From assembly GCA_026874595.1 (NCBI GenBank), contig CM049306.1, positions 18,841,019 to 18,905,018 of the forward strand: DNA of 64,000 nt. The letters run 5' to 3'. Each line of letters begins with the position of its first letter. Positions within the stretch are counted from its first letter, which is position 1. The notes beneath the pieces were generated by a model that was given only the letters and a program-made list of their open reading frames with translations, was not told where the DNA came from and made no database searches. This document shows, piece by piece, positions 1 through 64,000 of this stretch. The position numbers were made by a program, and so were the translations under genes. Origin of the DNA: Sipunculus nudus (taxonomy: Eukaryota; Annelida; Sipuncula; Golfingiida; Sipunculidae).

Positions 1-1005
1 CAACTGGGACAAAACGTGAACTTGATCTGTAACTGGTCATTATCTGCCAACACACCAAAAATCAGGCCAATATCTGCAGGTATTGTGAAGAAAAGTCTGT
101 ACAAGTGTATTTGTCATGAAAATTTATGTTTTACATGAAATTTTCTATGTTCAGGAGCCGTAAAACAGTCAAAAGTAGGTCAACAGGACGAAATGCGAAC
201 TCAATCTGTAACTGGTCAATATCTGGCCACACACCAAAAATCAGGCCAATATCTGCAGGCATTGCGAAAAAAAGTCCGTACATGTGTATTTGTCATGATA
301 TTTCATATTTTTCATGTAATTTTCTATGTTCAGGAGCCGTAAAACGGTCAAAAGTAGGTCAACCAGAATGAAATGCGAACTTGATCTGTAACAGGTCTAT
401 ATCTGCCCACACACCAAAAATCAGGCCAATATCTGCAGGCATTGCGAAAAAAAGTCCGTACATGTGTATCTGTCATGAATATTTCTATTTTTCATGAAAT
501 TTTCTATGTTTGTACAACGGTCAAAAGTAGGTCAACCGGGACGAAACGCGAACTTGATCTGTAACTGGTCTATATTTGCCCACACACCAAAAATCAGGCC
601 AATATCTGCAGGCATTGCGAAAAAAAGTCCGTACATGTGTATCTGTCATGAATATTTCTATTTTTCCATGAAATTTTCTAAGTTTAGGAGCCGTAAAACG
701 GTCAAAAGTAGGTCAACCGGGACGAAACGCGAACTTAATCTGTAACTGGTCTATATCTGCTCACACACCAAAAATCAGGCCAATATCTGCAGGCATTGCG
801 AAAAAAAGTCCGTACATGTGTATCTGTCATGAATATTTCTATTTTTCATGAAATTTTCTAAGTTTAGGAGCTGTAAAACGGTCAAAAGTAGGTCAACCGG
901 GACGAAACGCAAACTCGATCTGTAACTGGTCTATATCTGCCCACACACCAAAAATTAGGCCAATATCTGCAGGCATTGCGAAAAAAAGTCCGTACAACTG
1001 TTTGA
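1..1005. repeat. Satellite D, ~180-bp tandem repeat (about 5.5 copies)
   Basis: The motif caggccaatatctgcag recurs at about 62, 242, 422, 596, 778 and 956, giving units of 174-182 bp. Each unit also carries ggtcaaccgggacgaaacgc. Units differ by a few per cent. The array enters from the left edge. ORFs here are repeat artefacts. Confidence 0.95.
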
Positions 1006-1008
1006 TTT

Positions 1009-1117
1009 CGGAATGACGGAAGGACGGAATGACAGAATGACGGAATGACAGAATGACGGAATGACGGACATGGCTAAAACTATATGCCCCGGCCACTTTG
1101 TGGCGGGGGCATAAAAA
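1009..1117. repeat. GAATGACGG microsatellite and terminal hairpin of satellite D
   Basis: About 60 bp of (gaatgacgg)n variants is followed by a GC-rich hairpin (tatgcccc-ggccac-tttg-tggc-gggggcata, about 1082-1114). Array, microsatellite and hairpin in this order looks like the 3' end of a Helitron2-like non-autonomous element. Confidence 0.7.
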
Positions 1118-1562
1118 GTCTCTAGCTTCAATAATATTTATGTTAAGTGAGTAAATATATTCCTGATTTTTTACAAGGTGCATTATGTTCAGGCCAATAA
1201 CTTCAACAAATGATGCATTACTGACCTAATTTTTGGTATGTATCTAGGAAATGTTTGGAAGAATATGCATACTAAATATGATCAAAAACAGACCAGTGTT
1301 TTGATATTAGGCAATCTTGAAGTGAAACAAGGGGTTTTTAATGGAAAAATAGAAGTTTTTTGTTAAAATATCAATTGAACAAAGTCCTAGTGACCCAATT
1401 TCATTTATGGTTGGAGATTTGGAGGACATCTAACTGTATGTAAAATTTTGGATTCATAGGTCCACAGCATAACCTGTTAACAGACAGAAGGATGGATGGA
1501 GGACGGACAAAGGACTACTATAAGATGTCAGATGACTTATAGTCAGTTGAGCTAAAAACCTG
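1118..1562 (+). mobile_element. Family C hairpin-ended element, 3' remnant
   Basis: Matches the family C copies at 48.8 and 59.6 kb: tctctagcttca..., then tgcattatgtt, a GGACGG-type tract, and a final hairpin cagatgacttatagtcagttgagct. Satellite D interrupts it on the left. Confidence 0.75.
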
Positions 1563-1654
1563 AATGATACACTCAACTTTAATTTTTCTGGGAATACAAC
1601 AAAATACATATAAATAGTAAGTGGGCCCTGACTGTAACAATAACAGATATAGCA

Positions 1655-2392
1655 AGAGCACCGCAAAACGAGCATAATACATCGCCTTATGGCTCTGACC
1701 TCTGACCTCACTAAATAAATATGCATGAATTTAAATCAGGAGATTTATAGTATTATTTAACATTATCATTAGTTTCATAAAAATCCATACCATTTTTTGT
1801 AAGTCCCTACGTCACCAAGGTCTTGTGACTTCTGACTTAATTAGATTTTGCTGCGACACCAAAAAGTAGCCTTTTGACCCCTGACTTCATTAAATTAATA
1901 ATCTATAAGTAGTTATGGTGAGTTTCATTAAAATGCTTCAAAGCCCTGGTAAGTTACTGCGGCGACACTTAGTTAAGAGATTGATGCAAGGCGACACCAC
2001 AATGTAGCCTGGTGACCTCTGACCTCATATATGCGTGAGTTGTGCCTAGAATTTAATTCAGGTGAGAAACTGTATTGGTTAATATTTATAATGAGTGTCA
2101 TATCTATAATAAGTTATTGTAGCAACACCACAAGGTAGCCTCATGATTTCAGACCTAATTAAATATGCAAGGATTTTGCCTATAATCAAACTAAGGGGAA
2201 ATAATCTATTGGTTAGAAGTTATGGTGAGTTTCATGAAAAAACATCAAATCACTTGTACGTTATCACAGCTACACTAAAAGATAATGTATTGACAGACAG
2301 ATCACAAGACCATGGATTTACCATAGATGGGCATATTATAATAAGGATGGAAGGCATTGATGTTAGAATATTTAATCACTGCAGGTGACAGT
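1655..2392 (+). repeat. Family E repeat, ~140-bp tandem core
   Basis: Begins caagagcaccgcaaaa, as at 18178, followed by units containing tgacctctgacctcattaaatatg and gagtttcatgaaaat. About four degenerate units. Likely a mobile non-autonomous element; termini not established. Confidence 0.65.
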
Positions 2393-3660
2393 GACAGAGG
2401 ACTGCTTTGTGTTGAGTCTTATAATGAGCCACTGAATTTACCATACTCAGCATTATTTAAGTAGACTTTTTACATTTGACTGAAGTAAACTGTTATTCAA
2501 GAACAAAATAGATGTACCAGATGATTTGTCAACTGACAGAGGAGCAAAGAGGAATGTTCTTTTATTACATATTTTCTAAAATGCAAAGCTGATTTATGTA
2601 TACTCCATAAAAAGTACTTAAATCTTAACAATAGACTCGTTTCTATAATATTTATGCAGGGGTATGTTCTGCAGTGTCTACATACATTGGCAACAATGTC
2701 AACAAGGTCAGCCAGTACCAAGCTGGTTTTATGTCATTATAACAGACTTTTCTAAACATTCTGTGTACTGAATAGGATTTTTTGCTGAGAAATCAAGTTT
2801 TCCCATGAGTCCTATTACTATTTTAACTTTCCCTGCTCTGGTGGGAAACTTTCTTTATGTGAGCTGCAGTCCTTGTAGACTTTGTCTTTTAAACTAGAAA
2901 TCTTCATTTTAAGGAATGCAAGCCTCCATAATGAGGTGGTGTCCAAAATGTGGGACCCTCCAAAAATCATGTTTGCGTTCACTTATTCCACTCTTATTCC
3001 CAGGTTTAACGGACCTTTTCTAAGAGCATGCGCACTGCATTTAACTGTCGTTTGCTGGGTTTGGGTCCTTTAAGCCAGCATCGCAGATCTTTCAAATGAA
3101 AGCAGATACATGCAACAGATGCCAACAGCAACCCAATCTCTAATGATAGGACAGGATTCTTTTGCTTTTATCATTTAAGATTTAGCAATTTGTCTCTTTT
3201 TCACTGAATAAGCTGTGATATCCACGTTTTTCTAACCTATTTTTATAAAAGCTCCAAGGCATTCTTTTAACTTATAAATGTCAGATATATGATTGGGCCC
3301 TTTTAAATTCTGAAAAGTAAGCTGCAATGAAAGAAAAAGCAAAGAATGAAATAGGAATGGAACATTTTCCTTTCTGTACCAGGCCTTAAGTCCCTGTTTC
3401 TTGTTAGTGCCTTGCTATTGAAATTTCAGCAGCTCCAAACTGGGTTACAAAACTTTATATGTGAGGCACAACATTACACCATTTAACTGCCCAAGCAGAA
3501 AAAATTCTAACTATAAGGACTGTATATAAAAAAAAAATATTATTGATTTGTTGAAGGGGTTATAGTTTATAATATAAAAGAAAGAGTTTTCAAGCATAAA
3601 ATCTCTGCCTGGAAAATATTAAATTTCATGACCATAGGGTCCATCAACATCATGTAATCC
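2393..3660. other. No gene recognised
   Basis: AT-rich sequence with only short chance ORFs. No exon of the HDAC6 zinc-finger type (Cys/His spacing with NWVC) was found on the minus strand. The gattgggccc stretch near 3290 resembles one near 38836, perhaps a dispersed repeat. Confidence 0.5.
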
Positions 3661-5047
3661 CCGCCCCCCCCCCCCCCCCATTCCCTCCCTGTGAATGGTG
3701 GTTTTGTTAGTAAACAGACCGCCGAGAGCCTCAGGTCTGGCCTGAGAGCAAGAACACCAACCGCCGGTCCGGGACCAGGACAGGGTCAGCTGCTGTAATA
3801 GAAACAGGAGAGCCGGAGACCGGCTGGAAACAGGAACAGGAGTCGAACCCGGATGCTCCGGAACAACAGGAGACGCTGAAAAGGTGAAACAGGGTGCCGG
3901 TCGGAACGGGAACCGGAACCAGGAACAGCAGTGAACCCGGACGCACAGGAACAGCAGGGGAAATTGAAAAGTGGAAACAGGGAGACGGTCGGATGGAGAA
4001 CTGTAACGGCCTGAACCAGGAACAGGAGCCGAACCCAGAAGTACTGGAACAAGAGGGGACGCTGAAAAGAAGAAGCAAAGAGCCGGCTAGACCGGGTGAT
4101 CGGAACATCCCGGAACGTAAAGCCGGCGAGGAGCCGGAGGCCACAGAGCTCTTCTGGAATGAAAAAGGGACGGACGTAGATGAATCGTCTAAGCCCGACA
4201 TGTTAATAAAAACAGTTAAACGGAGTAAACTGGGGACCTGTTCGGGTGACCAACGTCACTCGAAGTCCACTGTTTACAGGATAAGGTAATAAGGATTATA
4301 CGGCGGAACAATAGGTGACCGCAAGTCATATGGGTGCGGTAACCGAGGAAGGTACATCCCCCCCCCCCCCCCCCACCACACAAGGACACCGAGGACAACC
4401 GGTGAAATAGGTTAAGTCCGAGAACAATGGAACAAAGACCATTGATGAATGAGCAAGCTTGACATGGAGAAAACGGGTCCGTGGAACCATAACAAGCGGG
4501 AATTGGGAGTAAAAGGAACACAGCGGGGTGAGTCCCAAAAGGAATAAGAGACACAGGTGGGGGAATAAGTGGGACTCTCAGTGGCGGGGAGGGGAAAAGA
4601 ATCACAACTCACAGTTCAGTTGGCAAACCCCCCCATTCCCCTCCCTGTGAATGGTGGTTTTGTTAGTAAACGGATGTGAGCTTTTCTGTATTAATAAGAA
4701 TATTCTCTGTTAGTATTCACACGCCAGAAGCTCCACTTACAAAATTTTCCCTGAGTAGGCCTATCATCGCCCACTTTCGCCTCATTCTCGGTATCTAGGT
4801 CATGCCTCGCTTTGGTAGAGCCACATTATTCTAGGGCGAAGTAGGAAGTATCAGGGGAGGGACAGATGATTGTAATACAGAAAAGCTCACATCCGTTTAC
4901 TAACAAAACCACCATTCACGGGAAGGGGAATGGGGGGTTTTATTACGTAAACATCAATGTGAGCGTTTTCTGTATTAATGAGAAGAAACAGATAAACCAT
5001 AGGGAGGGAGATACTGACCTGGAACGACGAGGATGAAGAAAATACGG

Positions 5048-5925
5048 TCAGCAAGTAGTAGAAACCACATCAGAAGACGACGTCTGCAGGCAGATAGCGG
5101 GCCGAACGTGAGCAGACGTCGAGGAAGATGTGGGAGACGTTGACGATAGTGCCTGCGGCAACCACGAGACCCATGGCATAAAGGCCGGAGTCTTGCAGGC
5201 GAACGTCCTTGAGGTAAAATTGAGTAAACGTGGAAGGGGACTTCCAGATACCCATTTTGACCATTGCGGCAAGAGATACGCCCGAAAGGTGAGCGAAGGA
5301 TGAGGCAATAGCCCTGACCTCATGAGCCGTGACAAGGCCCAGACGGGGCAATTCGTTGCGCCGAACCGGTACCGGCCGTTAGGCAGGGCAGGAACGTGCC
5401 ATGAAATCACGGGTCATCGTAAGACTGCGATTTACAATAAAAGTCCTGAGGAAAGTGAAAGTCCGCGGATAAACCGTCAGCCGCAATTTGAGAAAATTTA
5501 GGATCGGCCATGAGAGCATGAAGCTCAGCTCAACGGCCAGCAGTGGCGAGCGCCAGGAGGAAGGCCGTCTTACGCGACAGATGGAGCAGGTGCGCGGAGC
5601 GGAGCGGCTCATAAGGAGCGTCGCAGAGGAGTCGGAGTACCACGTCAAGGCACCAAGAAGGAACTACGTACCGCGGGCGGGAGGACAAGCGGACCCCCTG
5701 GAGAAAATCGGAAACGACGGGATGACGGAGAACCGAATCCCTACGGAGGGGGCGAAGCACGGAAAGAAGAGCCGCCCGATAGCTGCGAATAGTGGGGAAG
5801 GATAAACGTTTATCCTGTAATAAATGCAGGAGGAAATCAAGGAGCGACTGGACCGGCGGATCCAGTGGATCTACATGACGCTCCTTGGCCCATCGAGAGA
5901 AGATGAGCCATCGGGAGTCATACAC
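5048..5925 (-). pseudogene. DIRS tyrosine recombinase, broken
   Basis: Fragments in several frames encode the N-terminal SAM-like part (LLDFLLHLLQDKRLSFPTIR), the catalytic-Arg region (LALATAGR) and the C-terminal HEVRAIASS...[12 protein letters not shown] with the HxxR and Tyr box. A deletion and frameshifts separate them. It retains ~110 bp (about 5860-5985) that the longer copy at 53.4 kb lacks. Confidence 0.8.
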
Positions 5926-5940
5926 ACGGTCGGAAGATCA

Positions 5941-6693
5941 TCAACGGGGAGCCGCTGCAAGAGCCGCATCCGGTGTTGAAAACCCCTGATCTTTGAGCGA
6001 TCGGACGACAGTAAGAAAGCGCTCAGAGGGTACGACCGAGCAGGGCGAGGACGGAGCGGCAGATCGACCGACAGCGGCAGTAGAATGGGTGGACAGACGA
6101 GAAACGAACGACATCGAGGAAACCACGGAGCCGCTGGATGAAACGGGACGATCAGGAGGAGATCCGTGAGAGGTGCCGCCGAGAGACGCAGGAGTAACCG
6201 CGGGATCAGGGCCGGGGCCGGGAACCCGTACAAGAACCGGCCGGTCCAGGCGGACGGGGGCGTGTCCAGTAGAAGGACGCGAGGGCGACGCAGCCGTGGA
6301 CTGGACGGAACGAGGGGCGGAGGGTTTGGGAATTCGAACAGGGCGAAATCCGGAGTCCCCCCAAGCGCCGAAGATCCCCCGGAGAACCGGCGGAGGGAGA
6401 GAAACGGCGGTAAGGGTACCGAGGCGATCCCGGGAAAGGGAGTCGGCGAGGACGTTCACGGCGCGGCGGACATGACGAGCCTGAAGTGTAAAACCGAGAG
6501 GGATACACAGATCGAACAGGCGATAAGTTTCCCGCAGAAGCGAGGGTGACCCAATGCCGCCCTGCCTGTTGATACATGCAAGAACCGTCGTGTTGTCTGT
6601 CATGACTAGAACATGACTGTCGAGGAAGCGCGGAGCATGGGAAAACCAACAGCGGACAGACGGGAGTAGCCCGTCGACACGTCCGTCTAGCAC
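5941..6693 (-). pseudogene. DIRS RNase H segment fused to 5' gag-leader sequence
   Basis: A 250-codon frame contains VMTDNTTVLACINRQGG and NVLADSLSRDRLG, typical of the DIRS RNase H. Its first ~20 codons (MLDGRVDGLLPSVRCWFSHA) are the 5' leader frame of the longer copy, joined by the deletion. Confidence 0.8.
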
Positions 6694-7301
6694 AAACGCC
6701 AGAAGAAAAATGTGGCTATACCAAAGCGAGGCATGACCTAGATACCGAGAATGAGGCGGAAGTGGGCGATGATAGGCCTACTCAGGGAAAATTTTGTAAG
6801 TGGAGCTTCTGGCGTGTGAATACTAACAGAGAATATTCTCATTAATACAGAAAACGCTCACATCGATGTTTACGTAATAAAACCCGACTGTACAAACCAA
6901 AACAGTGGACGAATCGCGCAGAGCATGATTACATGTCCATCATGGCCGACGCCAGAAGAAAAAGTGATTATTGGAAACGAAAGTGTGACCTAGGTACACG
7001 GGAGTGAGGCGGGATGGGCGATAATGGGCCCAATAAGGGAAAATTTTTCAGTTGGCTTACTCTGGCATATAAACTTTAACAGAGAAAATTCTCATTAATA
7101 CAGAAACAGCTCACAATTATGTTTACGTTATAAAACATTACTGCAATAAATGCCAACTACTGTTAGTAAAAGAATGTGGTGGATAAACTTTAAATTTTAA
7201 ACAAATATTATGATTCATCTCCACATTCTTCGCAAGATTTGAAAGAAACTGATAAAGAAATATATGTCGTTACTGTAATAAGTAATGGAAACCGCACTCA
7301 C

Positions 7302-7398
7302 TCTGTCTGCGGGAAAACAGGAGCGAACTGAACCTCTTTTAAAAGTGGACCTTCTTCCTCCTCCGTCGCCAGCTCAGGTTCTTCTTTGAACAGCTGGG
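7302..7398 (-). CDS. HDAC6: HDAC6 coding exon 30 (acidic linker)
   Basis: 97 nt: (A)[19 protein letters not shown] then [13 protein letters not shown]. Acceptor catcacag, donor gtgagt at 7296-7301. Phase joins exon 29 exactly, which supports it; no homology recognised. The next exon was not found in the remaining 7.3 kb. Confidence 0.7.
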
Positions 7399-10300
7399 CT
7401 GTGATGTAAACATAATTTTAATCCTCTACAGTAACTCAAAGATACTCTGTATTACTTTCAAACAACTACTCTTGGCACAATTTTAACTGGAAAGCACTCA
7501 GCTTGTCAGCAGCTTGTATGGCCACAAGACATTATTATGTCTTCCATGATGCCACTATCTTCCATAATGCTGATATCATCACGCTGATCAAATAACAAAA
7601 TTTACTCACTGTAGTTCATGAATGTTTAAAGTACCTTCATTGTCCACAGAATATTTCAAACGGCTCTTCACTGATTTCAATAAAAGTTTGAGGAATGATA
7701 GGCCATTGTGTAAGGAGAAAGTGTTCAAATTTTGGGATAGATTGGTTAATATGTGGGGATATTGTACAGAAAAGCAAATGAGACAGCAGGCAAAATGCAG
7801 TGAATTTGGAAAGATACCGGTACCAATCCAAATCAACATGTTAATCACACCTATTTGTCCAAATATTAAAAATATTCTTCCTTTAACCATGTCCAAATTC
7901 ATACAGAACTTTCAAACATATGACTCACACACGGACACAAACCCAGCCAAGCATGACCCTGCTTGCCAAGGTTATTAAACAAAAATTATTTATTCATAAA
8001 TAGCTTCTATGAAATATATAAACATAAAATTACATAAAAATTCTATCAAATAAATTTTCAAGCATACTAAAATTAAAAATGCCAAAACTGAGTGTTGTCA
8101 TACAAAAAGAAAACATTTGCAAGGATTTACATATTCCTTTGCTTTTCCTATTACACTGATCATTAAATACCATATCCTTTAGTTATAAAGTCACTTCAGT
8201 GAGTGAACCTCTGTAACAATGTTATCTGACCATGTAACTTGGTCTATGATTGAACACTGCACCTTCAGCCACCAACTTTGCACATCAGATAGTGCCTTGT
8301 TTCTACATCCTTCTATGCTGGATAGCAATTGATATGAGTGAATGTATCAACTAAGAAATTCTGCAGTTTACCTCTGAATTTTAGACAGGACCAGTATTTC
8401 TTCTGAGTATCCAGCACAGTTTTTATGCACTCTACTCCATATCTATAAAGAAAACAAAAAATTTTAAAGGCATGGGGAACAAATATATATATATATATAT
8501 ATATATTATAAATATAATTTAATTATCAGCCAATGATTCTTGGATTGTTTTCATCCTGCTGCTGTGACAAAGAAACACAAGATCTGGGTGCGGCTGTAAC
8601 AACTTGCATATACCTCATATTTTTTTATAACACATTCTCCATTCTACTACCCTGTCCATTTTCTTTTTCAAAAATTTATAGTTAACCCATAGTTTATAGT
8701 TAATCTCATATAGGTTCTTGTTACAGTCACCAATGATAATAATAATGTACTTCATTATAGAGTTTAAACCCATTCACAATTACTCATGCACTTCACCATA
8801 AAATTCATATTAATACATGCTTTATAATATTAAAATAATTCAATCACTGAACCTTCAAAATACTGTTAAGAACATAAAATATACTTACATTTAGCAATAA
8901 AAAGCTCTCTTAAAAAGAAATGTTTTAACATTCTTTTAAAAACATTCATGTTGATCTGTGATCTTAAATACTGAAGCAGCTCATTCCAAAGCACAGGTCA
9001 TTAATGACAAAAACGCTTGTTCCCCGTAATACTTCAATCATGTTTTTGATTCTACCAATGTAGTACTTGTCAGAGCCATCAATAATTATACAGGTACTTG
9101 CCAGAGCCATTGATTATCATATTTATTTTTCCCAGTGCCATCAATAATCATCTCAGTCCATTGCAGTGATAAATGTACTAAGGTTCTACTAAGGATACCT
9201 GTTACAGCAGAGAGGATCCATCAGTGGACACTGGTCACCCAGGAGAATGGATGTGCACAGAGCCATGCTCTCAGATATGGAACGCAGGTTGTATCCTCCC
9301 TGAAACAGCAAACAGTTCAAAGCACCAGTCAAAATTAGTTTTGAAGTGATTTACATGATAGTGCAATGTCAATTACATAAAGAGTGTGGCTTTTGACTGT
9401 TCAATCAGACTTTACCTATTACAACCTTTGTTGTACACAAATGTGTCAACTATAATGACATATTTTTATGCTGCAAAGTATTGAAGACCCTAAAATACTG
9501 AAAAGTAATTAAATTTAAAGCATGACAATTCAATAATTTTCTTTTATTACACATTGGTGAAGGTGCATGTTTATTTTGGGTAATAATGTCCTACACTCAA
9601 TAATGGAACATTTTGATACTTTGTGCTTGAATTACTTAGGTGTCTGTAGCTGGTAATATTATAGCCGTGACAACCCAACTCAGTAGGCAATCAGATAATT
9701 GGGCTGGTAAGCCTACTTGAGTCGTGATACAAGTAATATCGGGGAACGTATCGCAGTGGTCTTGCATCAGGTTGCATTCATATTGTGGTATACAGCCCAT
9801 AATCTCAATATTATGCTAAGAATGATGAATCAACACAATAGTATACAAGTGAGCTCGCAACCCAAACTGAAACACAGTCTCCATAGACACAGGTCATTTC
9901 CTGTATTGCCTGTGAGCTGCCTGCGTCCTGTAACCCATGCAAGCCATGCTTGTGTTCATTACTGGCAGAGGGTGAGGATGCAAATTACAGAGGTTACCTA
10001 AAATATATGTAAACCTCCGTGGACTTGTACATATTTGACACATAATAACTATCCCGATGTGTTGAACTGACAAATGGTTTGAGAAATGGTCAAAAAATGG
10101 CACTCAGCACGGATAAAACCTCTGCCAAGGCAACACATTGTAAAGTGTTACATTCCCTATCCTTATCTGTATCAAACTAATGTGGTCTTCTCTGGCCCAT
10201 GTCACATTCCTTCACTGTAATTGTGGAGACAAATTCAGTCAATTTTGTGTAACCCTGCTAACAAACTAACCAATAAACCATCACACACAGATGAACACTG

Positions 10301-13300
10301 GTAATGTAAAATTGCTTCATGTCAGTGGCAAATGTCTAACTTTATACTCTATACTGAACACAGAATCATTATATATCTACAATTTTACCTCCAGTGATAA
10401 TATCAGCTTCCCATTGGCCAGACCAAGCAGCATCTGTGTCATGTGAGCATACCCTTCAGGAGTAATATTGTATCTACCCTGTACCACAAAATGCAAAACA
10501 AAGAAATATTAAATATAATGCTACAAAAATATACCAAATACAAACTTAATTTGTTATTGGCCAAAATACAATAAAGAAGTTTTATAAGGCAAAAATGGAT
10601 TAATGATACCTTCTCTCTGTGCAAATTACCTTACAGTAACATGTTATAAACATGACTGAACATTTTATTTGTTGAGCATTTTTTATTTGTATTTGAGTAT
10701 AGCACACAATTTCAAAGCACATAAATTAATCTACGACTGCTCCTGAGAGGGGTCAATGGCAGAGGTTTGAGAACACACCACAAAAATTAACTGCTCCATG
10801 GAATCACCGTTCCAATTTTTCATGAATCATTTCATGGGGGGGGGGGGGGTATAAATGAGCACCAAGTCCCCTGTAATATTGATGATAAATAAAGCTCTTG
10901 TTTGAACTGCTTCAAAGAAATCATTATACAGTGAAACCTGTCTAAAGTGGACAGTCAAGGGACTCAATCATTTTGTCCTTAATAGTGAGGTGTCCTTATT
11001 AGGCAGGTTGACCTTGGTTGATAACTCAGGGATTATAAATAAGACAACGAACAGCTGCAAGAACATATTTATTGTATTATATCATGTTTCATGTAGATGT
11101 ACAGCATATTCATGCACACATCATGCATTTAATAGTCATATACAAACTGTGATTATTTTTACTTATATCAAGTAGTAAACAATATGAGGAGAAAGGTCTA
11201 TGAAACTATCCGTAGAAACAACATTCATAAATTCTTCTGCAAGTGCACGTACGCTCTTTTTCATGGATTCACTCAGTCAAATAAGCTCGACTTTTCAGAT
11301 AGCTTAAGTTCCCGCCTGAAGTATGTGTGGTGCCACCTGGCGGTATTGTCTTAACTATCCTGTTCAGCTGTCCCAATGCAATAATATCAAAGATAACTAG
11401 ACATTTCTTGGCACCGCTGGTGCCATGGTATCGCCAGACAAATGATTGTCTGAGAATGAAATAATAATATCTGTTATATTTTGTTTCACATCATATTTTG
11501 TTCTTTGTAATAAATTGTTATATTGTCATAAAAATTGTCATTTGTTCCTTATCAATAGCATAAATTGTGGAAAAACAAGAAAATAGAGTAGGGGGTGCCA
11601 CCATGCAGTTCCCAGCAAATGACTCATCACATTACCCATATCTATCTATATGCATAATATGAAAGATATCTGCCAATTAGTTTCCAGCACATGACAACAC
11701 TATCCAACAACTTTTTTATTTTTATTTTATAATGCTGACAATACTGTCAAGTCCCATATAGGCAACATTCATGAGCCATTTTAAATAGTCTTCATCCAAA
11801 AGTCAAGACCACTCTCAGAGGAAAATGATCCAGTTGTGACTCTGTGGTACACCCAGTGCACTAATTCATTTATCACTGACCATCATATCTATTTATAGAA
11901 TCTGACCATGGCCCAGAACTGCTGATGTTTGGGCAAAACATGATGCAACACCATGTGCAGACCACTAGCTGAAGCAATCCCCCAGGTTCACTGGAGATTT
12001 TCATGATTGTTGGAGATTTTTACCATATATGGCAATATTTAAAGTCAAGTCCACTCTCATATGCAAGGTCAGGACCCAAATTTAAATATATCTCATCCCA
12101 TAATCCAAATCTATGTATATGCATAATATAAAAGAAATCTGTCCATTAGTTTTTGACTTATAATGCTCACAGTGCTGTCAAGTGGCCCTTTTTAAGATAT
12201 TCATGATTTTATGTTTTTCACCAAATATGGGAATATTCAAGGTCAAGGTCACTCTCATAGTCACGGTCATGACCCCAAATCAATAAACTGCATTCCAAAA
12301 TATCCAACATTTGAAAAAAAAAATTAAATAAAAAAAAAAAATAATTTAAATTAAATTAAATTTTAAAATTAAATTTAAAATTAAATATACCTCATTCCAT
12401 AAACCATATCTATATACATGCATAACATGAAAGAAATCTGTCCATTACTGTTTGACTTATAATGCTCACAGTATATACTGTCAAGTGGCAATGATGGGGT
12501 ATTCAAAGGCGCAAAAAACAAGAAAAGGACAACAGGTGGCACCACCTATCTTCTGCAAAAGACAAAACTATCCAAGATCTTCCGTCAACTTGATTTTTGG
12601 ACCAATCCATGCATCCCTTTTTAAGATATTCATGATTTTATGTGATTTTCACCATATATGGTAATATTCAAGGTCAAAGCCACTCTCAAAGGAAAGGTCA
12701 TGACCCCAATTTTAATATACATCATCCCATAACCCATACCTATGTACATGCATAATATTAAAGAAATCTGTCAATCAGTTTTTGACTTGTGATGCTAAAA
12801 GTACTGTCAAGTGGCAATGATGGGGTATTAAACGGCACAAAAACAAGAAAAGGATACTAGGTGGCACCACCAGTTTCCGGTATATGACATCACTATCCAA
12901 GATCTTTGTCCAACTTGATTTTTGGATAAATCCATGAAAGATTTCTGAAGATATTTAAGAATTTGTGTGATTTTCCCCAAAAATGGATCTATTCAAGGTC
13001 AAGGTCACTCTCCTAGTTGAGGTCATGACCCCATTTTAAATAGGCTTCGTCCTCTCACCTATATCTATAAATGTGTCAAGTTTGAAAAAGATCCTTGAAA
13101 TATAGTTATTGTGTCCAAAAGAAATCTCTGCGGCGGCGGCGGTGGCGCAACCGTGCCTAAACCATAGTATCTCCAGACTATGTCTGGCGATACAATGACA
13201 ACGTTGATAATGTGAAGATTGTAATGGCTACGAACCTGGGAACATTCGTTTTTTATAAGTGAATGTAGCTTTAGCCTTAAATAAACTTTCTTTAATGATG

Positions 13301-16300
13301 GTTGTTTGGTTTGATTTGCTTTGATGTTGAAGACGCCCGAGATTAAACGAACCTCGAGGTGGCACGATACTTGTAACTACAGAGCGAGCACATGGTTGAT
13401 ACTCAGCAGATCAGTCTGAGATTTACTGAGCAAAACTAATTAATTTATATCAAACAGCCTGCTACAAGAAAGTGGCTAGTTTACAGTTAGATATTGCATG
13501 GTGAAATCAGGGACGCACGGATAATCGGCAGCCATTTAATCATTATGACCCCGCGGTTGGGCGAATAATATGCAGCTTCGCAACGTGTGAATGATCAACC
13601 GTAAAATATAGTGACAGGAAGTTTACCGCTTCACCCTTGCTGTGTTTTTATCCTATGAGCACATCACACCATGACATGAACACCTACACGCATTAAGGTA
13701 ACAACTGGGAATTGCTCAATCCTTTGTGTTCAAGTCCCGCGAACAACAGTAACGGTGGCCTTGATGTTGTTCGGGGCGAGTGATCAGTGTCCTCCGGAGA
13801 TGGCGTATCATGTCCGTATTTGTCAGGTTCATTAACTCTAAGAATGTTAGTTTGAGATGACTGCTGTCCATTGTCTGCAGTAGTTAGGTGTCCGCCTTAT
13901 ACATAACATATAGGCAACTTTGGAGGGACTTAACTATATTGTCCGTTATAGCCAGTTGTCCGCCTAAGTGAGGTGTCCGTTAGACCAGTTTTCACTGTAT
14001 GTATGATCAGTGCAATATTTCATTCAAAAAGGTGTCATACTAAGTGGATTAACAATTGTCAGGTTCATATGCACCATTTCTGGAATTGTTGCATATATTT
14101 CTTTTCTTCCTACCAGCACACAAAATACCACATATTTCATCTTGACTGGGAAAAATGCCTGACTGTTTCTGATTTTTGGTCACTGAATCTGTAGTACAAT
14201 TTATTTTACTTTTACATTGCGTTGACAGTGTATACACAGATACCTACCAGCGGGTCTCCCTGTGCAGCATCAAATCCAGCTGACACAAGGACAAGCTCTG
14301 GATCGTACTGAAATAATATAGTAATATTAAATTTTAATTGGCTGACTGACAAAAAACATGAAACAAGTACCTATCTGCCAATTGACTGTTGACAACTCTT
14401 ATTTAACAGTTTCATTCCATTATATATGATCATCTTAAAAATGTTTCACCAGCATTATTATTACCATCATTATATTGTGAATATTTATTTTACATTTTGA
14501 TAAAAAACACGTATATCAAAATGATCAAAAACATGTATATCAAAATTAGTTAGGCAGATATGGAGTTAACATTCAAAGGTACTGTTTGACAAACTCTTTA
14601 CCTAATTAACAGAGCAATATTATTAAAGTATTACAAAATAACTTTGGTAATTAATGTTATTAGGGCAAAGTCTCTTGTTTCGTTGACCCCACTGCTTTCA
14701 GTAGATCATGAAAATGACTCAACATTTTACAGTATAAGTGTCGATAAAATAGAAAAGCACTGAAAATTTAGAAATATCTAGAATTTTATGTATCACAGTA
14801 AAACAATCACCTCATAAGCTATTGGCATAACCACATGATGGAATGCTGCAATGTATTCATCATTACCCATCGGCACCTGATATATGGAAAAAAAATAATC
14901 AATGATTTTTTATTTTACAATATAAATATATGACAAAAACTGGTGGAACATTCACATTTCTATTGGCATTGGCACATGTATCACAGATCAAAATGAACGA
15001 CCAGAGAAATCACTCAAATGCTTTTTACACACAATTACACAATATTATCCTTTCATTCATGATGAATGTCTCAGGATTGCTTTGAAATATAATGATAACC
15101 TGGTTTTCTATTTTATTAAGGCTCATTGCAAAAGTGTTTTTTCTGACCTGGAGGCCTTGCACAGTGCTGACATCTGGTGACAACATACAGAACTACTTGT
15201 CAGGAATACTGGTTTCCATTTGTCTGTATTTCTAAACTAGAATACAGGTAGTCGACAGGCGACTACTTATATCCGCCTAAATCAGAGTGGAACGGGTGAA
15301 GTGTTGCATATAAGCATGGATGTCTGCAGCCAAATTGTGTATGTAGGTTGCGCTACCTACCAAAAAATCCAGAAAGCTCTATACACATGCAAAACTTTGG
15401 CCCAATCGGTCAAACGGTTCCCAAGATATGAGCTTGGATATCTGCTGCATAAACTAGAATGCAGGTGGCGCCACCTGTCATAAAATCAAGAGAGCTGTCG
15501 GGGATGTATAAACTTGCAAAATTTTAGGCAGATATGTCAAACCACTGCCGAGATATGAGTGATTTTATCCCATGGCAGACAAACAGATGGGAGCTGTGCA
15601 AACATAGCTGCAGGTGGCGCCACCAGTTTTGCGTATGATAAAGAGCTATGTGAGATTTATACACATGCAAAATTTTGGCCCAATCGGTCAAACGGTTCCC
15701 TAGATATGAGCTTGGATGTCTGCAGCGTAAACTTGATTGTAGGTGGCGCCACCTGTCATAAAATCAGAAAAGCTATCCAGGATGTATAAGCATGCCGAAT
15801 TTCAGGTTAATTAGTCAAACCACTGCAGAAATAGGAGTGATTTTAACCCAAGGCAGACGAACAGATGGACACTGTGCAAACATGGTTGCAGGTGGTGCCA
15901 CCATTTTCGGTGTATGTTATAAAGCTCTCCAAGGGCTACATTTGTGCAAAAAAATTTTCCTGATCGGTCAAACGTTTCCTGAGATATGAGCTTGGATGTC
16001 TGCAGCGTAAACGTGAATGTAGGTGGCGCCACCTGTCATAAAATCAGAAAAGCTATCCAGGATGTATACGCATGCCAAATTTCAGGTGAATTAGTCAAGT
16101 CACTGCAGAGATATGAGTGATTTTAACCCAAGGCAGACAAACAGATGGACACTGTGCAAACATGGTTGCAGGTAGCGCCACCATTTTTGGTGTATGTTAT
16201 AAAGCTCTCCAAGGGCTACATTTGTGCAAAAGAATTTTCCTGATCGGTCAAATGGTTCCCGAGATATGAGCTTTGATGTCTGCAGCGTAAACGTGAATGT

Positions 16301-19300
16301 AGGTGGCGCCACCTGTCATAAAATCTGAAAAGCTATCCAGGATGTTTACGCATGCCCAATTTCAGGTGAATTAGTCAAGTCACTGCAGAGATATGAGTGA
16401 TTTTAACCCAAGGCAGACGAACAGATGGACACTGTGCAAACATGGTTGCAGGTGGCGCCACCATTTTTGGTGTATGTTATAAAGCTCTCCGAGGGCTACA
16501 TTTGTGCAAAAAAATTTTCCTGATCGGTCAAACGGTTCCCGAGATATATGGGTTTATGTGTGGAAACAGACGCACAAACGGACGCAGAGCGCAAAGGAAA
16601 GGTCAGAGGTCAAAACAAAATCGGGGCGCAGCAGTTCACATGTGACCCGAACATAATCCCGGGTTTCGGAAAATTCCGCCCAGCGGTTACGGAGGAGTTC
16701 TCCGGACACCTACGCGTCGGTGGCGGCGGCGGCGGCGGCCAGCTGAAAACATAGTATCCGCAAAACTCTGTTTTGGCGGATACAATTAAGAGTACACTTC
16801 TCATTCTGGGGATCGACTGTTGTATTTTGAGATTGTTTCTTTGTAACTCTTCTAACTGTGAACCATGAGGTAAAACTGGGCTGGCCTCTTTGATTTTTTA
16901 TGAATTAAGTTACAGGATCCTCTTATTTCAGAGTCAATCTACACAAAAACACTTCATAATAGACATCACATTAAGATCAAGCTGCATGGCAATTCAAAGT
17001 CAAGATTTTGTAACCCTCTATCTGCATCACATGACCTGTGGTCAAGTAACTGATGCCTAATATGTTCTTTCTCACATTTTTAACCAAACAGAGCACATGC
17101 AGATTTAAATAGACCTTGGAATTTATTATTACCTAATTGCCACTCCATGGGTGCTGACATTCAGTCCCTAACTTGACCCTGACATACATGACACACTCAT
17201 AATGGAAATGAAGGTTAATTATCCCTGTCCCATTTCATGGCATTTTGACACTGGATCCTTCAACCTTGACCGTGACCTACTTAATATGACTGACGTTTAT
17301 GTTAGCCACTACTTACCCTCTCATCAAACAGAATGTTGACATTGAACCCTTAAATTAAGACTTTCCTTTGACCTTGACCTACTTTATCATGATGGACATG
17401 AAGGTCAACAATCACCTTCCCTGTCACTTCATGGAATCTTGACCTGGAGACCTTCCTTTGACCTTTACCTTCTTTATTATTTTAGATATGAATGTTAACC
17501 ATCACTTACCCTGCCACTCCATGGAATGTTGACATTGAAGCCTTCACCTTGACCTTGACCTACTTTATCATGATCTGCATCTGTGTGGCAAGGATAAAAG
17601 AACCCACTGTCATAGCGATGTAAAGATATATTCAGCACACTGTAACAGAGAAAAGGCAAGAAATTAGAAAATATAAATACACAATATCTGACACCATTTT
17701 CTGGAAAATGTTTATCAGTGTTTTTTTGTTTAGTCTTTTCAACATGTACAAGTGAGACTGATCAATGAAATATGATTAACATGGCAAAATTAAAGACAGT
17801 TGACTTCAAAATGTTCAGAATCATAACATGTAATTACGTTACAACAATGAAGCCTCAGTTCAAACTCATACTATTAATTTCAAAAAGACAAAACTTCAGG
17901 TGGAAATGATCACACAGATAAAATAATAATAATAAAAAACTGATCTCCAGAAATTCTGTCACATTATATTCATTGTAAAACAAAAAAAAATAACTAATAT
18001 ACAAATTTAAAGTAAATTATAACTTCTGAATCATACACTGTAGTTAAAACAACATGTGCCTTATTTAAATCTGAATAATGACACAAAGATATATACACCA
18101 GAAGTATGACAAATAACTCTTGCGACCAGGAGTGCTGCTGAAATTTACCTATCTGCACGAGCTTATTAATAAGTTAAACAAGAGCACCGCAAAAATGCAT
18201 AATACACCAGTTGTGTATCTGGTGACCTCTGACCTCATTAAATATGCATGAATTTTGATGAGAATGTAATTCAGATGAGAAATTGTTGGTAAATATGTAT
18301 AATGAGTTTCATGTAAATCAATAGGATTTTTGTAAGTCACCAAGGTGCCTCAAAAGTGTGGTGACCCCTGACCTTATTTAATATGTGTGAATTTTGATGA
18401 GAATGTCAATCAGGTGAGAAAGTCTACTGGTAAATATGTATAAGTTTCATGTAAATCCATAGGATTTTTGTAAGTCATCAAGGTACCTCCAAGGTGCTGT
18501 GACCTCTGACCTCATTAAATATGCCTGAATTTTTATGAGAATGTAAATCAGGTGAGAAAGTCTATTGGTAAATATGTATAATGAGTTTCATGAAAATCCA
18601 TAGGATTTTTGGTAAGACACGAAGGTGCCTCCAAAGTTTGGTGACCTCTGACCTGATAAATATGCATGGATTTTGCTGGAATTCAAACATTAGTGAGATA
18701 TTTTATTGATTAACATTACTGATGAAATTTATCAAAAAAACCTTTTATATTCTTCATAATTTATCGTGGTGACACCACAAAGTAGCCAAGTGACCCGTGA
18801 CCTTATTAAATATGCATGGACATTGCCCATAATTGAACTTGGGTGAGATTATCTGTTGGTAAGTACTTATATGGTGAGTTTTGTGAAAATTCCTCAAAGC
18901 CCTAGTAAGTTATGACAGTAACACTAAAAGTTAACAGACGGATGGTCAGATGGAAGGACAAACAGAATGTGGGTATACCATAATACTGCCGTCATTAGCC
19001 AGGTGAATAAAAAGCTTCTGATACTAGGACGCTAACCCTGCATGAATGATAGTGTTCAAAGTTGGTGCCATAGAATGATTAATTAACCTATGTTATTGCA
19101 AGGAACTTCTGAAAATATTTTGAAAAACACCAATGACATCATAGTATTGTTGTCCGAGACATGAAATGCAATAAACAACCAACCCCCCCCCCTCCCATTA
19201 TATAAATTGGTTTTCAGACACCTTTCAGGGAAATGGGACATGGACGGACATCATTGTCCTCTGCACATCATGACTCGCACTCAAAAGATGCTCATATCTT

Positions 19301-20127
19301 CAAATGCTACGTCCTGGTGAAAATATGTGCAACAGAAATCCTCATTCCGGGGGTAATTTTACTCTTGGATTTACACCAAAATTGAACTTCTTGGAGATTT
19401 TTACAATACCAACATGTATGATAAATTTCAATAACATCTGTGATGCCATTCTTCAGATATATTGCAGACACACTTTAAGGATCAGATGAAAACAATGACC
19501 TCCACTTTATTTAAACAGCATCTGGAGTGCCATGACACATATTAATTCAAACAATCTTTGTTGCTGTGTTTTCTGTGAGAAACAGATTAAGAAAAATCTT
19601 ATAATAAGTTTAGTGTTGTTGCATTTTATGTAAATTATATTTATCTTTAATGGTGATGCCAGAGCCGTTATTAAATATAATTTTTTTTTGTCAGAGGAAC
19701 TGATAATCACACTGATTCGATCTTGTCACAACCATCAATAATCACAGAAGTCCTCGTTAATCGTTTGATATATCATGCCCACTCTATTCACTCACATGAA
19801 GCATCAAATAAATTGGAATTTACCTCTTGTCTTCTTCAAACATGTGTTGCGTTCCATTGCCATGGTGAATATCCCAGTCAAGGATCATAACCCTAGCAAA
19901 AGTAACAAAAATTTCGCTCATGTAGTGTGTGGCAATCTATAACCATATCACACTGGTTTTACATATTAATATATCACACTTGATCTTCCATTAAACCTCT
20001 GATAACATGGATGAGCAAAAAATACTACACACAAGAGCTGAGAAGCACACTAGTATCATACTGTATACAAGTACTTTAATTGTATCCGCCAAAACAGAGT
20101 TTTGCGGATACTATGTTTTCAGCTGGA

Positions 20128-20161
<34 letters not shown>

Positions 20162-23100
20162 GCGTAGGTGTTCGGAGAACTCCTCCGTAACCGCTGGGCG
20201 GAATTTTCCGAAACCCGGGATTATGTTCAGGTCACATGTGAACTGCTGCGCCCAGATTTTGTTTTGACCTCTGACCTTTCCTTTGCGCTCTGTGTCTGTT
20301 TGTGCGTCTGTTTCCACACATAAACCCACATATCTCGGGAACCGTTTGACCGATCAGGAAAATTTTTTTGCACAAATGTAGCCCTCGGAGAGCTTTATAA
20401 CATACACCAAAAACGGTGGCGCCACCTGCAACCATGTTTGCACAGTGTTCAACTGTTCGTCTGCCTTGGGTTAAAATCACTCATATCTCTGCAGTGACTA
20501 GACTAATTCACCTGAAATTGGGCATGCGTATACATCCTGGATAGCTTTTCTGATTTTATGACAGGTGGCGCCACCTACATTCACGTTTACGCTGCAGACA
20601 TCCAAGCTCATATCTTGGGAACCGTTTGACCGATCAGGAAAATTCTTTTGCACAAATGTAGCCCTTGGAGAGCTTTATAACATACACCAAAAATGGTGGC
20701 GTTACCTGCAACCATGTTTGCAGTGTCCATCTGTTTGTCTGCCTTTGGTTAAAATCACTCATATCTCTGCAGTGACTTGACTAATTCACCTGAAATTTGG
20801 CATGCGAATACATCCTGGATAGCTTTTCTGATTTTATGACAGGTGGCGCCACCTACATTCACGTTTACGCTGCAGACATCCAAGCTCATATCTTGGGAAC
20901 CGTTTGACCGATCAGGAAAATCTTTTTGCACAAATGTAGCCCTTGGAGAGCTTTATAACATACACCGAAAATGGTGGCACCACCTGCAACCATGTTTGCA
21001 CAGTGTCCATCTGTTCGTCTGCCTTGGGTTAAAATCACTCATATCTCTGCAGTGGTTTGACTAATTCACCTGAAATTCGGCATGCTTATACATCCTGGAT
21101 AGCTTTTCTGATTTTATGACAGGTGGCGCCACCTACATTCAAGTTTACGCTGCAGACATCCAAGCTCATATCTAGGGAACCCTTTGACCGATTGGGCCAA
21201 AATTTTGCATGTGTATAAATCTCACATAGCTCTCTATCATATGCAAAACTGGTGGCGCCACCTGCAGCCATGTTTGCACAGCTCCCATCTGTTTGTCTGC
21301 CATGGGATAAAATCACTCATATCTCGGCAGTTATTTGACATATCTGCCTAAAATTTTGCGAGTTTATACATCCCCGACAGCTCTCTTGATTTATGACAGG
21401 TGGCGCCACCTGCATTCTAGTTTATGCAGCAGATATCCAAGCTCATATCTTGGGAACCGTTTGACCGATTGGGCCAAAGTTTTGCATGTGTATAGAGCTT
21501 TCTGGATTTTTTCGTAGGTAGCGCAACCTACATACACAATTTGGCTGCAGACATCCATGCTAATATGCAACACTTCACCCGTTCCACTCTGATTTAGGCG
21601 GATACAAGTAGTCGCTTGTCGACTACCCGTATTCTAGTTAAATACTGAATTATTTTGCAACAATTATCAAGCAGGATATCAAAATATGGGTATAGTTCAT
21701 GACTGTTCACCTGTGGGGTGTCTGATTCACAAAAGTTTCATTTTGCTTCAATTTCCCTTTCTTGAAAATCACAAATTTGAAACCCCTGCAAACATAAGGC
21801 CTACCACATTATCTCTAATATCAGGTGTATCCAGGGATATATCATATACCGTAAAATCTCCACTTAAAACCGCACTTCCGATTGAAACCGCACCCAGACT
21901 TTGCCGAAATTCCAGGCGAGACATCGCGAGGGGCTCAAATACTAAGAACCCCCCTTTAAAACCGCACCAACTTTCGCTACGGAATGATTTGACAAAAGAC
22001 ACAATCAAGCTATCATCTAGAAATGAACACGCGTAGGTTGCGACTCGGCCATTCCTGTCCACCTTTTAATTCCTTGGGCATTTAATTTAAACACATCATA
22101 ACACTTTTTTGCAGGGTCACTCAAGCACGGAGTTTGGGAAGACGTAAGGGCCGGTGAACCTCTGCCTGTTTATACAGATTTTATATTTCGTGCCGTATTC
22201 TTGTTTGCTACTGATTTGTCATTATATTTTGAAGAAAAAAAATTCTGCTGATCCATTTCAAGTCACTGTATATTTTAATTCAAAAAATGTTTTATGAAAA
22301 TTCCATTTTTCTGGAATTACTCGGAAGATTCAAATCATTTTCATACCGGTTACTTCGGTATTATCATCGTCACATCGTACGTTTACATCGCTCCATGTCA
22401 CAACTAAATATCAAAGTATATGAAGTTACCTTGTAGAGATACGCACGTATAGGAAACATGACGCTTGATAACGAGTGATTTTAAGGTAAAATTAAAGTGG
22501 CCAGTCGGGGTAAGCAAGTTTTTTTCTTGAAGAAAGTTTCCGTGTGAGGAGCCATTTTGTCAAGGCAGTGTTCACGCAAGGCACGCTAGGACGAAATAGG
22601 TGGCTGTTCTGTTTACCACCCACCGCGTTCAGCCGTTCAAAATATTCTTAGCAGAATACCGGGGCATTTTAGCACATGGCGGCACTCAACCTTGATTTTA
22701 AAACGATCGTCAGCCATTGTGTGACTCCTTACGATGTCAGCTTTTTATTCATTTTACGTTTTAAACAAATAATCATTGCTAAATAATGCTGCAAATGGGT
22801 TTAAAGTAGGCTTTTATTTCAATTTTGCTTGACCATGCCCAACGAGGTGGGCCGCTGTGTGTTACAGCAGGGTTGTTGTTTGTCGTGGTCACGAGTTGAC
22901 ATTCCTTTCACAAGTTACATCCATACAACGTCGTGGACGAGTGGACCAGTAATGTATCTGCAGGCACCCGCTCAAACTAGGTGGGGAATGACCGAATACA
23001 AGTCTTATTTTTTGCACAAAATAAACAAGGTCAAATATGGCTTTAATAAATTTCATAAAACACACTACTTGAGTGTGTACTTCGAAACTCACGTGAATCC

Positions 23101-26100
23101 TCGATCATTGTACACATAGACGGAGGACCCGTGTATGGGGAGTTAGCACAATAAGTGACACGATAATATGCTAGACATGTCATGTATGCTAGGTATTTAT
23201 CGTATATACTGCGTTATATGAAGATGTTTTTTAGCCGCCAAAATGTCATATACCATTTGGTCTTTCCTTCGCAGTAAATTATCCAGTCTGAACGGTTAAG
23301 AATTTTCGGGTTTTCCTTTCATTATGCGCGACCCTGGTTTGGGGTCGCGCTGCAGATACTTTCCGCTACGTAGCGTGCATGACTGAGTCGGGGCCCGTCT
23401 CAATCATGGTACAAGACAAGGTTGTTGTAAACGTATTATTTGGTGACAAATACCAAAATTTTATAACAAGTTATATATCACACGAAAACTAATCAGCAAT
23501 ATTTAATTTATAAATAACAAATAATCGTAAATAATACATTTACACACGGCTCCCATGCATGCGAGACTGCTGCTAAGAACGGCCTTCGAAAGTTGCAATA
23601 TTATCGCCCACTCGCCGGCCCCAAAACGATGTCTGTCAGGAAGATATTCAGGAAACCCTTCTAGTATAAACCGCACAGTACTTTCAGGAAATCAACCTGA
23701 TTTCAAGATTTTGAATTTCTTGATTAAACCGCGGTTTTAAGTGGAGATTTTACGGTAACATATTCTGATAAGACTCTGTGATAAGCTAACGCCTGTGACA
23801 AGCAAACATACTAATATTTGGTTGGCTGGAAAGTTTTCATAACCATCACCATTATCACAGATTAAATAAAAAAATTTTCATCAATGATGCCTAATATGTT
23901 TACACTAGTAATACCTTTTCAAGCCATATTTCTTCTGAGCATATCTGGCTGCCACGGCTACACTGTTAAAGAAACAGAAACCTCTGGCTGTATGCATCTC
24001 TGCATGGTGTCCTGGTGGCCTGCACAGAATATTCATAAACATTAAATAATATGTTAAATACAATTAAATTGAGTAACATACACAATATATTTCTAAATGT
24101 AATGATAAAATTATCTTTTTAATGTCTCTCTTACAAATAGAACACACACTTGATAAAGATAAAAGTGATATCTACATGGTGCAAGAAAACATCGCTATTT
24201 TTTTCTATTGCTGCAGTGTAAAATTAAATAATATGAACATTTACAACTTACAGAATATGAGAAATATAACAATACATGGTATCCCTCATGATCAATATTG
24301 TGAGACACAATTTTAACTGCAAATTGCCAAATCTTCCTGTAAATAGTGACCTTTCAAAGTTATGTCTGACTACACCTGGTTTGACCTCTGATATACATGA
24401 CTATAGTTGGTTTGACCTTTGACATACCTGACTATACCTAGTTTGACCGTAGACATATCTGATTTCACCTGGTTTGACCTTTGACATATCTGACGACCTT
24501 TGACATATCTGACACCATGCTGGTTTTAACTTTGACATACCTGACTAAAGCTGGTTTAATCTGACATACCTGACTACAGATGGTTTCATCTTTGACATAC
24601 CTGACTACAGCTGGTTTCATCTTTGACATACCTGACTACAGCTGGTTTCATCTTTGACATACCTGACTACAACTGGTTTGACTTTTGACATACCTGACTA
24701 TAGCTGGTTTAATCTTTGACATGCCTGACTACAGATGGTTTCATTTTTGACATACCTGACTACAGATGGGTTTCATCTTTGACATACCTGAATACTACTG
24801 GTTTGATCACTGAAATATCTGACTACAGTTGGTTTCAACTTTAATATACCTGCCTACAGCTGGTTTTATCTCTGACATACCTGAATACAGCTGGTTTCAT
24901 CTTTGACATTCCTGACTACATTTGGTTTGACCTTTGACATACCTGACTACTGCTGGTTTGATCATTGACATACCTGACTACAGTTGGTTCGAACTTTGAT
25001 AGACCTGAGTACAGCTGGTTTTATCTTTAACATACCTGACTATGGCTACTCCATTCTGAGAATTTCCTGATAACACATCATCTACCACACACAATGTACA
25101 GCCACATGCCAGGCTGGCAGACTCAAAGGCATGCTGCAAACAAAGAAAGAAACATTAGTCAAACAGCTGGCAGAATCAAAGGCATGCTGTAAACAGAGAA
25201 AGAAACGTTAATCATACAGCTGGCAGCCTCAAAGGCATGCTGCAAACAGAAAATGAAACATTAACAACACAGCTGTCAGCTTCAAAAGGCATGCTGTAAA
25301 CAGAAAATGAAACATTAACAAGACAGCCGTCAATACCAAAGGCGTGCTGTAAACAGAAAATGAAACATAAACAAGACAGCTATCAACATCAAAGGCATGC
25401 TATAAACAGAAAATGAAACATTAATCACACAGAATTAAGAAACAGAATTTCAATTAAGAAAATTGAAATTACAATGCAATTGAACAATATACAAGACAAA
25501 TTTTACATCCAGAAATTGACCCTAGCTATTTCAACAATTTCAAAAAAAGGTTTAACAATATAGATCCAACGCTAAAAATATATTGCTGAAATCTGAATAT
25601 TTGTCTCCTATAACTAAGGTAAGTTTCAGTTTAACTGTAAACACAGGCATCTGAATTAAAGATGAAAAATTATATTTATAGCTCATTCCCAATCAGGGTG
25701 CCAATTCTAATCTGGAGATTATTCTTTAAAACTTAAAACTGATTGCACAATTTGACACAAAAGTGAATATGGGACTAAACGCTTAATATGAGTTGAAAAA
25801 CCAACAGTTTTATTCACAGTCTTCCGGTTCTTCTTGAGCTTGTCGCTTTGATTGCCAGCCTCATTTTTAAAGTTCCATTTATTAGTTTTTTTTTTGTGGT
25901 TTTACTGTTTTTTCAACAACTGTTTCTTCATATATTTTCTCACATATTTATTTCATTTAAAATAAACATGAGTAATTTTAAAGGAAAAGTTTTAGTTTCA
26001 TTCTGATAAATCTACTGTATGCTTTATTTCATTATTACAGCTTAACAATTGGACTTCAACAGTCAATTTAGGAGAATATCACTAAATTTCACTGGGCACC

Positions 26101-29100
26101 ACCATATGGAACAGACTATATATCTGAAGAGCAGCCTGACCTCACTGACAAAGATAGAATCCATGTCTCTCTCCATCAGAGACAGCTCTTCATCTTCCTG
26201 ACCTGACCAGCTCTTGGCATATTCTAGATAGCTCTGTCTGAAACACAGTTTACAACATGTAAAATTCACTTTGTAATCACACAGAAACATGTTTTACAAT
26301 ATGTAAAATTCACATTGTTCTCACACAGAAACATGTTTTACAATATGTGTAATTCTCATTATTCTACCACAGAACCATGTTATACAATATTTAAAATTCA
26401 CATTATTCTCATAGAGAAACATGTTTTACAATATGAAAAATTCACATTATTCTCACACAGAAACATGTTTTACAATATGTAAAATTTGTGTTATTCTAAC
26501 ACAGAAAAATGGTCTACAATATGAAAAATTCACATTATTCTCACACAGAAACATGGTTTACAAAATGTAAAATTTGAAGAGGTACAACAGTTCTGGAACA
26601 GTACAAAGAATCTGACCAACTAGAGGGAGTGTCGGATGTTTAAAATTTTGAGCTGGATGCACAATGTGATACATTGGTCTAAAACAATTCTTCCAAAAGC
26701 CTTGAATAATTCTACATACCCATGTACAAGCAGCAGTTCTTCATCTGTGACCAGTCTTGGCTACAAGAACAGAAATAAAACAAATTATAATATGCATATT
26801 ATCTGTAATGTGACCTAAGGTTTGGTTGAACTAACACAAGTACCTTCAAAAGCGAGAAAAAATCTGTTATCTTAGGAAAAAAAGTTGCATGTTCAAAAGA
26901 TATTTAATTTGTAATTAAACATCAATTTTTATAATTATTTAAAACAAAATTTATCTGCCTTTCATCTGATCTTGTTAGTGAATATTTATACATGTATGTA
27001 CTATTATTTAATATGCCTGTATGTTATATTTAGACAAGGTTACAATAATATATGAAGCATGTTACCATAAAGAACAAAATGTAACTATGTATGGTCTCAT
27101 CCACAGGAATAGAACTTTACTAAGAACGAAGCTATAGCATATAATACTGGTATCATTTGCAATGTTTACATCCAATGAGTCAGTATTGGTTATGATAAAC
27201 ATATGCAATCTCAGACAGGAATCTCACAGTGAAAGATAGAATTTTTATTTTTATTATTTAGGCAATAGGAAACTTATAATGATATTTTTGTCAACATAGC
27301 GAACTTAATCAACCAGTGTCAGATTACCAGGGAGACAGGAAAGGTCAATTACAAAGTCTTATATTCAAATGTCTTGTACAGTTAATGTTTTTCCACAAAG
27401 TGAAGATTTTGTCTGGTTATCTGTAAGATCTAATAAGTCCAGCTTACCTCTAATACTTTACATCTCTCCACCAGACCAAGTGTCTTGTGTTTTTCATATA
27501 TCCTTTTTATTCTCTCAGGTCTCTCTGGATGGTCCCTGGATGAAAACAGAAAATTACTTATTTAAATTGAAAAATATAAGTCTAACAATGTATTAACACT
27601 GTTGCAGTTACAGGATAATGCGAGGTGTAATATTTTAACAGAATCAATTAATATACAGGATCACAAACTGCCAAAATAATCTTCTTGAAAACATTTTGCC
27701 TATCCAAAGAAAATTTTTCTGTTGACAAGAAATCTTGAAGATATTTTTTCTTGGTTTTTGGCAGCATGCTGATGTCAAGAGAATTTATCTAGATTTTCTT
27801 TGTCTCGTCACAAGATGCTTTATTCCGATTCGCTCAGCTGCTCTCCATCATGTGATGTTACCCTATAAATGATTACTGTAAAACAAATGTAAAAATTCTT
27901 ACCGATTATTTCGTATTTTATGTCGCATCATGCGCTCATCGTAAACTAGGCATGTCCTGAAATTGTAAATTACATTGTTTAATATAACAGTTTTGATGGT
28001 GAAATACCATAGTTGCAGGTTAATTGATTAATTGATTACCAATGAATAAATTATAATCATATACAAATTTTACTATTTTATTCATTCAAAGAAGCAGGAA
28101 CAGTTTATCATTTAGTGGTCATTATGAGCCACTGAAAATTTGTCAGCTGATAAACCTTACATGGTCAAAATGTTGTTTCTCACACTGACATTCTGTGTTT
28201 TATGTTTATATATTACATATTTATATTTACCTTGTTACAGTTTATTAAACATTTACAGTTACAGTTTGTTAACCTTTACTGAATACTACAGTAAATATTG
28301 AAAGCAACTGATCTCAGTTTACTGAATATAAAGATACTGTTGATTTTCTTATAAAGAAAACCTCTGAACTTCAGAATCTTGAGAATACCTGTTTGGTGGT
28401 TTGGATAGATCTACCTCTCTCTTCAGCTGCTCTATCATTGCAATGACCTGGTCTTTATCTTTTACATACAGATGATAATCTCCATAAATTTCAAACTTTT
28501 CTGGACGGTTTTCTGGAGTTGCAAACACTACATTCCTGAAAAGAATATAAAGGAAGAGGACTAAATGTCTGACATTTAGTACACAGTAACTGCTGAGCTA
28601 TGCTTGTGGTTGATATATCCCCCATTTTTCCCACAAGGCAGGACCTAAATAAACAAGAACCTGGAAATAATATCCATGTCTAACATCTATATGCTACACT
28701 TATATCCATATACTTGTGTCTAGGAGAATAATATCCTCTGCCAGGAGGGTATGCATTCATCCCTGTTCGTCTGTGTATTTATGTTTGTGTGTGTGTGTTG
28801 TTCAATACACAACTCTAGCAATCATGAAAAGAATCTCATGAAATTTTCAGGGCATTTTGGGAATGGGCCAATGAAGGATTGATTAGATTTGGATCCGGCA
28901 CATGATCTGGATTCTGGAACATCATCAAGGAATATTCACAAATATGCAGTTACTTATGCACAAATGAACCTGGGAATAGAGGTTTGAACAAGTGAATGCA
29001 AACAGTTTTGGGAGCAAATCACAACAGGGACCTAGGCTCCCTGCATGGCAGAGGCTTGCATTCCTTAGAATGCAGATTTCTAGTTTATCTATATAACCTA

Positions 29101-31943
29101 GGAAAAAATTTGTTAATCAATACTTATGAGTATACAGCATTCAAAATAAAACTGCAGTTCAGTTACCAACTTACAGTTAACCAAAAGCAGTAGAGCTTGG
29201 CAAGAAGCCTGGAACGTGGCTGTTCCTATAATTTACCTCTTTGTCAGTAATGGTCCCGGGGTAGTAATACTTACTGAGGTCTCTCTTCATTATCCTCCCA
29301 CATCTCTGCTCCCTGATTGAACGCAAAACACTTCCAATGTGGAGACAGGGCATCTTGAACATGAAGAATTGTACTGACCATACTAAAAAACAACCAAATT
29401 AAAAATATATACTATTTGCACAAGGTTTTAATATTTTGTGGCCTTAAACATGTTCTGGTATTTTTCTTATTACAATATGCATTAATTCACTTTTCATTTT
29501 ACATTCTTATATATAATGCCAAAAAAATCTAACAACCATTTTTATTTTTCCTTACCAGTACTCCTTAGTAATACAATGACATTATCATGGACAACAGTCT
29601 ATTTTACAATCTAATCCACTATCCCTATCAACATTTTTTTGCAATTAGTTTTTTGGTATGATAAACTGGGTAAACAAAACTTGCACCAAAACTAAACAGA
29701 AAGATTGAAAACATGGTGTAAGAGCATGACAGATATTGATGTATGCCCATGCAAGGTGCTATTTAAAAGCCTTGTATTGGCAGTTTCAATGAGTTTGAAC
29801 TGAAGTTCAATAGCCATATGCACTTTGAACTCAATATCTTTCCGAAAAAAGAGAGAAATATTGACCGCCTCACCTATCACATGGTGAACCAACTGAACCA
29901 ATGTGTGGACTCGGGTCATCTAATAATGCTCTCAAGGTCAAGGCCACACCTTCTGTTAGAGACTCTAAACAATAACCACCCTGAAAGTAAGTCAACAGCT
30001 TAACACAATCATCATTTCATAAGATACCAGGTGTAGTATGAAAGAAACAAATTGCATGTAGAATTATTTTTGTGCATATAGGATATGTTTATACATTGAC
30101 AAATACATTAAACTGTAGCTGCCCCTACTTTATATTTACTATTTTTCTCAAAATAGTTTTAAAAAAAATAAACAGAAAAATCAACTGCTCAACAGTTGGT
30201 ATGCTCTCCGCATGATACACCTGGTTCAGACACAGGGCAACAACAAACCTTGATATAGTCAGCTAAAGACCCATGGACAAATCAATTTCAAGATAGGGAG
30301 AAATTCTAATCATGGATTACAACTTGAAATTCTGGCATAACAGATGTTATAGTCTTCAGACCTTGGTTACATCCCATTGTAATAATCCCGATTCTTCTGT
30401 CATGTATCTATTGATATGCTAAATATGTGGTGCAACAGATACAGCTTTCAAATATAAGGTCCTAAGTCACATATTTAAACACAGAAATGTACCTTTTAAT
30501 TTTTTTAATTTTTACTGCTCACAAGTTGTTCGGCAGGGACTATAATGATTGCTAAACAAAGAAAGAACTGTGTGTGGTGTAACAGGTCTTATTTGCAAAA
30601 GAAGTTATCTGGTCAGACCAAATTTCAAAGCAATCTATCCAACCATTCTTGAGAATACTGAACCTCCCATCTGAAAACAACCAGCTGAAATATCATGAAT
30701 TCATATAAGCCAATATCACATTACATCTTTAATATACAGACCTATTATTCAAACAAGAAGCATAAGAAAAGACCATGATCCACTTCATACTCTGCTTAAA
30801 TATATCACTTATTTTGGAGTCAAGGCAATGGTTTGCATATATCTGCTGCCTCTAAATGGCCATCCCTCATCCTGATGATATATTGTAACATTTCAGCCAA
30901 CTTCAATTAAAATACAAACTTGTATATATATAACCAACAAAGATACCTGATGAACATTAGGAAGTTTAACAGGCATTACCACTGTTACAAGAAATCTTAC
31001 ACTGGGCACATGTAGAGTTAATGTACAGGAAAACCAATAACCTTTGACAATAACCTTTGAAAGCACCTGCCCAACGGTCAAGTATCATCTAGCTTTTCCT
31101 TGCCCTACATAAATTTTTACTTGCCCTTCAAAAATATCCTTCACAGCCAGGAACATGAAGTGGTGTTCAACATGAGTGTTTTCTTGTATATTAAACAATA
31201 TTTATGTTTATATGAGTTTATTTGTTAATTATAATTCTCATTATTATATTTACACATAAAGAAGAATAATCAACAAGATTTCCATCCTCTAAGGATGAAA
31301 ATGGCTAAATGAATATTAGTTAAGATTAAGGCTTTTCACTAAAGGCTTATGTTGGACCTGTTTGTACAGCAGGGCAAGAAGGAACTGACTTTTGTTTGCC
31401 CTGCCAACACTTTCTGAAATTTTTACTTGCTGCAGGCAATGTCAATCCCTGAAAGCCTCTACTTACAGGCACCTGTCTAATATGGCCACCTATCTATTAC
31501 AGGCAAAACCTCAGGTTCTGACCATGTCAATATTTGATTTGTTCCACTGTACATTTATTATGAATATTATGGATATGGGAGTATAAGTCTACTGTTCGAT
31601 ACATACCTCTAAAACAATACAAAGTTTTCCTTCTGCAAATGGCTTAAGCAGGTTTATAAAGTGTGCATAACAGGCGGGAGTGACCTCCATCTCTCCCTGA
31701 AATGTATGATTTTCATTTAAATGTGATATTGTATATAATTCAATGAAAATATGTCATGAATAATAATGGGTGCAGTGCCCTATAGCTCTATCATTCTGTT
31801 ACAAACACTGGAATTAAAAGCTATTTAATAACAACTTTGTGCAGATTGGAAATTTAAAAAGTACATCCCACAGACTTGCTCATACTATCTTGAATATCCA
31901 TACAGATCAATGAACATTATGGTGCTGCTTTCCACATCACAAA

Positions 31944-32014
<71 letters not shown>

Positions 32015-35000
32015 CATTATATCGCCACGAAACACTCTGTATTTAATCCAGTGACTGCTGTTACACCCCTAAGTCCCACCACCCAATAAAACACCAAGGA
32101 GTGCTTATTAAGAGAGCAGTGCAAAGAAGGTCAATTATCATATCTTTAATCTCATTTGCAAATCACATTTACTTATTGAACTGATTCATTCTTCTCAGAG
32201 TTGTGGAACAATTATCATAAGTGTACTTCATTTTGGCAAATGTACTGGAATAGTACTTCAAATTTTTTAACGTTGTAACCAGCCCCTAAAAGCCTTATCT
32301 GGAAGAAGAAGATAAGCTGTTACTTGAACACTAACTGGTCACTTGTCCACAAACTAGTCACATGATCTGCAATTCCTACCTCTGGACATCCGAAAGCTGC
32401 ATCATACCCACTGGACACCAAGATAAGTTGAGGGTTAAACTGAAACCAGAGAGAGTTAACCTCTTAAACATACAAATCTAAATGTACTTTTTTTGCTCTA
32501 ATAATTAAATTGCAGTTATCAATAATTGTAATTATCACTAAATTTAAAGCTTGTAAAAAGGATGTAGTCAATAGGTCTCTAAATACATGTAATATCCAGA
32601 TTCCTTAATCAATATTATTTTTACCATTTTGATTCTAACAAACACTGCAGAAGCTAAGGTAAGTTTACTCCAATGAGAATGATTCAGTTTGACTTCATAT
32701 GATTATAACAATTGTCATGAGTACTATAATTCTTATGATCCTTCTGTCAGGGCAGTCAAATGCTGTGCACTAAATCCTTCATGAAAAAATACTCAGTTAA
32801 CTCTCTACTTTTCCGATTAATTTTTAGACATCAGACAAAGTCTGGCACTCTTTATATTTACATTTCAAGTAATATCTTGCTAAGTTTCATTGTACTCTTT
32901 CTGGGTACCAGTTATTCATCAGTTATTACTGAGAAAGTTTGAGAATAACTGAAATCAGAAAAGAAAATAAATATGTGATCTGTCTGACCTCAGAAAAACT
33001 AGTAAAACAAGGGCTTTCTAGCTGTCGATGTCAAGCTCCAGTGGACCTGAGAGGCTGTCTGAACTAATACAGTTCAATTAAACTGCAGCTATTCACAGAA
33101 TCTTTTTGATGTGCAGAAAACATCCCTCATCCCTTTTTCACAGAAACCTGAACTGAAGACAGTACATTAGTTAAATTATTGTTCCACTGCTATAAATCTA
33201 AGAATCTAATGCAACAACTTTTCTTTTTTAAATTATACAAAAGTCATGCAAAATCATACTTCATATGCCAAAGGCAGGAGTACTTGCTGAAAAATGGCCA
33301 GATAGTCAGCATTCCCCATACCAATCTGAAATTTTAAAAAATCAAGATTCAGACCAATTAAATATACAATCACAAAGAAACAAGACCCCCAAATATATTT
33401 ATGTTATACTAATATCACTCCACTGATAATTGGTTGCTGAACTATGAATTAAGAATTAAAATGATTACTGTCAACATAAATGGCAAACTATCTTGTATGG
33501 TCAATTACCCGCATCAAAGTTTATCACTGATCTCTAAAGTGTATGATTAAACATTGTCATTGTGTTATACGTATGAATAATACTGTCACTGTGTTAAGAA
33601 CATGATTAAAAACTGTCACTGAAATAATTATTTTCTGAATCAACAAATGTGAATAAAAGCATACACTCAGACATTTTTTTTTTCATTTGACAGGAATAAG
33701 GCATCATGCATTCAATTTTCCCCTGCAATTAACATATGTAAAGACATATCCCAGTACATTTAACTATTTTTATTCTATTGTGATACTTTTCCTATATAGT
33801 CCTCCAAACTGGAATAGTTCAAAGTATTTCTATGCTCAAAAAAGTCGGCTGAAGTCATTAAATTGTATTTTGATATATATTCCCAGCAAGCTGACCTTGT
33901 TTAATGGTACGTTGATATTGTAGCCTTTTCCTGGTCCTTCTCCGATGTAGTCATAATCAGACTCTCTCAGATTTGGCCAAAATGTGCCAAATTCATACCG
34001 ATGTATGGAAAAATACATAACCCTTAAAAAAATCAAGCATATTCATTCTACCAAAAACTGAATATGTATTCAGTACTGCAATAAAACCTACTTAGTGTAT
34101 GTATGATGATTTAAGCCTTGCTTTTTTTAAAGTAAGCCATAAATCCACTTAACTCTGCTAATATCTGCATTACAAGAGCACACACTACAAAAGGACATTT
34201 TAATACAAGCATTTCTGAGTACACTTGTCTATTTCTTGAGAAGTTGCCATAATTCTGAATCAAAATAAATGAGTTGAAAGTCTATAAAATGTGTTGTTGT
34301 TTACTGAACCTGAAAAATCAACTTTTACACCAATTATCATGATCTCCAGAAATACATTTTTGTAATTAAATTAATAAAGTTAATAATTTAGAATAAAAAT
34401 GCATTTTTAAAATTCTTATACAAAAACAAAATAAAACTAAACATTTAATATGAAAAAAAAACAACAAAATAATAGGATATTTATATTTTGCATCAGCCGA
34501 AGAACTGTTAAAATTTAAGATATCACACTCAAAATGAAATAATAAGTACTGACCTTGGGTCATCATAGAACATGTACTGGGAGGCTTGACCATGGTGGAC
34601 ATCCCAGTCTACAATCAGTATCCTGTATACAGAAATCAAAAGTCAATCAGGAGCAGAAGATTCAATGTTTTATGTAGTGATGTGACAAAAACCCAGTGAC
34701 ATTCAATCACCATCTTATAATAAAAGTTCAATGTAATTATATTATAGGTAACAAATTTTTTCATGCATTATATATATACTAATTTTAACACCATATGACT
34801 TAATAAACAATGTACTTTTAGAGCAGACCTGACTAAAAAGAAATTTAAAATATCAAAACAAAAATATAAAAGCCAAAATCTTAAGTCATGACATCTTACC
34901 AAATGCCAATCCAACAAAAAGGTTGTTTTTGACCTGTATACTGACCTCTCAAGTCCCATGTTTTCCACAGCATGTTTGGCAGCTATGGCAACATTGTTGT

Positions 35001-38000
35001 AGAAGCAGTACCCACAGGCCTCCTTATGGGTGGCATGGTGACCAGGAGGTCTGAAAATAAATTAAACTACAAGGAATAAGGACAAGCAGGATCTGTATTC
35101 ATACATACAGTGAAACCTGTGTTATGAGACCACCCAGGGGACTGGCCAAAAGTGGTCTTAATTTATAGGTGGTCTTATAAGACAGGTCAGTTACGAGTAA
35201 TGTGAATTCTGTCACTAATCGGTGCTCTTTCAGACAGGTTCTACTGGAGGCCCCCACTTGTGCCTTATGAATTGGTTAGAATTGCTGTCCATTAATCATA
35301 TTCTATATATCCTATTTGAAAGGATCTTTTTAGTACCCCTTTAACCATTTGTATGGGCCTAAAAATTCTCATTTTAATTTGGGGAAAAACAAACTAATAA
35401 TATTTAGAAAATAGAATACGGGTAGTCGACAAGCGACTACGTGTATCCGCCTAAATCAGAGTGGAACGGGTGAAGTGAGGCATGGATTGAGTGGCAAGGG
35501 GAAATAAAGTGTTGCATATTAGCATGGATGTCTGCAGCCAAATGGTGTATGTAGGTTGCCCCCCCTACCACAAAATCCAGAAAGCCGTCCAAGTTGTATA
35601 CATATGCAAAATTTAAGGCAGATAAGTCAATCCACTACATGTATATGAGTGATTTTAGCCCGTGGCAGACAAACAGATGGACGCTGAGCAAAAATGGTTG
35701 CAGGTGACGCCACCAGTTTTGCGTATGATAAAGAGCTATGTGAGAACTATACACATGCAAAACTTTGGCCCAATCGGTCAAACGGTTCCCAAGATATGAG
35801 CTTGGATGTCTGCTGCATAAACTAGAATGCAGGTGGCGCCACCTGTCATAAAATCAAGAGAGCTGTCGGGGATGTATAAACCTGCAAAATTTTAGGCAGA
35901 TATGTCAAACCACTGCCGAGATATGAGTGATTTTATCCCATGGCAGACAAACAGACAGGAGCTGTGAAAAAATGGTTGCAGGTGGGGCCACCAGTTTTGC
36001 GTATGATAAAGAGCTATGTGAGATCTATACACATGCAAAATTTTGGCCAAATCGGTCAAACGGTTCCCGAGATATGAGCTTGGATGTCTGCAGCATAAAC
36101 GTGAATGTAGGTGGCGCCACCTGTCATAAAATCAGAAAAGCTATCCAAGATGTATACGCATGCCGAATTTCAGGTGAATAAGTCAAGTCACTGCAGAGAT
36201 ATGAGTGATTTTAACCCAAGGCAGACGAACAGATGGACACTGTGCAAACATGGTTGCAGGTGGCGTCACCATTTTTTGTGTATGTTATAAAGCTCTCCAA
36301 GGGCTACATTTGTGCAAAAAATTTTCCTGATCGGTCAAACGGTTCCTGAGATATGAGCTTGGATGTCTGCAGCGTAAACGTGAATGTAGGTGGCGCCACC
36401 TGTCATAAAATCAGAAAAGCTATCCAGGATGTTTACGCATGCCGAATTTCAGGTGAATAAGTCAAGTCACTGCAGAGATATGAGTGATTTTAACCCAAGG
36501 CAGACGAACAGATGGACACTGTGCAAACATGGTTGCAGGTGGCGCCACCATTTTTTGTGTATGTTATAAAGCTCTCCAAGGGCTACATTTGTGCAAAAAA
36601 TATTTTCCTGATCGGTCAAACGGTTCCCGAGATATGTGGGTTTATGTGTGGAAACAGACGCACAAACGGACGCAGAGCGCAGAGGAAAGGTCAGAGGTCA
36701 AAACAAAATCGGGGCGCAGCAGTTCACATGTGACCCGAACATAATCCCGGGTTTCGTAAAATTCCGCCGCGCGGTTACGGAGGAGTTCTCCAGACACCTA
36801 CGCGGCGGCCGCGGCGGCGTGCAGCTGAAAACATAGTATCCGCAGAACTCTGTTTTGGCGGATACAATGAACTGATCTTTTCTAATCAGGACATTAAACT
36901 ATTTGTTGAAGACCTCACCTGATGATGGCCATCCCATTTCTGACCTGCAATGTAAAAATATTATCAATCAAATATATAATCTTGACATAAACCAGTTTGA
37001 AAGAAATATACATATAAAGGGAAAGACTTCAGTAAATGAAACTCTTTTTTTCTTATTACTGTTCAATTCTGTTTATTACATATTTGTTATGAAATAAAGC
37101 AACCATATATCACATTAAAGTTGCATTAACTTTACTTCTCAATAAAGAAGCAATTAATATGACTTTGGTAATGAATCAGTGGCGGATCCAGGAGGAGGGT
37201 CCAGGGGGTCTGGACACCCCCCCCCCCCCCTTTTTTAGCCGCCACAACCTTTTTTAAAGGTTTCAGACCAAATTTTGCAGCTGGACCTGGACCCATCCCT
37301 CCCCCTTTCAAGACCTAGATACTTATTCTAAGCATTATCATTAGTCCTCGTTTCGTCGGACCTCTCCTTTTCCTAAATCCTGGATCCGCCCCTGTGAATA
37401 TAACTATTTACAGATTAATTTAATGAACAGTCCATTATGAAGCAGTCTACTGACCAAAAATGCCATCTTTACCTCAGGGTTACCACATAAGATATCAAAG
37501 TAACAGTACTTACCAACATTGTTCCACTTAGTTAAAGTAGATTATAGTTAACATTTTGCTTAAGTAATTTTAAACTAATGACCAACATCCTTACTTTGCC
37601 TTCAGCCACCTGCTTCACCAGATCCACAGTGCTGCCTACAGCCAGCCTTGCAGCTTCACTGGTCTTCTGTAAGAGGCAGAAGTTGAGATATTAAAGATCA
37701 TGTACAGTTCTCAGGAACAAATACATCATTGTCAGACATGTGGTTATAACACACCATAACTCCTGCCTGGAAGTGAAACAGCTGAACTTGCTTCAATGTG
37801 AAAAAAATAATTTTTGGAAAAAATATACAACATTCAGATTTTTTAAAATTTAGGCCAAATTATTCTATTTTGAAAAAAAATATTCTCACATGTGGGCCAA
37901 AACTGAATGGACCAGTGAACTACAAATTTACATCACTATACAAGTTGTTGATCAAGAAAGGATGTGAGGATATAAATAGCAACAGAAAAGGCACTACACA

Positions 38001-41000
38001 AGGGAAATATTATTCTGTAGCCACATCAAAAACTAGACACAGACTACATAACTACTGCAAGATCATAAATTAATTAATAATACAACTGTTGTAAATCTCA
38101 TGACCTCAACCTCAATAAATATATGCAGATTTTAACAAGAATCAAACTCCTGGGAGATATTATATCAGTAATCATTAACACTGCGTTTTATCAAATTCCA
38201 TAATATTCTTGACAAGTGATCACACTGAAATTCAGGTCTTATGACCTCTAACCTCATTTAATATTTGCAGATTTTTCTTAAAATTAAATTCAGGTGAGAT
38301 GTTTTATTTGAATCCATTCATTGTGAGTTCAGTTATAATCCATCATATTCTTGTTAAAGAGACATAATCAGGAGCTAAATTATGGCTATTCTTTCACACT
38401 ATCAGTTCAGTTTTGCTTTGTACAAAAAAAAAACTGACCCAGCATATGGTCTCATTTCCTCGCATATGGCTGTTTAACACCATGTTATGGCTCTGGGTGT
38501 TGGTAAACACAGCCTGTTTACCATAATAAGGCCGCGAAACCAGAGGTCCGATTAAGAGTGGCAACACGCTGTGTTTCAGCCAGTAGAAACATGTATTACA
38601 TTTTTTTGGGCAAAGTCAGACCGGGCATCTCCTGATTGACACGTGTTTTAGCTCAGCCATGCACACGGCCCCACGTGCGTGTTTATGTTGACATCTTTCA
38701 TCATGCCCGGTCCACTGTTTTTTACATTTGTTCACAGGAGAAAGGAAACAGTTTCAGGGCAATATTTTGGCAGGTACAGATTTTTTTTAAGGGAAGAAGC
38801 TTTTTTTCGTGTTACCTCAATATGCTTTATAGGTGATTGGGCCCATTTAAGACAGGCGTAAAATGAAAATATAATCATACCTGTACTGATACAACGATTC
38901 ATTCCTAATCAATCCCATTTAGTTTAACCAGAATAAAACAAGAACATTTTCTATCATTTTATATAAACAGTTTTCAAAACAAGTCTTGTGAAACAAAAAT
39001 AAGTTATTTAAATCATAAGCTGAAAATAAATACAGGCATTGTACCCTAGTTATTAACTAAATATCGAGGCATGTAACAATGTAATGACACATCTACTAAC
39101 AGGGTGGAAGAAGACATTGTCAAACTTGGAGGAGGCTTCTTTGAGCTGTTCTGTGTCAGTTGTAGCTGTCTGATCAACGATGCTCATCAGGTCAGTGTGG
39201 TGCTGAGACAGAATCTCCTCATCTGTAGCCTGCCTTGCCTGAAAAAAATTAACAATCATAAAAACAAGGGCCTGAGGACCCAATGCTCACTTATGAACAT
39301 TAAGCATAAGACAATACTGAAAAAAGTGAGACTGAATCAAATACATCTGGATAATGCTTTTTTAAGTATACATTTTAGGCATTAATCTCCTGTAACTGCG
39401 AATATTTTGCAATTTTGCTATGACAGAGATTTCAATAGTACATCTATTGCAGTTTTGAAGATGAAACTGACTTTCTTTAATCTTTATATGGTCAATAACT
39501 TTTGTAGCATACTTGGTCAAATGTATATCAATGTGTACCAAACTTTCATGACTAACTATACAGCCATAGTTGAGAGAAGCTGCAAAAAAAACCAACAGAC
39601 ACATGCCAGATGCTGCACCAAATGAATGCCACACAGGTGAGTTACCGGTAAGAATTGTCTGTAGGGACAACCCTGTGTGTAGCTGAATGACTGCTCAGGA
39701 CTATATATTTACTAAAAATAAAACTTTACACAGTGCTTTGACTGAGCCACAAATTTCACCATGCAGGCGAGTTCTAATTACATAATGTTAAACACTGTGG
39801 ATGAAGTACTGGAACATCATGATATGAATTGTGCTGCCCTCTTGTGGCCAAGTGGCAAACAAACCAGCCACATAACAAAAAGAGGATCACCAAATGAAGT
39901 TAATTCTATAGGCATTTAAAACAAAGTTTAACAACTTTAACAACTTTGTATATAACTTTGTTTATTTACCTCCAATGGATTCAGTGCAAGGCAAAACATT
40001 GTCCATGCAGACAATAAGCACAACACCTCTTGGTACCCATTGATTAGGAATTTTTTCTACTGGTTTGCATGAATGCAAGTTATCTTGCAAATACATGCAG
40101 ATAAAGGTAATGGTACTGACAACAGTTATCTCATTTGTTTCTATAAAACCCCGGCATTCCCTCCCTGTGAATGGTGGCTTTGTTAGTAAACTGTTGTGAG
40201 CTTTTCTGTATTAATGAGAATTTTCTCTGTTAAAGTTTATACGCCAGAGTAAGCCAACCGAAAATTTTCCCTTATTGGGCCTATTATCGCCCACCCCGCC
40301 TCGTTCCCATGTATCTAGGTCACACTTCCGTTTCCTGTAATCACTTTTTTATCGATGGCGGAATTAAGTGGACTGGGAGGGAGCGTTGTTTGTAAAACAG
40401 AAAAGCTCACAACAGTTAACTAACAAAACCACCATTCACAGGGAGGGAATGAGGGGGTTTTATTACGTAAACATAATTGTGAGCTGTTTCTGTATTAATG
40501 AGAATATAACAGATAAACCTTGGGGAGGGGATACCTACCTGGAACGACGGAATGAAGAGAACATCACTGCAGTGATGGAGCGGACAAAGACGTCGCCGGA
40601 ACAGACGTAGGAGGCGAGGACGGTCTGGAGAACTGTAGGACCTCACCTGCCGCAATCACAGGGCCCAAGGAATAAAGGCCTGAAGCTTGTAACTGGACAT
40701 CCTGGAGATAAAAGCGGGTGAAGGTAGAAGGGGACTTCCAATATCCTTTCTTGACCAGTTGGTTTTGGGAAATCCCCGATAAATGGCCCAACGATGTAGA
40801 AAGGGCCCTGATGTCATGAGCCTTGACGTGAAGCTGCTCTAAGGTTGATGGAGAAGCCGATTCATATGCTGAGATAATGGTAGCTTTTAGTCACTCACTA
40901 ATGGTGATAGGGCTAATTTCTTTGTTTGAAGTGGTGACTTTCTTTGAAATAAACAACTTCTTGGGCCCCCCCCCCCTTTTAGAAGGAGTAGCTTAGAGAA

Positions 41001-44000
41001 AATAGCGTAAAGCAAATGTTAGCCCCGTGACGGTACTGTCCATGAGGGAGGGCTGGAACATGCCAGGTTAACGGAGGATCATTGAATGACGGTTCTTCTT
41101 ATAAAATCCGTCGGGAAAGGTAAGGGGGCCGATGAATCGTCGGCCGCAATGTTGTGTAAAGTGCGAGTCGGCCACTAGGGCATGAAGCTCAGAGCTCCAA
41201 CCAGCAGATGCAATAGCAAGGAGGAAACTGTGTCCCTAGACAAATGTAGAAGATGTAAGACAACGGCCAGACGCCAGGAAGAAGGGACATAGCGAGGACG
41301 AGAAGCACGGGCATGTACCCCAATGATAAATCCGGCACCAATGGATGACGGAGGACACGATCGTGACTCTGCGGACAGAGGACCGACAGCAGGGCGGCAC
41401 GAAAGCCACTAAGAGACGGTTATGATAAATGTTGATCCTGTAGGAAATAACCGAAGAATACCAAAAGTGCCGCAAGCGACGGAACGAAAGGAGATTCCGT
41501 GGGCAGACGTCCAACCGGTGAAGAGACGTCACCGGGAGTCAGAGATGTGGTCCGAAGAACGGCGAGGTGGAGCTGAGGCAAAGAGAGCAGCTGGACTTGA
41601 AAGGACCAGATCCTTGAGATGACCAATGAGAGTACGCATGCGCACGACTGAAATGTACGGCGTGCTCGTGGGAATGACGGGAGATCGATCCGGAGGGGTA
41701 GAAGAAGCAGTGGACCTGAGAAAATCGAGCGCCACAGGGAAAAGCAGGGAGTTGCAAGCGAATGGGAGGATGAGGAGGAGATCCGTCTAGTCCGCATGGG
41801 ACAGACGGAGGAGGATACGGCGGAGGAGCCAGGGCACCGGAAACGCGTAGAGAAACCGGTGAGACCAAACGGAGGGTGGATGGGCAGGGAGACAGTCCAA
41901 AGGGCGACGGAGACACGTCACAGACAGGAAAGTGCGTCTGCTAGAATGTTGATACTCCCGGAAGATGAGACGCTCGGATCGAGGTGCGGAGCATGATACA
42001 TAGATGGAACAAGAGGGAGGTCTCCAGCATCAGTGAGGGAGACCGAGAACCGCCCTGCCTGTTTAAACATGCCACCAACGTGGTGTAGGCGGGCATGACG
42101 AGTGTGTGACGGCCTATTATGCGGTGGGACCAACGGGAGATCGCGCGACGGATGGCCCTAAATTTGAGGACATTGATATGAAGGAGGCGGTCCGACTGGG
42201 ACCAGACCCCCGAGGCGGGAGATTGGCCATATGGTCACCCCAACCGAGGAGAGACGTGTCTTTGAAAACGGTACAATCGATCTCCTGAGAAAAAGGAACT
42301 CTCAGAAGGAGAAAGGGAAGGTCCAGCCAGGGACAAGGGACCACCACGGGAGAGGAAACGGTAGGACTGTGGGACAAACCAAACTCAGACGTAGAAGGCC
42401 GTGAGCGCGAAGGAGAGACTGAACCGGACTGAGATAGAACCGACCAAACAGAACGAAATTGGCGGCCCAGTTGTGAGTGCCGGGAAGAGAAGCAGCGGCA
42501 CGAAAATTGATACAGCGAGACGTAAGAAAGGAACAAATCTGCGTCATGAGCGTTAGAGCAATGTGCACGATAGAGACACAGTCCCTGACGTAAAATTGGG
42601 AGTCACACCCATAAACAGGAAGGACCGGGTGGGAGTGAGCTGGGACTTCCCTGTATTGACAAGAAAGCCAAGGTTCCTGAGTAATCGAGAACCCAGGAGC
42701 GGTGCGCCAGTAAGAAAGAGTGAGCGGCCGCATGGACAAGCCAATCGGCTAGGTGAGGAAGCACAGATATGCCCTGGGAGCGGAGGTACCGTGTGACTGT
42801 GTGAACGAATTCTCTATTCCCGCAGCATAAAATATAGGGCCCATATTGATCCCGAACGGAAGGGCACGTAATTTATACACGGGGGTCGGGTAGGGGAACC
42901 GAAGAAAAAGTAGGGACGACGGACGGATCGGAACGTGACAATATGCATCCAAAAGGTCTAATGTGAACGCCCAATCCCTCCGACTGATAATGCGGAGAAC
43001 TGCATGAAGATTGAACATGCGAAAGGGCGGCAGTGTAATGACTGACTAGAGGCGCTTAAGATTGAGAATCAGGCGCCCCCGGCCGTGCAGTTTCGGAACC
43101 AGCAAGGACGAGAGAAAAATCCCTTGGTGGAAGGGAGAAACTCGAGAATCAACCTCTCGTCGAGCATAGACTGAATGGCCTCCTCCAACGCGAGACGGTT
43201 GAACGGATCAGTGGGTGGCCGAGTGAAGAACGGTTGCAGGGTGACTGAAGGATCGTGCAAAAACGTAATACGGTGCTGAGAACGAAACGAGGTGACGTTA
43301 TGCTCGCCCAAGCGGGAGAAAAAGGGTTGCTTAGACGAGCGCCAACCGGACTTAAGGAGTCATTTCTTGGTCGAACCTTGGTGCAAGAAACGACTGCTAA
43401 AAGGCTGTGCAGGACTGGTACGGCCGGAAGGACGGGAAGACGGAGCGGGGCCCGACGAGCCGATGAGAAGGCCGGGCTGGAAGGCCGCGACCCGGGGATG
43501 CGGTAAGACGAGTGCGCAGCAGGAGTTGCCAATCGGTGGCGGGCCTGCCGGTCCCAAAGATCCAATGCACGGTCAAAAGAGGGGCCGAAGTTGGCCGCCA
43601 AAGAGAAGACACCCCGTAAAAGGTTGAGCGTAAAGCTCAGCCATTTCAGCTGGAGTTTGGGTTTCAAGGTACATAATGAATGGAAACAGGCCAAGCGGCA
43701 CAGTAAAAGACAATTTTCTACAATACGCCAAATAACCGGCTGGAGTTCAGCACAGTCAGATATCGTTTAGTGTGGTCAGATCCGTGGAGACGGCGAGGAG
43801 GCCAGTGGAATCAATTATAAACTGGACGCTGACGCCGGGGAAGTCCGAGGCTGTAGCCAAAGGAACTTAGGACCGTCTGGTTGCGTCTCCTGTTAGGAGG
43901 TAGCAACGAGGTCCAGCAGCGCAGGTTTGCGCGCACGCAAATCCTGGTGCTTGAGCGCAATCACCGACCACTGGTCTGTAGCCAGGGCAGGATCGGCAGC

Positions 44001-47000
44001 AGAAGCTGAAGGAGCAGGATCGAGCCGAGAAGCCACAGGAACCGGCCAGCAGGCAGCACAGCAGCAGGAGTCTGAAACAAAGATGTGGATGGCCGGCCAG
44101 GGATCGCAGAACAAGCCGCCGGAGCAGCTGGAATCATAGGAAGCGAGGGCGGCTGAAATAAGTGGAAGCAGGAGGGCCAGAAGTACCTACCTCAGCTCTA
44201 TGAAGCCCCGAGGAAGCCAACGTGACAGTAACAGCCGGTTCCGTAGACAAGGAAGGAAGCCGGTGGGGCCGGCGGGGAGGGCAGCAGTCTAGGTGAGAGA
44301 ACCGGGGTGGTGAGGCAACCGGACGAATGGACGTGGGTCTAGACGAATTGTCTAGAGCCGACATCAGTGAAGAGCAAAAACTTGAGAGTTTACTCAAATT
44401 GGAATAAGCGGAGGGGGGTCCTAATGTGAAGCCGAGTGAACAGGGGAGGACTCCTGCTTACGGGAAATGATAGTAAAGATATTTAGCGGTAGAACTACCG
44501 GGGAAGTAACTCCATATGGGTGGAATGGATGGGGAACGTAACACGGACGTGTTGCGTCCACCCATGGTAGGATCAGGGTGGAAAATTTTAAGGGGAAAAT
44601 TTTCGGTTGGCTTACTCTGGTGTATAAACTTTAACAGAGAAAATTCTCATTAATACAGAAACAGCTCACAATTATGTTTACATAATAAAACTTACTGGTA
44701 TTCTCACACAGCGATCTACCAATCCTAGTTCTAGACACCGTTGCCATGGTAATGTAACTCTTTTTCCATTCTCCGGGTAGCCATCATCCCATAGACAGTG
44801 AGGCTCAGCCATAACATCATCATAAACCAAACCTACACTGTAAAGGAATAATCAACTGTTAGTAGACCTGCAGAACTGACAAGAAGTGATATGGACAGTG
44901 CATAGACATTTAACATACCATTTACAAGTTCTAAATTCTTACAGTATATCCTCCATTTCCAAAAGCCCTGTTTTCAAGTCTTTCATGTCCATTTACAGGT
45001 AGTAAGAATAAACTTTTTGGTACAATTACCATTTGACATGTAAAAAATATCCAAATGACCATTTATCTTTTTATTATACAGTCAAGTCTTTGATGATGTT
45101 CATGGAAAATTCTGTCACAGAGCTGTCAATTAGGTGGAGCAATGTGCAAAATACATCACACAGACGGTCTGTCACAGATTACACAAATCAGTTCCATTAT
45201 ATGTTCAATGATGATTTTTTTTTTACTTTCTGCAGACTACACTGTTTTTAGGCTTCAGTAGAACAATGAATGGAAATATTCATGTTTTTTGTTGAATCTT
45301 TTAAAGAACTGCAAATACTGGTAAGGTATTATTTTCATTCCAGATAACTGAACTTTTTTGCTCTGATTTTGGAACATTTTGAACAAGTGTCCAGCATAAA
45401 ATGTAATCAGCAAAACACAGGTGAAAAGGTATGTTTAACGAAACTAAACTTCTGGTGGCATACTTCTGAATGAGGCATTTAGTCCTCTGCATGCTATATA
45501 AAGAAAGCAAAACCTTATACAAGAAGGCTCCTTCTTAATACTCATATCTTGTGATCTAATATCTATTCTGAAATAAAGATTTGATTTGTCTGTTCTATTG
45601 ATAACCAGTAAAAGCAAGATTTCTTCTTCGATCACTAAGACACCTTGCTTCTCTGAGCCACACTGCCTGATAATCCTGAATTATATCAGATAAAAGTTTT
45701 GCTACCATGCTGGAACATCATCCATCTGATCAATAAAATAAAGGCTTGTAAACCAATTCAGTTTCTTGAGCATGAATTCTTGTTATTACAGCATGTAAAC
45801 ATTTTTTAATACTGTCAATTATTTACAATTGTTACACTGGATTTTACTATGTGCATCCTGGTTAATAATTCATGAAATAGCAGGCAGGGCCACTCAGTGT
45901 AGCAAGGTCTCTTCATGACAGAGTGACAGAACATGCTCTTGGGAGGATAATAATCTTTATTTACTTATTCACTTTGTGAAAATGGTCTTCATAGATTTCC
46001 TTATATGGTTTCAACCTATTCATTACAAAGTTATTGTTTATTTCCAAAATAGTCATCACATTAGTACATACACCTGTAGTATTAAACATATTTCCAATGT
46101 AAAACACACTACTTACCCTTTTGGCTGATTTTCTATGTCTGAGATTTTCTGAAAAAAAAATATAAGTATAATTAAAACAGACTAGACTCTTCAAAAACCT
46201 TGTTGCAAATTCTGAATGAAAATACTTGATGTTCTTCTTGTTTTCAAAGTAAAGAGTTACATGAGGTAGCAAAGTTAAAACTACATTACTTGACTATAAC
46301 AAGTTAAGAGTTTTAAAAAAACAGGTGTACACATTTTTCATAAGTTTACAAAGAATGGAAGCATGAAATGATTAACTTTGGGGTTCAAGTCTATAGGTAC
46401 CCACTGATCTTAAACAAAGATAATACATATTACAGAATGCCCCATGTGAACATTTTAATTGTAATTACAAAATACAACAATTCTGGTAATAATTCTTACC
46501 AAGCCTTCCATCATGGCAAAAACATCACCATCTGGTAACACCTTGGCTGACCTCAATACACGACCTTGAAGTTCGTTAGGGGACACTCTTGGCACCTGGT
46601 CCTCCTGACTCTGTGTCATTAAAATATGTGACACCTAAATTTGTATTCCATTGTGTAGACAGACCCACTTGATCATCTGTTTGCACTAACAAAACGGTCT
46701 AAAACAATTAAGACTTAACAATAAATGCAAGGTCATTAAGATCTCAACTCACCTTTTTTGTTAAGAACACACAGCAGTGATAATTATAATGATCTGCATA
46801 TACTTTACAAAAAACTGTTAAAAGTCATGTTGGTGCATTTATAAATTCAGCGTTACTGGATTTGACTGTACTGGCCTTATTAGGCTAATTGAAACTACTA
46901 TATTTTACTGGCATTAAATGAAACTATTGTACACACTTATTCAAACAGTCTCACTGGAGAACAAGGTATGAGTGTCCCTAAATCATGGCAAATATTGAGG

Positions 47001-47244
47001 GAATATGTCTTCTCAGCAAGAAATCAAGCAAACTCAATTAATTTTAACAAGTGGCTGTTAAAATTTAATATTTTTTTTTATTATTTTTCAGAATGTTTAA
47101 CTGATCCCAAGTTAAGTGAAAACAGTGTAGTATTAAAATAAATACATTTTATCCTAATAGGCTTACAGAGTTATTACTGTCCCCATGGTTACCAGGTGGT
47201 GGGGAAGTTCCATCCTGGTGATGATCTGCTCCGTGGTCTGCCAT
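7302..47244 (-). CDS. HDAC6: HDAC6-like class IIb histone deacetylase, 30 coding exons, 3' end not in window
   Basis: Zn-dependent lysine deacetylase. In the family HDAC6 is mainly cytoplasmic and acts on tubulin, cortactin and Hsp90. Joining 30 GT/AG exons gives an uninterrupted frame of 881 codons plus 2 nt. Domain 1 spans about residues 73-410 and domain 2 about 495-845. Each contains RPPGHHA, DWDxHHG, a GxDAAxGxP zinc-ligand loop and LEGGY, so both look catalytically complete, which separates it from HDAC10 (one active domain plus a degenerate one). The start ATG at 47242-47244 follows a splice acceptor directly. The N-terminal ~72 residues are acidic/polar and unrecognised. After domain 2 comes an acidic linker; the ubiquitin-binding zinc finger typical of HDAC6 was not seen and may lie left of position 1. 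Introns are large and filled with mobile elements. Identity is firm from motifs; exon edges are manual. Confidence 0.92.
7399..8371 (-). other. HDAC6 intron 29, nothing recognised
   Basis: AT-rich. A 118-codon plus-strand frame at 7622-7978 shows no known domain and is probably chance. Confidence 0.5.
8372..8442 (-). CDS. HDAC6: HDAC6 coding exon 29 (domain 2 tail)
   Basis: 71 nt: [20 protein letters not shown] then KFR plus G, matching the HRRYW-type helix after domain 2. Donor gtaaac. If the intron is retained the frame stays open for about 19 more codons to a TAG near 8316. Confidence 0.87.
8482..8510. repeat. (TA)n microsatellite
   Basis: About 14 TA units in HDAC6 intron 28. Confidence 0.95.
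9199..9299 (-). CDS. HDAC6: HDAC6 coding exon 28 (domain 2, catalytic Tyr)
   Basis: 101 nt: [20 protein letters not shown] then [13 protein letters not shown]. Catalytic Tyr loop. Acceptor gtttcag, donor gtatcc, phase 2. Confidence 0.93.
10389..10478 (-). CDS. HDAC6: HDAC6 coding exon 27 (domain 2)
   Basis: 90 nt: [20 protein letters not shown] then [10 protein letters not shown]. Acceptor ggtacag, donor gtaaaa. Confidence 0.93.
10929..13997. mobile_element. pogo/Tigger-like TIR DNA element (non-autonomous), TA target
   Basis: Left end CAGTGAAACCTGTCTAAAG and right end, reversed, CAGTGAAAACTGGTCTAACG form imperfect inverted termini, each flanked by TA (10927-10928 and 13998-13999). Terminal CAGTGAAA plus TA duplication is typical of Tc1/mariner-pogo elements. 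No transposase frame remains. Family B (11409-13195) is nested inside. Confidence 0.8.
11409..13195 (+). mobile_element. Family B hairpin-ended tandem-core element
   Basis: 5' hairpin TGGCACC-gct-GGTGCCA (11409-11425), then GTATCGCCAGACA (11428-11440), whose exact complement TGTCTGGCGATAC forms the 3' arm of the terminal hairpin (13181-13193). Core of about 300-bp units (tcaaggtcactctc, catgcataatat, aggtggcaccacc). A (CGG)n tract precedes the 3' hairpin. No coding capacity. Confidence 0.7.
14248..14307 (-). CDS. HDAC6: HDAC6 coding exon 26 (domain 2, third zinc ligand)
   Basis: 60 nt: [20 protein letters not shown]. Asp of GFDAA is the zinc ligand; the gatekeeper is Leu as in vertebrate domain 2. 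Acceptor atttcag, donor gtaggt. Confidence 0.95.
14811..14876 (-). CDS. HDAC6: HDAC6 coding exon 25 (domain 2)
   Basis: 66 nt: [20 protein letters not shown] then YE, phase 0 to 0. Acceptor tatatcag, donor gtgatt. Confidence 0.92.
15238..16787 (+). mobile_element. Family A hairpin-ended tandem-core element, copy 1
   Basis: 5' hairpin GTAGTCG-aca-GGCGACTAC (15248-15266), then tatccgcctaaatcagag. Core of ~280-bp dimeric units, each with two AGGTGGCGCCACC-type palindromes (15463, 15612, 15741, 15891, 16021, 16170, 16301, 16450). (GGC)n at ~16720, terminal hairpin GTATCCGC...GCGGATAC (16755-16784). Lies in HDAC6 intron 24. ORFs here are repeat translation. Confidence 0.8.
17140..17600 (-). repeat. 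91-bp tandem array seeded by HDAC6 exon 24 and its donor
   Basis: GAATG of the unit (exon sense: aatgtcaacattccatgg) recurs at about 17523 (real exon), 17433, 17331, 17240 and 17148, spacing 90-102. The unit includes exon sequence (gaccttgacctactttatcatgat repeats exactly at 17370 and 17551) and the splice donor; the copy near 17310 keeps gtaagt. Confidence 0.8.
17510..17639 (-). CDS. HDAC6: HDAC6 coding exon 24 (domain 2)
   Basis: 130 nt: [20 protein letters not shown] and on to [13 protein letters not shown]. Acceptor gttacag, donor gtaagt at 17504-17509. Its 3' part heads a 91-bp tandem array that fills the adjacent intron. An internal gtaggt (17558-17563) could act as an in-frame donor but would remove the conserved [10 protein letters not shown]. 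Confidence 0.9.
18178..19010 (+). repeat. Family E repeat, ~140-bp tandem core
   Basis: Starts caagagcaccgcaaaa. The motif gacc(t/c)ctgacct...aaatatg recurs near 18225, 18362, 18503, 18643 and 18784. Ends with a GACGGATGG-type tract. Same family as 1655-2392. Confidence 0.75.
19824..19892 (-). CDS. HDAC6: HDAC6 coding exon 23 (domain 2, zinc D/H)
   Basis: 69 nt: [20 protein letters not shown] then DK. Zinc ligands D and H present. Acceptor ttgctag, donor gtaaat. With exon 24 it lies between two inverted family A repeats. Confidence 0.94.
20079..21636 (-). mobile_element. Family A element, copy 2 (inverted)
   Basis: Same family in opposite orientation: begins tgtatccgccaaaacagag, then (CCG)n, palindrome-bearing units, and ends with ggcggatac...gtagtcgcttgtcgactac. 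In HDAC6 intron 22. With copy 1 it makes a ~1.55-kb inverted repeat around exons 23-24. Confidence 0.8.
21849..23755. mobile_element. 1.9-kb TIR DNA element with TA target duplication
   Basis: Perfect inverted termini of about 25 bp (starting CCGTAAAATCTCCACTTAAA) at 21849 and, reversed, ending 23755, flanked by TA on both sides. No transposase frame. Probably a non-autonomous Tc1/mariner-superfamily element. In HDAC6 intron 22. Confidence 0.85.
23915..24019 (-). CDS. HDAC6: HDAC6 coding exon 22 (domain 2, HH motif)
   Basis: 105 nt: (R)[19 protein letters not shown] and on to YAQKKYGLK. Catalytic histidine pair of domain 2. Acceptor tgtgcag, donor gtatta; same length as exon 8. Confidence 0.94.
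24340..25043 (-). repeat. ~31-bp minisatellite carrying HDAC6 exon 21 donor copies
   Basis: Unit ctttgacatacctgactaca plus gctggtttcat, about 20 copies. In gene sense each good copy reads CTGTAGTCAG|gtatgtcaaag, the same as the exon 21 donor (ATAGTCAG|gtatgt). At least a dozen copies keep a full CAG|gtatgt. Confidence 0.9.
25036..25133 (-). CDS. HDAC6: HDAC6 coding exon 21 (domain 2)
   Basis: 98 nt: [20 protein letters not shown] then [12 protein letters not shown] plus AG, leading into RPPGHHA. Acceptor tttgcag, donor gtatgt. Both edges are seeds of tandem arrays (25111-25435 and 24340-25043). Equals exons 6+7 (72+26). Confidence 0.92.
25111..25435 (-). repeat. 53-bp minisatellite carrying HDAC6 exon 21 acceptor copies
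   Basis: The motif ggcatgct occurs at 25128 (real exon start), 25181, 25234, 25288, 25341 (ggcgtgct) and 25394, spacing 53-54. In gene sense each copy reads ctgttt(a/g)cag|CATGCCTTTGA..., so acceptor plus about 21 exon bases are repeated. Confidence 0.92.
26141..26237 (-). CDS. HDAC6: HDAC6 coding exon 20 (domain 2)
   Basis: 97 nt: [20 protein letters not shown] then [12 protein letters not shown]. Acceptor gtttcag, immediately preceded in gene sense by a 45-bp tandem array; donor gtcagg. Confidence 0.9.
26238..26575 (-). repeat. ~45-bp tandem array next to HDAC6 exon 20 acceptor
   Basis: Unit cacacagaaacatgttttac plus aatatgtaaaattcacattattct, about 7.5 copies, beginning inside the acceptor pyrimidine tract of exon 20 and filling most of intron 19. 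Confidence 0.9.
26720..26760 (-). CDS. HDAC6: HDAC6 coding exon 19 (domain 2)
   Basis: 41 nt: [13 protein letters not shown] plus GG. Acceptor cttgtag, donor gtatgt. With exon 20 it equals the 138 nt of exon 5. Confidence 0.88.
27448..27535 (-). CDS. HDAC6: HDAC6 coding exon 18 (domain 2)
   Basis: 88 nt. [20 protein letters not shown] then LVERCKVLE, a classic HPE-x-PERI start. Acceptor catccag, donor gtaagc, phase 0. Confidence 0.92.
27903..27956 (-). CDS. HDAC6: HDAC6 coding exon 17: start of domain 2
   Basis: 54 nt. Encodes [17 protein letters not shown], the first strand of domain 2. The usual WD after this strand is replaced by a basic run. Acceptor atttcag, donor gtaag, phase 2. Confidence 0.88.
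28389..28535 (-). CDS. HDAC6: HDAC6 coding exon 16 (interdomain linker)
   Basis: 147 nt. Encodes [20 protein letters not shown] and on to [15 protein letters not shown]. No separate motif; charged linker between the domains. Acceptor cttttcag, donor gtattc, phase 2. Confidence 0.85.
28733..29080. repeat. Dispersed repeat, possibly another offset-inverted-repeat element
   Basis: Left cctctgccaggaggg and right ggcagaggcttgcattcc are complementary over the CCTCTGCC core; gt-rich tract inside. In HDAC6 intron 15. Tentative. Confidence 0.45.
29275..29382 (-). CDS. HDAC6: HDAC6 coding exon 15 (domain 1 end / linker)
   Basis: 108 nt. Encodes [20 protein letters not shown] and on to MWEDNEERP. The HVQ...HWK helix is the usual tail of an HDAC6 domain. 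Donor gtaagt, phase 2. Confidence 0.88.
29874..29980 (-). CDS. HDAC6: HDAC6 coding exon 14 (domain 1, catalytic Tyr)
   Basis: 107 nt. [20 protein letters not shown] and [10 protein letters not shown] follow; the Tyr completes the LEGGY loop. Donor gtgagg, phase 2. Confidence 0.92.
31607..31696 (-). CDS. HDAC6: HDAC6 coding exon 13 (domain 1)
   Basis: 90 nt: [20 protein letters not shown] then [10 protein letters not shown], leading into the catalytic-Tyr loop. Acceptor catttcag, donor gtatgt; same length as exon 27. Confidence 0.93.
31949..32012. repeat. (AT)n microsatellite
   Basis: About 64 bp of uninterrupted AT repeat in HDAC6 intron 12. Confidence 0.97.
32380..32439 (-). CDS. HDAC6: HDAC6 coding exon 12 (domain 1, third zinc ligand)
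   Basis: 60 nt: [20 protein letters not shown]. The Asp of SGYDAA is the third zinc ligand. The usual GDP reads GCP, and the next residue, the gatekeeper position, is Glu. Donor gtagg. Confidence 0.93.
33260..33325 (-). CDS. HDAC6: HDAC6 coding exon 11 (domain 1)
   Basis: 66 nt: [20 protein letters not shown] then YE, phase 0 to 0. Same length as exon 25. Acceptor atttcag, donor gtatga. Confidence 0.92.
33896..34022 (-). CDS. HDAC6: HDAC6 coding exon 10 (domain 1)
   Basis: 127 nt. Encodes [20 protein letters not shown] through [12 protein letters not shown]. The paired domain 2 exon (24) is 130 nt. Donor gtcagc, phase 0. Confidence 0.92.
34554..34622 (-). CDS. HDAC6: HDAC6 coding exon 9 (domain 1, zinc D/H)
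   Basis: 69 nt. Encodes [19 protein letters not shown] then YDDPR. The D and H of DWDVHHG are zinc ligands. Donor gtcagt, phase 2. Confidence 0.94.
34946..35050 (-). CDS. HDAC6: HDAC6 coding exon 8 (domain 1, HH motif)
   Basis: 105 nt. Encodes (R)[19 protein letters not shown] through AVENMGLER. Carries the tandem catalytic histidines. Acceptor attttcag, donor gtcagt; ends phase 2. Confidence 0.94.
35108..35260. mobile_element. pogo-like element fragment
   Basis: cagtgaaacctgtgttatga... after TA resembles the terminus at 10929; the opposite end was not found before the family A insertion. Confidence 0.5.
35413..36868 (+). mobile_element. Family A element, copy 3
   Basis: Starts agaatacgggtagtcgac and ends with the GTATCCGC...GCGGATAC hairpin; same core units. 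Occupies most of the 1.87-kb HDAC6 intron 7. Confidence 0.8.
36919..36944 (-). CDS. HDAC6: HDAC6 coding microexon 7 (domain 1)
   Basis: Only 26 nt: VRNGMAII plus AG, which joins exon 8 to make the Arg of RPPGHHA. Acceptor attgcag, donor gtgagg. A family A repeat starts 45 nt into the following intron. Confidence 0.88.
37177..37394. mobile_element. 218-bp MITE, CAGTGGCGGATCCAGG termini
   Basis: Inverted ends CAGTGGCGGATCCAGGA and, reversed, CAGGGGCGGATCCAGGA (16/17), flanked by a direct TGAAT on both sides (37172-37176, 37395-37399). Ends of CAG/CTG type fit hAT-like elements, though hAT duplications are usually 8 bp. In HDAC6 intron 6. Confidence 0.8.
37595..37666 (-). CDS. HDAC6: HDAC6 coding exon 6 (domain 1)
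   Basis: 72 nt, phase 0 to 0: [20 protein letters not shown] then AEGK. Matches the helix before the active-site HH motif. Acceptor tcttacag, donor gtaagg. Confidence 0.9.
38090..38360 (+). repeat. Family E fragment
   Basis: Two degenerate units with atgacctc(a/t)aacctca...aatat(a/t)tgcag, related to 18178-19010. In HDAC6 intron 5. Confidence 0.5.
39101..39238 (-). CDS. HDAC6: HDAC6 coding exon 5 (domain 1)
   Basis: 138 nt, phase 0 to 0. Encodes [19 protein letters not shown] through FDNVFFHP, the family's A-x-EEL-x-H region. Donor gttagt is weaker than average. Same length as exons 19+20 (41+97). Confidence 0.9.
40564..41735 (-). pseudogene. DIRS tyrosine recombinase, broken
   Basis: The C-terminal part [20 protein letters not shown] followed by [12 protein letters not shown] has the closing WxS..TF..FY box with the catalytic Tyr. 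Upstream segments lie in other frames. Confidence 0.65.
42749..43311 (-). pseudogene. DIRS reverse transcriptase, palm fragment
   Basis: Frames carry [19 protein letters not shown] and [17 protein letters not shown] motifs with the first catalytic Asp (LDLLDAY). Upstream frame has [20 protein letters not shown]. Frameshifts between segments. Confidence 0.75.
43360..44400 (-). pseudogene. DIRS gag remnant
   Basis: Low-complexity, GC-rich, several overlapping open frames, no stable motif. Assigned to gag only by position between the 5' arm and RT. Confidence 0.4.
44696..44837 (-). CDS. HDAC6: HDAC6 coding exon 4: start of deacetylase domain 1
   Basis: 142 nt. Encodes [18 protein letters not shown] and on to [11 protein letters not shown], the first strand and L1 region of the HDAC fold. 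The donor reads gtaag at 44691-44695, and its +5 G lies in the end of the DIRS element at 40149-44691. Same length as exons 17+18 of domain 2 (54+88). Confidence 0.92.
46117..46148 (-). CDS. HDAC6: HDAC6 coding exon 3
   Basis: Short 32-nt exon with a strong pyrimidine tract (ttttttttcag) and donor gtaagt. Encodes [10 protein letters not shown] plus two bases; ends phase 2, completed by the first base of exon 4. Confidence 0.8.
46500..46610 (-). CDS. HDAC6: HDAC6 coding exon 2
   Basis: 111 nt, 37 codons, phase 0 in and out. Acceptor gacacag|AGT, donor gtaag at 46495-46499. Encodes [17 protein letters not shown] and on to VFAMMEGL. No domain recognised; N-terminal extension. Confidence 0.82.
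47167..47244 (-). CDS. HDAC6: HDAC6 coding exon 1 (start exon)
   Basis: ATG at 47244-47242, one base after an acceptor (...taatacag|G ATG), so the 5'UTR is spliced. Encodes 26 residues beginning [12 protein letters not shown]. Donor gtaagc at 47161-47166. Ends phase 0. Confidence 0.85.
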
Positions 47245-47413
47245 CCTGTATTAACAGAGAATATAATATAATATAATATATTTAATTTATATAGCGCTAA
47301 TTCAACAAAATAGTTATCAAAAGTGCTTTACAAGACACAAAGCACAGTTTTTCTAAAACATAAAATTTAGATTCCTACTAAAACAAAGATTCCTAAAAGT
47401 TAAACCCTAATTC

Positions 47414-48865
47414 CTAAGAACTACCAAAAGCTAATATAAAAAGGTAAGTTTTAAGATTTCTTTTAAAAGAAGCACTGATTGAGTGCGGAAGTTCATTCCA
47501 CAACCTTGGTGCCACAGCTGAGAAAGCTCTCGAACGACACGTCTCACTTTGTGCTTTAGGAATCACTAAAAGCCCTTGGTCTGATGACCTAAGCTGCCTG
47601 ACTGGAACATAAAAAGTTAAAGAGGTTCCTAATGTAAATAGGCGATTGACCATTTATGGCTTTGTATACTAATAATAATATTTTAAAATCAATGCACTGT
47701 CGCACCGGGAGCCAATGGAGTTCTTTAAGCATAGGTGTAATGTGGTCGCGCTTCTTGGCACCAGTTACAAGCCTAGCAGCTGCATTCTGCACTCTCTGAA
47801 GCCGGTCCAGTAACTTGCTAGGAAGACCACATAGCAAAGAGTTGGAACAGTCAATCCTTGAACTGATGAACGCATGAATTAATGTTATTTGTGAATCTTG
47901 AGTTAGGAAACCCTTTATCCTAGCTATATTACGCAGGTGGTAAAAAGCCAAACTACAAATATTATTTACATGCTTATCAAGGCAAAGCCCTTGGTCAAAA
48001 ACAACCCCCAGGTTCCTAGCACAGTTTGTTGGCACAACTACAGAGTCAAATATGTTAAGAGTTTTCAACTGAATTTTGACCTTTGCTGGTTTGTACCGAT
48101 AATCAGAACCTCAGTTTTATCAGCATTGAGTTTAAGCAGATTCTGACACATCCAAACACCTATGTCATGCAAGCATGTTTCAAAGGTAGAAATAGGAACC
48201 TTTGATTCTGGTTTAAATGATACATAAATTTGACTGTCATCAGCATTAAAATGATAATCCATTCCATGCTGTCGTACTAATTCACCAAGTGGTAATGTGT
48301 AAATTGTAAAAAACAGAGGCCCCAGCACAGAACCTTGTGGAACACAGTAGGTGATCTCAGTTGGAGAAGACTTATGACCTGCAACACTGATACACTGACT
48401 TCGATTGCACAGGTATGACCTGATCCATTGCAAGGCATCTCCACTTATTCCAAGCCTGGTGGACAACCGTTGTAACAGGAGCTGATGATCCACTACATCA
48501 AAGGCAGCAGATAAATCCAATAGTATGAGAATGGATACTTGTTGGGAGTCCATAGCCCAGAGAAGATCGTTATATACTTTGAGCAGGCATGTTTCAGTGC
48601 TATGAAAAGGTCTATATGCAGACTGTTGGTCTTCATACAAATGGTTTTCCTTCATGTATGAAGTGATATGAGTGGCAACAATCTTTTCTAACACTTTAGT
48701 AAGGAACGAAAGGTTAGATATTGGCCGATAGTGCTTCAAATTATGTGCATCAAGACTGCTTTTCTTCAGTATGGGGGTTACAATAGCCGATTTCAAAGAT
48801 GCTGGAACTTCACAATTGTAAAAAGACATATGACACAATTGACAAACAAGGGACCTATGGGTCAC
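47414..48865 (-). pseudogene. LINE reverse transcriptase and C-terminal domain
   Basis: YRPISNLSFLTKVLEKIVAT, LLDLSAAFDVVDHQLLL and CVPQGSVLGPLFFTIY are RT motifs of the L2/CR1 type. The active-site box reads FNADDSQ rather than the usual YADDTQ. Three overlapping frames (48865-48065, 48068-47589, 47653-47414) show two frameshifts; the tail has LWNELPHSI. Inactive copy. Confidence 0.88.
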
Positions 48866-51478
48866 GACGCTCAGCTGTTATTTATGATAAAAAAATATTA
48901 TTTAGAAATGAGGCACATGCTGGTTTTGTGTGGTAATAAATATAAGCTGTATTATGAATTGTTGTTGTTTAGCTTATGTATGATTTTGATAGTACCTTTG
49001 GAGACAGGGAAGAGGATTGATTTCATTTATTTTATTAACAAATGGAGTACTACTGTCACACAGATTTTGACTTGGCCATATAACTTATAAGCAGAACATA
49101 TAATATAAGAGTTTAACTATTTATTAAAAAAATTACAAATATTGTCCCAAATATAATTTTTATTAAAAAAAATAAGAGAATCATATGATTTTTTAAAATG
49201 AAATATAATTGATATGATTATTGAAATAATATTAAAGAATATATTCATGAATGCATTCATGAATACATTTTGAAAGTATTTGCACGAGTATTCATATACT
49301 TTCATTTTTACCTAAATTCCCATTCTTTATGCAAGAAATTTTATAATGGAGTACATAATCATATTCGTATTTAAATACAATTACAAAGTATTCGCACCAT
49401 GTCTGGTATTTATTCAGTTTTCACCAAACAATGATGTTGAGAATCCAGAATATACAAAATTCACACATTTAAATAATGATCATAAGTACCTGGTTTTATG
49501 GCTTTTATTTATATTAAAAAATAACTGTAAAAAATTCATTTTGGCCTAATTTCACATCAATGTACACACTAGACACAGTAGGAATCTAGATTAATATTAT
49601 CAACTGCATCTTTGTCTATCATTAATTTCCTTCATATAATCCTTAATGATTAGTAATGAATAATATGATTTACTTCTTTATCATTAAAAATGAACTGAAA
49701 AATGCCATAAGTGACTGCATGGTGTTATTTGGAATATGTGACATTCTACCCATCGATACAAGATTCTTATATCATCAGTAATTGCAAGTTAATTTGTTGT
49801 TATTATAAACTAACAAATTCCTTTTCTATTTTTCTTTAATTTGTTATTAAAAACCAATAAAAATTTATTAATTTATTGTTTATTGTTATGTTGTTGGTTA
49901 AAACTACTAGATGAGTTGGGTTGAACACCTGGATCAACTGTGGCTGGCCATCAGCTGCCTGGATTCTCCCCTCAAGCGTGCATAATTTGATGAAAGGTCA
50001 ACAAGGTCAACATACAGGTGACTCAAGAGGGGCTGGAGAGAGCCAAAGTCTGACAGGGTCTCATAAAAAACATTAATAAAAGCTACAATATTTGGCAAAT
50101 TTCTTTCAGCTTTCTAAACTAAAAATCTGAAATCCTTATGTGTGCATGATATGAAAATTATATCAACAGTGCTCTTGGGAAACAAACGTGCCATGGTCAC
50201 AGTTGGGCAAAATTTAAGGTACTAATTTTATATTTATACTAATAACTTATAAAATTTGAAAAATTCAGAACTATTTTGGGTATTCAATTGAATCTTGATT
50301 AAATAATGTTACATCCCTGACAAAAAAGATCTCTAGCTTCAGCAATGCCCTTGTTAAGGGAGTAAATATATTTCTTGATTTTTTACAAAGTGCATTATGT
50401 TTGGGCCCATAACTTAAAAAAAATACACAATACTGACATCATTTCTGGCATGTGCATAGTGAATGTATAGAAAAATATGTATATTATATATAATCAAAGT
50501 CAGATCAGTGGTTTTGATATTAGGCAGTCTTAAAGTGTAACATTGGTTTTTAATGGAAAAATGAAGTTTTTCATTTATATCTCGAAGGAATTAAGTTCTA
50601 GTGACCAAATTCTTGGCATGGTAGGGGATTTTGGAGAAATCTAACTGTATGCCAAATTTAAGGAACCTAGAGCTGAAGCTCGGGAGCTGAGCTCTAGCAA
50701 ACTGCATAACACTAGCAATATGTGACATGGTGCTTGAAAACTTGAATAAAATCTACAGTTTTTGATCAACTGGTTTCAAATTTTTGGTGTTAACAGTTGA
50801 AATGCTAACAAAAACATGCTGTGAAAATTAAATCCACACCAGTTACAGCAAAAAAACGTGCCATGGTCAAATTTGGGCAAAATTTAAGGTACCAATTTTT
50901 TATTTTTGCTAATATTTTTAAAAATTTCAAAGATTTTGATCTAATTTTGGGTATACAATTTAATTTTGATTAATAAAAGTAATATTACTGGAAAAAAAGG
51001 GCTTAGCTTTAACAAGTTTTGTGTTAAGTGATAAAATTTCTTTCCTGATTATTTAAAAAATGCATTATGTTTGGGCCCATAACTTTTTTAAATTAAATAA
51101 TACAGACCTAATTTCTGGCATGTACATAGGAATTATATAGAGGATTATTTATAGGAAATATGAGGAAAAACAGATGAGTGGTTTTGATATTAGGCAGTCC
51201 TAAAGTGTGAAAATAGGTTTTAAATAAAAAATTGAGGTTTTTCCTTAATTTCTCAAAGGAATGAAGTCGCAAAGACCCAGTTTTCGGCTTGGTAGGAGAT
51301 CTTGGGGACATCTAACATTATGCTGAATTTTGGATTCCTAGGTCTTACGGTTTCAAAACGTGCCACATCTACGGACGGACAGACGGACGGACGGACAGAC
51401 GGACGGACAGACGGACGGACGACGGACAATGGACCTCGACTATAGCTCAGATGACTTATAGTCAGCTGAGCTAAAAAT
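48846..51478 (+). mobile_element. Family C hairpin-ended element, copy 1, inserted in LINE
   Basis: Starts aagggacctatgggtcac, then gctcagctgttat. Core has two ~660-bp direct repeats (agatctctagcttcagcaat ~50330; related copy ~50995). A (GACGGACG)n tract (51371-51425) and terminal hairpin AGCTCAGATGACTTATAG... closing CTGAGCT (51444-51472) follow. Interrupts the LINE frame. Confidence 0.75.
51371..51425. repeat. (ACGG/ACAG)n microsatellite
   Basis: acggacggacagacggacgg-type tract just before the family C terminal hairpin. Confidence 0.9.
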
Positions 51479-52383
51479 TGGAATAAAGACATCCGCACAT
51501 TGCTTAACAAGCCAGGTTGGAAAAGGGTCAAGTTCACAGTGCTTAGCTGGTGAGCGCTGTAAGATTTGAGAGATCTCCTCTTCAGATGGGGGTATGAAAG
51601 TATCTAGTGTGCAATCTGCAGTAGTGGCCTAAGCCGTTTCTACAGGGAAAGCACAGCGCTGTTCCAGCAACTTATTGTGAATTGAAGCAACTTTATTTGT
51701 GAAGAAATGGCTAAAAACCTCGGCTGTCCCTCAGGAACTTGGCATCTCTGATTGTGAACGTTTGCCAAGAAGGTTATTCACTATTGAAAAAAAGAGCCTT
51801 TGAGTCATCACCACATTCTGCTACCTTTCTCGTATAAAATAAGCGTTTGGCCTTTAGAATAAGCTGATTTACCTCCTGTCTGTGTTTAACATACATTTCA
51901 TGATGAACTGTTAATTTGGATGCTCTCCACTGTCTCTCTAATTTGCGCAACTTACATTTAGCAATCCCCCCATTCCCCTCCCCGTGAATGGTGGTTTTGT
52001 TAGTAAACGGATGTGAGCTTTTCTGTATTAATGAGAATATTCTCTGTTAGTATTCACACGCCAGAAGCTCCACCTACAAAATTTTCCCTGAGTAGGCCTA
52101 TCATCGCCCACTTCCGCCTCATTCTCGGTATCTAGGTCATGCCTCGCTTTGGTAGAGCCACATTATTCGAGGGCGAAGTAGATAGTTTCAGGGGAGGGAC
52201 AGATGATTGTAATACAGAAAAGCTCACATCCGTTTACTAACAAAACCACCATTCACGGGGAGGGGAATGGGGGTTTTATTACGTAAACATCGATGTGAGC
52301 GTTTTCTGTATTAATGAGAAGAAACAGATAAACCATAGGGAGGGAGATACTGACCTGGAACGACGAGGATGAAGATAGTGCGG

Positions 52384-53577
52384 TCAGCAAGTAGCAGAAA
52401 CCACAGCAGAAGACGACGTCTGCAGGCAGGTAGCGGGCCGAACGGGAGTAGACGTCGTGGAAGCTGCGCTGGTGACGTTAACGATAGTGCCTGCGGCAAC
52501 CACAGGACCCATGGCATATAGGCCGGAGTCTTGCTGGCGGACGTCCTTGAGGTAAAATTGAGTAAACGTGGAAGGGGACTTCCAGATACCCATTTTGACC
52601 AGCGCGGCAGGAGACACGCCCGATAGGTGAGCGAAGGATGAGGCGATAGCCCTGACCTCATGAGCCGTGACATGGAAGGACTGTAGTTCAGCCGGATGTA
52701 AAGAGTCATGGGCGGCGATGATAGCAGCCTTTATCCAGTTACTGATAGTAATAGGACTTATTTCTTTATCGGCTGCACCCAATTTTGAAGAAATAGAAAG
52801 TTTCTTAGGGCCCCCCCCCCCCCCCCCCCCGGAGAGATTTTGTAGCCTTAAGATAGTATCTTAAGGCCCGGACGGGGCAATTCGTGGCGCCGAACCGGTA
52901 CCGGCCATTAGGCAGGGCAGGAACGTGCCATGAAATTGCGGGGTCATCGTAAGACTGTGATTTTCGATAAAAGTCCGGAGGAAAGTGAAAGACTGCGGAT
53001 GAACTGTCAGCCGCAATTTGAGAAAATTTAGGATCGGCCATGAGAGCATGAAGCTCAGCACGTCGGCCAGCAGTGGCGAGCGCCAGGAGGAACGCCGTCT
53101 TACGCGACAGATGGAGCAGGTGCGCGGAGCAGAGCGGCTCATAAGGAGAGCTGCGGAGGTGCCGGAGTACCACGTCAAGGCGCCAAGAAGGAACTACGTA
53201 CCGGGGTGGGTCGAAAGAGTACGGACCTCCTGGAGAAAATCGGAAACGACGGGATGACGGAGAACCGAATCCCTACGGAGGGGGCGAAGCACGGAAAGAA
53301 GAGCTGCCCGATAGCCGCGAATACTGGGGAAAGATAAACGTTTATCCTGTAATAAATGCAGGAGGAAATCAAGGAGCGACTGGACCGACAGTAAGAACGC
53401 GCTCAGAGGGTACGACCAAGCAGCCCGAGGACGGAGCGGCAGATCGACCAACAGCAGCAGGAGAATGGGCGGAGAGACGAGAAATGAACGACATCGAGGA
53501 AACCACGGAGCCACTGGATGAAACGGGACGATCAGGATGAGGTCCGTGAGAGGAGCCGCCGAGAGACGTAGGAGCAA
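52384..53577 (-). pseudogene. DIRS tyrosine recombinase, frameshifted
   Basis: N-terminal part VQSLLDFLLHLLQDKRLSFP, catalytic Arg in LALATAGRRAELHALM, then C-terminal FHVTAHEVRAIASSFAHLSG and [15 protein letters not shown] with HxxR and Tyr. A poly-C run at 52811-52830 separates two frames. Relative to the copy at 4628-6883 it lacks ~110 bp near 53386. Confidence 0.85.
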
Positions 53578-53607
53578 CCGCGGGATCAGGGTCGGCGCCG
53601 GGAACCC

Positions 53608-54135
53608 CTACAAGAACCGGCCGGTCCAGGCGGACGGGGGCAAGTCCGGGAGAAGGACGCGAGGGCGACGTAGCCGTGGACGGGACGGAACGAGGGGCGG
53701 AGAGTTCGGGAAATCGAACAGGTCGAAATCCGGAGTCCCCCAAGCGTCGAAGATCCCCTGGAGAACCGGCGGAGGAAGAGAAACGGCTGTAAGGGTACCG
53801 AGGCGATCCCGGGAAAGGGCGTCTGCAAGGACGTTCACGGCGCCGTGGACATGACGAGCCTGAAGTGTAATACCAAGAGGGATACACAGATCGAACAGCC
53901 GATAAGTTTCCCGCAGCAGCGAGGGTGACCGAGTGCCGCCCTGCCTGTTGATATATGCAAGAACCGTCGTGTTGTCTGTCATGACGAGAACATGGCTGTC
54001 GAGGAAGCATAGAGACCAGCGTTCGAGCGCACGATGGACCACTCTGAGTTCCAGAACATTGATATGGAGCAGACGCTCCCGAGGAGACCAGAGGCCGGAA
54101 ATACGAAGATCGGCCAGGTGGGCACCCCAGCCCAA
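53608..54135 (-). pseudogene. DIRS RNase H
   Basis: WGAHLADLRISGLWSPRERL, INVLELRVVHRALE, VMTDNTTVLAYINRQGGTRS and NVLADALSRD: the D-E-D-D set of the DIRS RNase H appears intact over this 175-codon frame. Confidence 0.85.
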
Positions 54136-54213
54136 CTGAGACGCGTCGGTAAAGATCGCAAAGGCGACGGTCTGCGTGAACAGAAAGCGACGAAGGAGAT
54201 AAGACAGCCGGAG

Positions 54214-55205
54214 TCAGGGGCGGAGGGCCCGCCAGGCCTGGTGGGCAGGCAGAATCACCGTACTCTGAGATGCCGAACCCAGGAGACGCGCGGAGCGGAG
54301 GAGTGACTGCACCGTGCGGAAGAATAGGCGGCCCATGGGGACGAACGTGGCCGCCCAGTTGAGAGAACCGTGTAAGGAAGCCGCCAGATATGAGCCTACA
54401 CGTCGAGCCGACAGAAGGGAGCGGATCCGCCGGCGCAGATTGACCGCGAAGTCGAGCGGGAGAGATACACGACCGGCCCGAAAATCCAGGACCACCCCCA
54501 GAAACTGAATGGTCTGGGTAGGGACCAGATAAGACTTCTGGACATTGACCAGAAAGCCTAGATCGCGAAGAAGGAAAAGCACGAGGGCACGGTGGTGGAG
54601 AAGTAGATTGCGAGATGGGGCGTGAACGAGCCAGTCGTCCAAGTACGGGAGGACTGATACCCCGACCGACCAGAGGTAAGTGGTTACAGCATGAACAAGG
54701 AATGTAAAAGAACCAGGGCGCAATATTGACCCCGAATGGGAGGGCCCTGAACTGAAACACGCGAGGGCCGTGGGCGAACCGAAGGTACGGCTGAGACACA
54801 GGGTGGATCGGTACATGGAAATACGCGTCTGTTAAATCGATCTTGAACGCCCAGTCGCCCTGGCGGACGGTGCGGAGCACGGCGGGTATATTGAACATTC
54901 GAAAATGGGGAGGTCGTATAAAGGCATTGAGGCGCTTCAAATCTATAATCGGGCGCCACTGGCCGTGTGGTTTGGGGACAAGAAAAATGCGGGAATAAAA
55001 ACCCGGGAGTTCCGGGATCGACCGGGAGAATGGCGCCCTTCAGGAGAAGGGACCGAATGGCATTTTCTAGCGCGAGACGCTTGGCCGGAGCCCTGGGTGG
55101 GGGAGTAACGGAAACGCCGTACGGGGCGGAGGGGTGAAAAACGAAATTCGGAAACCAAAACGAACTGTGCTTAAAACTAGGGGATGCGAGGTGACACGCC
55201 TCCAA
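54214..55205 (-). pseudogene. DIRS reverse transcriptase, frameshifted
   Basis: Motifs in order: ALENAIRSLLLKGAILPV, KRLNAFIRPPHFRMFNIPA, KIDLTDAYFHVPIHP, FQFRALPFGVNIAPW, then in another frame SVLPYLDDWLVHAPSRN with the catalytic DD, and FLGVVLDFRAGRVSLP. The frameshift after APW separates the palm motifs. Confidence 0.88.
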
Positions 55206-57137
55206 GCCGGATAACAGGTCTGAAGACAGCCGCCTACCGGACCTGGAGTGTCACTTACGGCCGCCACCCCTCCGAGCTGATTTACTGCGAAAGGAGGAGG
55301 CCTGGCGAGACCCGGACGTCCGAGCAGATGGGTGGGCGGGAGCCACCGAGCAGCTAGCAGCCGGAGCCCGTACCGGAGCAGTACGGGACCAGTAAGGGCG
55401 AGACGCCTGTGAGGTCGGAGGAGGCGCCGACCAGAGGCGGGCCTGACGATCTGAACGATCCTGGGCAGCCTCATAGACGCGGGATAGATGACCCCGAAGA
55501 GGAGAGATCCCGTGAACGGCTGAGTAAAGAGATCGGAGAGCCCCGCGGGAGATAGCGCGGGCTGGACGGAGCGAAGGGTGCGGAGACACCCGGCGCGGCG
55601 GAGCAAAATACAATCCTCCACCAGGCGCCAGGCCAAGTGTTGTAACTCGGCACATGCGTGAGCAGAAGCCTGCCATATATTATTTAACATAGACGGAGAA
55701 ATAGACAACAGGCTGGTATGGGCCTGAAGGTTGTTGACAACGCCGGCGGTCTGGCGGGCGAGAGCCTCCATATCAGAGAGCTGAGAATTGGATACATGCG
55801 CCGCCGGGGAATAAAGCAACCTACCGTCAGAGAAGGGTTGATCATCGGTTCCAATGGAACAGCGGGAAAGGAGGGAGACGGGACGAGCCTGTCGAGGCAG
55901 GTCGCCCGATACGCCTAAGGTGACCACAAGGGACCGGTCTGCCAAGGGCGCCGCGCGCCAGGTGGCACCGGCGACCCAGACGATGAGGATATAGCGCCGG
56001 TGACGGCGGCATGATGATTGTCAAGCAGCCGAGCCGTCTCATCGGTAAATTCCATGCAGACCTGAGGTCCGGAAGTCGGCGCCGAGAGCGTGGACGGGTT
56101 CAGATAGAACCCGGCCGACGCGGCAGAGGCGGGCAGCCGCCTGAGGCGCTGGAAGGTCGGCCCATCCGGGCGAGACTCCTGCATGGTGCGGGCCACCTGA
56201 TCAAGTAGGTCAGACTTCATGGTGCGCCACGCCTGCCTCTGCGTGTTGAGAGCAGTCCACTGATCCGTACCGGCCAGAGGCGCCTGATCTGTAAATACAA
56301 GCGGAGAACGGACGGACGGAGAATCAAGAGCAGACGAGGCCGCAGGAGCGGCTGGGGCACAGACGGGGTCCGTATCAGGAACCGCAGGGCAGGCGGCTGG
56401 AGACCGGGACGGGAGGGGAACCGCATCAGCGGAAGGACGGTCCCTAAGGGGACGAAGGGACAGACAGCTAGGAAGGGGCGGATCAAACAGGGGGGGGGAG
56501 CACTTACCTGCGCTGGAGCCGGTGGGGAACGGGTGACTTCCAGCCGAGCGGAACGCTGCGGGGACAACACAGGAGGATCGGTCAAAGACACCTGCCCCGG
56601 AGCCGTGGCCTGGGGCGCGGACTCCGACTCAAGGTCGAAATCCGCCCTTAAGGATTCACAAAAACAGGAGAGACGGTGAATGAGGGAAACAGTAAGAGCA
56701 TTCTCGGGGGGCCCGGGCGGGGCAGGGGTCGGATGCTTCCTGGAGGGGGCAGCTAGAGCCCTAGCCGGAGCCCCAACAGGGGTCTGGAAGACAGAGCCCT
56801 GGGAGGGAGGGACAGGATCGGGAACGAGAAGGGGATCCGCAGAGGGGGAGCGTAAGGCCACCCGACTAGACACAGAAGGAGTGGCGCCCCCCCCTGCTCC
56901 CCACCACCGGAGCCGAAGACAGCTCAGGAGAGGGCTCAATGGGATCAAGGGCAGTCGACCATGCATGAAGTCGTGCCCATTGAGAGGCGGCCACGTGTGA
57001 CAATAATAACATGGGTCCGCCTCACCAAGGCATGTGCCTTCACTGGAGCGACAGCCGAGACAAGAGGGGTGGGTATCCCAGGAAGGTAGAGACGCTCCAC
57101 AAGAGGAACAAATCCGAGAGACGTCCATAGTGGCCAA
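55067..57137 (-). pseudogene. DIRS gag, three frames
   Basis: The first frame (57137-56217) starts MATMDVSRICSSCGASLPSW with clustered Cys/His (CSSC, HPSC, CLGC, CYYC), a gag-like zinc-binding start. The frame shifts near 56220 and again near 55945 (LARQTAGVVNNLQAHTSLLS, WQASAHACAELQHLAWRLV). Probably one gag ORF broken twice. Confidence 0.7.
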
Positions 57138-57565
57138 GGGAAAATGAAAGCGTACTTACAGTAAGTGAAGCAACGAGCATGGGAAAACCAACAGCGGACG
57201 GACGGGAGGAGCCCGTCAACACGTCCGTCTAGCACAAACGCCAGAAGAATAATGTGGCTCTACCAAAGCGAGGCATGACCTAGATACCAAGAATGAGGCG
57301 GAAGTGGGCGATGATAGGCCTACTCAGGGAAAATTTTGTAGGTGGAGCTTCTGGCGTGTGAATACTAACAGAGAATATTCTCATTAATACAGAAAACGCT
57401 CACATCAATGTTTACGTAATAAAACTTAATGTCAGGCACATACCACGGTGTATTTCCACGTATTAATATGTCTTTAGTCAGAAGCGGAGCATGGTCATCC
57501 AGTACAGATTTCACAACACAATTATACTGAGTGACATTAAACTCCAAAAAAGGTAGAGCTGTAAT

Positions 57566-59578
57566 GAAACATTATATCATAATGTGATGCATATATCACA
57601 AAACTTCCATCACAAATACATGATTCAATACATATGAGGCATATTAAGTTTAGATTATTCCTTGTTTTTAAAGACACCATTTCTCATACAATCCTCTCAT
57701 ATAGAAGTAATTTTCTAACTGTCAAAATAAAATTAATCTCCAAACAATCAGCTCATCAAATGCTGTCACTTGTCAGATGCTGTCACACTTGTTTTGGTCA
57801 TTTTTATTTAAACTAATAACATGATGGTCCCAGTGGAAAGTGAAAACATCATGCGTGTCATGATGTGGGCTTAACTGGGGTTAAACATGAACATTTTATA
57901 AATAACAGCTTGGATGACTTTCAGTTCTCATTATTTTACAAACACATACACGTACCGAGAAGTCCTTAAAAATTAATAACTGTTATCTTAAAGCAGTGAG
58001 ATCAAAAACTTCCTCTGTAAAAACAAGCATGTTCTGTATATTTATGTTCTAGCAAATTTATATTCATAATATAATATTGGAGGTCAGATTTTTCAAAGAA
58101 ATCCACCAAAAAACACAGAAAAATACCAGAAATCAACCAAAAGCACTTGTATCAAAAGTTTTTTTACATTACTAATTATTTAATTGTTTAACTGATATCT
58201 AGCATAAAATGATAAGATTAATAGGGTAAAAAGTATTATTTAATATAATAATTAACAAATCCAATAATTTACATATATAATCCATTCAAAATTTGAAGGT
58301 CTAATATACTTATGACTTATTATTTAAATATTTTAAAACAAAGGAATAAATTTTAGTCAATCATAACATGGGATTTTTATACTGACGGGAGAAACCGACG
58401 TTGTCTTGTACATGCCTGGTGACTTGGGCTAAAGGAAAGATATCGCCACCTTTTAGCCAAATTGGTTACTAACACTGCCAACAGCAGCTTGAGAGGAGAG
58501 AAATAAATGCCAAGTTCAATATCAAATTCATTTATATATATGTTTATTAACCTTATCACTTTATGTTAGTTATCAGTAAAAACAAAATATTCAGGAATGT
58601 CAAAGTGCTTAGTTTATTTTCAGTGTTTTTTGGTTGATTCTCTGTAGTTTTCTGTGAATAGTCCGACCGTAATATTTGTGAACGTAAGAGGCGTTAAATG
58701 TCATATAGACCTGCACTGACGGACTTTCTGGGGAAGTGATCTCTGGATCACTGCTTGAACTCATTCGTTAAATTGGAAGGCCAATCACAGTTATCAAAGT
58801 AATCAACTTAGGTAAATCCATCCAGTTTAGGATGCCTCATACACTGTTTACCGAATCCGGAATCCTCAACCCACATCCAACTTCTGGTACATGTACATTG
58901 TCTGAACAGTGGTAATATTTTATAATGTCACTTGTGTGTCACATACACTTATATTTATACCAAACGTTTTTATTTTATAAAATGTATACAGGTGCATTGA
59001 ACTAACCATCCCTAGTCCACAGGTGCAAGGACTTGGTGGTGGTGGTGTGTGTGTGTTTGGGGGTTGGAATGTTGGGAGTAACAACATCTCTGTATATACA
59101 TACAGGATATTCATTTAATTCAACAGTACTTACAATATAAAAAAAGTTCATATCCAATTACTGAATATTTAAAAAAGGACAGACAGACTGGTAGACAAAC
59201 AAAGGTTTAATTATATTTTTATTTGTTAAAATTATTTAAAAGAAAACTGATTTCTTTGAAAACGCTACATAACCACAAAATGGCATCTTCTGCATTACTC
59301 CTTGAATTACTATTTCAAGAAAAGTTTTGTATATTGTAGTGGAAACAGCATAACAATTAAGGGAATACAGTGCAAATATTAACAATTACTGCATAATACT
59401 TGGTGGGGGGGGGGGGGGGGGGTTGATATGAGAATAACTGTACACCTGTCACAGCAGCTGGAGGATCTCCCCCAGTGACCTATTACAAATCAGTTACCCT
59501 GGCACAGCTGATCTCTTGTGTTTTTTCAGGTTGGTATGAGATTTTTGGGACACCTTACTGAGTCTAAAGTAAGGTTAA
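57566..59578. other. No gene recognised
   Basis: AT-rich sequence in the presumed HDAC6 5' intron; GT-rich stretch at 59036-59056. Only chance ORFs. Confidence 0.5.
59402..59422. repeat. Poly-G run
   Basis: About 20 consecutive G after ttggt; potential G-quadruplex and a likely place for sequencing error. Confidence 0.9.
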
Positions 59579-62576
59579 ACAAGGGACCCATGGGTCACTG
59601 CTCCCAGCTGTTATATTATCACAAAATATGATTTGGAAGAGGAGGTAGGCAAAGGCTGGTTTTGTGAGGTAATATAAGCTCTGTTATGAGTTGATGGTGT
59701 TTAACTCAAGTTATGTACAATTTTGATACTATCCTTGGAGACAGGGAAGAGGACTGATGTCATTAATATTATTTACAGTTAGAAATGGTGTGCTATTATC
59801 ACATAGGTTTTGGCTAGGCCATAAAACTTTACCTACATTGCAGCAGAATTATTTGAAAAGTTAAACTATTTATTAAAAATTGATAACAAATATTGTGTCA
59901 AATATAATTTAACTTAAAAATAATAACAGTATCATTTTTTTCATCAAAGATTTTTTAATAATATTATCAAAATAAATGATTATTAAAATAAAGGAGTAAA
60001 TATTCATATTCGCATTCAGAAACATTTGCAAAGTACTGCACCATGTCTGGTATTTATTCAGTTTCAGCCAAACAAAGTTCTTGATAATCCAGAATAAACA
60101 AATATCATAAATTTAAATAATGATCATATGTACCTGGTTTTATGAATTTTATTTATATTCAAAAATAAAACTATAATATTCACTTTGGACTACCTTCACA
60201 TCAATCTACACACTAGACATAGCAAGAGTCTTATGACAATTATCAACATTACAGAAATCATAATGAGAACTTGTCTAAGATCAGATTTTTTATCATATTC
60301 AAATTTTTTTTATTTAAACAAAAAATTTTTCAGAAAAAAATGTGAAGTATCTCAGCTATGAAACCATTATATGTGTAAAAAATAACCCAAGGATAAGAAT
60401 ACCCTATAAATTATACAAGGAGAAAACTAGAGATGGGCAAGTTTAATTTTATTAACTGAAATATAGGAACCAGTAATATAAACTTTGATTATTTACATAG
60501 TCTTGTGACAGCTGTTACAGCCACGTGTCTGAATGTCATAAGTGAAACATATTGACATCTTTAATCAGTACTTTTCCGAGTAAAATTTAAATATTTTGAC
60601 ATATATTAACTTTTTTTTTTAATTTGGAATAAATATAAATTAACAAGCTGAAACACTTGGAAAAGACCTGGGAATTTAGATTTATATTATCAAATGCATC
60701 TTTGTCAATCATTTATTTCCTTCATATAATCCCTAATAGTATAGAACAATATAATTTAATTATTTTTTTTCATTATTAAAATTGATAAGAAAAATACCAT
60801 AGGTGACTCAATGGTGTTACTTGGAATACATTTTCATCCATCCATACAAAATCCATAAAACATCAGTAACTGCAAGGTAAATTCCTGTCAGTGTTACTCA
60901 TCAACTGTCAAATTTCTTTTCTATTGATTATTTTTAAAGTTGTTTATAGACCTATAAAAATTTATTTATTAATTGTTTATTGTTATGCTGTTGGTCTAAA
61001 CAACTAATTGATGAGCTGGGTTGGACACCTGAATCAGCTGTGGCCAGCAATAAGCTGCCCAGCCGCAAGTATATGCCCCGAGTCAAGCGTGCATAATTGG
61101 CCTGAAAGGTCAACTTGAGGACATACAGGTGACTGAAGAGGGGCTGGCTAGAACCTGGGTCTGACATGGTCTCATAAAAACTTTAATAAAAGCTACAGTT
61201 TTTGGCCAATTTCTTTCAACTTTCAAAATTAACAAGCTGAAATCCTTATTTCTGCAAGATATGAAAATTATATCAACAGTGTTTACAGGAAACAAACATG
61301 CCATGATCAAAATTCGGCAAAATTTAAGGTACTGATTTTATATTTATGCTAAAAACTTGTAAAATTTAAAAAATTCAGAATTAATTTTTGGTATACAATT
61401 GAATCTTGATTAAATAATGTTTTATCCCTGACAAAAAAAAATCTCTAGCTTCAGCAATTTTCATGTTAAGGGAGTAAATATATTTCTTGTTTACAAAGGA
61501 AATTATGTTCGGGCCCATAACTTAAAACATTTTCGCAATACTCACATCATTTCTGGCATGTGCATAGAGTATGAACAGAAGAACATGTATATTTTATATG
61601 ATCAAAGTCTGATCAGTGGTTTTGATATATGGCAGTCTTGAAGGGTAACAATGGGTTTTTAATTGAAAATTAAAGTTTTTCTAAACATCTCAAAGGAATG
61701 AAATTCTAGTGACCAAACTTTTGGTATGGTAGGGGGGTTTGGGAGGCATCTAACTGTTTGCCAAATTTTGGGAGCTGAGAGCTGGCCTGGGAAGCTGGGG
61801 AGCTGAGCTCTAGCAAACTGCATAACACTTGCTTGATCTAAACAATACTTTACATGGTTCTTGAAAACTGGAATTAAATCTAAAGTTTTTGATCAACTGG
61901 TTTCAAATTTCAGATTTTAACAGATTAAATCCTTATGTGTACGTGCTGTGAAAATTAAATCCACAGCAGTTACAGGAAAAAAATGTGCCATGATCAAATC
62001 TGGGCAAAATTTAAGGTACTGATTTTATATTTATGCTAATAACTGATAAAATTTAAAAAATTCAGATCTAATTTTGGGTATACAATTGAATCTTGACTAA
62101 ATATAAATATATACCTGAAAGAAAGTCTCTAGCTGCAGCAATTCTCAAGTTACGGAAGTAAATATATTTCCTGAATTTTTACAAAGTGCATTATGTTTGG
62201 GCCCATTACTTCAAGAATTTAATAAACATTGAACTAATTTCTGGTATGTACATAGGAAATATATAGAGGAATTAATATATTAAAAATGGTCAATATCAGG
62301 TCAGTGGTTTTGATATTAGGCAGGCTTGAAGTGTAACAATGGGTTTAATGGAAAACAAAGGTTTTCCTGAATAATTCGAAGGAACTGGTCCTAGTGACCC
62401 AATTTTCAGTATGGTAGGAGATTTTGGGGACATCTGAAGGTATGTCGAATTTCAGATTTGTAGGTCCAATGGTTTCAAAATGTGCCAGTTTAACGGACGA
62501 ACGGACAGACGGACAGCTGACAAACAAAGGACCATGACTATGGCTCAGATGACTTATAATCAACTGAGCTAAAAAT
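59579..62576 (+). mobile_element. Family C hairpin-ended element, copy 2
   Basis: Starts aagggacccatgggtcactg, whose GACCCATGGGTC is a perfect 12-bp palindrome, then cccagctgttat. Two ~670-bp core repeats (tctctagcttcagcaat ~61441; tctctagctgcagcaat ~62125). Short GGACAGACGG tract and terminal hairpin ggctcagatgacttataatc... closing ctgagct at 62565-62571. Confidence 0.75.
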
Positions 62577-63100
62577 GTGTCTAATTGACACACAGATGGA
62601 CGGACAGACGAAGACTGGAGTATCACTCACGCACGGTCTTGATGAGGTTATGAGTTTACATATTGACAGACAGTATGGTATACTGGATTCATGTTAGGCA
62701 GATAAAAATAAGCATCAATATTAAGATACAAGCAGCTGCAGGACATAATTTAACGTTTTCTGTTCACAGAAGTGTTGTTCCTCTGGGAGGTAATTCTACA
62801 GTCATACCATAAAGGCATAACTTTAGCTCAGATGATCTATTTGCAGTGCTTTGTCCCGCACAACTGCAGTTTTGGATGAGGCTGTTATTGTAACTTTGAT
62901 GTTTTAATTTTGCTATGCACTATCACTGATAACGCAATGCATTATAGTTCATACCAAATATATTATCACTGTCACGTCAGACTTTACTTAGACTTTAGAC
63001 TAAAGTTTAGTGTCAGTGTACGAATAATGAATATATGATTACGCCTCATACTCATAGTCATGATTAAGTCAAACTTTACTTCACGTTTTATCATACCTAC
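62577..63100. other. No gene recognised
   Basis: Begins with another GGACGGACAGACG tract (62598-62613); otherwise unique-looking sequence. Confidence 0.4.
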
Positions 63101-63270
63101 CGTAGAACCTGTATTACCACTCAGACTTCCGCGTCCCTGACATCAAACGCACACGGGCAGCACCAGTGCGAGGTGACACTCTCGTGAATCTATTGAATTC
63201 AGACCTCTCTTACTTCAGGCTTTAATGTTTGTAATGTTTGCCCGCCACAACAAGTTCAATGGATCACTGA
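63101..63270 (-). promoter_or_regulatory. Candidate HDAC6 first non-coding exon and promoter
   Basis: Reading the minus strand, an ETS-like CGGAAGT (63125-63131) and a CRE-like TGATGTCA (63138-63145) precede TTCTACG|gtaggtatg, a good donor at 63095-63100. The start exon at 47245 needs an upstream UTR exon, and this is relatively CpG-rich, repeat-free sequence. No transcript data; the 5' limit is a guess. Confidence 0.35.
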
Positions 63271-64000
63271 TTTATTGTGAAACAGCCCTCAGGTGGCGGT
63301 CTCGGTTTCTGGTCTCGTTTACTTATTTAATTTTGTTATTAATATGACCACTAGAGGTCTCTGAAGTGGCATAGACAGGTTTTAGCTCAGCTGACTGTAA
63401 GGTAAAAAAATAAGGTTTGGTTTCAGGCATGTTTTTCAGGAATAAATGCGGGCGGGCGATTTTCTCTTTTATTTTTTACCTGTTTTTTTTGTATATTTCG
63501 ATAAATATGTTATATGATCAAGGAAAAGCGTGATAATAACAGATTTTTTTTTCTAATCAAGTAAAAGCACACAAAAAAAAATTAAAATTATATTATTTTA
63601 TCTTCATGGAAGAAATGTCCGAGCGGCTGGAACTCAAAATTGGCAAGTTTCTATTGAAAATAAAATTGCTTAAATGTGAACTTACAAAAAGAGATCCCAA
63701 TTAAGTCTCAACTGCAAAACAAACAGACCCTGGCAAGTTTAACCTATGAAATATGTACAGAAAGACTGGAGTCGGATATGTAGATTTAGAGGACAGCAGT
63801 CAGGGGCCTTCTTCAGACTTAAGAGGATTTCAGTCTCCTGTTAAAATACCAATGATTATATTTCATTGTCATTATGAACCTGGACAAAACTAATGTGTAC
63901 GGTTAACAGAAGTCCACAATTAAGAAATATATTAACACTGATGAGACTGTCGAACGCATAAATTCAACCTTTATTTTTTCTATTTTAGGCCCAGTTGCCT
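63271..64000. other. No gene recognised
   Basis: AT-rich with T and A runs. A 32-codon frame from 63607 has no support. Confidence 0.4.

Follow-up and report, generated by a model that had tools for sequence, protein, structure and literature searches.

Minisatellites spanning both splice junctions of one exon in an HDAC6-like gene of Sipunculus nudus

An exon of Sipunculus nudus is bordered on each side by a tandem array that appears to be built from the exon's own splice site. An earlier note on this DNA drew attention to the pair of arrays and was aware of no described mechanism by which both edges of an exon would be amplified. The locus raises the questions of where the repeat units came from, what use of the additional splice sites would do to the transcript, and whether arrays of this kind are favored at exon edges. 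We analyzed a window of 64,000 nucleotides (assembly GCA_026874595.1, contig CM049306.1, positions 18,841,019 to 18,905,018 of the forward strand); coordinates are window positions unless a contig is named. Minisatellites that span exon-intron boundaries are known from lancelets, where, according to the available excerpts of two papers, they were named mirages in Adh3 and later reported in globin (BflGb6 and BflGb9), TnC, and PGBD5 genes (PMC3087553, PMC3902484).

Results

A tblastn search of the window with human HDAC6 domain letters as the probe revealed a minus-strand HDAC6-like gene, with exons of two deacetylase domains (CD1 and CD2) in order (Table 1). Joining 12 exons of CD2 gave a single open frame of 332 aa that matched Pfam PF00850 (E = 3.6e-98). 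The best PDB matches of this protein were named HDAC6, and the top chain was 5g0h, which we take to be a zebrafish HDAC6 chain. This fully open CD2, colinear with HDAC6, was obtained with the exon-proximal splice sites of the exon between the arrays (25133-25036), which is flanked by introns of 1007 and 1016 nt (calculated from the joined CD2 exon ends).

Thirteen deacetylase matches were also detected on separate contigs (among C61-C90 and C127), in single open frames of 330 to 384 aa and with several equal scores; the contigs probably derive from bacterial cobionts. On the minus strand of the window, reverse-transcriptase-like and other retrotransposon-like open frames were recognized by eye at 47589-48877 and 53369-55039. 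Upstream, between 65000 and 147500 in window coordinates, minus-strand coding-like stretches were observed, partly RIM-binding-protein-like by eye, as was a coiled-coil-like open frame of 537 codons (112653-114263).

TRF and a listing of the junctions confirmed that exon 25133-25036 is flanked on both sides by minisatellites of its own splice sites. On the acceptor side, each unit consists of a pyrimidine-rich tract and AG, followed by about 21 exon bases that start with CATGCCTTTGA. The acceptor junctions, six in number, begin at 25399, 25346, 25293, 25239, 25186, and 25133, of which the last is the true acceptor and the first five are decoys. AG was kept in all six units, and the tract together with AG in all five decoys. 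The donor array comprises, beyond the true site at 25035, 22 decoy units, counted in register only and with three off-register matches left out; GT was present in 15 of these units and absent from 7. The 9-mer CAG/GTATGT (the slash marks the exon-intron boundary), identical to the true donor, occurred in 12 of them. The exon end common to the donor units amounted to 7 nt by exact match and 12 nt by alignment. By reading, the donor unit AAACCAGCTGTAGTCAG/GTATGT contains AGGT without a pyrimidine tract before the AG. These results bear out the anatomy given in the earlier note, i.e., a 53-bp unit with the acceptor and the first 21 exon bases repeated six times, about five decoy acceptors (exactly five upstream of 25133), about 20 copies of a ~31-bp unit with CAG/gtatgt, and a dozen or more decoy donors.

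The repeats are confined to the exon edges, and there is no duplication of the whole exon as in tandem alternative exons. Alignments of the exon edges against the introns scored 37 (acceptor) and 29 (donor); when the introns were shuffled in two-base blocks, no score in 1075 comparisons was higher than 16.

Table 1. Locations of the gene, the exon, and the arrays described in the text
Feature	Location	Strand	Details
HDAC6-like gene, recognized part	9199..44837	-	tblastn; CD1, about 44837-29874; CD2, 27956-9199
Exon between the arrays, 98 nt	25036..25133	-	Ungapped at both edges versus 5g0h with exon-proximal sites
31-bp array, 22.2 copies	24366..25042	-	TRF; 78% matches; unit TAGTCAG/GTATGTCAAAGATnAAACCAGC
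53-bp array, 5.9 copies	25113..25424	-	TRF; 85% matches; 3' splice site and first ~21 exon nt
Second boundary-spanning array, 90-bp unit, 2.4 copies	17358..17574	-	Last 65 nt and donor (17509) of exon 17639-17510
44-bp array, 7.4 copies	26249..26574	-	Just upstream of the acceptor of exon 26237-26141; junction uncrossed
Zinc-finger exon array, acceptor side, 179 bp, 2.7 copies	C1:18795201-18795680 (outside the window)		About 114 exon nt per unit
Pfam-matched donor-array exon	L037		ABC_membrane; 27.9 bits versus curated cut-off of 28 (just under)
Pfam-matched donor-array exon	L039		3HCDH_N; over curated cut-off
Pfam-matched donor-array exon	L043		LRR_8; over curated cut-off
Pfam-matched donor-array exon	L044		MAS20; over curated cut-off
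Pfam-matched donor-array exon	L048		Kunitz; over curated cut-off
Pfam-matched donor-array exon	L050		Peptidase_M1; over curated cut-off

To locate the source of the units, we compared them with the whole 1.43-Gb assembly. All 10 matches to the 31-bp pattern (≤3 mismatches) and all 5 matches to the 53-bp pattern lay at the locus of exon 25133-25036, in a search that skipped very common words and scored the best candidates only, while a backward-read control of both patterns gave 0 matches in the whole assembly. The 1.1-kb array region matched only itself. Within the limits of this search, the letters indicate that the arrays arose in place from the exon's own edges. The earlier note had named a satellite dispersed in the genome and independent of this exon as a finding that would overturn its reading; no copies were found elsewhere among the scored genome matches, and this candidate was rejected, as both the unit patterns and the 1.1-kb region match the genome at the exon locus only. 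Arrays are difficult to assemble, and their copy number may be wrong, but these units are diverged (78 to 85% matches), carry the gene's own exon edge, have no match elsewhere, and sit on a 110.9-Mb contig, so that an assembly artefact or an unrelated satellite is extremely improbable.

The effect of decoy use was assessed for one decoy at a time, paired with the true site at the exon's other edge. Used together with the true donor, each of the five decoy acceptors introduced in-frame stops. Of the 15 GT-containing decoy donors, used together with the true acceptor, 14 led to a stop within the extension, and the remaining one (+31 nt) caused a frameshift and a stop in the next exon. Any single decoy use would result in a premature stop and would be selected against. 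We also analyzed the variability of the decoy donors in 19 of the 22 units (three gapped, short, or divergent units, two of them without GT, were left out, and two were trimmed by one base). The G and T positions had values of 0.16 and 0.11, respectively, compared with a mean of 0.12 for the other columns. Conservation of the decoy GT that is no higher than that of the rest of the unit speaks against selection to retain the decoys, as judged from units that are few and related.

Two of the effects suggested in the earlier note lose ground here. Buffering against mutation is unsupported because the GT of the decoy donors varies like the remainder of the unit, and inclusion of pseudo-exons is disfavored by the arrangement of the copies, with acceptors repeated only on the upstream side of the exon and donors only on the downstream side. 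We also consider it decidedly unlikely that the arrays are functional, with some unproductive splicing to decoys whose premature stops tune the output of HDAC6 to a level set by copy number. Such a role would suit the 12 decoy donors with the true 9-mer, the tract and AG kept in five of five decoy acceptors, the premature stop from each single decoy use, and the occurrence of two arrays on one exon and of more within the gene. It does not suit the unremarkable conservation of the decoy GT or the lancelet case, in which the excerpted text takes data on Adh3 and RT-PCR of globins to suggest that regular splicing is undisturbed (PMC3087553).

Further arrays were present in the same gene (Table 1). 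Junction-spanning arrays occurred at 3 of 43 HDAC6 edges (25133, 25035, and 17509), where the edges had been assigned by hand (22 acceptors and 21 donors, with an additional exon and an additional donor left out). Minisatellites (period, 10 to 120) make up 4.7% of the gene span, boundary arrays included, and the proportion of array-bearing edges did not differ from this coverage (P = 0.32, both edges of one exon being taken as independent). HDAC6 edges lie within arrays about as frequently as minisatellite coverage predicts, and the frequency is unremarkable. Given this fit, no special mechanism for amplifying both edges is needed, and boundary-spanning minisatellites as such have already been described as mirages. 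The tandem-copy test applied to the edges was also positive at 317 of 2000 random positions of the gene span, which is probably owed mostly to 278-bp satellites. Arrays of a ~278-bp satellite with a GGTGGCGCCACC core were observed in both orientations in introns of the HDAC6-like gene (15405-16547, 20329-21469, and 35516-36636).

The zinc-finger exon array was found by looking, outside the planned edge test, and has an in-frame stop in one decoy copy. When it is included, this single gene has four edges with junction-spanning arrays, of which three lie in the window, and this number may exceed chance. Among ten further candidate upstream exons (identified by codon score, with approximate edges), nine had no array, and a weak array was found beside the tenth.

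We then searched the genome with a strict donor pattern (CAGGTATGT; three perfect donors spaced 24 to 54 bp) and a strict acceptor pattern (TTTTCTGTTTACAG), neither of which matches the window's own arrays. Although the donor pattern (933 matches) at first seemed far ahead of its reversed control (194), 704 and 964 matches were obtained with two shuffled motifs, the reverses of which gave 364 and 709, respectively. Following the result for the shuffled motifs, we dropped match counts as proof of a splice-site preference; they are unreliable because giant arrays dominate them. Counted as arrays among the matches listed, the donor pattern yielded 21 in 330.3 Mb (C1, C2, C3, and C4 up to 22.9 Mb). 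The corresponding counts, again among the matches listed, were 5 in 76.5 Mb for the reversed control (donor, 2 in the same stretch), 7 arrays (9 places) in 230.7 Mb for control AGTGRCATG (donor, 15 there), and 4 in 203.4 Mb for control GTARGACTG (donor, 11 there). Pooled, these three composition-matched controls predict 10.4 arrays versus the 21 observed among the matches listed (P = 0.002; P = 0.009 when places are counted).

This excess is what would be expected if splice junctions provoked tandem duplication (e.g., through co-transcriptional R-loops or breaks) and arrays started preferentially at exon edges. However, with 10 occurrences in 296 kb versus 4, 2, and 5 for the controls, the donor 9-mer has about 2.7 times their frequency, and the twofold excess may reflect the motif's own frequency, although the supporting counts are small. 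Furthermore, the reversed control exceeded the donor in the stretch that they share (among the matches listed), the acceptor motif had no excess of matches (49, in 16 arrays, versus 115 for its reversed control), and the HDAC6 edges fit minisatellite coverage. We conclude that provocation by splice junctions is unlikely and that boundary-spanning arrays are not clearly favored: control motifs of the same letters form arrays too.

Whatever their frequency, boundary-spanning arrays recur at other exons of this genome. We took 1.2 kb at each of the 21 donor arrays and compared peptides from 17 of them (all but L032, L033, L045, and L046) with Pfam. Six of the 21 combined a gene-sense frame open to the donor where the array begins with a Pfam match below E = 1e-5 (Table 1). 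Seven others (L034, L035, L038, L040, L041, L047, and L049) were exon-like by eye without Pfam support, including L035, whose match to PH was under the cut-off (E = 0.016); at L042, the apparent exon, also judged by eye, was on the opposite strand. The remaining seven (L030-L033, L036, L045, and L046) gave no clear exon call. In uncontrolled alignments, 15 to 50 nt of the exon end recurred inside the array for all six Pfam-matched exons, and the last 14 to 50 exon nt did so across 13 hand-placed junctions. The presence of similar arrays at genes as unrelated as those with ABC_membrane, 3HCDH_N, LRR_8, MAS20, Kunitz, and Peptidase_M1 matches further argues against a function of the arrays in HDAC6.

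A second doubly spanned exon was considered at L047 (C3:48564569-48565768, reverse strand), where a 93-nt apparent exon lies between a 33-bp array, of about 20 copies in the stretch taken, and a 44-bp donor-spanning array. This candidate is a near-case only and was not accepted: the 33-bp array ends 20 nt before the acceptor, thus falling short of the junction, and only 9 nt are common.

Discussion

We consider it likely that both arrays are mirages, i.e., products of neutral tandem duplication that are tolerated as exon definition picks the exon-proximal sites. A short tandem duplication across an exon-intron boundary could arise by chance and give a minisatellite in place, which could then grow and homogenize via slippage or unequal exchange. 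The copy on the exon side would retain the true splice site, and additional sites would fall on the intron side only; such duplications would be tolerated because of this arrangement. Under the exon-definition pairing rule, as given in the available excerpts of PMC9225289, the true pair is predicted to win over any number of equal decoys. We infer that the rule applies to the HDAC6 exon, counting its ~1-kb introns as large, and we likewise infer the mechanism of duplication, the outcome of splicing, and neutrality.

A bolder reading is very unlikely, namely, that splice junctions recurrently become variable-number arrays in this lineage, that the number of decoys serves as an inherited or somatic dial for unproductive splicing in genes like HDAC6, and that units with a pyrimidine tract before CAG/GTAAGT, such as those of the ABC-transporter array (L037), double as stepwise splice sites.

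Each array amounts to a natural experiment that places up to a dozen donors sharing one core sequence in competition next to a real exon, and it offers a direct test of whether the nearest site across the exon wins. Boundary-spanning minisatellites, so far a lancelet feature in the excerpted literature, occur at several unrelated genes of a large genome, and this recurrence makes the proposed role of mirages as raw material for introns or alternative splice sites countable.

Three known systems invite comparison. An AGGT is usable as a 3' splice site, and hence dual specific, only with a pyrimidine tract before the AG. The HDAC6 donor array resembles the arrays of dual-specific splice sites in human UBC in having tandem AGGT motifs within repeat units; in UBC, according to the excerpted text, the sites mark the limits of ubiquitin monomers, and splicing at them is stochastic (PMC10809524). 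In contrast, the HDAC6 donor unit lacks the tract and contains only ~7 to 12 exon nt, and its sites are not dual specific by this measure. Intron gain in potato RdRp, as excerpted, likewise involved tandem duplication within a gene (PMC4974935), whereas the HDAC6 arrays have produced no new intron and the exon is intact.

The closest likeness is to mirages. In the available excerpts, these are described as duplications at the 5' or 3' exon boundary whose cluster length differs among haplotypes and which were proposed as possible seeds of new introns (PMC3087553, PMC3902484); their units measure 10 to 72 bp in Adh3 and 150 to 160 bp in globins (PMC3087553). The HDAC6 arrays agree with mirages, so far as excerpted, in having minisatellite-size units (53 and 31 bp) across a splice junction, an authentic edge beside the copies, and diverged units in which AG or GT is kept in many but not all copies. 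The boundary lies within the unit (~21 exon nt at the acceptor and 7 to 12 nt at the donor), and the unit is gene derived, with all scored matches at the exon locus. They differ in that one exon has separate arrays at both edges, with 22 decoy units on the donor side, whereas in the lancelet excerpts the two kinds of edge belong to different genes or exons. The host genome is also far larger here (1.43-Gb assembly) than that of the lancelet, which is about 0.5 Gb. We recognized no report of a doubly flanked exon, or of a mirage outside lancelets, in searches of the open-licence literature. We assign the HDAC6 arrays to the known mirage kind, to which they add an exon flanked on both sides, a high number of copies, and recurrence at unrelated genes of one large genome.
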